From assembly GCA_029167045.1 (NCBI GenBank), contig JARFPK010000005.1, positions 1 to 64,000 of the forward strand: a stretch of 64,000 bases of DNA, in the 5' to 3' direction. Each line of letters starts with the position of its first letter. Positions within the stretch are counted from its first letter, which is position 1. The stretch is from Candidatus Methanocrinis natronophilus. GTDB lineage: Archaea; Halobacteriota; Methanosarcinia; Methanotrichales; Methanotrichaceae. The position numbers were made by a program, and so were the translations under genes. Under the pieces are notes generated by a model, which was given only the letters and a program-made list of their open reading frames with translations, was not told where the DNA came from and ran no database searches. Below are positions 1-64,000 of the stretch, in pieces.

Positions 1-941
1 CAAACGGGGCATTCCTGGGACGTATAGGCAGGGTCGATGTAGACCACTGGAACTCCAGCGATCGCTGCCTTGTACTCGACGAACTGCCTGAGCTGATAGA
101 ATCCCCAGCTATGCTGTTTGCGTCTCTGAGCCTTCGAAACCGTCATCCTCTCCCGGATACCCTGAAGATCTTCGAGGGCGATCACGGAAGAGGTGTCTTT
201 GGCTTTCGCAACCAGTTTTTTGGAGATGCAGTGGTTCACGTCTCGACGAAACCTAGCCTCTCGACCCGAGAGTTTCTTGAGATGACGTTTGGCGCTATCG
301 GTCCCACAGCTTTGAAGATCGGCCTTGAGGTTATCTATCTTGGATCGAACGTTCTCGATACCGTCACCGGAGAACTCTTCGCCGGTCGAATCAACGGCAA
401 TGTTCTTGATCCCGAGATCGACGCCGATAACACCGATCGGTTCGATCTTGGGAGACTCGGCAACTTCGACGACGACGCAGAGATAGAACTCACCCCGTTC
501 GAAAATGAGGTCGGCCTGTCCTCGGATCCGATTGAGCCGGGGTTCGTGGTACTCGCAGATGACAACAGGGACCTTTATCCTGCCTTCGAGAGTCAAGAGA
601 GAAACGAGATCGAGACCTTTCCAGGACATGAGTCTCTGATCGTAGACGACAGATCCGTCAGGATCGAAGGTAGGTTGGATCGATTTGTCTCTCTTGTAGG
701 CTTCGCAGGTCTTAGAGATAGCTCTGACCGCCATCTGAGAGGAGAGGTTAAATTGTTCCCGAATAGGATAATAAACGACCTTCTGCAACTCGATCTTATT
801 GGCGGTACGAAGCTCAAACGCTTTGTCAGCCACGAAGTTGCAGGCGGCGTTAAACTGATGCATCGTCTCGCGAATAGCTTGAACCTGTTCTGGGGTCGGT
901 TCAAGTTTGACCCTGAGCGTCTGCATCACTTGTATAGACAT
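1..941 (-). CDS. tnpB: TnpB (IS200/IS605 OrfB) RNA-guided nuclease, 3' end cut by window
   Basis: The minus strand reads without a stop from an ATG at 941 to the window edge (313 codons). The N-terminal part is a TnpB-like wedge/REC region. RuvC motifs follow: GVDLGIKNIA with Asp175, then IALEDLQGIRER with Glu257, then the start of the zinc finger (AYTSQECPVC) at the edge. TnpB proteins are omega-RNA-guided nucleases encoded by IS200/IS605-type transposons. No tnpA is visible on this side. All visible catalytic residues are present, so the protein may be active. The third RuvC Asp and the omega-RNA lie beyond position 1. A second, deleted relative lies at 31.4-31.9 kb. Confidence 0.9.
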   Translation of the reverse strand, partial: MSIQVMQTLRVKLEPTPEQVQAIRETMHQFNAACNFVADKAFELRTANKIELQKVVYYPIREQFNLSSQMAVRAISKTCEAYKRDKSIQPTFDPDGSVVYDQRLMSWKGLDLVSLLTLEGRIKVPVVICEYHEPRLNRIRGQADLIFERGEFYLCVVVEVAESPKIEPIGVIGVDLGIKNIAVDSTGEEFSGDGIENVRSKIDNLKADLQSCGTDSAKRHLKKLSGREARFRRDVNHCISKKLVAKAKDTSSVIALEDLQGIRERMTVSKAQRRKQHSWGFYQLRQFVEYKAAIAGVPVVYIDPAYTSQECPV

Positions 942-1030
942 ATAAAGTCTATGGATATGAACCTTTCGGTGCCAAGGAGAAGCGGGAGTAGGCGCGCATT
1001 CCTCCCCCGAATGAAGTCGGGGGGATCCTG
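1..1030 (-). mobile_element. IS200/IS605-type element, left end visible
   Basis: The element body is the tnpB gene. Its 5' (left) end lies near 1000-1030 and contains a perfect hairpin, CCCCCGA (1004-1010) with TCGGGGG (1017-1023) around a 6-nt loop, as expected of a subterminal palindrome recognised by a Y1 transposase. The same motif recurs at 31898-31918 next to the deleted tnpB copy, which supports it being an element end. The insertion sits directly in front of the NDH-2-like gene and probably replaced its upstream region. The right end is outside the window. Confidence 0.65.
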
Positions 1031-1056
1031 CTGAGATTTCCGTGAAGATCAGAGAT

Positions 1057-2163
1057 ATGAACCTGGATGAGGGAGACGTCCTGAGGGTGGTGATAATCGG
1101 CGGCGGCATGGGCGGAGCGGAGGTGGTGCGTAACGCCGCCACCCGAGAAGGCCTGGAGCTGGTGGTGGTGGAGCCGAAGGATGTGATCGAGTGCCAGGCG
1201 CTATATCCCGACTACCTCGGCGGTAGGGTCGAGGTCGATGACGTCGTCGCCCCCCTGGACCCCTTCTGCAGGAAGATGGGGGCGGTCCACCTCAAGGACC
1301 GGGCTGTGAAGGTGGACTTAGCCGATAAGAGGGTCCTCTGCGAGAAGAGCGACCTCGACTACGACCTCCTCGTCCTCGCCCCCGGAGCGGTTCAGAACTA
1401 CTTCGGTATCGAGGGGGCGCAGAAGGCCTTCACCATAAACACCCTGGAAGAGACGGTCAGGGCGCGACGGTTCGTCGAAGAGGAGAGTCCAGAGAAGATC
1501 GCCATCATAGGATCGGGACCGACGGGGATAGAGACCGCCTGCCTCCTGGCGGAGGGGGGGAGCTTCAAGATCTACATAGTCGAGATGATGGACAGGCCCC
1601 TTCCCACCCTATCGAAGAACGCGTCGATCCTGATGGAGAAGATCCTGGAAGGAAAAGGTATGGAGCTGCTCACATCCAGGCGGGTGGAGGCGATCCGGGA
1701 CGGTGGGGTGGCCTTCTCCGACGGCAGCCGCCTCGATGTCGATATGACGATATGGACCGCGGGGGTCAGGCCCGCTCCCATCGCAGAGGTCCTCGACCTC
1801 CCCAAGAAGAAAGGCTGGCTTTTATCCGACCGGTATCTGAAGGCAGAGGGGAAAGAGGACGTCTTCGTCATCGGGGATTGCGCCTGGATCGAGATCGACG
1901 GCAAATTGGCGACCAAGACGGGGATGGAGGCGGAGATCCAGGCGAAGCACACCGCCAGGAACCTGGCCAGGGTCCGGCAGGGTGCGGCTCTGAAGCCCTA
2001 TTCGATAAGGGCGTCCACCGACAGCCCCGTCGCCCTCATCTCGACGGGGTGCGGCTGCGCCGTCGGTATATACGGAGACCTCTGCGTCCCCATCCCCAAG
2101 AGGATCATCTACACCTTCAAGAGCTGGATCGACAAGTCCGTCGTGAAGCGGTTCAAGGTATAA
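1057..2163 (+). CDS. NDH-2-like NAD(P)/FAD-dependent oxidoreductase
   Basis: A pyridine nucleotide-disulfide oxidoreductase family protein of about 370 residues. It has an N-terminal FAD-binding Rossmann motif (VVIIGGGMGG), a central NAD(P)-binding motif (IAIIGSGPTGIE) and a C-terminal FAD motif (VFVIGDCAW), the layout of NDH-2 and sulfide:quinone reductases. It has no obvious redox-active CxxxxC pair. It likely passes electrons from a reduced nucleotide to a membrane carrier, but the acceptor is not shown. Start choice is uncertain: ATG 1057, GTG 1042 and GTG 1087 (leaving the Rossmann motif at the N-terminus) are all possible, and none has a strong ribosome site. A tnpB element ends just upstream. 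Confidence 0.8.
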   Translation: MNLDEGDVLRVVIIGGGMGGAEVVRNAATREGLELVVVEPKDVIECQALYPDYLGGRVEVDDVVAPLDPFCRKMGAVHLKDRAVKVDLADKRVLCEKSDLDYDLLVLAPGAVQNYFGIEGAQKAFTINTLEETVRARRFVEEESPEKIAIIGSGPTGIETACLLAEGGSFKIYIVEMMDRPLPTLSKNASILMEKILEGKGMELLTSRRVEAIRDGGVAFSDGSRLDVDMTIWTAGVRPAPIAEVLDLPKKKGWLLSDRYLKAEGKEDVFVIGDCAWIEIDGKLATKTGMEAEIQAKHTARNLARVRQGAALKPYSIRASTDSPVALISTGCGCAVGIYGDLCVPIPKRIIYTFKSWIDKSVVKRFKV

Positions 2164-2281
2164 AAAGAGGATGGCAGCGGCGCTATTCCCGGAATTAGAG
2201 CCTCGGGTGATCCGGGAGAGACCGCGACCGCTGACCGATGCCGAAAAATGGTTCTGGAGGGGTCGAGGTTGGGCACGAGGC
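2164..2281. other. Convergent gap where fusA/tuf would be expected
   Basis: This short stretch separates the oxidoreductase gene from rpsG, which converge. In many archaea the rpsL-rpsG pair continues into genes for elongation factors 2 and 1-alpha. Here rpsG is the last gene of the string and no elongation-factor fragment is visible. Confidence 0.5.
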
Positions 2282-2845
2282 TCAACGTGCCGCCTTGGCG
2301 ACCCTCTCGACGCTGTCCTTTCTGTTCATGGCGAAGCTTCGCACGTCCCCCTTCGAGGTGGCGATGATCTCGTCGGCGAGGCAGCTGGCCACCGAACGCT
2401 TCGACTTGAAGGCCGACCTCTGGGCACCGGTGGTGATGAACATCAGGGCCATATCGACCCTCCTCTGAGGAGCTGTGTCGACGGCCTTGGGTACGGTGAT
2501 GCCGCCGTACTTGAGACGGACGACCTCTTCTCGGGGGCCGGAGTTGGAGATCGCCCTCGCCAGGACCGTGAGGGGGTTCTCCTTCGTCCTCTGGTGGATT
2601 ATGTCGAAGGCCTCTTCCACGATCTTGTAGGTCTTCATCTTTTTGCCGGTGTTGGCCTCCTTCTGCATCATCTTGTTGATGAGACGCTCGACGATATGCT
2701 GCTCAGACTTCCTGAACTGCTGCTTAGCGTGCCTCCCGCCTGTATGCATCACCAGCATAGGACGGAGGTTAAAATAGCGCTTTATGCTGAGATCCGCCAC
2801 CTCTATCTCTTCGGGGTCCCATTTGTTGAAGATCTTCACGTTCAA
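2282..2845 (-). CDS. rpsG: Ribosomal protein uS7
   Basis: Archaeal small-subunit protein S7 (187 residues), a primary 16S rRNA-binding protein of the 30S head. It shows the characteristic [18 protein letters not shown] block and the basic C-terminal half. The start is a TTG at 2845, supported by a strong AAGGTGAT ribosome site a few bases upstream. It follows rpsL by four bases and ends the RNA polymerase/ribosomal string, so it is probably co-transcribed with the genes above it. Confidence 0.96.
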
Positions 2846-2849
2846 TTTA

Positions 2850-3278
2850 TCACCTTACAGGCTTCTCCTTCCGTCCTGAGACCATCTCTCTGAGGGCTAC
2901 GTTGTTTACGCCGACGACCTGGAACCGGACACCGGGTATATCCCCCTTAGCTCCGCCCTTATTCCCGCCGATCCTCTCTATGGAGACCTCGTCGTGCTCG
3001 TCTATGAAACCGATGGCCCCGTCCCCAGGACAGAAGGCGGTGACCTGACGTCCGTTCTTGATCAGCTGTATCCGGACACACTTCCTGATGGCGGAGTTCG
3101 GCTGTTTCGCCTCGACGCCGACCTTCTCCAGTACTATGCCTCGAGCCATCGGCGCCCCACCCAGGGGGTCTGCCTTGACGTCCAGCTTCAGTGCCCTCCG
3201 GCTGTATTTCGGATCCATCCACCGGAAGCTCTTGCGGTCGCTCTCCAGTTTCCTGGCCGCGTACATTCCCTTTCCCAT
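2850..3278 (-). CDS. rpsL: Ribosomal protein uS12
   Basis: Archaeal S12 (142 residues), located at the decoding centre of the 30S subunit. The conserved [12 protein letters not shown] block and the [15 protein letters not shown] segment around the decoding loop are present. ATG at 3278 is preceded by AGGTGA at good spacing. It lies about 80 bp after nusA and 4 bp before rpsG in the conserved archaeal order. Confidence 0.97.
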
Positions 3279-3357
3279 TATTTCACCTAGTTGAATGCTA
3301 TATCCATCGCCAATGGCTACGCCTGCCGACCTAGAGATCAGGCGCCAGCCCTATTCC

Positions 3358-3789
3358 TCACTGAATTATGATGTCATCCACGCCGTGATGCCTCTGTGAG
3401 AGCATCTTGGCCTTTAATATGTTGCGGCCGTCCCGTCCAATGGCGATGCCCTTGTCCCTATTTGCTACTTCTACATAAGCCAATCGCTTATTGTTTTTGG
3501 AGACGATGGTGACGTTCTTTATCGAGGCAGGCTGGAAGACGTTCTCCAGGAACTCCTTGACGTCGTCGCTATGCTCCACGATCTCGATCTGCTTTCCTAT
3601 CGACTTCTTGACCCGGTTGATGTTGCTGCCTTTCCTACCGATGGCTGCACCCATATCTCCCTTCTTGATGACGAATATGATCCGTTCGTTCTCATCGTCG
3701 ATGATGCAGTCTCTCGCGACTCCACCGGTCAGGCTTTCGAAGAGGGCGATGTACCTTATCCCCTCGGTGGTGAGCTTGAACTCACTCAT
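3358..3789 (-). CDS. nusA: Archaeal NusA-like KH transcription factor
   Basis: A 143-residue protein made of two KH domains, each with a GxxG loop (GRKGSN and GRDGRN). It lacks the S1 and N-terminal RNAP-binding domains of bacterial NusA, which is the usual archaeal form. The family binds RNA and is thought to act in transcription elongation or termination. The start overlaps the 3' end of rpl30e by 8 bp, indicating translational coupling. Its place between rpl30e and rpsL is conserved in archaea. Confidence 0.94.
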   Translation of the reverse strand: MSEFKLTTEGIRYIALFESLTGGVARDCIIDDENERIIFVIKKGDMGAAIGRKGSNINRVKKSIGKQIEIVEHSDDVKEFLENVFQPASIKNVTIVSKNNKRLAYVEVANRDKGIAIGRDGRNILKAKMLSQRHHGVDDIIIQ

Positions 3790-4093
3790 CCTCTATACCC
3801 CTGATCTCCCTCAGAAGTGCCATGATCTCAGAGTCGCCGGGCTCTATCACCGCCAGAGCGGCTACCGAAAAAGGTTTTCCGCAGGCAGCGCCCAGATCCT
3901 TCCCCCTTCCAGAATAATTGTAGACGGGAACGTCCGCCTTCTGCAGCTCCCTTGCCACATCCTCGGGACAGTCGATGGCGTTGATGACCAGCTTGGCTTT
4001 TCCGCTGGCACCAGCCTCGACCGTCAGGTTTGAGCCGAGAACAACTTTACCGGTTCGAATCGAACTTCTGAGCGCTCTATCAATGTTTATCAT
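3782..4093 (-). CDS. rpl30e: Ribosomal protein eL30
   Basis: A 103-residue L7Ae/L30e-family protein of the archaeal large subunit. The conserved core is visible (TGKVVLGSN, KLVINAIDCPEDV, GKDLGAACGKPFSVAALAVI). The fold binds kink-turn RNA. It sits between rpoA2 (10 bp upstream) and nusA (8-bp overlap) in the standard archaeal RNA polymerase operon. Confidence 0.95.
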   Translation of the reverse strand: MINIDRALRSSIRTGKVVLGSNLTVEAGASGKAKLVINAIDCPEDVARELQKADVPVYNYSGRGKDLGAACGKPFSVAALAVIEPGDSEIMALLREIRGIEDE

Positions 4094-4102
4094 CCTTTTA
4101 CC

Positions 4103-5239
4103 TCATCGCTTCGCGACCAATTTCACGTCGCCAGTTCCCAGCTGTATCGGCTGGCCTACAATTACGTTCTCAGTTACGCCCCTGAGATCATCCACATCTC
4201 CCCTGACAGCGGCGTCGAGGATGTGGTTTACCGTCACCTCGAAGGCCGCCCTGGCGAGGACGCTCGCCTTCTCGCCGGAGACTCCGTGGCGACCGATCTG
4301 CTTGACCTCGCCGTCGCAGGTCATGATGTCTGCCACCAGCATGATGTGCCTCACGTCGACGGAGAGGCCCTGCTCTCTCAACGTGTCGGTGGCCTCGTTT
4401 ATTATGGCGTTTCGGGCCGCCTCTATCCCCAGGACATCTCCGATCTCAGTTATATTGTTTGTTTTCGTCCTGGTGGGATCGACGCCCTGGAACTGGATGA
4501 CCTCCTTCAGAGCCGAGCCCTCGGTATAGAGGACGTACTCGTCCCCCTCCTTCCTGATGACGACCCTGTTGATCCCCTCGATCCCCTTGAGGGAGATCGT
4601 CTTAATCTTCTCGACGAGCTGGAGGAGGTCTCGGTAGGAAGGCTCCGGCGGCGTCATTATTATCTGGTTTGCTTGCTGCTCTGCCGGAAGCTTCGTCCCT
4701 TCTGCAAGCCTCTCCGCCACCTCTTCGGCCGTGATCTTCCGCTGGACCAGAGCGTCTTCGTTCAGCTCGATCACCACGTTCATCTCGGCGAGATCGGTGG
4801 CCATCGACCCCAGATGGAGTATGTTCGTCGACTCTATCGACCAGGCCACCTCCCTGGCTATGTCCCGGTCGAGGGCGTAATCCTTATCGAGCCGGATCGT
4901 CATGGTGGGGGTGCTGGGGATCTTCCGGGCGTCGACGATCTCGATAAGCCTGGGAAGGCCCAGGGTTACATTGATCTCGGCGACCCCCGCGTAGTGGAAG
5001 GTCCTCATGGTCATCTGGGTTCCGGGCTCGCCGATGGACTGGGCTGCGACGACCCCCACCGCCTCACAAGGCTCTACCTTCGACCTGAGGTAGTCGGCGA
5101 CGACCGTCTCTGCTATCTCGACGAACTCCTCCTCGCTGACCTCTACATCCCGTAGCTCCAACTCCAGGGCACTTCTTATGCTCCGGGGCAACGGGAGGCC
5201 TTCAACCCTCTTTGCGACCTCCTTCTCCGACAGACTCAT
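4103..5239 (-). CDS. rpoA2: RNA polymerase subunit A'' (Rpo1C)
   Basis: The C-terminal third of the split largest RNA polymerase subunit (378 residues). The trigger-loop and bridge-helix region is clear: [20 protein letters not shown], followed by [17 protein letters not shown]. The jaw and cleft parts follow. It overlaps rpoA1 by 4 bp (ATGA), so the two halves are made in step and assemble into the equivalent of bacterial beta-prime. Length and split site are normal for euryarchaea. Confidence 0.97.
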
Positions 5240-7866
5240 GCACCCTCCTTTCTCAGCACCCTCTGGACTATCCTGTGGACGTTCTCGGGGCTGGCATAAT
5301 CCCTCTTGGAGGCGTCGACCCCGTCCTCGCCGTAGCTGAACTGGACGATGATCCCCCGCGTCTCCTTCACCGTACCGTCGTATTGAACCTCCAGGTCCTG
5401 GAGGGCGTTGATCAGCCTCCTCTGGAGGTAGCCGCTCTGGGACGTCCTGATCGCAGTATCGACGAGCCCCTCCCTCCCGCCTATGGCGTGGAAGAAGAAC
5501 TCCGTCGGATTCAAACCCTCTTTGTAGCTCGAGTGGACGAAGCCATGGGCTTCGGCCCCCAGGTCCCCCCTCCGGAAGTGGGGGAGGGTCCTCCCTTCGT
5601 AGCCTCGCCGGATCCGCTCGCCTCGGACGGACTGCTGGCCGACGCAGGCCGCCATCTGGGTTAGGTTCAGCATCGATCCTCGGGCGCCGCTCACCGCCAT
5701 CACTACGCCGCTGTTGTCGATCCCCAGATACCGGCCGGCGATGGAGCCGGTGTTGTCCCTCGCCTTGCCCAGGGTCTGCATGATCCTCATCTCCAGGGTC
5801 TCGTCGAGGGTCCTCCCGGGGAGCGGCTCCAGCTCTCCGGCCTTGTAGGCGTCGATCAGCTTCCTGACGTTCTCCCTGGCGGCGTTGAGGACGTCCTCGA
5901 TCTGGTCTACCGCCTCCTTGGGGATGTCCTCATCGTCTATACCGAAGCTGAAGCCTGCGAGCATTATACCCCGGATGGCCATCTGGGTCATGCCGTCGAT
6001 GAAGCCCGCCCCCACCGTCGGACCGTACTCCTTGATCACCCTGTCGGTGATCTTCCCCTTGAAGGCCCCCACCGCTGCAGCGTCGATGGTGCCGCAGATG
6101 ATCTCGCCGTCACGGATGGCGACGTAGGCGTCGTCATCGCAGCCCTCCCTCTTGCAGGGGTCGCAGTTCTTGCAGAAGGACGCCTTGAACTCCAGGTTAA
6201 GGCCCTTAGGGAGGATGAGGCTGAAGATCTGCTTTCCGGTCCAGTAGGGGGCCCCAGCCTCGTCCCACCCGGCGGGTTCGGGGATCTCGATATGGTGGAG
6301 CTTCTTCAATACGTCCATCACCTCGAGCTTGTTGATCCTCCTCTCGCCGTGGGTGAGGAGGAAATTTCCCGTGACGTAATCGTGGATCCCGCCGATGATC
6401 GGTCCTCCGAACCGGGGGGATAGGATGTTCTCCTGGACCCGCATCAGGATCTCCGCCTCCGCCCTCGCCTCCTCGGTCTGGGGGACGTGAAGGTTCATCT
6501 CGTCCCCGTCGAAGTCGGCGTTGTAGGGGGGGCAGACGGCGGGGTTCAGCCTGAAGGTCTTGTGAGGCATGACTATCACCCGGTGGGACATGATCGACAT
6601 CCGATGAAGGGACGGCTGCCGGTTGAAGAGGACGATATCCCCATCCATCAGCTGACGGTCTATCCTCCAGCCCGGTTCAAGCTGCTCTGCCACCTCCTCT
6701 GCGTTTCTCTCGGTGACCTTGACCCTCCTCCCATCGGCCCTCGTGATGTAGTTGACCCCGGGGTGCTTATCCGAGCCCCTTCGGACGAAGTCTCGCATCA
6801 CCTCGATGTTCCTCGGGCTCACCACCAGGGGCACGGAGAGCTCCATGGCGATCTCCAGGGGGACCCCCACCTCGTTTATGCTGAGGTTCGGGTCCGGAGA
6901 TATCACGGTCCTGGCGCTGAAGTTCACCCTCTTCCCCGATAGGCTCCCCCGGAACCGCCCCTCCTTCCCCTTCAGCCTCTGAGAGAGGGTCTTGAGGGGC
7001 CTGCCGCTCCGATGGCGGGCGGGGGGCACCCCCGAGACGGTGTTGTCGAGGAAGGTGGTGATGTGATACTGAAGGAGCTCCCAGAGGTCCTCGATGATGA
7101 GCTGGGGGGCGCCTGCCTCCCGGTTCTCCTGGAACCTCTGGTTTATCCTGATTATGTCGACGAGCTTATGTGTTAGGTCGTCCTCGCTCCTCTGGCCGCT
7201 CTCCAGGGTGATCGACGGCCTCATCGTCACCGGAGGGACCGGAAGGACGGTGAGGAGCATCCACTCGGGCCGGGCTGTATCGGGGTTCATCCCCATCACC
7301 TTGACGTCCTCATCGGGGATCTTCTCGAACCGGTCCCTGATGTCCGAGGCGGTGAGCTTGTGCCCCTCCTCGACGTAGGCGAGGGGCCTCTCGAACTTGA
7401 TCTCCTGCTGGGGGGCGCTGCAGTAGGGGCAGACCTTGTGCTTCCTCGCCTCGGCGAAGACCTTGTTGACGATGTCGTCGGTCGTCTGGCCGAGGCGGAC
7501 GAGGGTCTCGATCTGATCGATGTACATCCTCTTCTCCCCATCGAGGAGCATCAGCCTCGAGCATTCCCTGCAGATCCCCCGGAGGATCTTCCTTATCAAT
7601 TTAGCAAATCCGACGTGGATGACGGGAGCTATGAGGTCGATGTGGCCGAAGTGGCCGGGGCATTCTCCGGGCCTTCCGCCGCAGGACCTGCACCGCAGCC
7701 CCGGGTCGATGACTCCGAGCCTCGGGTCCATCAGCCCCATCTCGATGGGGAACCCGTCGTCATCGTAGGTGTCTGCGGTTATGATCTTCACCACGCTCAT
7801 CCTCCGAAACTCCTGGGGAGAGATGAGCCCAAAACTGATCTTGCCAATTCTCTTCGGGACGGTCAT
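5236..7866 (-). CDS. rpoA1: RNA polymerase subunit A' (Rpo1N)
   Basis: The N-terminal two thirds of the largest subunit (876 residues). It carries the catalytic magnesium-binding motif [12 protein letters not shown], the N-terminal zinc site ([17 protein letters not shown]), a second cysteine cluster (CRECSRL, CPYC), and the clamp region. I prefer ATG 7866, which has AGGTG five bases upstream. A GTG at 7872 would add two residues but overlaps that site. It follows rpoB1 with almost no gap. Confidence 0.97.
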
Positions 7867-7874
7867 GTTCACAC

Positions 7875-9689
7875 CTAAACCGCGTCCTCCAAAACCAACC
7901 TCGGGGCGACGCCCAGAGATTTTATCTCGTCCAGCAAGAGCTTGAAGGCGTAGCTCATCTCCACGGGGTATATCTCGGTGTCCGAGCCGCAGACCGAGCA
8001 GTAGTCGAGGTTCCTCCTTTTGTCGTGGATGGCTATCATCCCACAGCGGCTGCAGACAAGCTCCGTCACCTTGTCGGACTCGTCGACGAGCCGTTCCTTC
8101 AGAGCCAAAGCCGCGCCGTGGGCTATAAGGACGTCCCTCTCCATCTCACCGAACCGCAGGCCTCCTTCTCTGGCACGCCCCTCCGTCGGCTGCCTTGTGA
8201 GGACCTGGACGGGCCCTCTCGACCTCGCATGCATCTTTCCTGCCACCATGTGGTATAGCTTCTGATAGAGGATCACCCCGACGAAGATGTCGGCCATGAT
8301 CTGCTGGCCGTTGACGCCGTTGTACATGACCTCTCTACCAGTATGGGAGAAGCCGAACTTGGTGAGGGCCCCCCTCATATCGGCCTCTTCCTCCCCCAGG
8401 AAGGCGGTGGCGTCTACTAACCTGCCCTCAAGAGATCCCATCTTCCCCCCGATCATCTCCAGGACGTGGCCTACCGTCATCCTCGAGGGTATGGCGTGGG
8501 GGTTGACGATCAGGTCCGGGACCTGACCCGACTCGGTGAAGGGCATGTCCGCCTGAGGTACGATGAGGCCGACGACCCCCTTCTGGCCGTGGCGAGAGGC
8601 GAACTTGTCCCCGAGCTCCGGCACCCTCTGGTCTCTCGTCTTCACCTTAGAGAGGCGGTTGCCGTTGGAAGACTCGGTGAGGATCACCGTGTCCACCACC
8701 CCCTTCTCGTTCGACCTCATGGTGACGGAGGTCTCGCGCCTCTGCTGGGGGGTGATACCGAACTCCGTCGGCTCCTCCAGGAACCGGGGCGGCGACGTCT
8801 TCCCGATGAGGACGTCGTTTGGCGCCACTACGGCGTTGGGGTTGACGAGGCCGTCGTCGTCCAATTGAGAGTATGCTTCCGTACCCCGCGCCCCCCGGAC
8901 CTCCATATCCGGTATCTCGAACTTGTCCTCCTGGCCTCCGGGGTACTTCCTCTCCTCTGCCTCGGAGACTCTAAAGAAGTGGCTTCTGCCCAGGCCCCTC
9001 TCGATGGAGCCCTGGTTGAGGATGAGGGCGTCCTCGATGTTGTACCCCTCGTAGACGAGGACGGCGACGACGAAGTTCTGGCCTGCAGGCCTCTCGTCGA
9101 ATCCTATGGCATCGGCGGTCCTCGACCTGCAGAGGGCCCTCTGGGGGTAGTGGAGATAGTGGCCCCGGGTGTCGGGACGCAGCTTCGTGTTCGCCATGGG
9201 GGTGCCGAGGCACTGCTTGATCATCCCCGCCCCCATGGTGTTCCTGGGGCTGGCGTTATGCTCGGGGTAGGGGACGAGGCCGGTGCAGATCCCCAATATT
9301 AGGGAGGGATCGACCTCCAGGTGGGTGTGGTCGGGGGTTATATCCGCCTCATTCATCGCCACCAGGGCGTTCTCCTCCTCCTCGGCATCGAGGTACTCGA
9401 CGAGCCCCTCAGTGATGAGATCGTTGAAGACGACCTCCCCCTGCCGGAGCTTCTCTATATGCCCCTCGGTGACCAGAGGAGAGCCCCCTTCCACGACTAT
9501 GAGGGGGCGCCTCGCCCTGCCGGAGTCGGTATTTATTAAAACCTCGTTCGTCCTGGCGAAGTAGGAGACGTTGATCTGGTTGCTTATCTGGCCGGACCTC
9601 CGCAGCCTCCTCATATCCTTAGCGAGCTCCATAGGGTCGGAATTGGTCCCCACGAACTCTCCATTGACAAATACCCTTGCGCTACTCAT
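7875..9689 (-). CDS. rpoB1: RNA polymerase subunit B' (Rpo2C)
   Basis: The C-terminal part of the split second-largest subunit (604 residues). It contains [14 protein letters not shown], the [12 protein letters not shown] active-site block, and a C-terminal zinc site (CSRCG, CSVCG). It overlaps the end of rpoB2 by 8 bp. The split into B'' and B' is the arrangement typical of methanogens and haloarchaea and agrees with the euryarchaeal assignment. Confidence 0.97.
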
Positions 9690-11172
9690 GGCGACCCACC
9701 ACCGGAACGACCTCCAGATCCAGAAGCATCTTCTTTACGTCCTCGTAATCCTCGACCCCTGTAGACAGCTCGACGCCCTGGGCGAAGTTTTTCACTAGGC
9801 CGCAGTTGGGGCCTTCGGGGGTCTCGCTGGGGCAGATCCTACCCCACTGGGTGGGGTGGAGATCTCTAGCCTCGAAGTGGGGCTGAGACCTAGAGAGGGG
9901 GGATATAACCCTCCTCAGGTGGCTCAAGCTCGCCATGTAATCGGTCCTGTCGAGGAGCTGGGAGACGCCGGTCCTGCCGCCGACCCAGTTTCCGGTGGCG
10001 AGGGGATGGATCATCCTCTCGGTGAGGACGTCAGCCCGGACGGTGGTGATGACGTTCAGCTCCCTGTTCCTCATGGAAGCCCGCTCGAGCTGGTACTTGA
10101 TGTCCCGGGTCAGCCTGCTGAAGGCGACCCGGAAGAGGTCTTCCATCAGGTCCCCGGACAGCTTCAGCCTTTTGTTGGCGTAATGGTCCTTGTCGTCTTC
10201 TCCTCTCTTGCCCAGGGCGAGCTCAAAGCACGCCTCGGCCATCCTGGCGAGAAATAGGGCTTTGGCGTAGCGGTCCCCCTCGTCGACCCCTATGTGCGGT
10301 AGGAGGTATCGATCCAGGACGTAGGCGGCCCTCTTCTTCTGATACTCCTTCGCCTGGCCGGCGGCGACCCTACCCCCGATCTTCTCCAGCGCCTCCTCCT
10401 TGGTCCCCACCTCCGACTCCTCCAGGTTCTCGAGCATGAACTTAATGATCTCGGGGTTGTCGGAGACGGCCTGGACGATCTCCATATCCGTCTCGAGACC
10501 CAGGGCCCTCGCCAGGGTGACGAAGTTGAGCCTTCCGCTGACGGAGGGGAAGGAGACCTCCAGGATCGACCGCCTCCCCCGCTCGACTATCACCAGGGAC
10601 CGATATCCCTGCCTCTGGGAGAAGACCTTCGCCACCTCGATGAAGTCGTCATACCTCTGGTTGTACTCCACCAGGATCTTGTTGGGGGAGAGATCCTCCA
10701 GGGTCATGATGACCCTCTCAGACCCGTTGACGACGAAGTACCCGCCCGGGTCCAGGGGGTCCTCGCCGAACTCGATCATCTCATCGCGAGATAGCCCGGA
10801 GAGGTTGCAGACCTGGGACATTATCATGATGGGGAGCATCCCTATCATCGCCTCCACCGGCTCCTTCTCCGTCTCCCCCTGGAAGATCGTCATCTCGAGA
10901 CGGAGGGGAGAAGCATAGGTGAGGTTACGAAGCCGCGCGTCGTTGGGATAGAGCCGCTCCACAGAGCCGTCGGCCTCGGTGACCGTCGGCTTCTCCACCC
11001 GGATCGATCCGAGCTTGACGTAGGTATCCTCGATATTCGTCTCGATGATCCCCACCTCGTCGATCACCTTCTGCAGGCCCGAATCTATGAAATCGTTGAA
11101 TGAGTTTATGTGGTGGTGGACCAGCTTGTCTTTTGTAAAATAGGCCTTGTATAGAACGTTCCTGTCCAGCAA
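9682..11172 (-). CDS. rpoB2: RNA polymerase subunit B'' (Rpo2N)
   Basis: The N-terminal part of the second-largest subunit (496 residues), comprising protrusion, lobe and fork. Recognisable blocks include [12 protein letters not shown] and the C-terminal [28 protein letters not shown] region (two adjacent stretches). The start is a TTG at 11172 with an upstream AGGTG/AAGG site. It lies 15 bp after rpoH and is coupled to rpoB1 by overlap. Confidence 0.97.
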
Positions 11173-11187
11173 ACCTTAAAACACCTC

Positions 11188-11424
11188 TTAGTCGATTACC
11201 AGTCTATAAAAGACCGATTCTCCGGACGTGGAGCTATTCCTGATTATCTTCACCACGTCTCCCACCTTTCCCCCGATCTCCTTCACCACAGGGTCGCTGA
11301 CCCTGATCTTTGGGAGATGTGCAGAATCCACGCCGTAGCTCTTCAGCACCTCATCCGACTCTTCCACGGTGAGGAGGATGTGGGCTGGAACCAGTCCGTG
11401 ATCCTGCAACGCAAATTTTTTCAT
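11188..11424 (-). CDS. rpoH: RNA polymerase subunit H (Rpo5)
   Basis: A 78-residue archaeal RpoH/Rpo5, matching the C-terminal domain of eukaryotic RPB5. It contains HGLVPAHILLTVEE and the LPKIRVSDPVVK block. An in-frame extension upstream (to 11484) would read through the tRNA-Lys gene and is not real. ATG at 11424 is the sensible start. It is the first protein gene of the polymerase operon, immediately after the tRNA. Confidence 0.95.
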   Translation of the reverse strand: MKKFALQDHGLVPAHILLTVEESDEVLKSYGVDSAHLPKIRVSDPVVKEIGGKVGDVVKIIRNSSTSGESVFYRLVID

Positions 11425-11453
11425 GAAGCCACTTCCAAGAATTAAACGATAAG

Positions 11454-11545
11454 CGGGCTCGAAGGGATTTGAACCCTCGACCACCTGGTATCCTCGTTTG
11501 AAAAACTTAAAAGCCAGACGCTCTGCCTAACTGAGCTACGAGCCC
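11454..11545 (-). tRNA. tRNA-Lys (anticodon TTT) with 18-nt intron
   Basis: The minus strand folds as a tRNA: acceptor GGGCTCG/CGAGCCC, D arm, anticodon stem TCTGG/CCAGG, T arm GAGGG-TTCAAAT-CCCTT, discriminator G. The anticodon loop reads CTTTTAA, giving anticodon TTT (Lys). Between loop and 3' anticodon stem are 18 extra bases, an intron at the canonical 37/38 position removed by the archaeal splicing endonuclease. It is placed directly upstream of rpoH on the same strand. Confidence 0.95.
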
Positions 11546-11615
11546 CCATGAGCAGATCAGCCCATACCACTGTCTAGGAGATGGTCATCCGACATAAAAC
11601 CTTTTCGGCTTTCGA

Positions 11616-12743
11616 TCATATCTTCCCGAGGACTATCGCCGCGATATCGTCGCCTACCTCCGAGGTCGTGTTCCTCCCGCCCATGTCGTAGGTTCTGACC
11701 TCTCCCCTCTTGATATTCGTCTCGATGGCTCTGACCACGTCCTCGGAGGCCGCCCGCTCGCCGAGATGCTCCAGGAGCATGGCTCCGGCCCAGATGGTGG
11801 CGATGGGGTTGACCTTGTTCATGCCCTTATATTTGGGGGCGGACCCGTGGATCGGCTCGAACATGCTCGTCCCTTCGGGGTTGATGTTGGCGCCGGGGGC
11901 GAGCCCCAGACCCCCCTGGATCATGGCGCCGAGGTCGGTGATGATGTCGCCGAACATGTTGGGGGCGACGACGACGTCGAACCACTCGGGGTTCTTGACA
12001 AACCACATGGTGATGGCGTCGACGAAGTTGTAGTCGGTCTCAACCTCCGGATACCCGGCGGCGATGGACTCAAACTCCTCTCTCCAGAAGCCGTAGATAT
12101 CGGAGAGGACGTTCGCCTTGTCGACGCTGGAGAGGTGCTTTCTCCTGACCATGGCGAGGTCGAAGGCGTACTTTATCACCCTTCGGGTCCCCTCCTTCGA
12201 GACCATACCTATCTGATAGGCGATCTCTTCGCTGTCGGACTCGACGTCGAGGCCGAACTTTACGGAGTAGAGGTTCCTCTTCACCTCGAACTCAGACCGG
12301 CTCGTCCCCGCCTTCGACCTGCTCCCTATCCCGATGTAGAAGTCCTCGGTATTCTCCCGGACGACGGTGAAATCGATATCCTTCGGCCCCTTATCCTTGA
12401 GAGGGGTCCAGACCCCCTCCAGGAGCTTCACGGGCCGGAGGTTGACGTACTGGTCGAAATAGAACCGCATCGCCAGGAGGACCCCCTTCTCCAGGACCCC
12501 GGGCTTCACCCTCGGGTCGCCTATGGAGCCGAGGTAGATCCCCCTGTAATTCGAGAGCTCCTTCAATGTGTCCTCGTCCACCAGCTCTCCGGTCTTTAAG
12601 TAGTGGTCTGCTCCGAGGGAGTAATCGATCCACTCGAGATCGAAACCGTGCTTCTCCCCCGCGGCCTCCGCCACCTTCTGCCCCTCGGCTACGATCTCAG
12701 GTCCTATCCCATCCCCAGGAATAACAGGCACTTTGTACTTCAA
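11616..12743 (-). CDS. leuB: 3-isopropylmalate/isocitrate dehydrogenase family enzyme
   Basis: A 375-residue beta-decarboxylating dehydrogenase. It starts with [12 protein letters not shown], has the substrate-loop region with [13 protein letters not shown], and near the C-terminus the metal-binding NMFGDIITD block and [10 protein letters not shown]. It overlaps leuD by 4 bp, which points to 3-isopropylmalate dehydrogenase in leucine synthesis. Homoisocitrate dehydrogenase (AksF, coenzyme B synthesis) and isocitrate dehydrogenase share this fold and cannot be excluded by sequence alone. Confidence 0.85.
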
Positions 12744-13228
12744 GCAGACTTCACCATCCTCTTGGTATAATTTACGAGCCCTCCCGTCGCCACGATCTCC
12801 TGAAGGAAGGGCGGCAGAGGCGTCGTCCTGTAGGACTCGCCGCGAGACCTGTTGTATATGACCCCCTCGTCGGCGTCGATCTCGATGGCGTCTCCATCCT
12901 CGATCCTGTCCACCTCGGAAGAGACGAATAGAGGCAATCCGATGTTGATGGCGTTGCGGAAGAATATCCTGGCGAAGGAGCTGGCTATGACCGCCTCCAC
13001 CCCGGCGCCTTTGAGCCCCAGGGGGGCGTGCTCCCGGGAGGATCCGCAGCCGAAGTTCCTCCCCGCCACCACTATATCTCCCTCCTCCACCTCCGTCGCG
13101 AACTCAGGCCTGACCCCTTCAAAGACGTGCTTTGAGAGCCCCTCGGGGTCGTTGATCACCAGGTAGCGTCCGGGTATGATCGCGTCGGTATCTACGTCAT
13201 CTTTGAACTTCCAAGCTCTGCCTGCCAA
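12740..13228 (-). CDS. leuD: 3-isopropylmalate dehydratase small subunit (LeuD/HacB family)
   Basis: The swivelling small subunit of the aconitase-like isomerase, with [13 protein letters not shown] near the N-terminus and the [15 protein letters not shown] signature. An upstream TTG at 13264 would give 174 residues, but a TATA-like element at 13273-13284 places transcription start downstream of it. The TTG at 13228 has GGGGGATGG just upstream and gives 162 residues, the usual family length. It acts with a large subunit that is not in this window. The family includes homoaconitase (HacB), so the substrate is inferred. Confidence 0.85.
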
Positions 13229-13272
13229 GAACCATCCCCCAAACGTCTGTGGACCTTTTAGCAATGCCCCAG

Positions 13273-13284
13273 TACTATATTAAG
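13273..13284 (-). promoter_or_regulatory. Probable TATA box for leuD-leuB
   Basis: The minus strand reads CTTAATATAGTA here, about 45 bases before the preferred leuD start at 13228. The spacing places transcription start near 13250, leaving a short leader with a ribosome site. The divergent fwd promoter is about 40 bp away. Confidence 0.5.
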
Positions 13285-13312
13285 TTGACCGTCCCTCAGG
13301 GGAAGACCGCAC

Positions 13313-13320
13313 AGTATATA
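13313..13320 (+). promoter_or_regulatory. Probable TATA box for fwdDBAC
   Basis: AGTATATA lies about 37 bp before the preferred fwdD ATG at 13357. Transcription would begin near 13345, close to the GGAG ribosome site. It is divergent from the leuD promoter, so the two operons share a compact control region. Confidence 0.5.
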
Positions 13321-13356
13321 GCCCTTGGGAGGGGATGGGGGAAGGAGTTTGAATTT

Positions 13357-13761
13357 ATGGTGATCATCTTGAAGGCGATCATGATCTCTGGACGGACCCT
13401 TGGCCAGGGTGCGAGCTTGGAGGCGAAGATGTCGCCCGAGTTCTTCAACGCCACCTCATCTTGCGCCATTTCCGAATCGGACTACAACGCCCTCGGCATA
13501 TCCGGGGACGAGAACGTGCTGGTGAGGACCGAGTTCGGCGAGGTAGTCTTATCGGCGAGGAAGGACGACGGCCTCCCTCCGGGGGTGATCTTCATCCCCA
13601 TGGGCCCCTGGGCCAACGCCGTCGTGGGAGAGAATACCGGCGGATGCGGGTGTCCCCTCTTCAAGGGGACAGAAGCCGAGGTGGAACCGACGAAGACGCA
13701 GGTGAAGGACGTCTGCGAGCTCTTCGCCGACCTTAAGAGGCTGGCAGGTGAGGGCTCTTGA
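13357..13761 (+). CDS. fwdD: Formylmethanofuran dehydrogenase subunit D
   Basis: FwdD/FmdD (134 residues), the molybdopterin-dinucleotide-binding C-terminal-like domain that completes the FwdB active-site subunit. It begins with ISGRTLGQGASLEAK and contains the GPWANAVVGENTGGCGCPLFKG block. A longer frame starts at 13249, but it would run through the promoter. ATG 13357 has GGAG upstream and matches family length. It is the first gene of fwdDBAC and its stop overlaps the fwdB start. Confidence 0.93.
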   Translation: MVIILKAIMISGRTLGQGASLEAKMSPEFFNATSSCAISESDYNALGISGDENVLVRTEFGEVVLSARKDDGLPPGVIFIPMGPWANAVVGENTGGCGCPLFKGTEAEVEPTKTQVKDVCELFADLKRLAGEGS

Positions 13762-15050
13762 TAGAAGAAGACGTCCTATGCCCCTTCTGCGGCTGCCTCT
13801 GCGACGACTTAAAGGTCGAGGTGGAGGAGGGGAGGATCGTTGGGGTCAAGAGGGCCTGCAGACTCGGAATGAGCAAGTTCATGGGCCACGAGAGGATAGT
13901 CGCCCCCATGGTGAGGAGGGATGGGGTGCTGGTGGAGACTAGCTACGAAGAGGCCTACGAGAGGGCTGCAGAGATATTGAAGGCTGCCAAGAGGCCGCTC
14001 CTCTACGGCTGGTGCTCGACGGTCTGTGAGACGGCGAAGAAGGGGATCCTCCTGGCGGAGGAAGTGGGCGGCGTCATCGACTCCACCGCCACCGTCTGCC
14101 ACGGTCCCTCCATCATCGGCATCGAGGAGAAGGGGCTCGCCGGATCTACCCTCGGTCAGGTGAAGAACAGAGCGGACCTGATAGTATTCTGGGGGGCGAA
14201 CCCCGCCGAGGCCCATCCCCGCCATACATTGCGATATTCGTCAAACTCCACGGGGATGTTCACCCCCGAGGGGAGGGGGGGAAGGAAGGTGATCGTCGTA
14301 GACGTCAGGAAGACGAGGACGGCCAAGAACGCCGACAAGTTCGTCCTGATAAGGCCCGGGACCGACTACGAGGTGATAGCCGCCCTCCGGATGATCGTAA
14401 AGGGGAAGGGTGATCTGTTGCCAGACGCCGTGGCGGGGATAGCCAAATCCGACCTAGAGGAGGTGGCTGATATGATGAAGGCCGCGAAGTTCGGCGCCGT
14501 CCTCATAGGCCTGGGGCTGACCCACAGCCGCGGGAGGTACAAGAACGTCGACGGCGCCCTATCCCTGGTGGCAGACCTCAACGGCTTCACCAAGTTCGTC
14601 GTCCTGGCCATGAGGGGGCACTACAACGTCGCCGGCTTCGGCCAGGTCTGCGCCTGGGAGACGGGGTATCCCATGGCCGTCGACCTCTCCCGGGGCGCCC
14701 CCTACTTCAACCCCGGAGAGACCGCGGCCTGCGACCTCCTCGCCAGGAGGGAGGCGGACGCCATGATGGTCGTCGCCGCAGACCCGGCCTCGAACTTCCC
14801 CAGGAAGACGGTGGAGGCGATGGCGGAGATACCGGTGATCCAGGTCGATCCCTACCCCAACCCGACGACGTTCATCGCAGACGTGGTGATACCGACGGCG
14901 GTCTGCGGGATCGAAGCGGAGGGGACCGCCTATCGGATGGACGGCCTCTCCTTGCGGATGAAGAAGGTCGTAGACTCCGTATATCCCACCGACGAGGAGG
15001 TCGTGGAGAACATTCTTGATCGAGTTAGGAGGCTCGGCGATGATAATTGA
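13758..15050 (+). CDS. fwdB: Formylmethanofuran dehydrogenase subunit B (catalytic W/Mo subunit)
   Basis: FwdB (430 residues) reduces CO2 to formate at a tungsto- or molybdopterin centre, the first step of hydrogenotrophic methanogenesis and the last step of methyl oxidation. It has an N-terminal [4Fe-4S] motif (CPFCGCLCDD, RACRLG) and the metal-ligating residue in ATVCHGPS. That residue is an ordinary Cys (TGC), not selenocysteine. The start is a TTG at 13758 overlapping the fwdD stop. Sequence does not separate the tungsten (Fwd) and molybdenum (Fmd) forms. Confidence 0.95.
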   Translation: MIEEDVLCPFCGCLCDDLKVEVEEGRIVGVKRACRLGMSKFMGHERIVAPMVRRDGVLVETSYEEAYERAAEILKAAKRPLLYGWCSTVCETAKKGILLAEEVGGVIDSTATVCHGPSIIGIEEKGLAGSTLGQVKNRADLIVFWGANPAEAHPRHTLRYSSNSTGMFTPEGRGGRKVIVVDVRKTRTAKNADKFVLIRPGTDYEVIAALRMIVKGKGDLLPDAVAGIAKSDLEEVADMMKAAKFGAVLIGLGLTHSRGRYKNVDGALSLVADLNGFTKFVVLAMRGHYNVAGFGQVCAWETGYPMAVDLSRGAPYFNPGETAACDLLARREADAMMVVAADPASNFPRKTVEAMAEIPVIQVDPYPNPTTFIADVVIPTAVCGIEAEGTAYRMDGLSLRMKKVVDSVYPTDEEVVENILDRVRRLGDDN

Positions 15051-16725
15051 GGGCGGGATCGTCTACGATCCCATAAACGGGGTCCTCGGCGAGGAGATGG
15101 ACCTCTCCATAGAGGACGGCAGAGTCGTTGAGAAGGCCGGTGGCAGCGAGGTGATCGATGCTCGCGGTATGCTGGTGATGCCGGGGGGGGTCGATGCCCA
15201 CGCCCACATCGCCGGGGGGAAGGTGAACACCGGCAGGATCATGCGCCCCGAGGATGGGAGACGGGGGACAGAGCCGAGGACGAAGCTCCTCCGGCCTTCC
15301 ACAGGCTATACCGTCCCCAACTGCTACGCCATAGGATACCGCTACGCCCGATTGGGATACACCACCGCCTTCGAGGCGGCGACCCCGATCCTGGAGGCTC
15401 GGCACACCCACGAGGAATTGGAGGAGATACCCATCATAGACAAGGGGGCGCTCACCCTCTTCGGGAACAACTGGGAGGTCCTCGAATGCGTCCGGGACGG
15501 CGACCTTGGAAAGCTCGCCGCCTTCGTCGCCTGGGGGCTTTTGGCGAGCCGGGGTTACGGCGTCAAGGTGGTGAACCCCGGGGGCGGCGAAGCGTGGGGG
15601 TTCGGCGGGAACGTCAAGGGGATCGACGACCCCGTCCCGAGCTTCGACGTCACCCCCCGGGAGATCATAAGGTATCTTATGAGGGCGAACGAGGCCCTCC
15701 GCCTCCCCCACTCCGTCCACCTCCATACCAACAACCTGGGAAAGCCCGGAAACTACGAGACGACCCTGGAGACGCTCCGGGCCGTGGAGGATATCGCCGC
15801 CAGCCGGAACCGGCAGGTCCTCCACGTCACCCACATGCAGTTCTCCGCCTACGGCGGGACGGGCTGGCGGGACTTCGAGTCGAAGGCCCCCGAGATCGCC
15901 GGTTACTTCAATAGACACGATCAATTCACCATGGATATGGGCCAATTGATCTTCGGGTCCGCCACCACCATGACCGCCGACGCCCCCCTGGAGTACGGAA
16001 ACGCCCGCCTCCTCAAGGCGAAGTGGTCGAACCACGACATAGAGCTGGAGGAGTCGAGCGGGGTGGTGCCCATCGTCTACGGGAGAAAGAACCCGATAAA
16101 CGCCATACAGTGGGCGATAGGCCTGGAGCTCGCCCTCCTGACGGAGGACTCCTGGCAGATGATCATGACCACAGACCACCCCAACGGCGGCCCCTTCGTC
16201 AACTACCCCGAGGTCGTCGCCCTCCTCATGAGCCGGAGGAAACGGGAGGAAGAGCTGGCGACCCTCCATGACCTGGCATCCAAGAGGACGTCCCTTCCGT
16301 CCATCGAGAGGGAGATGGACTGGAACGAGGTCGCCATCGTGACGAGGGCCGGACCCGCTCGGATCCTGGGGCTCCCAGAAAAGGGGCACCTGGGGGTCGG
16401 AGCGGACGGGGACGTCTCCATCTACGAGATCAACCCGGAGAAGGTCGACCCATCGAGGGACCACGAGGTGGTGAAGGCCGCCCTCGCCAGGGCCAAATAC
16501 ACCATAAAGGCCGGCGAAGTGGTGGTGAGGGACGGAGAAGTGGTGGCCGTCCCCCAGGGGAGTACCTACTGGGTCGATGCCTCCGTCCCGGAGGCGGATG
16601 CTGCCAGGGTGAGGGCCGATCTGGTTGAGAAGTTCGCCAAGTACTACAGCATCCAGATGTCCAACTACATGGTCCAGGACGCTTACGTCACCCGTCCTCG
16701 GGTCGTCAGGGCGGGGGTGATCTAG
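15040..16725 (+). CDS. fwdA: Formylmethanofuran dehydrogenase subunit A
   Basis: FwdA (561 residues) is the amidohydrolase-fold subunit that condenses formate with methanofuran at a binuclear zinc site. The metal motif DAHAHIAGGK (His54, His56) and later HVTHMQF and TTDHPNGGPF blocks are visible. ATG 15040 overlaps the end of fwdB and has GGAGG upstream. An in-frame start at 15016 would add eight residues inside fwdB and is less likely. fwdC begins at the base after its stop. Confidence 0.95.
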   Translation: MIIEGGIVYDPINGVLGEEMDLSIEDGRVVEKAGGSEVIDARGMLVMPGGVDAHAHIAGGKVNTGRIMRPEDGRRGTEPRTKLLRPSTGYTVPNCYAIGYRYARLGYTTAFEAATPILEARHTHEELEEIPIIDKGALTLFGNNWEVLECVRDGDLGKLAAFVAWGLLASRGYGVKVVNPGGGEAWGFGGNVKGIDDPVPSFDVTPREIIRYLMRANEALRLPHSVHLHTNNLGKPGNYETTLETLRAVEDIAASRNRQVLHVTHMQFSAYGGTGWRDFESKAPEIAGYFNRHDQFTMDMGQLIFGSATTMTADAPLEYGNARLLKAKWSNHDIELEESSGVVPIVYGRKNPINAIQWAIGLELALLTEDSWQMIMTTDHPNGGPFVNYPEVVALLMSRRKREEELATLHDLASKRTSLPSIEREMDWNEVAIVTRAGPARILGLPEKGHLGVGADGDVSIYEINPEKVDPSRDHEVVKAALARAKYTIKAGEVVVRDGEVVAVPQGSTYWVDASVPEADAARVRADLVEKFAKYYSIQMSNYMVQDAYVTRPRVVRAGVI

Positions 16726-17505
16726 ATGAGGAATATAGTCATCAGGCCACGTCGACATTTCAGGGTCCCTGTGGAGGCGGAGAGGATAACCCCTGATCTC
16801 TTCGCCCCCCTATCGATCGAAGAGATCAGGAGCCTGGAGGTATGGGAAGGGAATAGAAGAGTGGCCCTCTCAGAGCTCTTCGATATCTCCGGAGATGAAG
16901 GGCCGGGAAGGGCTGAAGAGACGCAGATCAGCCTCTCCGGCGACTTCTCGCGGGTTAAGCGGGTCGGCGAGAAGATGACCTGCGGAAGGATCTCCGTAGC
17001 GGGGGACGTCGGGATGCATGCCGGAAACGGGATGGCCGCCGGCGAGATCCTCGTCGATGGGAACGCCGGCGACTGGCTCGGCAGGGAGATGCGGGGCGGC
17101 AGTATCAAGGTCCTGGGAGACGCTGGCGATTACGTCGGCGCCGGGTACCGGGGCGAAAGCTGCGGTATGCGCGGCGGCGAGATCCTGATCGATGGGAACG
17201 CCGGCGATTATCTCGGCGAGCACCTCTGCGGCGGAGCGATCACCGTATTGGGGGATGTGGGGGACTTTCCGGGGATAGCTAACAGGGGCGGGGCGATCGT
17301 CATCGGGGGAGACGCCCACCTCCCGGGAGCCGAGATGGCTAGCGGGACCATCACCGTCGGGGGAAGGGCGAGGGTCCTCCCGTCATACCAGTACGTAGAG
17401 ACGGTGGAGATCGAGGGGCTCCGCTTCAAGAAGTTTTTGGGAGACCTGGTGGAAGAAGGAAAGGGCGAGCTGTACGCCGCGTCCGTCGAGGAGGGGCGAG
17501 GGTGA
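16726..17505 (+). CDS. fwdC: Formylmethanofuran dehydrogenase subunit C
   Basis: FwdC (259 residues) has the GltB C-terminal-type right-handed beta-helix fold. Repeats of the form GxxGxxxG are obvious (for example GDVGMHAGNGM, GDAGDYVGAG, GDVGDFPGIANRGG). It contacts FwdA and FwdB and scaffolds the complex. It is the last gene of the operon. The iron-sulfur subunits FwdE, F and G are not in this window. Confidence 0.95.
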   Translation: MRNIVIRPRRHFRVPVEAERITPDLFAPLSIEEIRSLEVWEGNRRVALSELFDISGDEGPGRAEETQISLSGDFSRVKRVGEKMTCGRISVAGDVGMHAGNGMAAGEILVDGNAGDWLGREMRGGSIKVLGDAGDYVGAGYRGESCGMRGGEILIDGNAGDYLGEHLCGGAITVLGDVGDFPGIANRGGAIVIGGDAHLPGAEMASGTITVGGRARVLPSYQYVETVEIEGLRFKKFLGDLVEEGKGELYAASVEEGRG

Positions 17506-17575
17506 CAGTCAGCTTGATAAGTGAGTACCTATCTAGGTCGGTAGAGATACCAGGATCATTCTGAGGGGATTTGAA

Positions 17576-18718
17576 TTGATCGACCGGAGCAAAATTTTAG
17601 AGATATTGGAGGGGTACGACCTCGACGACCCTATGATCGGGGTCGTAGCCTCCCACTCAGCCCTCGACACCTGTGACGGGGCCGTTGAGGAGGGCTTTCG
17701 GACCCTGGCGATATGCCAGAAGGGGAGGGAGAAGACCTACGCCAAGTACTTCAGGACGAACAGGGTCAACGGCAGGGTCGCGACCGGCGTCGTGGACGAG
17801 GTCAGGATCCTGAACAGGTTCACCGACCTTCTCAGGGGAGAGCAGCAGGATGCCCTCTTATCCAAGAGCGTCCTCTTCGTCCCCAACCGGTCCTTCACAT
17901 CCTACTGCGGCATCGACTCGGTAGAAGACGAGTTCGAGGTACCCCTCCTGGGGAGCAGAAACCTCCTCCGCTCCGAGGAGAGGGGTGAGGAGCAGGACTA
18001 CTACTGGATCCTGGAGAAGGCAGGCCTCCCCTTCCCCGAGACGGTGGAGCCGGAGGAAATCGACGAGCTGGTGATGGTGAAGCTTCCCCATGCCGTCAAG
18101 ACCCTGGAGCGGGGCTTCTTCACCGCCGCGAGCAGCGAGGAGTACCGGGAGAAGTCGGACCGGCTCCTGGAACAGGGGGTGATCGACCAGGACGGCCTCG
18201 ACCTCGCCCGGATAGAGAGGTACGTCATCGGACCCGTCTTCAACCTCGACCTATTCTACTCTCCTATCCTCGATCAGATAGAGCTCCTCGGGATCGACTG
18301 GCGGTTTGAGTCCTCCCTCGACGGCCACGTCCGGCTCCCCGCCCCCCAGCAGCTCACCCTCAACGACGCCCAGATAAGCCCCGAGTACACCGTCTGCGGC
18401 CACAACTCCGCCACCCTCCGGGAGTCCCTTCTGGAGACGGCCTTCGACCTCGCCGAGAAGTACGTCGAGGCTACGAAAGAGCATTACAGCCCCGGGATCA
18501 TAGGCCCCTTCTGCCTCCAGACCTGCGTCGACAAAGACCTCAACTTCTCGATATACGACGTCGCCCCCCGGATCGGCGGCGGCACCAACGTCCACATGGC
18601 CGTCGGCCACCCCTACGGAAACGCCCTCTGGAGGACGAGGATGAGCACCGGAAGAAGGCTGATGAGGGAGGTCAGGATAGCCCTGGAAGAGGACGCCCTC
18701 GACAAGATAGTGACCTGA
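17576..18718 (+). CDS. purP: FAICAR synthetase PurP
   Basis: A 380-residue ATP-grasp enzyme, the archaeal formate-dependent 5-formaminoimidazole-4-carboxamide ribonucleotide synthetase of purine synthesis. It shows VASHSALDTCDGA at the N-terminus, a central KLPHA segment, and the conserved C-terminal YDVAPRIGGGTNVHMAVGHPYG (two adjoining blocks). The start is a TTG at 17576 after GAGGGG. It sits 70 bp after fwdC on the same strand and may be transcribed with it, linking two one-carbon reactions. Confidence 0.93.
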   Translation: MIDRSKILEILEGYDLDDPMIGVVASHSALDTCDGAVEEGFRTLAICQKGREKTYAKYFRTNRVNGRVATGVVDEVRILNRFTDLLRGEQQDALLSKSVLFVPNRSFTSYCGIDSVEDEFEVPLLGSRNLLRSEERGEEQDYYWILEKAGLPFPETVEPEEIDELVMVKLPHAVKTLERGFFTAASSEEYREKSDRLLEQGVIDQDGLDLARIERYVIGPVFNLDLFYSPILDQIELLGIDWRFESSLDGHVRLPAPQQLTLNDAQISPEYTVCGHNSATLRESLLETAFDLAEKYVEATKEHYSPGIIGPFCLQTCVDKDLNFSIYDVAPRIGGGTNVHMAVGHPYGNALWRTRMSTGRRLMREVRIALEEDALDKIVT

Positions 18719-18740
18719 ACGCTGCCATAATAAAACGAAG

Positions 18741-19166
18741 ATGACCGAGATGGAATTCGTCATGGACGGCCTTCCCAAGAAGGCGAGAAAGGCGCTGGAG
18801 AAGCTGCAGCGGGCTGGAGAGGTCCCCGTCATCGTCTATCCCGCCGTCCCCAGGAGGTACCAGAGCGAGAAGGAGGTAGCCCTCGCCAGGGTCGGGGCCT
18901 TCGACGAGGAGAAGATCGGAAGCTGGATCGTGGTGACGGAGAGGGAGGTCGTCTTCGTCCGCCCCGGCCTTCTCCGGGAGCGGGTCGACCGGTTTTCCCT
19001 ATCGGAGATGACGGGGATAGAGTACGTCAACGAGTTTCAGGACAACACCTTGAAGATCCGGATCGGTGACGCCGCCGAAACGGTCCGGTTCTACCACGAG
19101 ATCGATGGGGTAAGGTTCTTCAGGCACATAAAAGGCGTCATCGATGAGATGCAATCGAAGAAATAA
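18741..19166 (+). CDS. PH-like domain protein of unknown function
   Basis: A 141-residue soluble protein. A central segment (about residues 65-140) has the strand pattern of bacterial PH-like domains: GSWIVVTEREVVFVRPG, RFSLSEMTGIEYV, then DNTLKIRIGDA, ending in a helix. No catalytic motif is visible. It begins 22 bp after purP and may belong to the same transcript. The PH assignment is from pattern only. Confidence 0.65.
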   Translation: MTEMEFVMDGLPKKARKALEKLQRAGEVPVIVYPAVPRRYQSEKEVALARVGAFDEEKIGSWIVVTEREVVFVRPGLLRERVDRFSLSEMTGIEYVNEFQDNTLKIRIGDAAETVRFYHEIDGVRFFRHIKGVIDEMQSKK

Positions 19167-19178
19167 AAGTTTGAAAGT

Positions 19179-19274
19179 TTAACGACGGCGCTTATATCTT
19201 TTTTTGAGGAACGAGACCATCCGACCCAGGCCGATCAGGGCCAGCGCCTTTAGGATCTTCTTGGTAAAAGCCAT
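19179..19274 (-). CDS. Very small basic protein (31 aa)
   Basis: The minus strand encodes 31 residues: a short amphipathic or hydrophobic stretch (ILKALALIGLGRMV) followed by a strongly basic tail (FLKKRYKRRR). GGTGAT precedes the ATG at good spacing. No homologue is recognised. It could be a membrane-associated or nucleic-acid-binding micropeptide. A second small ORF follows upstream on the same strand. Confidence 0.4.
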   Translation of the reverse strand: MAFTKKILKALALIGLGRMVSFLKKRYKRRR

Positions 19275-19312
19275 GTAAATATCACCGACCCGCCTCTATA
19301 CCATAAGCCGCC

Positions 19313-19444
19313 TCATCTCTTTACGACTACCACCTTCATGCTGGCAGGCTCTGAGGCTGGCTCGCCCTCTTCTTTGACCTTTTCGGCCCTTTCTACAACA
19401 TCTCCTTCGACGACGTTCCGATTCGATCCGGCTTTTCGTCCCAT
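19313..19444 (-). CDS. Small charged protein (43 aa)
   Basis: The minus strand encodes 43 residues with an acidic Glu/Lys-rich middle and a VVVVKR end. AGGAGA lies upstream of the ATG. It is about 40 bp from the 31-residue ORF on the same strand, so the two could form a micro-operon between the purP cluster and the accessory region. The function is unknown. Confidence 0.35.
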   Translation of the reverse strand: MGRKAGSNRNVVEGDVVERAEKVKEEGEPASEPASMKVVVVKR

Positions 19445-19706
19445 ACCCAGATAACTATCTCCTGCATCTATTTAATTATTCTCTATTCCGGGATAGATCT
19501 GCAAGGCACATTTACGGTTCCTGAGGATAGGAGAGGTCCGCTTTATCGGCTCTCCAAAATAGCAGATCTCAGAGACGGTCATTTAGGAAGAGGCGGGCCA
19601 AAGCGAAAAAATGTTAAAGAAGTTAAGTGGACAGACCCGGATTCGGTCACTGTTTTACGGGTAAGGCTGTATGCACTTGCGTATCAATTCCATATCGGTG
19701 ACTTAA

Positions 19707-20255
19707 TTGGTCAAACCCGATAGATCGAGGTATGTTTGGCTCTACCTCCCATCCAAAGCTGATAAAGAGAGATGGCAGGCTTTGGCGGACGAAGCCAAGT
19801 CTCCTTTTTCCAGATTCGTTATCGAGATAGTTGAGAGCACCTTGGCGGAGGACGAAGAGCTTCGTCCTCGTCGCGAAATGGTGAATGAACTGGAATCTGT
19901 AAAGAATGAGAACAAGAAACTTCGTGATGATCTGCACCAGAAAGACATCGTTATAGATAGGTACGAATCCGAATTGAAGCGCTATAGAAACGAAGTCTTC
20001 CTCAGCTCTAATTTCGAAGGTATTCGCCGCTACAGCAAAGAGTTAGTGGATATCTTAAAATCTGGAAATTACGTGGACAGCTACCGCCTCCTGGAAGCCC
20101 TGAATATCGATCCTAGGGAGTCGGAGCAGATCCAGGCAGTATCCCACCAACTCGAAGAGCTTGAAGAGTACGAGATGATAAAACCAGAGGGTCGAGGATG
20201 GCGATGGATAGGTCAATTGAAGGATTTCTTCAGGACTGCGCCATCCGGGGGATGA
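19707..20255 (+). CDS. Integrase-associated coiled-coil DNA-binding-like protein
   Basis: A 182-residue protein. The N-terminal 50 residues (YVWLYLPSKADKERWQALAD) resemble a ribbon-helix-helix-like module. A coiled coil follows at about 55-95, and a C-terminal helical domain ends in PEGRGWRWIG, like a small winged helix. Proteins of this build are seen beside tyrosine integrases in archaeal integrated elements (from memory). The start is a TTG at 19707 with GGTGA upstream. An integrase relic follows at once. The reading frame is intact. Confidence 0.65.
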   Translation: MVKPDRSRYVWLYLPSKADKERWQALADEAKSPFSRFVIEIVESTLAEDEELRPRREMVNELESVKNENKKLRDDLHQKDIVIDRYESELKRYRNEVFLSSNFEGIRRYSKELVDILKSGNYVDSYRLLEALNIDPRESEQIQAVSHQLEELEEYEMIKPEGRGWRWIGQLKDFFRTAPSGG

Positions 20256-20319
20256 CAAAGAGATCTGTTGGATCGTATCGTTCCAGCCTAAAAAAAACTT
20301 CGTAGTCAGCATCGTTGAA

Positions 20320-20657
20320 GTAATCCGGGTTGGTATGAATCTTAAGGATGATCCTGCATTATTCCTGAATGCATATGGTGGTCGGCTAAACGACAACGGT
20401 ATTTACGGTGCTGTGGTCAAGGCAGCTGAGAGGGTGGGTCTGCATGATCCGAAGTCTGATAGACTGGAAGACCACTTTACCCCACACTGCTGCCGCTACT
20501 GGTTCACCACCCACCTCCGACGGGGGGGATGCCCCGCGAATTCATCCAGGAGCCGCGCGGAGATTCTAGGAGGGAGACCATAGAAATCTATGATCATATC
20601 GATGAAAAAGAACTTCGCGAAAGCTACCTCGCCCACATACCACAGATTGGGATATAG
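20320..20657 (+). pseudogene. C-terminal remnant of a tyrosine recombinase/integrase
   Basis: Translation gives the end of a tyrosine recombinase: a segment around LEDHFTPHCCRYWFTTHLRR with the HxxR motif, then, after a frameshift at the G-run near 20523-20528, REFIQEPRGDSRRETIEIYDHID with the catalytic Tyr, ending at 20657. The N-terminal two thirds are missing. It marks a former integrated element together with the upstream coiled-coil gene. Confidence 0.75.
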
Positions 20658-20663
20658 GCGATC

Positions 20664-20843
20664 TTAGGCCTTTCCCCCATCCCCCCTCTTCTTTTCTGGG
20701 TCTAACCATTCGACTGTCTATCCCTCCTCGAACATAGGGTCTCCCCAAGAAAGCCTGGATCGCAGAGCATCTATAGAATAGATGCATATTTCGTAGGTCG
20801 TGAAGGTATCTCTGGGCAGGATGGCGATCAGCTTCCCTGCCAT
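20664..20843 (-). pseudogene. Possible small decayed gene with an in-frame TAG
   Basis: ATG 20843 opens a 41-codon frame (MAGKLIAILPRDTFTTYEIC onward) that stops at TAG 20718-20720, then continues in frame for 17 plausible codons to TAA. A TATA-like GTTATATAA lies directly upstream. The continued hydrophilic coding character suggests a point stop in a roughly 60-residue gene, but the evidence is thin. Confidence 0.25.
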
Positions 20844-20924
20844 TTATATAACGCCTCGATATTCAAAGCTCTACGTAGATCCTGGAGGATCTTATTTCAG
20901 AGGTATTAGAAGAGAGGTCTTAGA

Positions 20925-21140
20925 CTATAATCGAGGCTCGGATACTCCAGCAGCTATGGAGTAGGACGTCCCTAGAATTGGCAGCAGGATTGCTCCGATG
21001 ACGAGGCCGATGTGGCTGGAGCCTTAGTCGAAGAATCTAACGCCTGCATATCTGATGACGCTCCCGGTCAGTATCGAGATCGCCATCTCGATGCCGCCGG
21101 ATGCGACCTTGAGCGGCTGATCTAGGTTCTCTATCTTCAT
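20925..21140 (-). pseudogene. Small membrane protein gene broken by an in-frame TAA
   Basis: ATG 21140 opens a frame of 38 codons ending at TAA 21024-21026. The same frame continues with a clear hydrophobic segment (IGLVIGAILLPILGTSYSIA) to TAG 20925-20927, about 71 codons in all. It looks like a small one- or two-helix membrane protein split by a point mutation. The family is not recognised. Confidence 0.35.
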
Positions 21141-21228
21141 CTCTAACGGTCCAATTCTTCTCAAGTGATCCGGTCATGACCCAAATCGCTCGCCACATTT
21201 ATCTAATATTTCCTACCAGCCATATGTT

Positions 21229-21381
21229 ATGAGGCGAAACGAGGCGCTACGAGAGGCGCTACGAGAGAACCCCTATCTTCGCTTGAGGTACACCATCCTC
21301 TCCGCCGTACTGCTGGTGGCGATTGTAGCGTTCATGACTTTGATTATCCTTGTTATACGCCTTCTTATTCTGACGCCATAG
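21229..21381 (+). CDS. Small single-pass membrane protein (50 aa)
   Basis: A 50-codon frame with a charged N-terminus (a doubled EALRE-type unit) followed by one long transmembrane segment (ILSAVLLVAIVAFMTLIILV). An AT-rich TATA-like stretch (TTTATCTAATATT) lies about 25-30 bp upstream, consistent with a leaderless transcript. No homologue is recognised. Confidence 0.4.
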   Translation: MRRNEALREALRENPYLRLRYTILSAVLLVAIVAFMTLIILVIRLLILTP

Positions 21382-21674
21382 GTTATCTACGAATCGATCC
21401 TTGGGTCAGATATCTCAGCGGTAGCCCCGGGCGAAAGAGCCGGAGATGATCTGCAGCCATCTCTTTGTAGAGACGTTCAGGTTCAGACTTCTAGATACTG
21501 GCAGCAGTCGCCGACGTTGCGGTCTTTGCTGCTCCATTCTCTCGCTTTCTTTTATCCTAAGCTCCCCATGATTTACGCATATCAAGATGATTTTCGCTTC
21601 CATCTAACGCAATCTTTTAATAGTATTATGTGCCTAAATATGCATATGAAATCGTTCACTCGCATCAAAAGATG

Positions 21675-21889
21675 GGCTCCTCGCTGTTTACTTTGCGTAA
21701 ACTTAAGGGGCCGCAGATCCGGTAGTTCGGTCTTCACGACTTCGTAATCTCCTTAAATCAGAACCTTCATTAGATGTATCGCTGCCTTCCGCCCTATTGA
21801 CATGACTTATGGCAGGCATTAGGCATTTGTATGATTGAGATTGATGATCGCTATCCTGAAGTTACCCACACGGAACTAGCGACGAGCCT
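21675..21889 (+). mobile_element. MITE copy 1 (about 215 bp)
   Basis: This is one of three related elements in the window, with terminal inverted repeats close to GGCTCCTCGCT at the left and AGCGACGAGCC at the right. Internal sequence is shared with the copy at 29655 (CCGCAGATCC, ATGTATCGCTGCC, GTATGATTGAGAT). Near the right end the plus strand encodes IEIDDRYPEVTHTE, which looks like the tail of a lost transposase. Confidence 0.7.
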
Positions 21890-22300
21890 CTTTTTTGGAT
21901 GCGTACCGAATTTTCAGTATTTTTCGGACTCCATTAAATTCCACATCTTTATCAGAATCCGTGGATAAATACTTTTTATTAGTCATCAACTTCCAATTTA
22001 TATTAATAAGATTAGATAGGCCTAGCTTCACTAACGACCCGTCGCTGGGAAATGCCCCCAACACTTTCGATTTCCTTGGCTATGCCCAATTATTACGAGA
22101 CAAAAGAGGTCAAGACTATAGTGCGCATCTCTTTTCCAGTACCTACCCCTTGTGCATAACTTTAAAAAATTTTATAGCGGGATTGTAGGCTTGGCGCATA
22201 CTTTAGAGATGTGTACACCGTTGATTGTTATTGATATTGCAGGGTTGCATAGTTTCAATCGACACAATCCAGGGGAATCTAATCATTCAGAATTGGGTCC
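21890..22300. other. AT-rich stretch without a convincing gene
   Basis: Between MITE copy 1 and nikR are overlapping short frames on both strands (97 codons plus, 62 codons minus). Neither has a ribosome site or a recognisable family. The composition is clearly more AT-rich than the flanking genes. The upstream region of nikR lies at its right end. Confidence 0.4.
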
Positions 22301-22306
22301 AACACA

Positions 22307-22320
22307 TTTATTACTAAATA
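22307..22320 (+). promoter_or_regulatory. Probable TATA region for nikR
   Basis: TTTATTACTAAATA lies about 35-40 bp upstream of the nikR ATG at 22351, the spacing expected for an archaeal TATA box with a short leader. AGGTGAT at 22340 provides the ribosome site. No clear palindromic NikR operator is seen by eye. Confidence 0.4.
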
Positions 22321-22350
22321 AGACTACAATCATCTTAATAGGTGATAATT

Positions 22351-22773
22351 ATGGAACAGGAACTGACGAGAATTGGCATGTCTCTACCGGAATCGCTCTT
22401 AACCAAGTTCGACGGCATCATCGAGCAGAGGGGCTATTCCTCTAGGTCTGAGGGTATCAGGGACGCCATCAGAAACTACATAATTCACTATGAGTGGATG
22501 AGCGACGTTAAGGGTGACCGGCTTGGTATAATCACCATGGTCTACTCCCATAACGAGCGTGGGCTAGTGAACTCCTTGACCAACATCCAGCACGAATTCA
22601 CAAATATTATCCATTCTGCCCTTCACGTCCACCTCGATCATGAGAACTGCCTGGAGATCATTGCTCTCAGGGGCGAGGGTCAGGATGTCAAGAAGGCAGC
22701 GGAGAAGATGATGGCGCTGAAAGGTGTCAAGCATGTCAAATTAACCACCACATCCATCGGCAACGAACTCTGA
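22351..22773 (+). CDS. nikR: Nickel-responsive regulator NikR
   Basis: A 140-residue NikR: an N-terminal ribbon-helix-helix ([18 protein letters not shown]) followed by an ACT-like metal domain. The nickel ligands are present as His in the [13 protein letters not shown] segment with the Cys (His-x-His and Cys pattern). Nickel matters in methanogens for hydrogenases, CODH/ACS and cofactor F430. ATG 22351 has AGGTGAT upstream. The neighbouring ABC binding-protein pseudogene suggests it once controlled nickel uptake here. The gene itself looks intact. Confidence 0.93.
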
Positions 22774-22862
22774 CTATCCCTGTGCCGGATAACTTGGAGA
22801 AAAGAGGCTTCGAGATTAGCACTGACCCACAGTAAAATTCCGCAACGATACCAACCACGTTA

Positions 22863-23129
22863 TCACGACTTGATGCTTTTGGTTATCGGAGCCTCTTCAC
22901 AGGGCTCCTCAGTATTTGGCCTAGGGCATACGCCCTCGTAATCGCAATTGGTGCAGTTGGAGGAGATGTTCATTATGCCCTTTCTTATGTTGCTTCCAGC
23001 TTCAATTGCCCGTCTTTCGAGATCTATCAGGAGATCTAAGCGGATAGTTCTCCTGTCTTCGCTGCCGCTGCTGGAGAGGAAAAATTCCAGGGGACAGGTA
23101 GCGGATATCCAGCATAGGACCCCCCCCAA
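22863..23129 (-). CDS. Small Cys-rich hypothetical protein, possibly a fragment
   Basis: An 88-codon frame. The C-terminal third has NCTNCDYEGVCPRPNTEEPC, a possible metal-binding cluster, and the middle is helical. No ribosome site is obvious at 23129, and the first 15 codons look non-coding. It may be the tail of a larger decayed gene. The family is not recognised. Confidence 0.35.
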   Translation of the reverse strand: MGGVLCWISATCPLEFFLSSSGSEDRRTIRLDLLIDLERRAIEAGSNIRKGIMNISSNCTNCDYEGVCPRPNTEEPCEEAPITKSIKS

Positions 23130-23308
23130 GGATTCAAGTAGAGATTTTTAACATAGTCTGATTAAAAATGGGGTGGAGGGCCCCCAACCCTGACCATAGA
23201 CCCGGCCCTAGAGTACCGTTTCTTCCCTCCATGTTCAGGAGGCCAGATTGATCAAAAGGAGGGATAAGAAGATCCCTTACCCAGATCAATCGGAATGGTC
23301 GGGATCAC

Positions 23309-24597
23309 TCATGCCACTGCCGGATAGTAGTAGGTGTTCTTGTTAGCGACCTCCTTTGAGATCCCCATCAAATCCAGATACTCCAGGTGGGCCTCACTCG
23401 GGTTCAGGTCGTCGAAGATATCCGGATAGAACCATTTCGCCAGTAGGAGTAGCGCCGACGGATAGTTGGGGGTGATGGCGTAATCGTTGGTGATAATGTA
23501 GACCCGGTCGTTCTTTACTGCGTCAACCGCGTCAAAACCCGGAAGGGTTTTTTTTTTAATCTGATCGGAGCAGGCCCGCAGGTGGGAGTCATCCTCGTCA
23601 TCATAGGGCCTCAACCAACCTGCCATCGCCCTCCCTACGATCACTTCTGGGTTTTAGCTCAAGGACCCACTCCGTCTCCATCTCGCCGTACTCACTTTCT
23701 CCATCTCCTCTGTAGAGCGAAGGGTGGCCTGCGGCGATGTTCACCCCGCCCGCCAGTTCAATGAGGTTTGAAGCGGGATGGTCCTTTCCGATGACCGTCC
23801 TGGATTATATCGTATCGGAGGTGGACTCCAGGTAGACCCTTACCCTCTCCCTCTGGGGGATCTCGGAGATTCTGGCTTCCACAGGTCCGACGTACCTGTC
23901 ATGCCACTCCTGGTATCTTACGGCCTCCTCCCTTGCATTCAGGACGTATCCGAGGATCGATACGCTGTCCCTGATAGAGTCGATCCCACAGGGACCCCCA
24001 CCGGTGCAATCGAGTCCGAGTATAGGGATCTCCAAGGGTAGCTTTACATATAGGTTTTCTTTGTTCGGTATGGTGTGGGCTATTATCAGGCCAGGATCCA
24101 CGGATATGACCGCCTAGATGTCCACTTAGGCAATGGTTCCGATGTTCTTCGTCTTGCTTATCTTCGGGAACCTATTGCCTTGTGTTTTGAAGGTCTCTCT
24201 TACCCCGACCACCTGCTCTCAAGCTCCGAGGATCTGGAGGATCTCGGCGCACTGGTGGTTGTAGATGACGATCCTTTCCACAGGCACCTTTACTGTAACG
24301 GCGTTCCCTTCGGAATCGATCACACTGATCTCGGGTGGCGTCCCTCTGATGATCTCCTCTATCAGTCGTATGTCCTCTTCGTCGACCTTACCATCGCCGT
24401 TGACATCGGCCAGATCCGTCATCCTTTCTGTCCCGGCCATGATGGCGCGGGCGTATTCGATATCTCTCTCGTCTATGATATCGTCCATGTTAGCGTTGCC
24501 GTAGACGTTTAGGGAGAAATAGGGAGAAATCGGCTGCCGATATCCCTACCATCAGGCATAGTGCCAAGATTGATGCCAGCATCTTCTCTTTCATAGC
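23309..24597 (-). pseudogene. Dockerin-linked ABC transporter substrate-binding protein, decayed
   Basis: The pieces, in order, form one protein: a signal peptide (MKEKMLASILALCLMVGISA), an EF-hand dockerin-like repeat (LADVNGDGKVDEEDIRLIEE), then a TroA/FepB-like metal-chelate-binding fold (VPVERIVIYN, IPILGLDCTGG, DHPASNLIELAGGVNIA, GFDAVDAVKNDRVYII). It is broken by a 10-bp tandem duplication near 24507-24526, in-frame TGA, TAG and TAA codons around 24113-24218, and later frameshifts. Relatives bind iron, cobalamin or nickel complexes at the cell surface. Proximity to nikR favours nickel, as inference only. Confidence 0.8.
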
Positions 24598-24829
24598 CTA
24601 TTCTCCTTCTTACCCTTCTTCTATACTCTTATATCCTTCAAGCCCAGTTTAAGGGAATCTTCTCATAAATAGTAATATTCTACATGCAAGAATTCTTCTT
24701 TTTTGCTATAAAAAGATTGTTAGATAAAAGTATATGAGAATTAGTGCAATAATTGTAGCTTAAAGAAGTGATATCATCGTCGCATAAAACCCCTACAATC
24801 TTGCGTCATCCCTAAGTCGGGAATCGCCG

Positions 24830-25047
24830 CTAATAGGTCGTAGCCTTCTTGTCCTTTACCTTCTTGATCCAGGATTGGACCTGTAGCTCTCCAGGAGCAT
24901 TGTAAAAGATGTTGTTGATCTCCACAGTGTCGAAGAACTGGGCGTATTAGGCGAGCCACTCTCCCTTCTTCTTAGCCAGTCCCATGGGGTAGAAGCGACC
25001 CACCCAGTCGTCATAGGACCTGCTGCTGCAACCTACCAGTATGGTCA
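24830..25047 (-). pseudogene. DUF72 (YecE-like) protein fragment
   Basis: The minus strand gives TILVGCSSRSYDDWVGRFYP, then WLA, an in-frame TAA, YAQFFDTVEINNIFYN and a WIKKVKDKK segment, the N-terminal part of a DUF72 TIM-barrel protein. Only about 70 of roughly 250 residues remain, ending at a TAG. DUF72 has no firmly established function. Confidence 0.65.
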
Positions 25048-25093
25048 TCGCGGATCTCCGTTGCATATCCTGCTGGAGTCTATCCTTCCTGGA

Positions 25094-25980
25094 TCAGCGT
25101 TTCCACTTGATGGTGTCTCCCTTTATCTTCAATACACCACTCTTTTCCAGCGATTTCGCGATCTATCTTGACGTATCTGTTCCATCTATCACGAGGACAT
25201 CCTCGTCATAATTCTTTTTGGTGACACACTTATTGGTGAAGTCCTCCCTCTCCATCTTGCCTGAAGACGAATCCATGAGATTTAATACAATGTCTGCCAT
25301 ACATTGGATCTTGACGAACTCCTGATAATACGATTCCTTAAACTCCTCATCGATATCATCTAATAAGGTGGTAGAAAACTCGTCAATATAAATATCTCCC
25401 ATAGGCTTGAAAGTAAGAACCGCAGTCGTCCTTATCGTCCAGCCATCATCAATCTCCTCTGGGTCTACTAAAACTTGGGCGATGGGATCGTCGAGCCGAT
25501 TACCTACTTCTTCACCAAACTTGACCTCATTTAGGTCCAAGAGTCTCGCGGCAAATGATATGCCATTGGATATCTTCGTAAGATCCATTACCAGATTGGA
25601 GACATCACTCCAGATTTGTATAGCCTTCTCTTCTGTTAGATCCGAATCGACAGCTTGATTACCCTCAATAATATCTTTACCTCGCTCTCTCTTTTCAACA
25701 ACTTCTGGGTCAAACTCGACCTCAAGCATCCCCTCAAAAGTTTCTGGGGTGACTCCTTTGGCAAGAACGGCTTTTTTAAGAGCAGCCAGATATCGCTCAT
25801 GATCTGCATACTCCTCGTCATCTATCTTACCCTTTATTTCACTTAGACGACCTCCAGATAATTGTACTCTTTGGTATAACCATCGATATAAGTTCTGATG
25901 TCTACCTTCATTCCAGCGTCTCTTAGGTACTTTGCGACTTCTTTAGCCTCATCCTCGTAGAAATCCCCTAGCTTAAGCAT
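25094..25980 (-). pseudogene. Hypothetical protein gene with frameshift and in-frame TAG
   Basis: ATG 25980 opens 45 codons (MLKLGDFYEDEAKEVAKYL onward). A one-base shift near 25862 moves the coding character to a second frame that continues as LSEIKGKIDDEEYADHERYL, LAALKKAV and so on, through the 188-codon open stretch 25163-25729. It stops at a TAG (25163-25165), after which the same frame reads IAKSLEKSGVLKIKGDTI to a TGA at 25094. Restored, it would be about 290 residues, acidic and helical. The family is unknown to me. Confidence 0.55.
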
Positions 25981-26040
25981 AGTACAAGGAACTATTCTCT
26001 ATCTTTAAGAACATGACTCTGCATCTTAATATCCTCATAG

Positions 26041-26277
26041 ATGGTGGCTGAAATAGACGAGCCAACTGGCTTATGGCTGCTTTCTGATCACTTGATGAAT
26101 AAAAGAAATGATATAAACGAAAAGTACGACTATCGCTACTCAGTCCTTCCCATCGTCTTTGCTCGGTTGATCGAGGAAGGATGGATGGATGGATGGATGG
26201 AGTATGAAGATTTAGCAGGCATATCTGGTGAAAAGTTGGAGCCGATCCGCCAATTCACGGGTGATAAGTTGAGATGA
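26041..26277 (+). CDS. Small hypothetical protein with a GGAT microsatellite
   Basis: 78 codons, hydrophilic, ending in EDLAGISGEKLEPIRQF. Codons around 26178-26200 consist of about five GGAT units, encoding GWMDGWM. Change in unit number would shift the frame, so the gene could be phase-variable or recently altered. There is no clear ribosome site. No family is recognised. Confidence 0.45.
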   Translation: MVAEIDEPTGLWLLSDHLMNKRNDINEKYDYRYSVLPIVFARLIEEGWMDGWMEYEDLAGISGEKLEPIRQFTGDKLR

Positions 26278-26334
26278 TTATATCGAAAAGGAGAGATGAA
26301 AATTGGGAGGGTTTGGATGCGCCTGAAGATCTAT

Positions 26335-26742
26335 TCAGGCGCTCATCTTGGACTTGGCGATGTACTTGATCATATCTGGCGATAGTCTGGTGCTCAACTG
26401 GACCTGTGATCGAACGCTGTCGATGCTCTCCCCGCCAGAGATAAGGTCACCTATCTTCTCGATATCGCTCTCTTCGACCACGTAGTACTCGTCCACGTCC
26501 TTCCTGTGTCCCCAGACATCTCCTTCGAGCAGGTCAACTCCCTGCATCTGTAGGAATAGCCTGATAGCCTTGGACATGGTCTTATTATAAGATGGAGGTA
26601 CCTGGACCGCCCTCAGCCTCGGGCACGCTTTGATGAGGTCCAACATATCGACGTTGGATGGTCTGAATGCTACATGGACGATCCGCTCGTTCGGATTCAA
26701 TTCTGCTATCTCATTTCTTGAACTGACAACTCGTATTCTCAT
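26335..26742 (-). CDS. DUF1699 family protein
   Basis: A 135-residue protein matching the DUF1699 family known from Methanosarcinia: an N-terminal MRIRVVSSRNEI, then RIVHVAFRPSNVD and LQMQGVDLLEGDVWGHRKD. The function is unknown. ATG 26742 follows AAGGTGAAATACC, a good ribosome site. The frame is intact, in contrast to most neighbours, which suggests it is under selection. Confidence 0.8.
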   Translation of the reverse strand: MRIRVVSSRNEIAELNPNERIVHVAFRPSNVDMLDLIKACPRLRAVQVPPSYNKTMSKAIRLFLQMQGVDLLEGDVWGHRKDVDEYYVVEESDIEKIGDLISGGESIDSVRSQVQLSTRLSPDMIKYIAKSKMSA

Positions 26743-27190
26743 GGTATTTCACCTTAATATTCACCGAGATGAAATCTGAGTATTAATAGACATTTGCAGT
26801 AGATACTAATGTATATATCAATATCTAATGACCTATTTTCAAGATAATTAAAACGAATTTTACCTGGGAAGATCAAGACCATATAGCTGGATCTTGTTGT
26901 AATGTAGGCATCGGGCAAATAGCCAAAATTAGATATCTTCACCGCGATTTCAGTATAACATCGTCCTGATGAGGCAGATTCATCCGCCAATCAATGCGAT
27001 AGTAGAAGGGAGCGTCAGGAGAGGCTAATGAAGGGGGCATTATTTGGCTCCTCTCCTGACCATCGCTCATAGCGTAGTGAAAGGATGGAATTTGAGGGCG
27101 GCTCATGTCTTCCATCCCATCCATTATCTAATGTACAACATCATAGAAAAGCTAGAACCTCGTGGCGCGAAAATATTCCCGCTGGCTCCT
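26743..27190. other. AT-rich intergenic stretch containing hairpin copy 1
   Basis: No supported gene is present. The left half is AT-rich and would carry the promoter of the DUF1699 gene. The right half contains the hairpin at 27014-27060. Short frames here lack ribosome sites and family resemblance. Confidence 0.5.
27014..27060. repeat. Hairpin repeat, copy 1
   Basis: A perfect 11-bp inverted repeat, GTCAGGAGAGG (27014-27024) and CCTCTCCTGAC (27050-27060), with a 25-nt loop. The surrounding 60 bases resemble 29546-29607 (AGAAGGGAG, CAGGAGAG, TGAAG, ATTTTG/ATTTGG, CTCTCCT in the same order). It could be a structured RNA, a terminator or an element end. Confidence 0.65.
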
Positions 27191-27402
27191 TTAACCGAAT
27201 ATTCCCGCATCGCGGACCACATATCTCACTGTCATACCCGGCGAGACCTTCACACCCCTATTACGATAGGCATCGATCGATGAAGCCTGAACGCACCTCC
27301 ACCTCTTATCGTAGCTGAGTTTGCTTATCCGTCGGTGGATGATCATCTCGGAGGGATCTGTCCGCTTCAAATCGCTTCTCAGCCTCCGCTTCTCCGGGCC
27401 GC
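27191..27402 (-). pseudogene. Fragment of the C-terminal end of a family B DNA polymerase
   Basis: The minus strand reads a continuous frame with DPSEMIIHRRISKLSYDKR, then a Ser/Ala-rich step, then RNRGVKVSPGMTVRYVVRDA, matching in order the thumb segment near the C-terminus of archaeal PolB (PPEKLVIHEQI ... RGVKIRPGTVISYIV in Thermococcus-type enzymes). It ends at a TAA and has no start. About 70 residues remain. The identification is from memory of the family. Confidence 0.5.
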
Positions 27403-27671
27403 ATCATAATACCCGAAGCAGTGGCATTCCCCATCAAAGACAATACGAGGACGATTCACAATAGGATCCTATTCATTACCGAAGCATCTCCTTCTGCGTT
27501 AACAAGCTTCTTCAAAGGTTGCTTCTCCCCTAAATCATATATGCGCCGTATGGAAAAAAATTATCCCCAAAGGATATCTAAAAGTTCTTGCTGTAAAGGT
27601 CAATCCCAGGCATGATCCAGTTAAAATGGGAGAGCGCACCACCAAAAAACAGAAAATGCTGCAACTTCCCC

Positions 27672-28433
27672 TTATGAGGTCACTTCGTAGGTGACGAAAA
27701 CCCTAGATCTGACCTCCATCATCCCGGGTTCTGGATAGATAGCTGCATCGAACGGATCGTATTGCTTGTCCCAGAAGAGGTCAAAGAAGTCCATCATCCT
27801 ATACCTCATCGGATAGGGATCTAAAGGTATCTGGCGAACTACTGGACTTGACCTCTCGATGATCTCCAACCTTTTATCTAGCTTCATTCCTGCTGCGGAG
27901 GCTAGAGATTCTGCGACATCCTTAGCGTTTTGGATGGCCATCTTACGTGCTTCGGCAAATGCTGCGCTCCTGTCTTCCAGAGCATACCCGATTATCGAGG
28001 CTTCTGCGCCCTCAGCCTCGGCCACTTCAAGAGTTCTGTTGATCAGATCCTCGTCTTTAGCCTCGAATCTGATTGTAACCCGTTCTTTGACCGAGATTAC
28101 CGCTTCTTCCGCGACCATAACGCACGATGAGTTGTTGCAGACTCGGCTCATGGTCTGGGTACTTGAAACACTTCTGTCACGACCAGTTTGGAAGTCAAAT
28201 TTATCGAGACCTGCGTAAATGAGAGCCTCTATCGTTCTGTTAAGCACCTCGGTGCTATACAACGATGCTCGGGTCAGGTTCTCATCCGTCGAGGTGGAGC
28301 TGACCGAAACGTAGACAACATCAGCTGGGACGAGAACCCTTCCGTCTCCAACGACGGTCAATGCCATTACATCCTCAGCTGCCCCCGAGAGGATCATAGC
28401 CGATAGACATAACAGGATAGCCAAAGCTTTCAT
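27672..28433 (-). CDS. Secreted SIMPL (DUF541) domain protein
   Basis: 253 residues with a signal peptide (MKALAILLCLSAMILSGA) and a SIMPL/DUF541 domain: LTVVGDGRVLVPADVVYVSV at its start, a repeated Asn-Arg-Thr pattern and the AEARKMAIQNAKDVAESLA helix. The family is periplasmic or extracellular and of poorly known function. It lies 75 bp downstream of the curlin-like repeat gene on the same strand and may be co-expressed with it. Confidence 0.85.
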   Translation of the reverse strand: MKALAILLCLSAMILSGAAEDVMALTVVGDGRVLVPADVVYVSVSSTSTDENLTRASLYSTEVLNRTIEALIYAGLDKFDFQTGRDRSVSSTQTMSRVCNNSSCVMVAEEAVISVKERVTIRFEAKDEDLINRTLEVAEAEGAEASIIGYALEDRSAAFAEARKMAIQNAKDVAESLASAAGMKLDKRLEIIERSSPVVRQIPLDPYPMRYRMMDFFDLFWDKQYDPFDAAIYPEPGMMEVRSRVFVTYEVTS

Positions 28434-28508
28434 ATCATTCCCTCAAACCAATCTGATCATAATCCTAAAAACATGAGACGGAGTTTCGATCCGTCTCGAT
28501 ATGACCTA

Positions 28509-29267
28509 TTAGCCTACCCAGACCATGTTTTGGGCCGACTGCATCACCTCTGATCCAGGTCCGGATCTCCCCGTGAAACCGATCCCCTGATCGAATGAGT
28601 TCCCATACGGGTTTGGTGTCTGGATGATATTGCTTCCACTCTGGAATATAGGGCCGTTTCCGTAGCCGACCATGGCGTAGCCTGAGATGTATTGACCGAC
28701 GTCATTGTGGGATCCTGCGATGTAGGCGAAGTTGCTCATATCCTGAACAGGGTCACCACACCCAACGGGCACTACAGGTCTAGTCCTGGCGTGAGCGAAT
28801 GTCTTCTGAGTAAGAGAATTGGCGTGGCCTATGATCGTACCCGTATTGTGGCCGGTCTGGTAAATCTCGTCCCCAAAAGCCCACTGGGATACGCTCTGGG
28901 TAACGTCGTTGTAGTGGCCGACGACGGCGACGGCGTTAGCTCCAGCCTGCATTATGTGGCTCCCGTGTGCGTTCTGATGGATACCCTGGTTGACATCGTT
29001 GCAGTTCCCGACGACTACCGCCGCGTTAGCTGCGCTCTGGGTAATGTAGTTTCCCTGGGCGTTCTGGTTGATGTTCTGGTTCACCTGGTTGTTAGAGCCG
29101 AAGACAACCGCCGAGTTTGCGGCGCTCTGACTGACGTACCCTCCCTGTCCGTTCATGCTGATGCTCTGGCTTACGGTATTTCCACCATATGCCATTGCTG
29201 TGGACGATGCTACGAGCAGGACCATCAGCAATGCTGTGGTCCACCTTGACATCTTTGACGGTTTCAT
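28509..29267 (-). CDS. Secreted curlin-like 30-residue repeat protein
   Basis: 252 residues. A signal peptide (WTTALLMVLLVASSTAMA) is followed by about seven units of roughly 30 residues with the pattern N-x-V-x-Q-x-I-x-x-N-A-x-G-x-x-I-x-Q-x-A-x-N-x-A-x-V-x-G. Units 1-4 are regular and later ones drift. Regular Gln/Asn with alternating hydrophobic residues is the signature of curlin (CsgA/CsgB) beta-solenoids that form extracellular amyloid. ATG 29267 is preceded by a GGGGG/GTGA ribosome site. The assignment is by repeat pattern. No CsgG or CsgE-like exporter is seen nearby. Confidence 0.75.
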   Translation of the reverse strand: MKPSKMSRWTTALLMVLLVASSTAMAYGGNTVSQSISMNGQGGYVSQSAANSAVVFGSNNQVNQNINQNAQGNYITQSAANAAVVVGNCNDVNQGIHQNAHGSHIMQAGANAVAVVGHYNDVTQSVSQWAFGDEIYQTGHNTGTIIGHANSLTQKTFAHARTRPVVPVGCGDPVQDMSNFAYIAGSHNDVGQYISGYAMVGYGNGPIFQSGSNIIQTPNPYGNSFDQGIGFTGRSGPGSEVMQSAQNMVWVG

Positions 29268-29654
29268 TTCACTAACCCCCGTTAATCTTGGCCGCAATGC
29301 GCCAAGAGGAGGACGGTGTCCCCCCCTACCCGCAGGCAGGAGTGGCTAAATCGCCTTCAATCTCCGCCTCCAACAACACATCAATCCCCTGGGCTTAAAT
29401 GGTTATTTTTCATGTAGAACTTACGTAGGACCGATGTACAATCTCCACGATCCGATAGAAACCAGCCACCCTCCTTAACTGGGACTACGTTTCAGAGAAC
29501 CCGTTCTCAGAGGTGAGCCTCATCACTGGATAATCAAGGCGATTTAGAAGGGAGTAGCCAGGAGAGATCGGTGAAGAGGTCTATTTTGTGTGGATCTCTC
29601 CTTACCTAAGGACAGATCATTGTTAAGGAATGGTTTACTGCCCTACAGAAGAAT
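29268..29654. other. Intergenic stretch upstream of the curlin-like gene
   Basis: No gene is supported. It contains the probable promoter region of the curlin-like gene and, at 29546-29607, hairpin copy 2. The right boundary is MITE copy 2. Confidence 0.5.
29561..29601. repeat. Hairpin repeat, copy 2
   Basis: A perfect 9-bp stem, GGAGAGATC (29561-29569) and GATCTCTCC (29593-29601). The stem sequence differs from copy 1 at 27014 while pairing is kept, and the flanking AGAAGGGAG and loop TGAAGAGG/ATTTTG match copy 1. Compensating changes in the stem argue for a selected structure. Confidence 0.6.
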
Positions 29655-29864
29655 AGGCACCTCGCTGTTTAATGTGGTTAAACCTTAGGGGCCGCAGATC
29701 CAGTAGTCCGGTCTTTTCACGACTTCATGATCGCCTGAAATCAGAACCCTCAATAGATGTATCGCTGCCTGCCTACATATCGGCAGGACTCATGGCAAGG
29801 ATTTGTATGATTGAGATCGATAATCGCTATCCTGAAGTTACCCACACAGAATAGCGAAGAGCCA
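29655..29864 (+). mobile_element. MITE copy 2 (about 210 bp)
   Basis: The left end is AGGCACCTCGCT and the right end AGCGAAGAGCCAT, whose reverse complement is ATGGCTCTTCGCT. It is close to copy 1 throughout and encodes IEIDNRYPEVTHTE followed by a stop near the right end. It sits between the curlin-like gene and srp54. Confidence 0.75.
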
Positions 29865-29913
29865 TAAAAACCCCTAGAAAAATAGACGGAGAAATGAGCG
29901 AGTTCGCGACGGC

Positions 29914-31257
29914 CTACATCCCGCCGCCGCCCATCATGGGGCCGAACTTCTTCATCATCCGCTTCATCCCCATCTTGTTCATGCCGCGCATCCCCTTGAG
30001 GGCCTTCTGCATAGCCTTGTGGGACTTGAGAAGCTCCCGGACCACCTCCGGGGGCGTCCCGCTCCCCCGGGAGATCCGCTTTATCCGGGAGGCGGTGATG
30101 ATCTTGGGGTCCTCCAATTCCGCCTCCGTCATGGAGGACATGATCACCCGGTACTTCTCGAGCCGGTCCTTTGTGACCTGGTACTCCTGGTCGGAGAGGT
30201 CGACCCCCAGCCCCCCCAGGGGGAGCATCTGCATGATCTGCTTTAAGGGGCCCATCTTGTTGATCGCCTCCATCTGCTTGCACATATCCTTCAGGGTGAA
30301 CTTGCCCCGCATCAGGGCCTCCACATCCACCTCATCCTCGACCTTCGTCTCCTGGGCCCGCTCGATGAGGGTCTTTATGTCGCCCATCCCCAGGAGGCGG
30401 GATATGAACCGGTCGGCCTCGAACCTTTCGAGGTCGCTGGGGGTCTCGCCGACTCCGATGAAGGCGACGGACGAGTTCGTCTCGGCGACGGCGGACATGG
30501 CGCCGCCCCCCTTGGCGGTCCCGTCGAGCTTGGTGATGATGACGCCGGTGATTCCAACAGCCCGGTTGAAGGCCTTAGCCTGCTCGCTCGCCTGCTGGCC
30601 GATGGCGGCGTCCATGACGAGGAGCTTGTGGTCGGCGGTGACGACGGCGTCGATCTCCATCATCTCCTGGATGAGGTCCTCCTCCAGGGCGTGTCTTCCG
30701 GCGGTGTCGACGATCGCAACGTCGTACTTCCTCGACGCCTCCAGGCCACGCCTGGCGACGGCGGGGGCGTCGGGGTTACCCTTCTCGCCGTAGAAGAAGA
30801 CCCCCTGTTTCTCGCAGAGGGCTTTGAGCTGGTCGAAAGCCCCAGCCCTGAAGGTGTCGGCGCAGACGACGGCCGACCGAAGCCCCTTCCTCTGGAAGAA
30901 GGTAGCGAGTTTAGCCGCGGTGGTGGTTTTACCACTGCCCTGAAGGCCCACGAGCATGATAGTCTGCTTCTCGAGGGATACTGGAGAGCTCTTCCCGACG
31001 AGGTTTATCAGCTCCTGGTAGACGATGTTGATGACGTGCTCCCGGGGATTCATCCCCGGGGCTGGCTTCTCGGAGAGGGCCCGGTCCCTGATCCTATTGG
31101 AGAGGTTCATCACCAGCTTGACGTTGACGTCGGCCTGGAGGAGGGCCCGCTGTATCTCCCTGACCGCCTCGTCGACGACCTGCTTATCTATCCTGCTGGC
31201 GGAGGCGATCTTCTTCAGCGCCCCCCTCAGCGACCCGCCAAGGCTTTCCAGAACCAT
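29914..31257 (-). CDS. srp54: Signal recognition particle GTPase SRP54
   Basis: 447 residues: the N domain, then the G domain with P-loop [21 protein letters not shown] and [14 protein letters not shown] motifs, then a methionine-rich M domain ending in [11 protein letters not shown] that binds signal peptides and 7S RNA. It directs membrane and secreted proteins to the translocon. ATG 31257 is preferred over an upstream TTG (31266). The gene lies close to tRNA-Arg on the same strand. Confidence 0.97.
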
Positions 31258-31291
31258 AAAAATCAAGCATCCATATATCTGTCATAAATTA

Positions 31292-31380
31292 TGTCCCGAC
31301 CGGGATTCGAACCCGGGTCTGAGGCTCTCTGCGCATCACAGCTCCGCAGGCCTCTAGGATATCCACTACCCTATCGGGAC
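31292..31380 (-). tRNA. tRNA-Arg (anticodon GCG) with 17-nt intron
   Basis: Acceptor GTCCCGA/TCGGGAC, anticodon stem GAGGC/GCCTC, T arm CCGGG-TTCGAAT-CCCGG, discriminator A. The loop reads CTGCGGA, giving anticodon GCG (Arg, CGC/CGU codons). Seventeen extra bases between loop position 37 and the 3' stem form a canonical-site intron. The variable loop is short (AGAC). Confidence 0.94.
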
Positions 31381-31408
31381 ACGATGCCGGATAGGATGGT
31401 TATGGTAA

Positions 31409-31800
31409 TTAAGCCTGTTGATGTAAACTACCCCCCTCTGAAGAGGGGGCTTTCTGTAGCCCTGGAATCTTTTCTGCCTCGATTAAGCAGAACAACCCCG
31501 GACCTCCGGGCTGGTTTACAGCAGCCCCGAGATCAGCAATATTTTTAGCCCCGTTGTAGTCTGCGTCCCCGCCCCAACCCCACGAAGGACAGGAAAACAC
31601 CTTCCCGTTCCTGTCCCCGATGTGGTGGCACTGATGACAGGTATTGCTTGTATAAGCGGGCTCTACCAGAATCACAGGGATACCAGCACCTAGTGCCTTA
31701 TAGCTCACGAACTCTTTTAGCTGGTAGAACGCCCACTTGTGTAAAGACTTGATTCGACGATTAGACGTCTGCCTGATCCCCGGGTCGCGTACTCGTTCTA
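31409..31800 (-). pseudogene. tnpB: C-terminal fragment of tnpB
   Basis: The minus strand encodes about 130 residues of a TnpB C-terminus: VRDPGIRQTSNRRIKSLHKW, ILVEPAYTSNTCHQCHHIGD and the last RuvC Asp in GDADYNGAKNIADLG. The N-terminal two thirds are deleted. The second zinc-finger cysteine pair is damaged (FSCPSWGWGG). It belongs to the same broad IS200/IS605 family as the tnpB at 1-941. Confidence 0.85.
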
Positions 31801-31925
31801 CTGAAAATTGCCACTCGAATCAAATCCAAGCGACTCATTTTCTGCCAAACAGCCATTACGTCACCCGTTAGCGCTATTCAGTAATCTGGGTATGCGACCC
31901 CACGATTAAAGTCGCGGGAATCCGG
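31409..31925 (-). mobile_element. Internally deleted tnpB element with both end hairpins
   Basis: The right end has a hairpin CCCCCTC (31432-31438)/GAGGGGG (31443-31449) inside the 3' end of tnpB, typical of the omega-RNA/right-end region. The left end has CCCACGA (31898-31904)/TCGCGGG (31912-31918) with one mismatch, equivalent to 1004-1023. Between them only the tnpB 3' part and about 100 bases of non-coding DNA remain, giving a 0.5-kb derivative. Confidence 0.65.
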
Positions 31926-32745
31926 CCTGATTTCGTCTTGATCCCGCCAGCCTGGCCCGGGATCTCTGGAAGGTCCTTATCGCCCCCAGGAACTCGACCC
32001 GACTGAACTGCGGCCAGAACGGGGAGCAGAAATGGACGGGAGCGCTCGATCCGTTCGCCTGCCACGGGAGGAAGTTGGAGGTCCTGACCTCACCGCCGGT
32101 CCTTATTATCAGGTCCACCCGGGGGAGGGGGACTCCCCCTGCGGGGTATAGGTGGGATGCGACGGCGTCCTCGTTCAGGTCCCGGGGTTTGAGCCGCCCT
32201 TCCTTCAACTCCAGGGCGAGAGACCTCGCGGCGTCGGCGATCTCGCTCTTCCCGCCGTAGGCGAGGGCGAGGTTGAAGTACATACCATCATAGCCCCGGG
32301 TTGCAGCATCCGCCTTCCTGATCGCCTCCTGGAGGGGCTTTGGCAGGAGGTTGGTCCTCCCTATGGCCCTAACCCGGACCCGGCGTCTGTGAACCCTCTC
32401 GGAGGTGGACAGCTCCAGAAGCTTCCTCTCGATCAGCTCGAAGAGATACTCCTTCTCCGCCTCGTCCCGGTCGAAGTTCTCTGTGGAGAAGGTGTATACG
32501 GAGAGGTGTTTTATACCGAGCTCGAGGCACCAGTCTGCTACCATCTCCGTCGTCTCGGCTCCCCGGCTGTGGCCGTCAAAGCTGGAGACACCGGCCGCTC
32601 TAGCGTAGCGGCGGTTTCCGTCCTGGATGATGGCGACGTGCTCTGGAACCGTTGCCCTCAAGACTTCCCTATTAAGGACTCTCTCATAAAGGGGGCGCAA
32701 GAGGCCCGCGGGCCCACCGGCGAAGAGCCATCGGCAGAGATCCAT
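31906..32745 (-). CDS. uppS: Cis-prenyltransferase (undecaprenyl/polyprenyl diphosphate synthase family)
   Basis: About 279 residues. The active-site block HVAIIQDGNRRYARA carries the catalytic Asp, with SVYTFSTENFDR and a C-terminal RTGGEVRTSNFLPWQ. It makes long-chain polyprenyl diphosphate, in archaea the precursor of the dolichyl carrier for glycosylation. ATG 32745 has GAGGTG upstream. The last residues (QAGFPRL) and the stop codon come from the left-end hairpin of the adjoining tnpB element, so the natural C-terminus was replaced. Confidence 0.93.
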   Translation of the reverse strand: MDLCRWLFAGGPAGLLRPLYERVLNREVLRATVPEHVAIIQDGNRRYARAAGVSSFDGHSRGAETTEMVADWCLELGIKHLSVYTFSTENFDRDEAEKEYLFELIERKLLELSTSERVHRRRVRVRAIGRTNLLPKPLQEAIRKADAATRGYDGMYFNLALAYGGKSEIADAARSLALELKEGRLKPRDLNEDAVASHLYPAGGVPLPRVDLIIRTGGEVRTSNFLPWQANGSSAPVHFCSPFWPQFSRVEFLGAIRTFQRSRARLAGSRRNQAGFPRL

Positions 32746-32862
32746 CTCCAACACCTCATCGAGGAGCTATTTAAAAGGTCCTATTCAAAAGTCTTTTCAG
32801 CCCGCATCTGCCCGACGGTGAGAGGAAAAATACTAATATGGATTAGTTCGTGGGAGGAATGA

Positions 32863-32936
32863 GGGCCCGTGGTCTAGGTGGTTATGACATCGCCTTCACA
32901 CGGCGGGGATCACGCGTTCGAATCGCGTCGGGCCCA
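32863..32936 (+). tRNA. tRNA-Val (anticodon CAC)
   Basis: Acceptor GGGCCCG/CGGGCCC, anticodon stem TCGCC/GGCGG, loop TTCACAC giving anticodon CAC (Val), T arm ACGCG-TTCGAAT-CGCGT, discriminator A. There is no intron. It lies between the divergent uppS and aIF1A genes. Confidence 0.95.
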
Positions 32937-32972
32937 TATTCTCTTTTGGTCACAACCTTTAACTATAATATC

Positions 32973-33116
32973 ATGCCTCTATCACCGCTGAATGAACTTC
33001 AGGTTATCCGCTCAGAGATCTCGGATTTGAAGCTCGATCTGTCTTTAGAGGTGATATACTGGCTAATTATGCAAGCACAAAGAGGAAGAGAAATGCACAA
33101 GGTCCGGAGGTCGTAA
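32973..33116 (+). CDS. Possible leader ORF upstream of aIF1A
   Basis: A 47-codon frame directly after a TATA-like AACTATAATA, overlapping the start of the aIF1A gene in another frame. It has no family resemblance and no ribosome site. It could be a leaderless regulatory ORF or chance. Its main value is that it overlaps, and so competes with, the unusual CTG start of aIF1A. Confidence 0.2.
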
Positions 33117-33388
33117 CGCGAGTACGCCTCCCTCGAGCATATGATAGAGAGATATTTGGTTTCGTGGAGACCCTCCTAGGCTCCAACCGGCTGAAGGTGA
33201 GATGCGTCGACGGCAAAGAGAGGATGGCGAGGATACCCGGGAAGATGAAGAAGAGGATATGGATCCGGGAAGGCGACGTCGTCATCGTAGTTCCATGGGA
33301 CTTTCAGGACGAGAAGGCCGACGTCGTATGGAGGTATACCGGGCCTCAGGTAGATTACTTGGTACGTAAAGGGTACCTCAACAGGTAG
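33059..33388 (+). CDS. eif1A: Translation initiation factor aIF1A, apparent CTG start
   Basis: An S1/OB-fold initiation factor of 109 residues. The basic N-terminus ([16 protein letters not shown]) and TRVRLPR lead into the OB fold ([41 protein letters not shown]). It helps open the small subunit for start-codon selection. No ATG, GTG or TTG lies in frame before residue 36. CTG 33059 begins exactly where homologues begin (ANYA...) and has GAGGTGAT 4-5 bases upstream. Starting at GTG 33164 would remove the conserved basic tail and part of the OB fold. Confidence 0.88.
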
Positions 33389-33390
33389 CC

Positions 33391-34176
33391 ATGATCGAGG
33401 AATCCAAGAGACAGAGAGAGTTTGAGGCGCGCATCGACCTGATGCGCGAACGGATAAAAGATTCAGAGGACTTGAAGGTACAGGACGAGGTATTCGACCG
33501 GCGCGTCCTGATGGACCTTTACGCCCTGGCGAGCAAGGGGGTCATTGAGTCCCTCGGCGGTCCCGTAAGCACCGGAAAGGAGGCGAACATATTCCGGGCC
33601 AAGGGGGAGGAGGGCGCCGACATCGCCGTCAAGATTTACAGGATAAATACCAGCAACTTCAAGGCGATGCAGAACTACCTCCAGGGGGATCCCAGGTTCG
33701 GGTCCATCAAGGGTACCAAGAGGGCGATCATCGTAGCCTGGACGAGGAAGGAGTTTCGTAACCTCACCAGGGCAGAAGAGGTGGGGGTGAAGGTGCCCCA
33801 TCCCATCGCCATGAGGGAGAACATCCTCGTCATGGAGATGGTCGGGGATGGAGAGAACCCGGCGCCTCAGATCAAGGACGTCGCCCTGGAGCCGGAAGAG
33901 GCGCAGGAGGCCTTCGAGAAGATCGCCGAGTACGTATCCCTCCTCTACAACAGGGCGAACCTCGTCCACGCCGACCTGAGCGAGTTCAATATCCTATACG
34001 AAGACGGAGAGCCTGTAATCATCGACATGGGCCAGTCGGTGACCCTGGAACACCCCATGGCCAGGAGCTTCCTTGAGAGGGATATGTGGAACGTCGCCCG
34101 TCACTTCAAAAAGAAGTATGGGATCGGCTCTGAAGAGGCCATAAGAGAGAAGCTCAGGGCCGGAATGAAGAGCTGA
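33391..34176 (+). CDS. rio1: RIO1-type serine protein kinase
   Basis: 261 residues. The RIO kinase signatures are STGKEANIF (nucleotide loop), VHADLSEFNIL (catalytic loop) and IIDMGQ (metal-binding loop). RIO1 acts in late maturation of the small ribosomal subunit. It follows aIF1A by two bases and precedes the KH protein, a conserved archaeal translation cluster. Confidence 0.95.
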   Translation: MIEESKRQREFEARIDLMRERIKDSEDLKVQDEVFDRRVLMDLYALASKGVIESLGGPVSTGKEANIFRAKGEEGADIAVKIYRINTSNFKAMQNYLQGDPRFGSIKGTKRAIIVAWTRKEFRNLTRAEEVGVKVPHPIAMRENILVMEMVGDGENPAPQIKDVALEPEEAQEAFEKIAEYVSLLYNRANLVHADLSEFNILYEDGEPVIIDMGQSVTLEHPMARSFLERDMWNVARHFKKKYGIGSEEAIREKLRAGMKS

Positions 34177-34232
34177 CTTTTCTCTCATCTAATCGAAATG
34201 ATCTTAAGACATCTTCGCGGAGGCTGAGATTT

Positions 34233-34766
34233 TTGCATATCAAGATTCCAGCAGATAGGATCGGTGTTCTGGTAGGTCCCACGGGATCGGTCAAGAGCGC
34301 CCTTGAGGAGAAGACCGGATCAGAGATGGTCATCGACAGCGATACCGGCGCTGTAGAGGTGATAGCAGGAGAGGATCCTATAATGGCGATGCGCCTCGCC
34401 GAAGTGGTGAGGGCGATAGGCCGGGGATTCTCCCCGGAGAGGGCCCTTCCGCTCCTGGAGGATGAGATGCTTATGCTGGATGTGATAGACCTCTCCCGGA
34501 TCTGCAACACCAAGACCGACATGGCCAGGATCAAGGGAAGGATAATCGGGAAAGATGGAAGGACGAGGGAGATCACCGAGAAGCTCGCCGGAGTCGGCAT
34601 CTCGGTCTACGGAAAGACGGTGGCGATCATAGGCGGTCCGGAACAGATCCGGATCGCCAGGACCGCCATCGAGATGCTGATGGACGGAGCTCCCCACGGG
34701 TCTGTCTACGGCTTCCTGGAGAAGAAGAACCAGGAGCTGATCTCGTCTTCCATCGGCGAAATCTGA
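34233..34766 (+). CDS. Pno1/Dim2-like KH-domain RNA-processing protein
   Basis: 177 residues with two KH domains: one with GVLVGPTGSVK and one with GRIIGKDGRTREI. Homologues (Pno1/Dim2) bind 16S rRNA near its 3' end and work with RIO1 and Nob1 in 30S maturation. The start is TTG 34233 with GGAGG about eight bases upstream. Its location 56 bp after rio1 supports a shared role. Confidence 0.9.
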   Translation: MHIKIPADRIGVLVGPTGSVKSALEEKTGSEMVIDSDTGAVEVIAGEDPIMAMRLAEVVRAIGRGFSPERALPLLEDEMLMLDVIDLSRICNTKTDMARIKGRIIGKDGRTREITEKLAGVGISVYGKTVAIIGGPEQIRIARTAIEMLMDGAPHGSVYGFLEKKNQELISSSIGEI

Positions 34767-35002
34767 AGGCTCCTCGGAGACGGATACCAACAGCTCACCT
34801 CGCCGGGCGGCCGGTATCCTCTCCGCCCGCCGGGGTCTCCATTTTACAGAAGAGGGCGGATCGTTTTTCTGCTTCTCCTTTTTTGCCTCTGACCCGACGA
34901 CAGAGGTTCCATCCGAGTTCCGCCCTCACCGACCATGATGTTATATATGCCCCGCAAGAATCACAACCAGCTCGAAGATGACGAATATCGGAGGACGAAC
35001 CG
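34767..35002. other. Gap between KH protein and M50 protease genes
   Basis: No gene is supported. ATGTTATATATGC near 34938-34950 is a candidate TATA element for the protease gene. Confidence 0.35.
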
Positions 35003-36628
35003 TTGAACTTCGCCTGGGAACTCACCCTCTTTGACTGGCTGCTGATCGCGATCCTTGCCCTGAACCTCCACTGGCTCCTGGCCATCAAGCTGGGCCGTCT
35101 AAAGAGCCTGAAGGGTCTGAACCTGGGGAACTGGGGGCCTGTGATAATGATCAGGACGACGAGGTGGCTGCCCCTCATCGACAGGCTCAGCAGGCCCAAG
35201 AGGTTCTGGAGGGGTACCATCACCGCCGGGATCCCCCTCGTCGTCCTGGGGATGTTCTCTTTCCTGGCGCTGTTCCTCATAATGACCTTCGCGGTCTTGC
35301 GGACCCCCCCCGAGCCGAGCGTATACACAGCCCCGAGGAACGTCCTTCTGATACCGGGGCTCAACCAGTTCATACCCCTCTGGTGGGGCTGGATCGCCCT
35401 CTTCGTGACGATGGCGGTCCACGAGTTCGCCCACGGGATCCTCTGCAGGGCCGAGGGGATCAGGGTCAAGTCGATGGGGATCGCCCTCCTGGGGGCACCG
35501 GTGGCCGCCTTCGTCGAGCCGGACGAGGGAGATCTCTTCGGATCGGAGGATAAGAAGGGGAAGGCCTCCAGGGCCGCCCGGGTCAGGATCCTATCCGCCG
35601 GAGTCGTAGCGAACTTCGTAGTGGCGGCCCTGGCCCTCGCCCTCTTCTTTGGGCCGGTGATAGGGGCGATCGCGCCGGTCGACCGGGTGGTGGTGGTGGA
35701 TGTAGTCCCCGGCTCCGCTGCCGATATCGCCGGCTTCGAGAGGCAGATGATCCTCCTCTCCGCTGGCGGCGTCCAGATCGATCGGATCGAGGACCTGATG
35801 GCGATGGGAGGGGGAGATATGAGCCTCAGGTTCCTTCGGGGCGATGGGGTGGTGGACCTGGGCCTCGAGGGGCCGTTCGTCCGGGGGGTCGTCGTCTCCT
35901 ACGTCTTTGGGGGCTCGGCAGCCGATGAGGCGGGGATGGTTCCTGGGACCGCCATCTCCGAGATCGATGGAGCTTCGACGCCGGACTGGGGCTCTTTCAG
36001 GTCGATCATGAACTCGACGGCAGAGGGAGAGACCGTCGTCATCGGCACTAACCGGGGCGAGTATGCCGTAACCCTGGGACCGAACCCCGATGGCTCTGGA
36101 ACGGGCTTCCTGGGGGTCGGGTTCTCAGGGGTCTCAGCCGACGCCGTCTACCTCGACGGCGCCTCCTTCCAGGAGTTTCCTGCTGGCTCCTTCCTATCGG
36201 CGCTCCAGGCGATGCCAGGATCTGGGGTCATAGGCCTCTTCTCCCTGATGGGCCTTCCCTTCTCGGGGATCCCCGGCTTCACCGAGATGGGCTTTCCGGG
36301 ATTTGTCGGCTGGATCACCCAGCTCTTCGAGCCGGCGGGGTGGGCGGAGCCCCTGGGGGATAAGATATTCTGGATCGCCAACTTCCTCTTCTGGGTGGGG
36401 CTGATCAACCTCTACGCCGGCCTCTTCAACTGCCTCCCCGCAGTCCCCCTCGACGGAGGCCACATCTTCAGGGACATGCTCTCCATGGGGCTTCTTAAGG
36501 TCTTCAAGAGCGAGGCGAAGGCGGAGAAGATGACCGGAGCTCTGGTGGCGCTGATGGCCTGGCTGATCTTCTCCTCGATCCTCTTCATCATCTTCGCCCC
36601 TTACCTAGCCCATGGGTTTGGGGGATAG
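35003..36628 (+). CDS. M50-family membrane metalloprotease with PDZ-like insert
   Basis: 541 residues, multi-pass. N-terminal membrane segments lead to the zinc motif in MAVHEFAHGILC, followed by two PDZ-like segments (about residues 230-380, with VVDVVPGSAADIAGF and GGSAADEAGMVPGTAI). The third metal ligand is in LPAVPLDGGHIFRDM near residue 485. This is the site-2-protease fold for intramembrane cleavage. The start is TTG 35003 with GGAGG upstream. The substrate is unknown. Confidence 0.9.
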   Translation: MNFAWELTLFDWLLIAILALNLHWLLAIKLGRLKSLKGLNLGNWGPVIMIRTTRWLPLIDRLSRPKRFWRGTITAGIPLVVLGMFSFLALFLIMTFAVLRTPPEPSVYTAPRNVLLIPGLNQFIPLWWGWIALFVTMAVHEFAHGILCRAEGIRVKSMGIALLGAPVAAFVEPDEGDLFGSEDKKGKASRAARVRILSAGVVANFVVAALALALFFGPVIGAIAPVDRVVVVDVVPGSAADIAGFERQMILLSAGGVQIDRIEDLMAMGGGDMSLRFLRGDGVVDLGLEGPFVRGVVVSYVFGGSAADEAGMVPGTAISEIDGASTPDWGSFRSIMNSTAEGETVVIGTNRGEYAVTLGPNPDGSGTGFLGVGFSGVSADAVYLDGASFQEFPAGSFLSALQAMPGSGVIGLFSLMGLPFSGIPGFTEMGFPGFVGWITQLFEPAGWAEPLGDKIFWIANFLFWVGLINLYAGLFNCLPAVPLDGGHIFRDMLSMGLLKVFKSEAKAEKMTGALVALMAWLIFSSILFIIFAPYLAHGFGG

Positions 36629-36639
36629 CCCTGATCCCG

Positions 36640-37635
36640 TCATTTTAAAGTCCGTCCGCCGATACGCCTCCCCGGGGCCTGCATCCTCATCTCCAGGAGG
36701 CGGGCGGCGGCGTAAGCGGGGAAGGCGTCCGATACCCGGGAGCCGTAGATCTTCGATAGCCTGACGCATTCGAGGCCGAGGTCTCGGGCCGCCTCCTCTA
36801 TCAGACCATCGCCGATCCCGGCGGCGACGACGAGGGATAGGTTGTGTACCTGCGACTGTCTTCGGATGCCATCCGTTAATCTGCTCAACTGGCGGGCGGC
36901 AGCCTGGCGTCCGATCTCCTCCGCCGCCTCAGGGCCGATCTCTCCAAGGTCGGCGCAGACGGTCCGGGCGAGTCTGCGAAGCGCCGACTGTCTATCTCTT
37001 ACGCCCCCGTCCGGGGGCTCGACGGCATAATCGCCCTCGGAGATCCGGCCTCCGACGAGGTGGGCGTCGGCGGTGACGGCGAATAGCTCGGAGGAGAGGG
37101 GGACCTTCATCCTTTTGATCTCCACATATCCGAGGAGGGCGGCGAGGTTCGTCCTCAGGAGGCCCGAGTAGATCAGCTCCCCCCTCCCGAGCCGCTCAAA
37201 GTCGGTCCTGGCGGCCATCGCCCTCCCCTTTATCGGTATGAGGTCTGTAGTGGTCGATCCCATATCGACGAAGAGAGAGTCGCCTATCTCTTGGGATACG
37301 AGGGCCGCCGAGGCGGACCAGTTGGCTGCGGCTAGGTCGGAGATCTCGCTCCAGCCAAAGCCGTCGACCCCCCAGAAGCTGACGGGGCAGGAGAAGGCCC
37401 TCTTTACAGCCCCCATTATGGCGAGAACCCCGGTCCGCTTGTCTGGGAAGGTGTCGGCGAGCTCCCCGGTCATGACGACCGCCAGCGCCTCGGGGGCCGC
37501 CTCCGCGGAGATGCGGCGGAGGAATGGGATCAGGGGGGCTTCCTTCCAGAGGGGGAGGTACTCGATCTTGGTGAAGAGACCGTCGGAGCTGGCGGCTTTG
37601 GTGTTCGCTCCGCCGACGTCGAGGCCGAGGATCAT
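36640..37635 (-). CDS. mfnF: MfnF-like hydantoinase-fold protein of methanofuran synthesis
   Basis: 331 residues with an actin/hydantoinase-type ATPase start (ILGLDVGGANTKAA), a second phosphate loop (SLFVDMGSTTTDLIPI) and a C-terminal VVAAGIGDGLIEEAA block. This is the H4MPT-linked C1 transfer protein family, of which MfnF joins the furan and tyramine-glutamate halves of methanofuran (established in Methanocaldococcus). It fits the fwd operon in this window. It is convergent with the M50 protease gene. Confidence 0.85.
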   Translation of the reverse strand: MILGLDVGGANTKAASSDGLFTKIEYLPLWKEAPLIPFLRRISAEAAPEALAVVMTGELADTFPDKRTGVLAIMGAVKRAFSCPVSFWGVDGFGWSEISDLAAANWSASAALVSQEIGDSLFVDMGSTTTDLIPIKGRAMAARTDFERLGRGELIYSGLLRTNLAALLGYVEIKRMKVPLSSELFAVTADAHLVGGRISEGDYAVEPPDGGVRDRQSALRRLARTVCADLGEIGPEAAEEIGRQAAARQLSRLTDGIRRQSQVHNLSLVVAAGIGDGLIEEAARDLGLECVRLSKIYGSRVSDAFPAYAAARLLEMRMQAPGRRIGGRTLK

Positions 37636-37717
37636 GATCGTGGGGTCCCCGATATACCATAAAAGCTTTAGTCTAATCGGCCGTCAACTACCCACCTAGC
37701 TTTTGGAGAGATGATCA

Positions 37718-38792
37718 ATGGCTGCCAAGGAGAAGTATCCCGAGCCCACTTATCTGGAGTACGGATTTGGAGAGCTCGACTATGACGTCATCAAGAAGGA
37801 GCTCTGCTGCTACTGCGGAAACTGCATCGCCTTCTGTCCCAAGATCGATAGAGAGGGAAACCGCCCGGAGCTGATAGACTACGACCCCAACTGCGGCCTC
37901 TGCTACGCCTACTGTCCCCGGACCATGTTCGACATGCTGGGGATGGCGAGGAAGGTCTTCGGGAGGGAGAGGAAGGAGGACGAGCCTCTCGGGATATACA
38001 GGAAGGCGGCCTCCGCTCGGGCGGCAGGGGCGGCGGCCAGGCCTCCTGATCCAGGCCCTGAAGTCCGGGGTCATCGACTCTGCCGTCGTCACCGATAGGG
38101 ACGAGAAATGGAGGGGCGTCCCGAAGGTGGCGACGACGGCCGAGGAGATCGCCGCCGCCGCCGGGACGAAGTACACCATCTCCCCCAGCGTCACCGGGGT
38201 CCAGATGGCGATGGACCAGGGGTTCAAGAAGATCGGCTTTGTGGGAACGCCATGCCAGATCCAGGCCCTGAGGAAGGTCCAGCTCCTGGAGGAGCCCTAC
38301 CAATTCGGCCAGGAGAAGATCGGCCTCCTGGTGGGGCTCTTCTGCATGGAGAACTTCGAGCACGAGCTCCTCTTCCCCCACCTCGTCGAGGGGAAGTTCG
38401 GGTTGAAGGCCGAAGAGGTCGATAAGTTCGAGGTCCAGAAGGGGATGTTCCGGGTCCTCTCCGGCGATAAGGTCAAAGAGGTCCCCCTGGAGGAGACGGA
38501 CGAGTACGCCTGGAAGGGGTGCGGCCCCTGCTTCGACTTCGCCGCGGAGCTCGCCGACGTCTCCATCGGGTCCGTCGGATCGAAGGCGGGCTGGTCGACG
38601 GTCTTGACCAGGAGCGACCTCGGCGCGAAGGTCTACGACGCCGCCCTGGCGGCGGGAAGCATAGAGGAGACGGCCGCCTCCGATAAGGGGCTCGCCCTCG
38701 CCGGAAGGCTCGCCAAGTCGAAGGAGGAGCGGTTCTCTGCCAAGACGGCGGAGCTCTTCAGCCGCGGCGTCCCCGTCAACATCCGCAGGTGA
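37718..38792 (+). pseudogene. FrhB/FpoF-family F420-linked iron-sulfur flavoprotein, frameshifted
   Basis: The first part (to about 38030) has two [4Fe-4S] clusters (CCYCGNCIAFCP, CGLCYAYCP). The second part, in another frame, continues GLLIQALKSGVIDSAVV, FVGTPCQIQALRKVQ and CGPCFDFAAELADVSIG, the F420-reducing hydrogenase/dehydrogenase beta domain. The break lies in a GC-rich run around 38010-38045 and needs two compensating indels. All other conserved blocks are intact, so a sequencing error or very recent mutation is possible. Restored length would be about 358 residues. Relatives oxidise F420H2 or pass electrons to ferredoxin. Confidence 0.8.
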
Positions 38793-38819
38793 AACGAGCC
38801 GATAGAGAGGGCTCAGAGA

Positions 38820-38905
38820 GCAGCAGATGGAAGGGATGGCAGTAGATACCAGTAGACTAGCAGTAGACAGCAGTAAACAGCAGTAGATGGCAGTTGATAG
38901 CAACC
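38820..38905 (+). repeat. Degenerate 10-bp tandem repeat (AGCAGTAGAC-like)
   Basis: About seven imperfect units of AGCAGTAGAC, AGCAGTAAAC, GGCAGTTGAT type lie between the FrhB-family gene and the YchF-type gene. Units are too short for CRISPR. Slipped-strand expansion is likely. The ychF promoter must lie within or just after it. Confidence 0.65.
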
Positions 38906-38931
38906 AGAGCCGATAGGGAGGATCCGATCCG

Positions 38932-40098
38932 ATGTTATCAGTGGGGCTGGCGGGAAAGCCCAACGCCGGGAAGTCCACCTTCTTCAAGGCGGCTACCCTC
39001 GCCGAGGTGGAGATAGCAAACTACCCCTTCACCACGATAGATGCGAACCACGGGGTCTCCTACGTGAGGGTCCCTTGCCCCTGCCGCGAGCTCGCGACGG
39101 AGTGCGACAGGTGCCGGGACGGCGTGAGGTACGTCCCCGTGGAGCTGATCGACGTGGCTGGGCTCGTCCCCGACGCCCATCTCGGCAAGGGCCTCGGTAA
39201 CGAGTTCCTCGACAGCCTCCGGGTCGCCGAGGCGGTCATCCACGTCCTGGACGCCTCCGGCTCCGCCGACGCGGAGGGTAACCCCGTCGGCGTAGGAAAT
39301 CACGACCCTCTGGCGGATGTGGAGTTTCTCAAGCGCGAGATCGGGATGTGGCTCTTCGGGATCCTCAACCGCAACTGGGAGAGGCTGATGAGGCGGGTCC
39401 GGGCCGAGGATATCAAGGTCGAGCCGCTGATCACCGAACAGCTCGCCGGCGCCGGGGTCGCAGACCACCACGTCCGTTGGGCCCTGGCGACGATGAAGAG
39501 CGAGCCCTCCAGGTGGGACGAGGAGGAGATGAAGAGGTTTGCGGGGCTGCTGCGGGACGCCAGCAAGCCGATGATCATCGCCGCCAACAAGGTGGACGTC
39601 GCCCCCCCGAAGTTCGTCGCCCGCCTGCAGGCGCTGAAAGAGATCGTCGTACCCACCAGCGCCGCCGCCGAGGTGGCATTGAGGATGGCGGACAAAAGCG
39701 GCGCGATCCGGTACCGACCGGGGGACGCGGACTTTGAGATGGTAAAAGACCTCTCCGGACCCCAGAAGGCGGGGCTGGAGAAGATCCGGGGGATCCTGAA
39801 GGCGACCGGCGGGACCGGGGTCCAGGAGTGCCTCGACCGGGCGGTCTTCGAGCTCCTCGAATACATACCCGTCTTCCCGGTGGAGGACGAGGGGAAGTGG
39901 ACGGATCGAAACGGGGTCGTCCTCCCGGACGCCTACCTGATGAAGAAGGGCTCGACGACGAAAGACCTCGCCTACCGGATCCACACCGAGATCGGGGAGA
40001 GCTTCCTCTTCGCCCTGGACGGGCGGTCGAAGAGGAGGCTGGGGGAGAAGCACGAGCTTAAGGCGGGGGACGTGATAAAGATAGTGTCGACGAAGTGA
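38932..40098 (+). CDS. YchF/OBG-type GTPase with TGS domain
   Basis: 388 residues. G1 GLAGKPNAGKSTFFKAAT, G3 DVAGLVPDAHLGKGLGNEF, G4 ANKVD, and a C-terminal TGS domain ending LKAGDVIKIVSTK. A cysteine cluster (CPCRELATECDRC) lies in the G2 region, as in archaeal members. The family associates with ribosomes and tRNA. Its cellular role in archaea is not settled. ATG 38932. Confidence 0.93.
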   Translation: MLSVGLAGKPNAGKSTFFKAATLAEVEIANYPFTTIDANHGVSYVRVPCPCRELATECDRCRDGVRYVPVELIDVAGLVPDAHLGKGLGNEFLDSLRVAEAVIHVLDASGSADAEGNPVGVGNHDPLADVEFLKREIGMWLFGILNRNWERLMRRVRAEDIKVEPLITEQLAGAGVADHHVRWALATMKSEPSRWDEEEMKRFAGLLRDASKPMIIAANKVDVAPPKFVARLQALKEIVVPTSAAAEVALRMADKSGAIRYRPGDADFEMVKDLSGPQKAGLEKIRGILKATGGTGVQECLDRAVFELLEYIPVFPVEDEGKWTDRNGVVLPDAYLMKKGSTTKDLAYRIHTEIGESFLFALDGRSKRRLGEKHELKAGDVIKIVSTK

Positions 40099-40175
40099 AG
40101 GGCGAAGGAGCCGGGGGGGGGGGCGGACGTAAAGCATAAACGCGAAAACATTGTTCGCCAGATTGGAGAGGTAAT

Positions 40176-43100
40176 ATGAAAAATAATGACAATCAAAAAA
40201 ATCTCCCTAAATGTGGATTGATACAAGCGCTAGCTGAGAAAGCAAATCAAAGAGATGATATCGGTTTTAATGTTTTAGGTAGACTGGACGAGTTCCGTCA
40301 GAGGGTAACCGGAGAAGTGCGGCAAATAAATGAACTGTTCCCAGAGTATACACCACATGATGAGGTGTATCATCTCAAGCGACTCTTCTATGTTGCCGAT
40401 ACAGTCTTGGGTGAGGAGCGTATTAATTCCATGAATGTAGGTGAACTTTTTGTTCTGTCAGTTGCGTTATATGGGCACGATTGGGGAATGGCCGTAAATG
40501 GCATAGAGAAAGATTATATAATAAATGATAGGATCCCGAATGATACAAATCCTGAAGAAATGTGGATTTTGCCGGATGAAAGAAATCGATTTAAGTTATT
40601 TGCTCGCGATCAACAACTTCTAGATGATGATGGCAATTTGAAAGATATTTCAGTCGAAATATGGAGAGAATATGTTCGACAAACCCATTCATTTCGTAGT
40701 GGGGAAAAAATCAGGAAGTTCTTCGAGCCTATTGACGGCGGTGTCGCCGATGCTGCATCACGAGTTTGCATTGGACACTGGCTCGATTTTGAAAGTCTCC
40801 AAGATCATGATTCATTTCCAATAAATTTCTCAACGATGAGGGATGTAGTAAATATTCGTGCTCTGGCTGTCTATCTCCGTCTTATTGATTTGTTAGATTT
40901 GGCCGAGGATCGAACTCCTTATGTAATTTGGAAGTTCGTTGCTCCGAGAAATTCAAGATCTAAGATGGAGTGGCTTAAACACCGTGCTCTTAGGACTGTA
41001 ACTTGTCCAGCATACCTGGAAGGGCGAGTCATACGAGTTGATGGTAGCACAGATGACCATAATGTATATGCAGCTCTTGAGGATTTTCGAATTTGGTGTG
41101 AGATTCAACTAAGAGGCTGCACTGATGTTTTAGCCAGAATGAATGATCCCCGCCATAAATTGGATATATATCACATCGATTGGCACATAGACGCAAGAGG
41201 ATTTAAAAAAACATCTATAGGATTCAAGTTTGATCGGGAGCGAATGTTCGAGATTCTTGGAAGCGAAATATATCAAGGCGATCATTATGTCTTCCTCCGA
41301 GAATTGCTCCAAAATAGCATAGATGCCATTCGCATGAGACGCGAAATCCTTCTTAAATATGCAAAAATCGAGGCGAGTAACCTTGGAGTTATTAATGTCG
41401 ATGTAAAACATATTGATGATAATATTATTATAACATGGCGCGATGATGGCATCGGCATGGATGAATATATGGTTGAAAATTACCTAGCCGTAGCTGGAAA
41501 GAGCTATTATTGGAGCCAAGATTATGAGAAATTTGGACTTACAATGGATCCAATTTCCCGCTTTGGCATAGGTATTCTAAGTTGTTTTATAGTGGCTGAT
41601 TCTATAGAAATAGAGACCTACAAAGATCCGAATCTGTTTCCAAGAAGTGAACCACTAAGAATAACAATCCCTGATCAAAATAAGCAGTTTCGAATCCAAA
41701 TTCTTTCAGATGTTGGTTTAAGAATCGGAACCACAATTCGCGTTTATATTAACAAAAAAAAGATATCACACGACAACAATATGTTTAGTTTTATGAAAAT
41801 TACTGAATATCTTTCCATTATTGCTGGTTTCGTTGAATTTCCAATAGTTATAGATGAAGATAATCGAAAAACAATCATTATTCATCCAAACCAAAATGGC
41901 GAAATGATTAAGGAACGTTTAGGGGAAGATTATACAATCCAGCAGTTAGATTTGAATTATCCTTTTTCAGACGTATTTATGCCGCAGGATTTATCGAATG
42001 CAAAAGAACTCCTTCGAGAGAATAAGTTCGATATCAATTCCGATTTAGGATTTAGTGATTTTGAAGGCTCACTAACATGCCTAGTGCCAAAAAGTGAAGA
42101 AATGCAAGTTGGATCGACGGGAGGGATATACGTTAGAGGTGTCAAGGTAGATAAAAATATAAGATCAATTCGACAAAAAGGAATTCGACGAAAAGAAGAA
42201 TTGGGCTTTAGTTCTATATCTCGTAAAAATATCTCTATATACAAGGATGGCATATTAGTTCCATTGGATGAAACGTTTTATTCTTCGCTTAGTTATTCTA
42301 ATAGTAAATTTGATTCTTCTTCATTGATATCCCTACGAATAAATCTTTCTAAAAAGAAGGCACCTTCTCTGGATGTATCGCGAAAAAGATTTTATGAAAA
42401 AGATGAACCGTGGTTCAGTCCAATACGAACCAAATACGTAGAAAAAATAAATGAAATATATATAGATAAACTGAGTTCTCTTGATCCATTTGAACGGCTT
42501 TACCTGATGGGATGGATTATTTACCAATACCCGCTAATTTCCATTAAAGATTTATGGGATGTTTTTCCAAATGATCTTTGGCCTATTTTCTCTTTAAAAG
42601 CTGGTGGGGAATTAAATGTAGTGAAGTTTAAGGACATAAAAAAGATAAAAATAGACGCATTCCCCTGTAATACTAATCTTAATTTGGGGGAGTTAAAAAG
42701 TTTTATATCATCGAAAGTAAATAAATATAATTATAGTGGATATATTAATAAATGGGCAGGTAATGAGGCTATTATGGTTCCAAGTGATGATTTTTTAGTA
42801 ATTAGATCAAGTAGGTCTTTTACTTCTACTCCTGTAGGTTTAAAAGCGTCAGAAATTATCGAATTTCCAATACATAAGTCGTATTTTGCCTCATCTATTA
42901 AATTTAATAATCCTCCTTGGGTTGGCAATCCTCCATTATACCAAGTAGAACTTTCTCCTAATGAACCTTTAAAAGAAAATATTGATAAATTCCTCTTATT
43001 AGAGAAAGCAATTCAGAATCCAAGATCACTCACTGCTTTCGAATTGAACCAATTATCTGAAATGACACATACTAGAGTTGCCAATTTTTCCAAGCCTTTT

Positions 43101-43460
43101 GATAATCTATTTGGATATGGGCGGGAATTAATGAATATTAATCATCCTGTCGTTCAAGAATTAATTAGGATCTTCTGTAGCATAGATATAAATGATTCGT
43201 TGCCAGAAATCAAAAGGGGCGAATTTAATGATTTAAAATATAATTTATTTAATTTTGGATTGACTAGTAGTTCCGAAAAGCTAAAACATATAAATAAAAA
43301 TTTGAATAAGATATTTTTATTTTGCGAGAAGAACAGCATTATGGACTACTTTGCTACTGACATATTAACATTAAAATATAACGACTTTGTTCCTGGTACA
43401 CTAAACAATAGAAAAATTAGGGTCACAAAAGACATCCCATTCTTTGGTGAGCAGTTATAA
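40176..43460 (+). CDS. HD-domain / Hsp90-like (GHKL) ATPase fusion, probable conflict-system protein
   Basis: 1094 residues, strikingly AT-rich compared with its neighbours. N-terminal part: an HD-type region with YTPHDEVYH (His61, Asp62, His66) and YGHDWGMA (His101, Asp102), then HSFRSGEKIR near 171. A GHKL ATPase core follows: ELLQNSIDA (Glu376, Asn380), DDGIGMD (Asp424) and SRFGIGILSCF (462-472). The long C-terminal half has no recognised domain. This is the architecture of HD-containing Hsp90-like proteins found in microbial defence loci, not of housekeeping HtpG. GGAGAGGTAAT precedes the ATG. It stands alone between housekeeping genes, with composition indicating acquisition. Confidence 0.8.
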   Translation: MKNNDNQKNLPKCGLIQALAEKANQRDDIGFNVLGRLDEFRQRVTGEVRQINELFPEYTPHDEVYHLKRLFYVADTVLGEERINSMNVGELFVLSVALYGHDWGMAVNGIEKDYIINDRIPNDTNPEEMWILPDERNRFKLFARDQQLLDDDGNLKDISVEIWREYVRQTHSFRSGEKIRKFFEPIDGGVADAASRVCIGHWLDFESLQDHDSFPINFSTMRDVVNIRALAVYLRLIDLLDLAEDRTPYVIWKFVAPRNSRSKMEWLKHRALRTVTCPAYLEGRVIRVDGSTDDHNVYAALEDFRIWCEIQLRGCTDVLARMNDPRHKLDIYHIDWHIDARGFKKTSIGFKFDRERMFEILGSEIYQGDHYVFLRELLQNSIDAIRMRREILLKYAKIEASNLGVINVDVKHIDDNIIITWRDDGIGMDEYMVENYLAVAGKSYYWSQDYEKFGLTMDPISRFGIGILSCFIVADSIEIETYKDPNLFPRSEPLRITIPDQNKQFRIQILSDVGLRIGTTIRVYINKKKISHDNNMFSFMKITEYLSIIAGFVEFPIVIDEDNRKTIIIHPNQNGEMIKERLGEDYTIQQLDLNYPFSDVFMPQDLSNAKELLRENKFDINSDLGFSDFEGSLTCLVPKSEEMQVGSTGGIYVRGVKVDKNIRSIRQKGIRRKEELGFSSISRKNISIYKDGILVPLDETFYSSLSYSNSKFDSSSLISLRINLSKKKAPSLDVSRKRFYEKDEPWFSPIRTKYVEKINEIYIDKLSSLDPFERLYLMGWIIYQYPLISIKDLWDVFPNDLWPIFSLKAGGELNVVKFKDIKKIKIDAFPCNTNLNLGELKSFISSKVNKYNYSGYINKWAGNEAIMVPSDDFLVIRSSRSFTSTPVGLKASEIIEFPIHKSYFASSIKFNNPPWVGNPPLYQVELSPNEPLKENIDKFLLLEKAIQNPRSLTAFELNQLSEMTHTRVANFSKPFDNLFGYGRELMNINHPVVQELIRIFCSIDINDSLPEIKRGEFNDLKYNLFNFGLTSSSEKLKHINKNLNKIFLFCEKNSIMDYFATDILTLKYNDFVPGTLNNRKIRVTKDIPFFGEQL

Positions 43461-43975
43461 TAGCTTTGAACATAATAAGTTTTTAAAATGAATTGTTTTT
43501 TTTAAAGAGCAACGAACTTCTCAGTCTGGACGAACATATAGCCAGAGCTGAATGCAGCATGGTCGTATACTCTTACCCTGTAAGGGTCGATCATTTTACA
43601 CGGCGTCAGAAAGCCTAACTATCGTGTCGAGCGAGGCGATATACTTGATTTGCCTTCAATTCCCTCGATAAAAGTCAGCGGACCTGCTTCACAAAATTTC
43701 TGGGACTGAACTCTCTGGCCTCGCCCTCAACTGCAGGGCTTGCCCTCCGCCTTTCGCCGTCGACCTCCCGCCGCCTCTTCTCGCCCGCCCCCGATCCCCG
43801 CGCCTCCTCCCTCGGCCACCCCCAGCCATCCCCGCCCCCGCGATCGCGGAGGCGTATTATTTTGCCGGCCGGCGGCATATTCGCTATTTTTGAGCAACAG
43901 TTATCATTAAATATCATACCGCCAAAAACTTAATAACCGACTCTGAGCGCTATTAAATCCTGGGAGGAATAAGCC
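43461..43975. other. Intergenic stretch after the HD-GHKL gene
   Basis: No gene is supported. The left part is AT-rich like the upstream gene. 43690-43860 is very GC-rich and low in complexity, with short palindromes (CGCCTCC...GGAGGCG around CGCGATCGCG). The right end has ATTAAATATCAT near 43903, a candidate TATA for the flavoprotein gene. Confidence 0.5.
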
Positions 43976-44524
43976 ACGAAAGCTATAGGAATCGTAGGAA
44001 GTCCCCGGAAGGGCGGCAACGTCGATCGGCTCGTCCAGGAGGTCTTGGACGGGGCCGAGGAGGTGGGCTATCAGACCGAGGAGTACATCCTCAACGAGCT
44101 GAACTACTCCGGCTGCCAGGGGTGCAACCACTGCAAGACCGCCGACGAGTGCAGGGTCGATGACGACATCTCGGGGCTTCTGGAGGATATAAGGGAGGCC
44201 GACGCCGTCGTCTTCGGCTCGCCGATATACTTCCACCTCTTCACCGGCCAGTTCAAGCTGATGCAGGACCGATTTTACTCCTTCATCGACTCGGGGTTTC
44301 GCTCCCGCCTGGCGCCGGGAAAGAAGGCGGTGATCGTCACCAGCCAGGGAAACCCCGACCTTTCGGCCTTCGAGAAGGCCGCCGACGACTTCGCCGAGGT
44401 TCTCCGGTTTCTCGGCTTTGAGGTCGCCGATATCATCCGGATGGGAAGCGGCGGCCCCCCGGACGCGGTCCTGGAGAGGAAAGATCTCCTCGATCAGGCG
44501 AGGTCGGTGGGATCGTCCCTCTGA
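43976..44524 (+). CDS. Iron-sulfur flavoprotein (flavodoxin-like FMN reductase), apparent ACG start
   Basis: 182 residues. The FMN phosphate loop GIVGSPRKGGNVDRLV lies at the N-terminus, then a cysteine motif SGCQGCNHCKTADEC typical of archaeal iron-sulfur flavoproteins, then AVVFGSPIYFHLFTGQFK and AVIVTSQGNP. It serves in electron transfer or oxygen/peroxide defence. The in-frame codon before the conserved start is TAA. The only codon at the proper place after GGGAGG is ACG (43976). The next conventional start, TTG 44045, would remove the FMN loop. Confidence 0.85.
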   Translation, partial: TKAIGIVGSPRKGGNVDRLVQEVLDGAEEVGYQTEEYILNELNYSGCQGCNHCKTADECRVDDDISGLLEDIREADAVVFGSPIYFHLFTGQFKLMQDRFYSFIDSGFRSRLAPGKKAVIVTSQGNPDLSAFEKAADDFAEVLRFLGFEVADIIRMGSGGPPDAVLERKDLLDQARSVGSSL

Positions 44525-44820
44525 ACCGGCGGGTAGGGCTCGAAAAAAAGGGATGGACCGGGGACGGTCGATGGGGGTCGATGGGGGCAGGAGGCGGCGG
44601 GTAGCGGCGGGAGGCAGGTCGAGGATGGCGGAAGACGGCGTGGCGGGTGATCCCTGCCGCCACCATGATGGCGACGTTCATCATGGCGGTGGCGGCCTCG
44701 ATTGGCCCCGGTCCTGGTCTCTGTCCTGGTTTCTGTTCATTCAGCCTCTCCAGACCTGGGGGAGGGGGGCTACGGCCCCCTTGCCGATCCCAGAGATCAC
44801 CCCTTCACCATCTCAAAAAT
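44440..44820 (-). pseudogene. Decayed copy of the small membrane protein at 49063-49299
   Basis: The minus strand contains, in two frames, GAVAPLPQVWRG and AMMNVAIMVAAGIT, matching FAPPQVWSGF and AMMNVGIMVVVGIT of the intact gene at 49.1 kb. A stop follows the first part and the downstream half is replaced by GC-rich sequence. DNA similarity is clear around 44650-44780 against 49148-49280. Confidence 0.6.
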
Positions 44821-44860
44821 ACGATCATCTTTATGATTATGCAGATCCGACGGATTCAAT

Positions 44861-45199
44861 ATGTCAATTTCAAAGATAATCGGCCGCGAGGGTCGCCTGG
44901 TATGGGACGATCTTCCCGTATCCCTGAAATACTGGATGATAGAGCGGGAGAGACCGGACGGCGGAGAAGAGAGCTGGCACGGCAGAGCGATCATCTCTCA
45001 GACGGACCTTCGTGCCATGATGGAGGTGCAGGCGAAGTCCAGGCCCATCCCGATAAACGAGCCGATCTTCGCAGAATTTCATAAGGGAAAAGAGGTCTAC
45101 CGGGGAGAGATCCTGACATCCTCATCTCCCGATCCCGTCGACTCCAATCCTCTGATCGATTTTCGAGGCGTCGGCAGGCTTGAGCAAAAAGACCGGTGA
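44861..45199 (+). CDS. Hypothetical protein (112 aa)
   Basis: A 112-residue hydrophilic protein with several aromatic and acidic residues in the first third (LVWDDLPVSLKYWMIERERP) and no membrane segment. No family or motif is recognised. It converges with the CoA-transferase gene. Confidence 0.55.
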   Translation: MSISKIIGREGRLVWDDLPVSLKYWMIERERPDGGEESWHGRAIISQTDLRAMMEVQAKSRPIPINEPIFAEFHKGKEVYRGEILTSSSPDPVDSNPLIDFRGVGRLEQKDR

Positions 45200-45273
45200 T
45201 CCTCAATCCTCGATCCTCGGCCTCTGTCCCGAGCTGATCTTGTCGCGGATGAGGAGACGATGAGAAGAGGAGG

Positions 45274-47169
45274 CTAACCCTCAAGATCTCTAAACTTCAT
45301 CCGCATCTCATAGACCCCGTCTTCGCTCTTCTTCTCGGTATCGAACCCCATCTTTTTAAAGAGGTTCAGCATCGGCTCGTTCTCGACCAGGACCTCGGCG
45401 GTAAATCCCAGTAGCCCCCGCCCCCGGGCCAGACGGGTGAGATAAGTGAGGAGATCGTGGCCTACGCCCATATTCTGGTACTCGTCCTTCACCACAAGGG
45501 CGACCTCGCCGTTATGCATCTTATCATTTATCTCATACTGTCCGATCGCGGCGATGGTCTCCCTGCTATCACCCTCGACCACAGCCAGGATCATCATGCG
45601 GTTGGCATAATCGACTATCCCGAACTCCTGCAGCCGCTCATGAGGCATGTCCATCCTGACGGACATGAACCTGCGGTACATGCTGTCATTGGAGAGATCA
45701 TAGAAGAAATCTTTCATCAATGGCTCGTCCCCGATCTTTACGGGCCGCAGGAGGACCTTGAGCCCGGTCCTCGTCGTCCTGAACGTCTCCAGAGCTGCCG
45801 GGTATACGCCATTCACCCCGGGCACGAAGGCCTGATCTTTGTAGATGAGGAAGCGCTTCTTCGCCTCTTCGATGAGCTGAGGCCTGAACTTGGGATGGGC
45901 GATGGCGATCAGATCCATGGCCCGTTCCCTGATATTCTTGCCGTGGAGATATGCTATCCCGTACTCGGTCACTACATAGTGGACATCCCCGCGGGTCAGC
46001 GTCACGCCCGTCCCCTCCCGGAGAGACGGCACTATCCTGGAGATGGTGTCGTTGACGGCCGTCGATGGGAGGGCCAGGATGCTCTTGCCTCCCGGCGCAA
46101 GGGCGGCGCCCCTCATGAAATCCGCCTGCCCCCCGACGCCGAAGTAGAAGGTCCCGGCGAGGGACTCCGCGGTGACCTGGCCGGTCAGATCTATCTCCAT
46201 GGCGCTGTTGATGGCGGTCATCAACTTGTTCTTCGCGATGATCAACGGGCTGTTCACATAATCGATCGTCTTGAACTCGATCGTTGGATTCTCATCAAGA
46301 AACTCGTAGCTCTCTTTCTTGCCCATGCAATAGGAGGCCACAGTCTTGCCGGTGTCGATGGACTTCAAAGTGTTATCAACGACGCCCTTCTTCATCAGAT
46401 CGATGATACCGTCGCTCAAGAGCTCGGTGTGCACACCAAGATGCTTCTTCTCATCCAGGTATGAGACGACGGCGTTGGGTATGATGCCGTATCCGACCTG
46501 TAATGTGGACCCATCCTCAACTATCCGGGCGACATACTTTCCTATCGATATGATGATCTCCCCCGGATCTTCTACCTCGTACTCCAGCAACGGCTCATCC
46601 CGATGGATGATGAAATCCACATCTTTTATATTTATGAATCCGTCACCCTGAGTCCGGGGCATATGAGAGTTGATCTGGGCGACGATCAATGACGCCTTCT
46701 GGGCGGCGGCCTTTACGATATCCACGCTTATACCAAGGCTCATATAGCCGTGCTTATCGGGAGGTGACGTCTGTATTAACGCTACGTCTATCGGTATGAT
46801 CTCCCTTCGGATCAGGCCGGGAACGGCGGAAAGAGATACCGGCGTGTAGTCTGCAGCTCCCCGGTTGATCGCGTTTCGCGTCCCTTCGCTGATGAAGAAC
46901 GAGTCGATCCGGAAGTTATTACGGAACTTTTCGTCTATGTAGGGGGCGGTCCCTAGGGTCCAGACGTGAATGAGCTCGATGCCGAAAAAAGCTTTGGGGC
47001 TCCTGCTGACAAAGTCCACCAGCGCCTGAACCAGGTGCTGGGGTTCGCCGCAGCCGGTGCCTATGAAGATCTTGTCGCCAGCGTGTATATGGCTGAATAT
47101 CTCTTCTTCCGGCGCGAACTTCTCCGGCCAGCTCTCCTTTAAGAACTCCAACAGATCGCTTCTATCCAT
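45274..47169 (-). CDS. Acetyl-CoA hydrolase/transferase fused to a GNAT domain
   Basis: 631 residues. Residues about 20-450 form a family I CoA-transferase (KIFIGTGCGEPQHL, SPPDKHGYMSLGISVD, GYGIIPNAV, GVGGQADFMRGA, TEYGIAYLHGKNIRERA). The last 150 form a GNAT acetyltransferase (LRPVKIGDEPLMKDFFYDLS, NMGVGHDLLTYLTRLARGRG). The fusion is known in bacteria and archaea. Acetate or 4-hydroxybutyrate CoA transfer is likely. The GNAT part could acetylate the enzyme itself or a partner. ATG 47169 has a GGAAAGCAGGGAAA leader. An upstream extension would overlap the thermosome gene. Confidence 0.85.
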   Translation of the reverse strand: MDRSDLLEFLKESWPEKFAPEEEIFSHIHAGDKIFIGTGCGEPQHLVQALVDFVSRSPKAFFGIELIHVWTLGTAPYIDEKFRNNFRIDSFFISEGTRNAINRGAADYTPVSLSAVPGLIRREIIPIDVALIQTSPPDKHGYMSLGISVDIVKAAAQKASLIVAQINSHMPRTQGDGFINIKDVDFIIHRDEPLLEYEVEDPGEIIISIGKYVARIVEDGSTLQVGYGIIPNAVVSYLDEKKHLGVHTELLSDGIIDLMKKGVVDNTLKSIDTGKTVASYCMGKKESYEFLDENPTIEFKTIDYVNSPLIIAKNKLMTAINSAMEIDLTGQVTAESLAGTFYFGVGGQADFMRGAALAPGGKSILALPSTAVNDTISRIVPSLREGTGVTLTRGDVHYVVTEYGIAYLHGKNIRERAMDLIAIAHPKFRPQLIEEAKKRFLIYKDQAFVPGVNGVYPAALETFRTTRTGLKVLLRPVKIGDEPLMKDFFYDLSNDSMYRRFMSVRMDMPHERLQEFGIVDYANRMMILAVVEGDSRETIAAIGQYEINDKMHNGEVALVVKDEYQNMGVGHDLLTYLTRLARGRGLLGFTAEVLVENEPMLNLFKKMGFDTEKKSEDGVYEMRMKFRDLEG

Positions 47170-47212
47170 TTCCCTGCTTTCCTTCTTTGTTGAGGAAGAT
47201 GGGGGCGGGGAC

Positions 47213-48859
47213 TTACTCGAAGTCCTCTGCGCCCATACCGCCCATTCCACCCATGCCGCCGGGCATTTCTCCCATACCTCCTGGCCCGGACCTGGAGGCT
47301 ATGACGTCATCGATCCTGAGGATCATGACCGCGGCCTCTGTCGCTGAGTTGATCGCCTGGGTCTTTACTCTGATCGGCTCGACGACCCCCTCTTTTAGCA
47401 TATCGACCGCCTCGCCGGTCTCCATCTTCAGGCCTGCGTTCTCCATCCCCGTCTCGTGGGCGCTGCGCAGCGCCATGAGAGAATCGATCTGGTCCAGACC
47501 GGCGTTCTCGGCCAGGGTCTTGGGGATGATCTCCATCGCATCGGCGAAGGACTCGATCGCCAGCTGCTCGCGCCCTCCTACGGTGGATGCGAACGCCCGC
47601 AGCCGGATGGCCAGATCCACCTCGGGAGAGCCGCCCCCGGGAACCAGCAATTTATCCTCCAAAACGACGCCCACAACCCGAAGACCGTCCTCCATCGCCC
47701 GGCGGAGCTCATCGACGACGTGCTCGGTTCCACCTCGCAAGATGATGGATACGGACTTGGGGTTCTCGCAATCTTCGACGAAGGTCATCTTCTCGTCGCT
47801 GACCTTCCTCTCCTCGACGAGCCCCGCCCTCCCAAGGTCGGCTTTGTCGATGTCGTGGATGCTGGTGATGACCCTTCCGCCTGTAGCTCGCGCTAGCTTA
47901 TCCATATCGCTCTTCTTGACGCGGCGGACGGTGTAGATCCCGGCCTTGGCCAGGAAGTGCTGGGCGAGATCGTCTATCCCCTTCTGGACGAAGAGGACGT
48001 TGGCCCCAGAGGCGACGATCTTGTCTACCATCCCCCTGAGCGCCGTCTCTTCCTGGTCCAGGAACGCCTGGAGCTGGTTTGGTGAGGTGATCTGAATCTT
48101 GGCATCGACCTCCGTCTTCTCGATCTCCACGGCTGCGTTCAGGAGGGCGACCCTGGCATCGGTGACCGACTTGGGCATGCTGGGGTGGAGCCTCTCTTTA
48201 TCGATGACCACCCCCCTCACAAGCAGTGAGTCTGTAATGCTGCCTCCGACCTTCTTCTCCACGGTGATATTGTCGATATCGACGGTCCCGTCTTCGTCCA
48301 CGACCGATCTGACCGCCTCGACGGCCATCACCGCCAACTCATGCCGCGCCGATTGAGAGCCTTTGCCGGTCATCGCCGTTATGGCGATCTTTCTCATAAG
48401 ATCCTCATCGTCTTCTGAGACGGTTACAGCAAGACCCTGGAGAATTTCCATGGACCTTTCGGCCGCCGCTCTGTAGCCTGCCGCGATCACCGTTGGATGG
48501 ATCTCCTGCTCTAGCAACCCTTCCGCTTGCTTGAGCAGCTCTCCTGCCAGCACAACGGCGGTGGTGGTGCCGTCCCCCACTTCCTGGTCCTGGGTTTTGG
48601 CGATCTCGACCATCATCTTGGCCGCGGGATGCTCGATATCCATCTCTTTGAGGATGGTGACGCCGTCGTTGGTGATCACCACATCTCCCAGGGTGTCCAC
48701 CAGCATTTTGTCCATCCCCTTGGGGCCTAGAGTAGTCCTCACCGCGCCAGCAACCGCCTTGGCAGCCATGATATTCGACCTCTGTGCGTCTCTACCGGCG
48801 GTCCGTTGACTGCCTTCTCTGAGAATGTATATGGGTGTTCCACCGAATTGTCCAGCCAT
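47213..48859 (-). CDS. ths: Thermosome subunit (group II chaperonin)
   Basis: 548 residues. Nucleotide-binding motifs are [29 protein letters not shown] and [12 protein letters not shown]. The C-terminus ends in the Gly-Met-rich tail of thermosomes ([15 protein letters not shown]-like). It folds proteins in double rings. ATG 48859 is preferred over an upstream start at 48883. Only one subunit gene is present in this window. Confidence 0.96.
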
Positions 48860-48910
48860 AATTTGCCTCAAATACGATACCAATTTAGGAATTGACGATT
48901 GTTTGAACTT

Positions 48911-48920
48911 CTATATAAAC
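48911..48920 (-). promoter_or_regulatory. TATA box of the thermosome gene
   Basis: The minus strand reads GTTTATATAG about 55 bases before the ATG at 48859, a strong archaeal TATA match. Transcription would start near 48890, giving a leader of about 30 nt. Confidence 0.6.
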
Positions 48921-49062
48921 TGAATCCTCGAATTCGGCAGATCCCGTCAATATGATGTTAAAAGTCCACAGGAAGCCTACCAAGATCTATCAAAAAGAAT
49001 TGTATCAAATATATTAAAATTTTTTATATTCGGGGTTGGGGTCGCCTCCCGACCTCCCCGCT

Positions 49063-49299
49063 TCAATAGATCGCGTTCTGGTATAGGAGGACGCCCCAGA
49101 GGGCGCCGATCACCGCCGCCGACCGCCGCAGGCCGAGATCATAGTAGGTGATCCCCACCACCACCATGATCCCGACGTTCATCATGGCGGTGGCGGGCAC
49201 GATCGCCCCGGTCCTGTTCACAAAGCCGCTCCATACCTGGGGGGGGGCGAAGACCCCCATCACCGATCCCAGGGTCAATATCAGGTCATGCCGCTTCAA
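49063..49299 (-). CDS. Small two-helix membrane protein
   Basis: 78 residues with two or three hydrophobic segments (ILTLGSVMGVFAP, AMMNVGIMVVVGITYY, AAVIGALWGVLLY). No family is recognised. A decayed paralogue lies at 44.4-44.8 kb. Confidence 0.55.
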   Translation of the reverse strand: MKRHDLILTLGSVMGVFAPPQVWSGFVNRTGAIVPATAMMNVGIMVVVGITYYDLGLRRSAAVIGALWGVLLYQNAIY

Positions 49300-49601
49300 C
49301 GCCGTAATCTTCCTTTCGACTCCAAAGCTGCTTTCTTTTCAGCTAGTATGCCTTCATATGGGTAGGAGTGATCGTATTATCAGATAATATCGTATTTGTC
49401 TTCATCCCACCACCTATATGATGTTATATCTCTTTTTCCGCTGCTATTCTGAGACGAATATTGCCATTTCTTGAAATGAAAGATGTATCGCCTCTTGCCA
49501 ATCCCATAACACTTTGAATTGGGATTGAGAGTTCATCAGGATGGTGTGCTGTATTTCTGCCGAGATAAATCTTTTGATCGGCGATGGTATCGGAGATATT
49601 A
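49300..49601. other. AT-rich gap left of the IS element
   Basis: No gene is supported. It holds the promoter side of the small membrane protein gene and the left target-site copy ATTA (49598-49601) of the IS element. Confidence 0.5.
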
Positions 49602-50773
49602 GAGGATTTCGATTATCAGCAGATTAGCATTCTCTGAGTGGTTTTCCCTTAACGTTTTCGATTAGAACGATCTATTAACCGGTTTGTTTTCCTTGTTATG
49701 ATCAATTTTGAGCTGTTTCCACCTTCTTACTCATCCATTTCTCGATTTCTCGATAGCTAACGCTATCCCATCTCCTTTTTGACGAGCCCGTACAGATTAT
49801 ACAAATTATAACTTATGGCACTAAACATCACTTTTACCGCCGCTTTTTTAACAGTTGTAACCCTTACATGACCCGCGTTGAACACGGTCTTTATAACGCT
49901 GAAACATCGTTCGACAGGTGCTCGCTTCTTGCTGATTCTTTTGTTTCTCAAGATATCCGAGATTCCGAGAGGATGTCCTCTTGCTGCCCTCTTCATGGAT
50001 GCATCATACCCTTTTGTCTTGGCTCCTGAGTAGCCTTTATCACCATACCGGACTTCACCCTCTTTAGCCAGATCGACCTTGCTGTCATGAACCGATCCAG
50101 TGGTCGTCGCGACAGCCCAGATGAACTGGTTTTCAGTATCGACTTTGACATGAGCCTTGTATCCGAAGTTGGACTTCTTACCCTTAGTTGCCCAAGTGCC
50201 ATCCTTGCTCCGCCTTGTCTTGGCTTCACCTCCACGGGGAACATCCTTCTTCGCATGACCTGGATCAGAAGTTATGATAGATGCGTCCTGGATAACACCC
50301 TTCTCTACGTCGTACCCCTTAGCTCGAATCTGGTTTGTGAACTCATCCCATATCGCTTCGTATTTACCCGATTCTTCGAGTCTTTTGCGAAAGAGCCAGA
50401 CTGTAGTGTAATCGGGGATGGTCTCGGTCGTCCCAAGGAAGACTCGAAATGAAATTCTGTCTGCAACCTGAAGCTCCAATTGAGGGTCAGAAAGACCGTA
50501 GAGCTGCTGGAGAATTAAAAGTTTGATCATTATAATTATGTTTATATTAGGTCGGCCGCCTCGCTCGGTGTTGTTTTTATAAAGGCCAACACCGATGGGT
50601 AAAAACGCATTCCAGTTCACAAGTTTGGATATGGTTGAAAGCTTATCACCACGGGTTAACACGTTTTCATTATATTCCTGCAAAATTGAGAAATCTATGA
50701 GCGTCCTCATAACTCTTAATATAGTATTTATAGTATATATACTTTTCCATTAATTAGGTTTTTCGAAATCCTC
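49602..50773 (-). mobile_element. Complete IS5-type insertion sequence (about 1172 bp)
   Basis: Terminal inverted repeats are GAGGATTTCGA (49602-49612) and TCGAAATCCTC (50763-50773). They are flanked by a direct 4-bp target duplication ATTA at 49598-49601 and 50774-50777, as expected for the IS5 group. The single transposase gene fills most of the element, so it may be recent and active. Confidence 0.85.
49763..50710 (-). CDS. IS5-family DDE transposase
   Basis: 315 residues. An N-terminal DUF772-like segment (NINIIIMIKLLILQQLYGLS) is followed by catalytic residues: Asp in VIQDASIITSDPGH, Asp in EVRYGDKGYSGAK, and Glu in KKRAPVERCFSVIK. The C-terminus has the usual NLYNLYGL. The frame is intact and bounded by good inverted repeats. 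Confidence 0.93.
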   Translation of the reverse strand: MRTLIDFSILQEYNENVLTRGDKLSTISKLVNWNAFLPIGVGLYKNNTERGGRPNINIIIMIKLLILQQLYGLSDPQLELQVADRISFRVFLGTTETIPDYTTVWLFRKRLEESGKYEAIWDEFTNQIRAKGYDVEKGVIQDASIITSDPGHAKKDVPRGGEAKTRRSKDGTWATKGKKSNFGYKAHVKVDTENQFIWAVATTTGSVHDSKVDLAKEGEVRYGDKGYSGAKTKGYDASMKRAARGHPLGISDILRNKRISKKRAPVERCFSVIKTVFNAGHVRVTTVKKAAVKVMFSAISYNLYNLYGLVKKEMG

Positions 50774-50777
50774 ATTA

Positions 50778-50992
50778 GATTATATTTTCCAATTATCTAT
50801 TCAATGCCTATTTGTGTATTCGGACCGGATATTCATGGTTTGATAAATTCTATAGGCTCATAGCCCGGTATTATTTCTCATCAGACCACAATCATCAGGT
50901 AAAAACAGAAAAAAAGGCAGATATATCGGGGAAATGGACTTCCTGACCCGATATATTAGGGGGAAAATCTCCTTCTCCCTTTCTTCGATCGA
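50778..50992. other. Gap between the IS element and rqcH
   Basis: AT-rich with no supported gene. It lies downstream of rqcH and may contain its transcription end. Confidence 0.4.
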
Positions 50993-52996
50993 TCAGCCTT
51001 TCACCCTCGACCCCCCCGGCGGGAGGAAGCTGACGATGGCGTCGACGGAGGCGACGGCCTTGAGCCACCTTCTGTCCTCCTCCTTCTCGGCGAAGTACCG
51101 GTAGATCCTCTTCGCCAGGTCCTCAGCGCTGAGCTCGCCGGGCTCCACCTCGACGGAGGGGTCGGCCTTCGGCTTCACCGCCGCGACTGGGCCGCCGATG
51201 AGCTGGTCGCCGGCTATGCCCAAAGCGACGCCGACGGGGACGTCCCGGAAGTACCGCCGCTCGCCCCGGACGACGAAGGCCCCCTTCTTCAGAAACTCGC
51301 CGGGCTCGGGGGTCTTGGTCACCTGCTCTCCATTGACGAGGTAGCAGTCTCCTTCAAAGAGCCCCGCCTTCCAGAGGCTGGAGTAGCTGACGGCGAAGGA
51401 GGCCGCCTCCTCCAGGGTCTCCTCGGGGACCCCCTCCCCCAGGGTCTTGATGACGACCAAGGGGGCGCCCGGCGCGTCGGTGTGGAGGGCGAGGTCCCTC
51501 TTCTCCAGGTATTTGGCGTAGATCTCCTCATTGGTGGTGGCGTCCCTCCCGCCGATGACGAGAAAGCCGTCCGAGGAGGTGAACCAGCGGAACCTCTCGT
51601 ACCACTTCGGCTTCCTCCGCCGATAGACCGCCCTCGTCTTCACCTTCTCGGGCCCCTCCTTCCTCTCGATGAGCCGGATCGTCTCCTTCAGGGCCTTCTC
51701 CGCCCCCTCGCGCTTTTTGGCTTGCTCCTTCGCCCGGTCGTAGTACCTCTGGGCGTTCTGGGGTACGGTGAGCTTTGAGTTCAGCTCCAGAACGGCTCCT
51801 CTCCCCTCGCCCTTCCCCCCGGTATCGTCGACGGTTCCGCCTCCGACATCGTCTCCGTCGGCGAGGTCGTCGAGGCGGAGGCGAAGCTCCCCCTGGTAGT
51901 CGAGGGCGAGGATCTTATCGGCTATGGGAAGGCCGCAGGTCCTTATCTTCGCCAGGATCTCGGAGTAGGTGAACCCCTTCTCAAAGCCCTTCGATATCGC
52001 GGCGAGGACCGACTCCACCTCGCCGTACCTCTCGTAGACCTTCTCGCCGAGGCTTGAGTACTCCCGCTCCTTATCCCGGAACTCCTGGATCGAACGCTCC
52101 TGCATCTCTTTTCTTCTCTCCAGGGCGGTCTTCGGCTTGGCGCTCCTCTCCTCCTCCGCCTCCTCGAGGGAGAAGAACTCGTCTAGGGCCTGGCTGAAGG
52201 ACTCAAACTCCCGCTGTTCGAGGCCGTTGTAGACGGCGAGGGGGGCGGGGACGACGTCGACGACTTCTCCGCCATCGAGGACGAGGTGGGGGTCGGTCTG
52301 GACGAGGCCGAAGACCTCCCCGAGGGCCTGGTGGACCCGGTCGATCTCCTCGCCCGTCAGGCTGTGAGCCGGCTCCGTCTTGTGCAGGCCTGCCCGGTGA
52401 CAGACCTCCTCGGCGTAGGTCCCCCCCATATTCAGACCCCGGACGAGGGTCCTCACCAGCTCCGAGTCGGAGGAGGCGAGGATGAAGGCGAGGTCGTTTT
52501 TCGATATCGACCGGGGGTCGAGCTGGTCGTCTCTGTACCGGTACTTCTCCCCCGCCAGGAGCTTTCTATCCCTGAAGGCGAGGGGCCGCAGCGGCAGAAC
52601 GATCCTCCCATAGTCGTCGAGGAGGAGGACGTTCCCCTTGGGGAAGATCTCGGCGATGAGGAGGTATCGGTCGTCGCCCCTTTCGATCTCGATCTCCGCC
52701 ACCCGGTCGAAACCATGCTGGCGGACGGCCGCCACCCGCCCTCCGGAGAGGCGGCTTCGGAGCATCGTCGGAAACTGGGGTGGCATCTTCGGCGCCTCTC
52801 TCGGCTTCTCGGTGATGTGGATCCTTCTTCCGGCCTCCAGGAGGAGGTCGATCTTTCCCCGCCCCGAAGACTGGAATGAGACGACGACCCTGTCGGGGGC
52901 GAGCTGGTATGATTTGCCGACGAAGGCCCCCAAGAGCTTCTCCTGCAGCTCCTCGACTACCGCCGCCACGTCCACGTTGCTCATCGCCTTCTTCAT
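50993..52996 (-). CDS. rqcH: RqcH/NEMF-type ribosome quality-control factor
   Basis: 667 residues with the NFACT architecture: NFACT-N (GKIDLLLEAGRRIHITEKP, HGFDRVAEIEIERG), a central helical/coiled-coil part, then NFACT-R (KWYERFRWFTSSDGFLVIGGRDATTNEEI, in two adjacent blocks). Archaeal RqcH binds stalled large subunits and adds C-terminal Ala tails. It is divergent from the Mut7-C gene. An internal ATG (52984) is an alternative start. Confidence 0.93.
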   Translation of the reverse strand: MKKAMSNVDVAAVVEELQEKLLGAFVGKSYQLAPDRVVVSFQSSGRGKIDLLLEAGRRIHITEKPREAPKMPPQFPTMLRSRLSGGRVAAVRQHGFDRVAEIEIERGDDRYLLIAEIFPKGNVLLLDDYGRIVLPLRPLAFRDRKLLAGEKYRYRDDQLDPRSISKNDLAFILASSDSELVRTLVRGLNMGGTYAEEVCHRAGLHKTEPAHSLTGEEIDRVHQALGEVFGLVQTDPHLVLDGGEVVDVVPAPLAVYNGLEQREFESFSQALDEFFSLEEAEEERSAKPKTALERRKEMQERSIQEFRDKEREYSSLGEKVYERYGEVESVLAAISKGFEKGFTYSEILAKIRTCGLPIADKILALDYQGELRLRLDDLADGDDVGGGTVDDTGGKGEGRGAVLELNSKLTVPQNAQRYYDRAKEQAKKREGAEKALKETIRLIERKEGPEKVKTRAVYRRRKPKWYERFRWFTSSDGFLVIGGRDATTNEEIYAKYLEKRDLALHTDAPGAPLVVIKTLGEGVPEETLEEAASFAVSYSSLWKAGLFEGDCYLVNGEQVTKTPEPGEFLKKGAFVVRGERRYFRDVPVGVALGIAGDQLIGGPVAAVKPKADPSVEVEPGELSAEDLAKRIYRYFAEKEEDRRWLKAVASVDAIVSFLPPGGSRVKG

Positions 52997-53052
52997 AGTG
53001 GCAAAATGAGGACGATCGACAGATAAATAGTTGCGGACCGCCTACCGGGAGG

Positions 53053-53505
53053 ATGGTGATCGATCGCTATATTGCAGATGAGATGTTGATCCGCCTCGCC
53101 CGGTGGCTGAGGATGGCGGGCCAGGACGTCTCTCCCCCCCCCGATGGTTCCGACGACTCCGGCCTCATCGAGGTCGCCTTGAAGGAGGGGAGGGTCCTTC
53201 TCACCAGGGACCGGCACCTGGCGAGGAGGTGCGAGAAGGCGGGGGCCAGGTGCATTCTCGTTAGGTCGTCGCAGCTCGATGACCAGCTCCTTCAGATGAA
53301 GGAGGCAGGCCTATCCCTGGCACTTTCTACTGTTAGGTGCACCCTCTGTAACGGAATCCTTGAAGAGGTGGAAGGATCGGATCTCTCCGGCTCCACAAAA
53401 CCTGAGGAGGCGACGGCCTGGAGGTGCAAAGTCTGCGGGAAGATCTACTGGCGGGGGTCCCACTGGCACCGGATAAGAGAGAGGCTGGATGATAAGGAGC
53501 TATGA
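53053..53505 (+). CDS. Mut7-C RNase-domain protein with zinc ribbon
   Basis: 150 residues. A Mut7-C/PIN-like nuclease core has acidic residues (FIADEMLIRLARWLRMAGQD-type start, read here as YIADEMLIRLARWLR; RVLLTRDRHLARR), then a zinc ribbon (CTLCNGILEE, CKVCGKIYW). The family is predicted to cleave RNA. It is divergent from rqcH with a short shared upstream region, suggesting a link to RNA or ribosome surveillance. Confidence 0.88.
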   Translation: MVIDRYIADEMLIRLARWLRMAGQDVSPPPDGSDDSGLIEVALKEGRVLLTRDRHLARRCEKAGARCILVRSSQLDDQLLQMKEAGLSLALSTVRCTLCNGILEEVEGSDLSGSTKPEEATAWRCKVCGKIYWRGSHWHRIRERLDDKEL

Positions 53506-53599
53506 TCCCGCCCTGCCCGCAGGATCATCGACATTTGAAGGGAGATCTGGATAAATAAAGAATTAAAGAAAAATATTGGAAGGGTGGGAATAATATATC

Positions 53600-54625
53600 A
53601 TGTCTTATATCGTTGTATCCGACGTCCATCTGGGGAGCAAGCTATGCAACTTCGATGAGTTCTGCAGCTTCTTGGAGTGGATCCTCGACCTCAAAGGATC
53701 TCCAAAGAAGGTCCCTCTCAAAGATGGTGCTGTCGAGATAAGAAGCCCCGAGAGGATCATCCTCCTGGGAGACATCCTGGAGTTGTGGGACCCGGAAGAT
53801 GGGGACAGGGACAACGTCGTAAAACAGTGCTTACGCCCCCTCTCCTTATTATCGGATCTAGGCTGCGATAAGGTCTATGTGATGGGCAATCACGACAACG
53901 CCGTCAGCAGCTATGAACAGAAGATCGATTACGAGACTCTGAGAAACGGTACGAAGCTGGATATCTGGAATAGGCATTATCCCGACGAAATGGCCGGGAT
54001 GAGGATCGGGGACCGGTCCTACTACTTCCTCCACGGCCACCAGTTCGATAAAGCTCAGTCGATACTGGCTAAGGTATCGAAAATCCTGGGAGAGACCTGG
54101 GACCCCCTCAATTGGTTCAACTCCCAGTACAACACCAGCGTTACCAAGAACCACTGGAAGCTGATGGGCATACTCTGGGCGGCCCTCTTCGTCGGATGGT
54201 TTATCAAACAGGATCTCGTCGCCTCTTCTTACTTCCTATATACCGTACCTGCGGCGCTCTTATTTGGGTTATTTCTCTTCAGCTCTCTTCCGGCCGTCGT
54301 CACCAAAAGCCAGAGGAGGATCTACGATATCAAGAAGCCGAAGGACAAGACCGCCCGCCAGATTATCGAGGAGAAATTTTACCAAGAGCAGAAGGACACC
54401 ATAACCGCAGACGTCGTCGTCTTCGGACACACCCATTTTGCCAGCTCTTATCAAGGGGAGGCCGGTAAAAAGAAGCTCTTCATAAACTCCGGATCCTGGG
54501 TGGGAGAAGATGAGGAGATCGACGGAAAGATGCGCTACTCCAACACCTTCATTTATATAGATGAGGCCGGAGCCCACATCCTGAGGTGGAAGGGTGGGGT
54601 GGTCGAGCCCCTGGAGTCCCATTGA
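53600..54625 (+). CDS. Membrane-anchored calcineurin-like metallophosphoesterase
   Basis: 341 residues. Metal motifs in order: VSDVHLGS, ILLGDILELWD, VMGNHDNA, LHGHQFD and VVFGHTHFA. Two hydrophobic segments (LMGILWAALFVGWFI and YTVPAALLFGLFLF, about residues 190-230) sit inside the fold, an unusual insertion that would tether the enzyme to the membrane. Relatives include LpxH-like and UDP-diacylglucosamine-type hydrolases. The substrate is unknown. Confidence 0.88.
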   Translation: MSYIVVSDVHLGSKLCNFDEFCSFLEWILDLKGSPKKVPLKDGAVEIRSPERIILLGDILELWDPEDGDRDNVVKQCLRPLSLLSDLGCDKVYVMGNHDNAVSSYEQKIDYETLRNGTKLDIWNRHYPDEMAGMRIGDRSYYFLHGHQFDKAQSILAKVSKILGETWDPLNWFNSQYNTSVTKNHWKLMGILWAALFVGWFIKQDLVASSYFLYTVPAALLFGLFLFSSLPAVVTKSQRRIYDIKKPKDKTARQIIEEKFYQEQKDTITADVVVFGHTHFASSYQGEAGKKKLFINSGSWVGEDEEIDGKMRYSNTFIYIDEAGAHILRWKGGVVEPLESH

Positions 54626-54823
54626 GCTGCTCATTCTGGTCCATGGTGGACGGATCGCTGACGTATCCTTCTACAAGATCCAGATCCCCCCCAACTAACC
54701 CGGCCCTCTCCATCTAAAAGGTGATAGAAGGGGCGAAATGTATTCGATCGGAGGACTGCCGACCCGTAGACTTGACCTCGAAGAAGCGACGGCGTAAAGA
54801 CAGAGATTAAGGGGCGGGGTAGG

Positions 54824-55199
54824 ATGATGAACAGGACCAAACCAGAGGAGGGGGAGTCGGTAGGCATAGCGTCCATAGGAAGCTACAATCCGCCGGGGAC
54901 GATCGCCAGCGAAGAGATCGCGAGGCTCTCTGGGATCCCGCGGAGGTCTTCATCGAGAAGATCGGGATGGAGCGAAAGGACGTCGCCGCCGAGGACGAGC
55001 ATCCGTCCGAGATGGGAATCCGGGCGGCGAAGGAGGCGGTGGAGAGGGCCGGGATCGACCCCGGGGAGATCGACCTGATCGTCTATTGCGGTGCAGGGTT
55101 CTACGACTACCGGATATGGATCTGCTGTCGTCAGGATCCAGGCGGTGCTGGGGGCCGACGGCTGCTACGCCTTCGAGCCTGGCCTCCCCAGGGTTTAGG
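54824..55199 (+). pseudogene. Truncated 3-oxoacyl-ACP synthase III-like gene
   Basis: The N-terminal third of a thiolase-fold KAS III or HMG-CoA-synthase-like protein: VGIASIGSYNPPGTIASEEIA, then after a frameshift near 54935 EVFIEKIGMERKDVAAEDEH and AGIDPGEIDLIVYCGAG, then after a second shift near 55118 VRIQAVLGADGCYAFE and a stop. The catalytic Cys region and all downstream parts are missing. MITE copy 3 lies 130 bp further on. Confidence 0.7.
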
Positions 55200-55332
55200 C
55201 ACACCATATTAAGAGCATCCAGGACTTCGCCCTTTCTCTTGGATATATAAGTGGTAATCTTCTTCCCATTCGGCAAGAGAATGATCTTAATCTTTCCAGC
55301 TCAGTGATGAGCAATCCTTCGACGGAGTGTCT

Positions 55333-55542
55333 TTTGGCTCCTCGCTGATTTGTGTGGGGGATTTAAGGCATCACCAATCCTGTAAGCTTGTCCCCTATGA
55401 AATCATGACTGCTGAAAATTGGGATGATCATGAGATGCATCGTTACCTCCTGGCTCAGGAACGAGATTCATAGCCGGTATTCAGACGATCGAGTCCGATT
55501 ATCGCTATTTTGAAGCTACCCAGACGGAATAGCGAAGAGCCA
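55333..55542 (+). mobile_element. MITE copy 3 (about 210 bp)
   Basis: The ends TGGCTCCTCGCT and AGCGAAGAGCCA are 12-bp inverted repeats with one mismatch. The interior differs from copies 1 and 2 on the left, but the right end again encodes a transposase-like tail (IQTIESDYRYFEATQTE, stop). A preceding frame reads EIMTAENWDDHEMHRYLLAQ, possibly more of the lost transposase. Confidence 0.7.
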
Positions 55543-55678
55543 TCGCGCAAATCAGGGAATCTAGGCAAAAAAGACTAAAAGATTTCCGAAATCCGGAAAA
55601 CTGGGCGTGCGGCCCCAAAGGATACTCGCCCCTTTAGGGTGGGGTGGGCCGCACGCAATTTGATCTTTCGTCCGTCAG

Positions 55679-56563
55679 CTATGCGGCCGGGATCTCGAAG
55701 GGCTCGGCCATCATCATCGCCATCAGCATATCGAGCCAGGAGGGGGCGGCAAGAGCCTCTTCCGGAATCTCGATGGAGACCGCCTCATTGTAGCCGGAGT
55801 AGATCACCGTCGAGTCGGAGTCGACGATCATCTCGAGGTCGGCCATCTCTTCGACGGGGATGCCCATCATATCGGAGGTGAGGGTCAGCTTCAGGATGAC
55901 CCGGTTCTTCAGAGGCAGGCCCGAATCCTTCGATATCCAGGTCGTCCACTCCATCTCGCTATCCTCGAAGAGATCCGTCATGTTCATGGCGTAAAACGGC
56001 ATCGACCCCATCTGCTGGTTGAGGATCATCGAAAAGGTCTCGGGGTCGGGGACGACCGTCACCTTGAAGGCGTCCTTCCCGTCGACCCTCTCGGAGCCGA
56101 CGAGCTCTATATTCGAGGCGTTGAGGAGCTCAGCCTGGGTCTTCACCTGGTTCTGCTGGTCCCACATCTCCTCGGGCATCCCCGGCATCTTCATCCATTC
56201 TCCGTCGACGTTGGTGTACATGGTATCCCCCTCCATGTACATCTCCATCTCGGAGGTGACCTCTCCAATTTCGTCGGAGATGGAGGTGGTGGTCATCGTC
56301 ATCCTCATCGCCCGGGCGGTGACGTTCAGGACCCCCTCCCCCGAAGACCTCGTCATTAAGGTCTCGGTCCGCAGGGACCTGTCCGTCTCGGAGAGGTTGA
56401 CGATCTTTATCGTCTGTTCGAGGTCGACGGCGAAGGCCGCCGTCTGGACCTTCTCTACCGAATCGATCATCATCGCCTTCAGCTCCTCGGGGCTCGGCTT
56501 CTCCTCGACGCAGCCGGAGAAGGCGACGGCGATCATCGCCACTAACAGTAATAGTTTCTTCAT
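55679..56563 (-). CDS. Secreted lipoprotein with LolA-like domain
   Basis: 294 residues with a lipoprotein signal (KKLLLLVAMIAVAFSGC, Cys lipidation site). The mature part has long beta-strand repeats rich in Met, Glu and Thr (SEMEMYMEGDTMYTNVDGEWMK-type, VDGKDAFKVTVVPDPE, WISKDSGLPLKNRVIL), as in LolA/LppX-type carriers. ATG 56563 with GAGAGGGG upstream is preferred to the 322-codon frame, which would bury the signal. The function is unknown. Confidence 0.8.
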   Translation of the reverse strand: MKKLLLLVAMIAVAFSGCVEEKPSPEELKAMMIDSVEKVQTAAFAVDLEQTIKIVNLSETDRSLRTETLMTRSSGEGVLNVTARAMRMTMTTTSISDEIGEVTSEMEMYMEGDTMYTNVDGEWMKMPGMPEEMWDQQNQVKTQAELLNASNIELVGSERVDGKDAFKVTVVPDPETFSMILNQQMGSMPFYAMNMTDLFEDSEMEWTTWISKDSGLPLKNRVILKLTLTSDMMGIPVEEMADLEMIVDSDSTVIYSGYNEAVSIEIPEEALAAPSWLDMLMAMMMAEPFEIPAA

Positions 56564-56689
56564 CTGCTCGCCCCTCTCTCCTGGGGAGTATTTCACCCTG
56601 TCGTTTGGGGCTTTGAGCTGAGGCGGCAGACGCGATCGGTGGCCCATAGTTATTAATTGCCCCGGAGTTTAGGTCTCGTCGCCCATCGC

Positions 56690-56870
56690 CAAAGGAGCGT
56701 CGATCCGTGGGAGGGGCGGGTGCTCCTGCAGCCGGGCAGAAACGTTTTCTCAGAAGAGGCGGTCAAAGCCGCATACCACCATGAATACGGCGGGGTTGTC
56801 CCCTCCCCTGGAGATGGAGGGGTCCGGGGCAAGAAGGGTCGGAGGAGCAGCAGTTCGCCGGCCCCGTCCG
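56690..56870 (-). pseudogene. Decayed partial copy of the radical SAM gene
   Basis: The DNA here closely parallels 57870-58050 inside the radical SAM gene: GTCGATCC, GAGAGG/GGGAGGGGCGGGC, CAGAAGAGGC, AAAGCCGCA and CCCTCCCCTG occur in the same order. It covers the cluster-binding region only. It carries indels and no open frame. Confidence 0.6.
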
Positions 56871-56934
56871 CCCTCTCCGCCGACCGTCCCTCTTTTCTGC
56901 GATCCGCCCCGTTGCCCTCTGCGCCTTATGTCGC

Positions 56935-57287
56935 CTATGTATATCTTATATCGTCGATGTAGATCGTCGCCCCTCCAGGGTTACCCCCTCTATCCAGCTG
57001 GAGGCTGAATAGCCCGCTGATGGAGGAGAGGTCCTTTCCCCTCAGATCGATGGAGAACCTTCTCCAGTCATTCCCCAGGATGAGGGACTCGCGGCCGCGG
57101 GATGAGTCGGCGGTTCCGCTGCGGTCGGGCTCGTACCCGTAGCCGAAGGTGACGGCCTCGCCGCCCTCCCCCACCGCTCCGCCCTGGGGCGGGAGGGCCC
57201 CTTTATCGTCCTCGGGATCGGGGGGGTGCTGGGGAGGAGGGTGGCGTATCCGCTCGTCCTGTTGACGGCGGGGTTTTGGGGTCCATT
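56935..57287 (-). pseudogene. C-terminal fragment of a beta-sandwich (carbohydrate-binding-like) protein
   Basis: The last 60 residues (LGNDWRRFSIDLRGKDLSSI, LFSLQLDRGGNPGGATIYIDDIRY, in two blocks) resemble the end of a CBM-like domain of secreted archaeal proteins. Upstream codons are Pro/Arg-rich and unlike a protein start, and the frame is cut where the radical SAM gene ends. It is likely a leftover 3' end. Confidence 0.5.
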
Positions 57288-58352
57288 TCATGGAGGGGCG
57301 AGGGGAAGGAGGTCTCTATTTCCCAGGTATACCCGGCGAAGGTGGCTTCGGGCCGCTTCGAGAGAGCGGGCCGCCTGGGATCGAGGGGTTATTGGGAGGT
57401 CCTTCATCCAGAAGTCGGGGTGGAAGACCAGGAGGGAGTAGGGTATATCCGGGCTAAGACCCTCGATGAACTCGGCGATCGCCTCCACCTCGTCGACGTA
57501 GCCGGGGACGAGGAGGGTCGTCGCCGTCAGGATCTGTGCCTCTCTTTTACCTACGAACTCCTCGGCGATCATCTCGAAGTTCTCGAAGGCCTTCAGGTCG
57601 AACTTCACTATCCCTCCGGAGCGAAAAGAGAGCTCTGCAGCCCGTCTCACAAGGGCCGGGTCCCCCGAGCCGTTCATCTCCCAGCAGATACGAGGCCCGG
57701 GGACCCCATCTCCGGATCTTCGGTCACGCTCATAGTCTGCGCCGCCGCTCCTCGCCTCTATTATTCGTTTCGATGCCCGGAGGGCGAAGGGGAGCTGGGG
57801 CTCGGGGCTTCCGCCGAAGTAGCAGACGCAATCGGTCCTGGGGCTTTTCGTCACGATTTCAGCGAAGGCGTCGATCCCCGAGAGGGGCGGGCTCTCCAGC
57901 CTTCGGTGGGACTCATTCTGGCAGAAGAGGCAGTTAAAGCCGCAGCCGTACATGAAGACGGCGAGGTTCGCCCTACCCTCCCCTGCGGGGGCGAGGGAGC
58001 CGGGGCAGAACCAGGAGGCGCAGCAGTTCGTCGGGAGGAGGTCCTCATAGGCGACGAGGACCCCCCGCCCCGGATAGATCTCCTCCACCCGGCCGTCCCG
58101 GCACCTTCTGACCCCGCAGTAGCCGACGCCCCCCGGAGGTATGGAGCATTCGTTGGAGCAGAGGCGGCAGACCCTGGCTCCGGCTTCGGTGGACCTGGGG
58201 ACCTGGGGCGGGAGGTGGGGGTACGCCTCTCTCGATCGGAGGTGGCCCCTCCTGATCAGCTCCTCCGCCTCAACAGGCCCCTCCCTCGTGCATCGGAGGC
58301 ATACCCCCAGGATCCTCGCCGCCTCCCCCCGGCCGCAGATGGTGCACTTCAT
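57288..58352 (-). CDS. Radical SAM protein, PflA-like, with N-terminal Cys clusters
   Basis: 354 residues. An N-terminal zinc-ribbon-like segment (KCTICGRGEAARILGVCLRC) and a second cluster (CRLCSNECSIP) come before the radical SAM motif YGCGFNCLFCQN (CxxxCxxC). GGSPEPQLPFAL and WEMNGSGDP blocks follow. The family resembles pyruvate-formate-lyase-activating enzymes. The substrate is unknown. ATG 58352 is preferred over 58403. ATATATTTT about 25 bp upstream could be its TATA box, giving a nearly leaderless transcript. Confidence 0.85.
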   Translation of the reverse strand: MKCTICGRGEAARILGVCLRCTREGPVEAEELIRRGHLRSREAYPHLPPQVPRSTEAGARVCRLCSNECSIPPGGVGYCGVRRCRDGRVEEIYPGRGVLVAYEDLLPTNCCASWFCPGSLAPAGEGRANLAVFMYGCGFNCLFCQNESHRRLESPPLSGIDAFAEIVTKSPRTDCVCYFGGSPEPQLPFALRASKRIIEARSGGADYERDRRSGDGVPGPRICWEMNGSGDPALVRRAAELSFRSGGIVKFDLKAFENFEMIAEEFVGKREAQILTATTLLVPGYVDEVEAIAEFIEGLSPDIPYSLLVFHPDFWMKDLPITPRSQAARSLEAARSHLRRVYLGNRDLLPLAPP

Positions 58353-58965
58353 GATCACCGACCCCGTCAAAATATATGGTTCTCTATGGAGTCTTTCGGT
58401 CATAAGCCGATCGGCCCGGGAGGGAGGGGGGGCTGGTTAGAAGAGTGGCTTATTCGCTCGTCCTCTGGACGGCGGGAGTTGGGGGGGGCGTCTGGTGGGG
58501 CCGGCGGGAAGGATGGGGGCGGGGGATCCGGGAGGGGCGGGTTCGTTGATGATCCGGTGGGAACTGACTTCGTCGGAGATTCGGCGGGATCTTAGCTTGA
58601 TGCTCACGTTTTCGTTCCTTCTTTCGGGAGCGCGGTCTTTCGTGCATGACTCCAGGGTTGGTATGGGTTTTTATAGCATCCTCCAGATCAGGACGCAGAT
58701 GGCCTTCGGGACTTGGTCGCCAGTCGTCTGACTCCGCAGGGCAAGGGACCGAAGGGGCGAGTGCGTATGATCAGAAATTCGACACCCAAGGAGCATTCTA
58801 TGGTCGTGTCTTCCAAAACAGCATATATGAAAAGATAATAGTTTCAACGCAGATTCGGTGAGAAGGTGACAGATTTGATCTTTGAAGGCGCTAAAGGTTT
58901 GTCCGATGGAAAGGCGGAATTAAAGATCGTGGGTAATGATGAGGCGGCTTTCGGGGAGACAATTC
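58353..58965. other. GC-rich non-coding stretch before the restriction-modification gene
   Basis: No gene is supported. 58430-58500 shows similarity to 57215-57290 (TTCGCTCGTCCTC, GACGGCGG, TTGGGG), a further sign of local duplication. The right end becomes AT-rich and carries the leader of the restriction-modification gene. Confidence 0.45.
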
Positions 58966-61908
58966 ATGATCGACGAAATTAAATTATCTAATTTTATAGA
59001 TTATGCATCAAAATTAAATGGATATGAAAAGGGCGAAGCGCATCTATTTTTAGATAGGTTATTCATAGCGTTTGGTAACCGAGGCGTTCAAGAGGCAGGG
59101 GCGTCGTTAGAATTCCAGATAAAGATTAAGGGAAAAACAAAATTTTGTGATCTGATATGGCCGGGCAAAGTTTTAATCGAAATGAAAAAACGAGGCGAAA
59201 ATTTAGAAAAGCACTTTACTCAGGCCAAATCTTATTGGGATAACTCCTATGATAAAAGGACTGAGTATGTAGTTCTGTGCAACTTCGATGAGTTCTGGGT
59301 TTATAACTGGAACCTGCAAAGAGATCCCCTCGATAAGATCCCCATAGCTAAATTGCCTGAGATGTGGAGGTCCTTAGCCTTTTTATGTCCTGAAAAGGTT
59401 GAGCCGATCTTCGGAAATAACCTGGTCGAGGTCACAAAAGAGGCTGCAGACCAAATAGCGAAGCTATACAACAGCCTTGTTAATAGAAATATCGAGCGAG
59501 AACAGGCCCAGAGGTTCACCCTCCAATGTCTGGTCGCGCTCTTCGCCGAGGATACGGGCCTGTTTCCTGAGAAGGGCTTCTTTTACAACATCATAGACGA
59601 TTGCATAAAGGGTCAATCTAGCTACGACCTGTTCACTCTGCTTTTTGAGAGGATGAACTCAAAGGAACCTGCAACCGGAGGACGGTTCAAGGGCGTCAAG
59701 TACTTCGATGGAGGTATATTTAATAAAATTAATCCTATAGAACTTACTCCAAGTGAGCTGGATCTTCTCAGTGACACTTCGAAATACAATTGGTCCAAGG
59801 TGCAGCCTTCGATATTTGGGAGCATCTTTGAGGACAGCCTCGGAAAAGAGGAGCGACATGCAACGGGAGCTCATTACACATCCGAGTCGGATATAATGAG
59901 AATCGTCGAACCCACAGTCCTCAGGCCCTGGAGGGAGAGGATCGCAGGGGCAAATACCTTGACAGAGCTGAACGAGATTGCTTCCGAGCTTTCGGAGTTC
60001 AAGGTCTTGGATCCAGCCTGCGGGAGCGGGAATTTTCTTTATATATCCTTCAGGGAATTGAAAAGCCTGGAGCTGCAGCTATTTCAAAAAATACTTGAAA
60101 AGTTTTCATCGGCAAAGCCCGAGAGACTCCGGTCAGGCATAAAGGGAAGCCAGTTTTACGGAATAGATATCAATCCCCTTGGAGTCGAGCTGGCGAAGAT
60201 CACTCTATCGATGGCGAAGAAATTCTCCGCCGACGAGTTCAATCTATTCACCAGACAATATCGTTTCTTTGACGACGTAGAGGAGCCCCTCCCCTTCGAT
60301 AACCTCGACAATAACCTTTTGGTCGACGACGCCCTTTTCATAGACTGGCCAAAAGCGGACGTGATCATAGGAAATCCTCCCTTCCAATCAAAGAACAAAA
60401 TGCAGGAGGAGTTTGGTCCTGAATATGTAAATCGTGTCCGAGAAAGATTCTCAGACGTTCCCGGACGGTCCGACTATTGTGTTTACTGGTTTAGAAAAGC
60501 CCATGACGTCTTGCCCGAAGGAGGGCGGGCCGGACTCGTCGGGACGAACACGATACGACAGACGAATTCGCGAGTGGGCGGATTAGATTATATATTATCC
60601 AACGATGGGACCATAGTTGAAGCGGTTTCCACGATGCCCTGGAGCGGAGAGGCCGTCGTCCACGTCTCTATCGTCAATTGGATCAAAGGCGGCAAGGCTC
60701 CGAAGGGAAAAAGGAGATTGGCATTTCAGTATGGCGAAAGGAAAGATGGGCCTTGGGAAGTGCATGATCTTCCTTTTATCCCATCTTCTCTATCACCTCT
60801 CACAGACGTAACCGGGGCCAAGATCCTTGCTACCAATAAAAATTCAGGGGCGTGTTACCAGGGCCAAACACACGGCCATAAGGGGTTTCTGCTTACTTTT
60901 AGGGAAAGGGATGAACTCATAAGACGCGAACCAGAAGCGGAAGAGGTTACATTTCCATATTTGAACGCTGACGAAATGTTAGGAACTGTCGACTCTCAGC
61001 CTTCGAGATACGTAGTAGACTTTCAGCCAAGAGACATCTTTTCGGCCAAAAAATATAAAAATACATTTGAAATAATAGAAAGGACTGCATTGCCTGCTCG
61101 CCAATATGCCTATAATGAAGAAAAGGAAAGAAACGAAGCTGCGAGGGCCAACAACCCGAAAGCCAGAATCAATCGACATCATGAGATGTTTTATAGACAT
61201 TGGTGGCAGCTTTCGTACGGGCGCGGTGAATTGATATTGAAATTGTCGAATATAAATAGATACATTGCCTGTGGCCAAGTCACAAAACGGCCGATATTCC
61301 AGTTTATCTCCACGTGTATTCGACCCAACGCTGCCTTGATAGTCTTCCCTCTCGATGACGATTACTCATTTGGAATTCTGCAGAGCACCTTGCACTGGGA
61401 ATGGTTCAAGGCGAGATGCTCAACACTCAAGGGAGACTACAGGTATACCTCGAATACAGTTTTCGATTCCTTTCCTTGGCCTCAGTGGGGTACATTACCT
61501 CTGGACGATTCCGACGGCATGGAGGCTCGACTAAGAAAATCCCCCGTCAAGATAGCGTTAAAGGTCGCCAAGGCTGCAAGAGAGCTGAGAGCTTTGAGGA
61601 ATAAAATCAGGGCGGAGAACAATTTCTCTCTACGGGAACTTTACCGAACCCTGGAGCTTCCCGGAGATAATCCTCTTAGGACGGCCCATAAGAGGCTAGA
61701 CGATACCGTTTGGGAGGCTTATTATTACGGTCTCCCGAAATCGATGCACAAAAAGGACGAGCTGGAGTTTCTGCTCCAATTGAACGAACTCTGCGCAAGA
61801 GCTGAAGATTCGGGCGACGAGATCATCGGGCCGGGGTTGCCTTCATTCTGTAAAGACGAGGATTACTTTTTCTCAGAAGATTGTATAATATTCACGAGAA
61901 AATTATGA
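58966..61908 (+). CDS. MmeI-like type IIG/IIL restriction-modification enzyme
   Basis: 980 residues in one chain. The N-terminal nuclease motif is CDLIWPGKVLIEMKKRG (Asp62, Glu72-x-Lys74, PD-ExK type). A helical linker follows. The methylase has motif I LDPACGSGNFL near 348 and motif IV GNPPF near 468 (N6-adenine type), followed by a target-recognition region and a C-terminal helical tail. No separate specificity or restriction subunit is near. Composition is more AT-rich than housekeeping neighbours. ATG 58966 has GGGGAGA upstream. ATG 58936 is the alternative. Confidence 0.9.
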   Translation: MIDEIKLSNFIDYASKLNGYEKGEAHLFLDRLFIAFGNRGVQEAGASLEFQIKIKGKTKFCDLIWPGKVLIEMKKRGENLEKHFTQAKSYWDNSYDKRTEYVVLCNFDEFWVYNWNLQRDPLDKIPIAKLPEMWRSLAFLCPEKVEPIFGNNLVEVTKEAADQIAKLYNSLVNRNIEREQAQRFTLQCLVALFAEDTGLFPEKGFFYNIIDDCIKGQSSYDLFTLLFERMNSKEPATGGRFKGVKYFDGGIFNKINPIELTPSELDLLSDTSKYNWSKVQPSIFGSIFEDSLGKEERHATGAHYTSESDIMRIVEPTVLRPWRERIAGANTLTELNEIASELSEFKVLDPACGSGNFLYISFRELKSLELQLFQKILEKFSSAKPERLRSGIKGSQFYGIDINPLGVELAKITLSMAKKFSADEFNLFTRQYRFFDDVEEPLPFDNLDNNLLVDDALFIDWPKADVIIGNPPFQSKNKMQEEFGPEYVNRVRERFSDVPGRSDYCVYWFRKAHDVLPEGGRAGLVGTNTIRQTNSRVGGLDYILSNDGTIVEAVSTMPWSGEAVVHVSIVNWIKGGKAPKGKRRLAFQYGERKDGPWEVHDLPFIPSSLSPLTDVTGAKILATNKNSGACYQGQTHGHKGFLLTFRERDELIRREPEAEEVTFPYLNADEMLGTVDSQPSRYVVDFQPRDIFSAKKYKNTFEIIERTALPARQYAYNEEKERNEAARANNPKARINRHHEMFYRHWWQLSYGRGELILKLSNINRYIACGQVTKRPIFQFISTCIRPNAALIVFPLDDDYSFGILQSTLHWEWFKARCSTLKGDYRYTSNTVFDSFPWPQWGTLPLDDSDGMEARLRKSPVKIALKVAKAARELRALRNKIRAENNFSLRELYRTLELPGDNPLRTAHKRLDDTVWEAYYYGLPKSMHKKDELEFLLQLNELCARAEDSGDEIIGPGLPSFCKDEDYFFSEDCIIFTRKL

Positions 61909-62121
61909 GACATAAATCGCCCGAATGTGATCCAAAGATCAAATTCCTTGGCCCCCCACCCCAAAACCCCCATCCTCCCCGCCCTTACTCCTTCATAACT
62001 ATTATGAACGTTTCTCAACCATTCTCAAATACCTATAAACCCTTTATTGAGACCACTTCATGTTTGCACGCATCGTCGATCCGGCATCAAATCGGGCCGA
62101 TGGATGGCGTTTGAGGTTATC
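61909..62121. other. Gap upstream of the glutamate synthase genes
   Basis: No gene is supported. CAAATACCTATAAACC near 62025-62040 contains a candidate TATA element for the gltB cluster. Confidence 0.35.
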
Positions 62122-63303
62122 ATGGATCGGAAGAGAAGAAGCCGTAGAGAGCTTTACACCAAGGAGATCTGCGCCTGCTCCATCTTCGGGGCGATGAACC
62201 GGGAAGGGGACCGGTTCACCGGAGAGGGGGTTATGAAGGCGATAGCCAGCATGAGGGTCAGGGGTAACGGCCTCGGCGGCGGCTTTGCAGCCTACGGCAT
62301 ATACCCCGACCACCGGGACCTCTACGCCTTCCACCTCATGTTCACCGGCCCCACGGATCCGGCGAGAAGGGCGGCGAAGCAGGAGCTGGAGGCCTTCCTC
62401 GCCCGGAAGTTCGATGTATACTTCGACGAGGAGATCCCCACCGACGACTCGGTCTTCGTCAGGGACCCCCCCCTCCTCTGGCGGTACTTCGTCCTCCCCC
62501 GAAAGGAGGGGGAGGACGCGGAGATGACTGAGGAGGAGTACATCGTCCGTGAGATCATGGCCGTCAACAGTAAAATCGAGAACGCCTACGTCTTCAGCTC
62601 TGGCAAAAACATGGGCTGCTTCAAGGGCGTCGCCTATCCCGAGGAGATCGGGGAGTACTTCATGCTCGACCGTCTCTACCGGGGCCACACCTGGACCGTC
62701 CACGGCCGGTTCCCGACGAACACCCAGGCCTGGTGGGGCGGAGCCCACCCCTTCGGCCTCCTGGACACCACGGTCGTCCACAACGGCGAGGTCTCCAGCT
62801 ACGGGACGAACCGCTGGTACCTGGAGATGTACGGCTACGCCTGCACCCTCCAGACCGACACCGAGGTGATCGCCTACGCCGCCGACCTCCTGATGAGGAG
62901 GCAGAAGCTTCCCATTGAGATAGTCGCCAAGATCCTCGCCCCCCCGATTTGGGCCGCCATCGACAGGATGGACGAGAAGGAGAAGAGGCTTATGACCGCC
63001 CTGCGGATGACCTACGGCCCCCTCCTGATGAACGGCCCCTTCGCCGTCATCATCGGGGAGACGGGGCGTATGATAGGGCTCACCGACAGGATAAGGCTGC
63101 GCCCCCTCACCGCGGCGACCCGGGGCGAGATCTTCTACATCTCCAGCGAGGAGGCGTCGATAAGGCTGATATCCCCCCACCTGGACCGGGTCTGGACCCC
63201 CCGGGGTGGCGAGCCGGTGATAGCCGAGATGAAGGGCTATGAGAAGGGCTCTGAGGAGAGCTATGAGAAAGGCTCTGAGAAGAGCTATGAGAGGATTTGC
63301 TGA
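62122..63303 (+). CDS. Glutamate synthase, glutamine amidotransferase domain protein
   Basis: 393 residues, a class II glutamine amidotransferase domain of archaeal split glutamate synthase. The probable nucleophile is the Cys in ACSIFGAMN. HGRFPTNTQAWWGGAHPFG, HNGEVSSYGTNRW and QTDTEVIAYAADLL are family blocks. It releases ammonia from glutamine for the partner encoded next. An upstream in-frame ATG (62047) would add 25 residues that do not resemble the family. The C-terminus ends in repeated EKGSEESYEKGSEKSYE-like units. The stop overlaps the next start (TGATG). Confidence 0.85.
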   Translation: MDRKRRSRRELYTKEICACSIFGAMNREGDRFTGEGVMKAIASMRVRGNGLGGGFAAYGIYPDHRDLYAFHLMFTGPTDPARRAAKQELEAFLARKFDVYFDEEIPTDDSVFVRDPPLLWRYFVLPRKEGEDAEMTEEEYIVREIMAVNSKIENAYVFSSGKNMGCFKGVAYPEEIGEYFMLDRLYRGHTWTVHGRFPTNTQAWWGGAHPFGLLDTTVVHNGEVSSYGTNRWYLEMYGYACTLQTDTEVIAYAADLLMRRQKLPIEIVAKILAPPIWAAIDRMDEKEKRLMTALRMTYGPLLMNGPFAVIIGETGRMIGLTDRIRLRPLTAATRGEIFYISSEEASIRLISPHLDRVWTPRGGEPVIAEMKGYEKGSEESYEKGSEKSYERIC

Positions 63304-64000
63304 TGAGATCATTCGTCTTTCCCGAGTTTGAGATCATAAGGGACGAGGAGAGGTGCGGCTCCTGCCGCGGCTGCGAGAGGCAGTGCGCCTTGGGGACCCA
63401 CGCCTACGATCCGGTCGCCGACCGGCTCGTCTCCGACGATCGCAAATGCGCCGGCTGCCAGAGGTGCGTCATCTTCTGCCCCCAGAAGGCGATAGTCGTC
63501 AGGCCGTCGCCGTCGTTCTACAGGCCGAACGCCTCCTGGTCCCGGGAGAAGATCGAGGACCTGAAGAGGCAGGCGGAGACGGGAGGGGTCCTCCTGACCG
63601 GCTGCGGCTCCGACAAGCCCTTCCGGATCTACTGGGACCACATCCTCCTCAACGCCTCCCAGGTGACGAACCCCTCGATAGACCCCCTCCGGGAGCCGAT
63701 GGAGCTGCGGACCTTCCTGGGGAGAAAGCCCGAGATGCTGGAGATATCCAGAGAGGGCAAAGAGGTCGAGATAAAGACGGAGCTCTACCCCAACCTGACG
63801 GTGGAGACCCCCATCCTCTTCTCGGCGATGTCCTTCGGGGCGATCAGCTACAACGCCTTCAAATCCCTGGCCACGGCCGCCTGCAGGTCCGGGACCTACT
63901 TCAACACCGGCGAGGGCGGCCTCCCCCGGGAGATGAGGGGGGAGTTCGGCCGGTGCGCCATAGTCCAGGTCGCATCGGGGCGGTTCGGGATAGACGCCGA
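63303..64000 (+). CDS. gltB: Archaeal glutamate synthase, ferredoxin and FMN synthase domains (partial)
   Basis: An open frame from ATG 63303 to the window edge (232 residues). Two [4Fe-4S] clusters (CGSCRGCERQC, CAGCQRCVIFCPQKA) are followed by the start of the glutamate synthase FMN barrel (ILFSAMSFGAISYNAFKSLA, NTGEGGLPREM). With the preceding amidotransferase it converts 2-oxoglutarate and glutamine into glutamate. Start and upstream stop overlap, so the two are translationally coupled. Confidence 0.93.
   Translation, partial: MRSFVFPEFEIIRDEERCGSCRGCERQCALGTHAYDPVADRLVSDDRKCAGCQRCVIFCPQKAIVVRPSPSFYRPNASWSREKIEDLKRQAETGGVLLTGCGSDKPFRIYWDHILLNASQVTNPSIDPLREPMELRTFLGRKPEMLEISREGKEVEIKTELYPNLTVETPILFSAMSFGAISYNAFKSLATAACRSGTYFNTGEGGLPREMRGEFGRCAIVQVASGRFGIDA

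What the first reader, a model, noticed from the sequence alone, without database searches (positions are those of the whole stretch)
40176..43460. AT-rich lone HD + Hsp90-like ATPase giant: candidate undescribed archaeal conflict gene
A 1094-residue protein joins an HD-type metal-binding region (HDEVYH at 61-66, HD at 101-102) to a GHKL ATPase core with intact N, G1 and G2 boxes (376-380, 424-428, 464-467) and a 600-residue C-terminal half with no recognised domain. It is far more AT-rich than both flanking housekeeping genes and has its own ribosome site. It has no tRNA or integrase next to it. Related HD/Hsp90-like fusions are predicted immune proteins in bacteria. A single-gene archaeal version of this size would be notable.
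Basis: partly seen in the sequence, partly recalled or inferred. Interest (0 to 1): 0.8.

Follow-up and report, generated by a model that had tools for sequence, protein, structure and literature searches.

The report
Archaeal HD–Hsp90 predicted antiviral protein
This methanogen carries one large, apparently borrowed gene that joins a metal-dependent HD enzyme to an Hsp90-type ATP-driven switch; it is probably a self-contained antiviral suicide protein of an already predicted kind, sitting at a spot in the genome where close relatives carry quite different genes.

Summary
Residues 55-279 are Pfam's HD-CE domain (2e-35). Residues 351-789 model as an Hsp90 N plus middle domain (Z 24.5 to TRAP1), so the "600 residues without a domain" shrink to about 300. 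HD and ATPase residues are invariant where present in 46 aligned sequences. No match in the 8 other genomes of the genus. At the same intergenic site one relative has nothing (73 bp), one a WD40-Roc-metallophosphoesterase protein, one a TPR protein plus another. The protein groups with bacterial ones; a relative lies between phage capsid and terminase genes. In other archaea HD-CE heads NB-ARC/TPR proteins. Best reading: a single-protein immune receptor with HD effector, Hsp90-like ATP switch and fast-diverging C-terminal sensor. This class (HD-CE effectors with HSP90 modules in place of STAND switches) was, as I recall, predicted by Nicastro et al. 2023; I could confirm only its citation. So: probably a real conflict gene, not undescribed; new member of a known kind. 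New are the archaeal cargo-swap site and the near-complete Hsp90 clamp in a genome without detected Hsp90. No activity is shown.

The parts
40176..43460 (+). Whole gene: HD-CE / Hsp90-like N+M / C-terminal domain, 1094 aa
40165..40172 (+). Ribosome-binding site GGAGAGGT, 3 bases before the ATG
   Evidence: read from the sequence
40338..41012 (+). HD-CE domain, residues 55-279 (H61, H66, H101-D102, R168, H171, H201, D238)
   Evidence: Pfam PF24391 2.2e-35; residues invariant where present in 46 rows and in 18 rows found without peptide patterns
41211..41855 (+). Hsp90-type GHKL N-terminal ATPase domain, residues 346-560 (E376, N380, D423, G425, G427, G464, G466, G518-T519)
41856..42554 (+). Hsp90 middle-domain-like region, residues 561-793, with R736 in a SRxxF motif
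   Evidence: structure match over 351-789, Z 24.5, 309 residues; other Hsp90 rows reach 793; profile alignment to HtpG; R736 45 of 45
42555..43457 (+). C-terminal domain, residues 794-1094, fast-diverging, no good fold match; proposed sensor
   Evidence: modelled as residues 788-1094
40116..43793 (.). Variable site: the stretch between the conserved flanks (73 bp in the empty relative G006)
38932..40098 (+). Left conserved flank: Obg-like YGR210/TGS GTPase gene, 91-96% identical at full length in 5 genus mates
43963..44524 (+). Right conserved flank: NADPH-dependent FMN reductase / flavodoxin-like gene (start codon not determined)

Best explanation
The gene encodes a one-protein immune receptor of the HD-CE plus HSP90-module class, gained by horizontal transfer, most likely from bacteria, and placed in a cargo-swapping intergenic site. 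Proposed action: at rest the HD enzyme is held silent. The C-terminal domain (about 794-1094), helped by the middle domain, recognises a product of infection. ATP then closes the Hsp90-like clamp (E376/N380 in the N domain, R736 from the middle domain), pairing or freeing the HD domains, which hydrolyse phosphate bonds of nucleotides (or of a nucleic acid or signal nucleotide) and stop the cell before the virus spreads. Shown: domains, residue conservation, transfer-like distribution, variable site, fast C-terminal divergence. Inferred: every functional step and the direction of transfer.
For: HD-CE 2.2e-35 and HATPase_c_3 2.1e-5, just at its cut-off; HSP90-family profile 1.4e-24. AlphaFold model mean pLDDT 85.6; Hsp90 N+M match 351-789, 309 residues, rmsd 3.5, Z 24.5 to TRAP1, above topoisomerase and gyrase rows at about 18. 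In 46 aligned sequences: H61 and H66 43 of 43 rows with a residue there, H101, D102, R168, H171, H201 44 of 44, D238, E376, N380 and the G boxes 46 of 46, R736 45 of 45; the HD residues, N380, G464 and G466 are also invariant in 18 rows. Profile alignment to three HSP90 proteins, E 2.4e-30, pairs R736 with the SRE arginine of E. coli HtpG in its realigned output. Gene in 1 of 9 genus genomes and 4 of 50 family genomes. Site states: empty in G006; WD40-Roc-metallophosphoesterase in G005; TPR plus another protein in G003. Trees: sister to the Methanothrix protein (95/90; 93/81), in a clade with Chloroflexi and Planctomycetota proteins (100/98; with a Dadabacteria protein added 99/98), while the other near-full-length archaeal relative, L029, stands elsewhere. 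Relative between phage capsid and terminase genes. Relatives beside Mokosh-like and ShosTA-like genes. HD-CE followed by NB-ARC or nSTAND3 and TPR in 6 of 10 other archaeal proteins scanned. Window versus its closest relative: 71% identity in HD, 67% in N, 37% in M, 27% in C.
Against: No activity, infection phenotype or expression is shown. PADLOC has no model for the whole protein; its weak matches (RT_UG24 7.8e-5, REase_II 7.9e-4) cover single domains. Many relatives stand among ordinary genes, and no background rate for defence neighbours was measured. The named relatives were fetched with peptide patterns that include the N box (LRELLQNS) and the HD motif, so conservation of those exact stretches is partly built in. 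Middle domains often diverge faster than N domains, so divergence alone does not prove sensing. Gyrase and topoisomerase structures also span most of 351-784 at Z about 18, so the fold is not unique to Hsp90. Some loci differ little in GC from their flanks (L073, L075, L080, L083, L090) and one is GC-richer (L084). The single-sequence profile comparison of the middle domain was not significant. The trees are unrooted, so the direction of transfer is inferred; in the second tree 7 of 23 inner branches are open and a long-branch warning was given.
Confidence: 0.62

Rival explanations
1. Same receptor logic, but the HD domain is a nuclease or a cyclic-nucleotide phosphodiesterase, not an enzyme that drains free nucleotides (this overlaps the best explanation, which leaves the substrate open).
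For: The invariant set H66, H101-D102, H171, H201, D238 resembles two-metal HD phosphodiesterases and Cas3-type nucleases (recalled pattern, no call).
Against: Substrate cannot be read from sequence. The Pfam domain belongs to a set that, as I recall, was predicted to target nucleotides.
Confidence: 0.3
2. A stress regulator or chaperone: the Hsp90-like clamp senses unfolded proteins and the HD enzyme adjusts a signal nucleotide; not defence.
For: Near-complete Hsp90 N+M module with conserved catalytic-type residues; no Hsp90 (PF00183) detected in this 94.5%-complete genome, so no redundancy is seen.
Against: No match in 8 of 8 genus mates, foreign composition, cargo exchange at the site, a prophage-borne relative, HD-CE on NB-ARC/TPR proteins.
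Confidence: 0.12
3. A selfish or addictive cargo gene that spreads for its own sake and gives the host no immunity.
For: Patchy spread and prophage carriage; a copy in pieces in G409.
Against: No mobility gene among eight flanking ORFs, no tRNA within 7 kb, no direct repeat that brackets the gene; no antitoxin-like partner gene seen beside it; some relatives beside known defence genes.
Confidence: 0.1

Closest known systems
HD-CE effectors coupled to HSP90 modules (Nicastro, Burroughs, Iyer and Aravind 2023, NAR 51:11479, gkad879; content recalled, paper not held; citation seen in the reference lists of PMC10853773, PMC10890737, PMC12839542 and PMC12265719)
   Same: N-terminal HD-CE domain fused to an Hsp90-type GHKL ATPase as the switch; single gene; predicted immune role.
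   Different: About 1100-aa subfamily with a C-terminal domain that has no good fold match; in an archaeon, at a cargo-swap site; no wHTH-HSP90_Na-assoc match reported for it at E<=1. Whether the paper lists this very subfamily is not known to me.
Caspase / iHD-CE / wHTH-HSP90_Na-assoc protein of a same-family genome (L046, 1512 aa)
   Same: HD region (matched by iHD-CE and, overlapping, HD-CE) and a weak Hsp90-like match to this protein, same archaeal family.
   Different: Adds a caspase domain and wHTH repeats; its HD fits the iHD-CE model better.
HD-CE / NB-ARC / TPR proteins of archaea
   Same: HD-CE at the N-terminal side of a large switch-plus-sensor protein.
   Different: P-loop STAND-type NTPase and TPR repeats instead of an Hsp90 clamp and this C-terminal domain.
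VcSduA, a Shedu protein with a GHKL ATPase domain (PMC12137116, passages read)
   Same: GHKL ATPase proposed to control an attached effector; shown to act against phages.
   Different: The effector is a PD-(D/E)xK nuclease, C-terminal to the ATPase; here an HD enzyme, N-terminal.
Clover dNTPase-NTase (PMC12265719, passages read)
   Same: HD-fold enzyme acting on nucleotides in a shown anti-phage system that the paper says was first reported by Nicastro et al. 2023.
   Different: Two genes, controlled by nucleotide signals; no Hsp90 module mentioned in the passages read.
HtpG / TRAP1 / Hsp90
   Same: N and middle domain fold; E, N and R catalytic-type residues.
   Different: Extra HD domain in front, different C-terminal domain, far below the HtpG family cut-off (74 of 371 bits).

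Membership tests
HD-CE (Pfam PF24391) | Profile match above the curated cut-off | tested here: met
   123 bits against cut-off 27, 2.2e-35, residues 55-279
HD-CE (Pfam PF24391) | HD-type metal ligands conserved | tested here: met
   H66, H101-D102, H171, H201, D238 invariant where present in 46 rows and in 18 rows found without peptide patterns
HD-CE (Pfam PF24391) | Hydrolysis of nucleotides | not testable with these tools
   needs purified protein
HSP90-module immune class (Nicastro et al. 2023) | Effector domain fused to an HSP90-type ATPase module | tested here: met
   the definition itself is recalled
HSP90-module immune class (Nicastro et al. 2023) | Protection against viruses | not testable with these tools
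   no phenotype data; as I recall, a prediction in the source too
Hsp90 chaperones (HtpG) | N-terminal GHKL domain of Hsp90 type | tested here: met
Hsp90 chaperones (HtpG) | Middle domain with catalytic arginine | tested here: met
   fold to about 790; R736 aligned with the HtpG SRE arginine, 45 of 45 rows; single-sequence test not significant
Hsp90 chaperones (HtpG) | Score above the family cut-off over the full length | tested here: not met
   74 bits against 371, 349-564 only
Hsp90 chaperones (HtpG) | C-terminal dimerisation domain | tested here: inconclusive
   the 788-1094 model matches no PDB chain well, best Z 4.1
STAND / NLR-like NTPases | P-loop NB-ARC/NACHT-type NTPase | tested here: not met
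   no such family at E<=1; it works like one, it is not one
Shedu | PD-(D/E)xK nuclease domain (DUF4263) | tested here: not met
   no match reported at E<=1

The most novel reading that the evidence does not exclude
A complete Hsp90 N-M ATP clamp, with its catalytic residues kept, has become the switch of a one-protein immune receptor in a methanogen whose genome shows no Hsp90. Its last 300 residues are a sensor of unknown fold. Methanogens of this genus trade it at a fixed intergenic site for other receptor kinds (Roc GTPase with metallophosphoesterase, a TPR protein with a partner), so the site is an archaeal receptor-swap locus.
Probability: 0.35. Interest if true: 0.65.

Novelty: new member of a known kind. 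Interest (0 to 1): 0.42.

Why it matters
If the reading is right, the gene shows that an Hsp90-type clamp can do in an archaeon what STAND NTPases do in other immune receptors, with the same HD effector on both platforms. The swap site gives a place to look for further systems in this genus: four of nine genomes could be read across it in full and they show four different states.

Tried and rejected
Single-protein scan of genome contigs: 11 pattern matches, no relative; solved by using an alignment (136 relatives of which the best 80 were kept as 79 loci). Known-system assignment by PADLOC: only weak, single-domain matches. NF050001 (BbrUII/HgiDII restriction) at 408-562, 28.6 bits against 550, rejected as GHKL similarity. 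Phage collection: only short Hsp90-like matches (11-14% of the query) on 6 records. PDB fold of residues 788-1094: Foldseek best E 0.85, VIA best Z 4.1; viral library best E 0.89; this does not show a new fold. Hsp90 middle domain by a single HSP90 sequence: not significant; redone with deeper alignments. Bracketing repeats: ten direct-repeat families in 40000-44000, none with one copy on each side of the gene; no shared border sequence in the two border alignments. Literature for HD-CE: 'HD-CE' with 'Pfam' 0 papers; 'Calcineurin-CE' and 'PRTase-CE' 0 occurrences in the 20 papers listed of 39; the listings showed no title on an HD/Hsp90 fusion. DefensePredictor paper (PMC13092281, passage search): one HATPase mention, in a legend. 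Passage searches of PMC3710099 and PMC8195603 showed no HD/Hsp90 fusion. A genome-wide GC comparison could not be made, so composition is judged within the 64-kb window only.

Selections: the 46-row alignment and tree use 45 of the 84 relative stretches listed plus the window protein; the archaeal relative L029 was missing there and was added in a second, 26-row tree. HD-CE architectures: 10 of 14 fetched regions were scanned. The neighbour scan used 120 of the 121 proteins (130 aa or longer) listed; L152:4447-5115 was dropped because it overlaps the HD gene; L087 gave no neighbour. The scan had no control set; two of its hits, PDC-S31 (5e-86) and C3a212 (6e-29), were not traced to a locus. 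The identity table left out L081, L083, L086 and L089 as incomplete.
Full report
What is there. The ORF at 40176-43460 (+) is intact, 1094 codons, ATG start, GGAGAGGT 3 bases upstream. Its GC is 0.352 and GC3 0.289; the neighbouring GTPase gene has GC3 0.892, and the lowest GC of 1083 overlapping windows of the same length outside the gene in the 64 kb is 0.445. The two tRNA genes of the window lie more than 7 kb away. Seven of eight flanking ORFs scanned match ordinary families, none an integrase.

Anatomy. Pfam gives HD-CE at residues 55-279 (2.2e-35) and a GHKL ATPase at 374-484. NCBIfam's HSP90 profiles match 349-564 (1.4e-24, far below their full-length cut-offs), and the best solved relatives by sequence are HtpG, endoplasmin and TRAP1 N domains. 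An AlphaFold model built on 46 sequences has mean pLDDT 85.6 and pTM 0.75. Its best structural matches are whole Hsp90s: TRAP1 6xg6_B, 309 residues over model residues 351-789, rmsd 3.5, Z 24.5; other Hsp90 rows reach 793. An isolated GRP94 N domain aligns only 188 residues over 346-569. Gyrase, topoisomerase IV and topoisomerase VI follow at about Z 18 and also span most of 351-784. So a middle domain of the Hsp90 type is present to about residue 790. A profile of residues 345-800 aligned to three HSP90 proteins (E. coli HtpG and two Streptomyces proteins) gives E 2.4e-30 over 350-793. The strength comes mostly from the N domain; in the realigned output LDVSRKRF (R736) is paired with LNVSREIL of HtpG. 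A comparison of the middle domain alone with one HSP90 sequence was not significant. That this arginine is Hsp90's ATP-contacting one, and that E376/N380 are its catalytic Glu and Asn, is recalled knowledge applied to the alignment.

Conservation. Among 46 rows (window included), counting rows with a residue at the column: H61 and H66 43 of 43; H101, D102, R168, H171 and H201 44 of 44; D238, E376, N380, D423, G425, G427, G464 and G466 46 of 46; R736 45 of 45. The 45 relatives were fetched with peptide patterns that include the N box and the HD motif, so those stretches are partly conserved by selection; in 18 rows from whole-genome searches that used no such pattern, H61, H66, H101, D102, R168, H171, H201, D238, N380, G464 and G466 are invariant too. 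The set H...HD...H...H...D resembles two-metal HD phosphodiesterases (recalled). Compared with the nearest relative, the Methanothrix protein L078, identity is 71% in HD, 67% in the N domain, 37% in the middle domain and 27% in the last 307 residues; mean pairwise values over 15 near-complete subfamily members are 46, 46, 22 and 18%. The C-terminal domain folds confidently alone (pLDDT 85.8) but matches nothing well in the PDB or the viral library.

Distribution and descent. A match is found in 1 of 9 genomes of the genus (two of the nine are under 90% complete and most are drafts), 4 of 50 of the family including a copy in pieces and a caspase-fused relative, and 21 of 392 of the phylum, own genome included. 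HD-CE as a domain is in 16 of 50 family genomes and 83 of 392 phylum genomes, 61 over the cut-off. Named relatives span Clostridia, Verrucomicrobia, Flavobacterium, Paenibacillus, Chloroflexi, Planctomycetota, Deltaproteobacteria, Methanosarcina and ANME-1. A tree of residues 1-640 puts the window with the Methanothrix protein (95/90) in a clade with Chloroflexi and Planctomycetota proteins (100/98), within a subfamily of 19 rows (100/100) that is otherwise bacterial but for one phage contig. A second tree with 26 rows that adds L029, the other near-full-length archaeal relative, keeps the window's clade (99/98, now with a Dadabacteria protein) and puts L029 elsewhere, next to Sphingobacterium (92/93); 7 of 23 inner branches are open there and a long-branch warning was given. 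Archaeal members thus look like separate arrivals; the trees are unrooted, so the direction is inferred. G426 is the Methanothrix record L078 (same 11154-base contig and gene), so the window is a Methanotrichaceae archaeon; the genus (Methanothrix harundinacea group) is a guess. DNA similarity to the G426 and G291 loci is confined to the gene, so the gene, not a block, is shared.

The site. In genus mates the left GTPase and the right FMN-reductase gene are conserved. Between the last and first homologous bases lie 3677 bp here, 73 bp in G006, 3870 bp in G005 and 2595 bp in G003. G005 holds an 1175-residue WD40 / Roc GTPase / calcineurin-like phosphoesterase protein; G003 a TPR protein and a protein with no Pfam match. 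Both cargoes are AT-rich (0.40 and 0.38 against 0.60 and 0.63). In G002 the contig ends 1.4 kb into a different insert with a NUDIX gene, and in G004 after 0.5 kb. The state could not be read in G001, G007 and G008. So 4 of 9 genomes are readable in full and show four states. No bracketing direct repeat was found.

Neighbours of relatives. In subfamily A the gene is AT-richer than its flanks in 17 of 18 loci with flanks, and in L029; the gap is small in several, and L084 is the exception. Of 120 neighbouring proteins within 6 kb (19 loci), PADLOC at 1e-10 lists 17 families, mostly one protein each: Mokosh-like MkoA/MkoB at L085, ShosA at L076 (a ShosT-like protein beside it at 2.8e-9) and a restriction-type helicase at L079 were traced; some others are housekeeping look-alikes such as a polymerase, and two strong ones were not traced. 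Pfam names many ordinary genes in the same set. No control rate was taken, so enrichment is not claimed. In L152 (IMG/VR) the gene sits between a phage capsid gene and a terminase gene.

Modularity. Of ten other archaeal proteins with HD-CE (one of them also with an HATPase domain), six carry NB-ARC or nSTAND3 plus TPR after it. In a same-family genome a protein joins a caspase domain, an HD region matched by both iHD-CE and HD-CE, and wHTH-HSP90_Na-assoc repeats, with a weak match to the window's Hsp90-like part (4.4e-10). On a Pseudomonas plasmid an Hsp90-like ATPase gene overlaps a metallophosphoesterase gene by one base, and on a Pseudanabaena plasmid an Hsp90-like gene with a PF00183 match stands next to a ThsB-type TIR gene. 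So HD-CE and the Hsp90-like switch each occur with other partners, as effector and switch modules of immune receptors do.

Mechanism. I commit to: C-terminal sensing, ATP-driven closing of the Hsp90-like clamp, and activation of the HD enzyme, which degrades nucleotides or another phosphodiester and arrests the cell. The anatomy, conservation, patchiness and site are shown; sensing, activation, substrate and immunity are inferred.

What is known. Pfam's HD-CE, iHD-CE and wHTH-HSP90_Na-assoc show that the class is on record. I recall that Nicastro et al. 2023 defined HD-CE among nucleotide-targeting effectors and described HSP90- and HSP70-related modules as analogues of STAND and GTPase switches. 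The paper is not in the library; its citation was seen in four reference lists. A sentence in PMC12839542 cites it for phosphoesterases that deplete NTP pools (passage read). PMC12265719 says that its Clover system, an HD-fold dNTPase with shown anti-phage activity, was first reported there (passages read). VcSduA, a Shedu protein with a GHKL ATPase domain that acts against phages, is the nearest tested relative in logic (PMC12137116, passages read). In the listings of nine searches I saw no title on an experimental study of an HD/Hsp90 fusion; the library lacks most subscription papers.

Verdict. It is a new member of a known, computationally predicted kind; the archaeal swap site and the near-complete Hsp90 clamp in a genome without detected Hsp90 (PF00183) are the parts worth following.

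Noticed in passing
58936-61905 (+): AT-rich (GC 0.46) 990-aa MmeI-type IIG restriction-modification protein, 15.5 kb from the gene in the same window.
   Followed up: partly
49766-50710 (-): AT-rich IS transposase gene (DDE_Tnp_1, DUF772), 6.3 kb downstream.
   Followed up: partly
about 19700-30000: AT-rich tract (GC 0.44-0.54 per kb) with mostly small ORFs.
   Followed up: no
L066:4875-8402 (-): At the same site in genus mate G005: 1175-aa WD40 / Roc GTPase / calcineurin-like phosphoesterase protein, GC 0.40.
   Followed up: partly
L046:3690-8228 (-): 1512-aa caspase / iHD-CE (HD-CE overlapping) / wHTH-HSP90_Na-assoc protein in a same-family archaeon.
   Followed up: partly
L175:3550-7319 (+): Plasmid gene pair: metallophosphoesterase and Hsp90-like ATPase overlapping by one base.
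   Followed up: partly
L174:2213-5565: Hsp90-like protein with a PF00183 match next to a ThsB-type TIR gene on a Pseudanabaena plasmid.
   Followed up: partly
L152:774-10823: HD-Hsp90 relative between a phage capsid gene and a terminase gene in an IMG/VR contig.
   Followed up: partly
L158, L160, L161, L162, L164, L165: HD-CE / NB-ARC or nSTAND3 / TPR proteins, 1003-1212 aa, in genomes of the same archaeal phylum.
   Followed up: partly
L045:12332-14261 (-) and L075:10001-13339 (+): Copies of the HD-Hsp90 gene split into pieces: decay, a frame shift, or an assembly error.
   Followed up: no
40931-40944 and 43507-43520: A perfect 14-base inverted pair, one arm inside the gene and one just after its stop; probably chance.
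   Followed up: no
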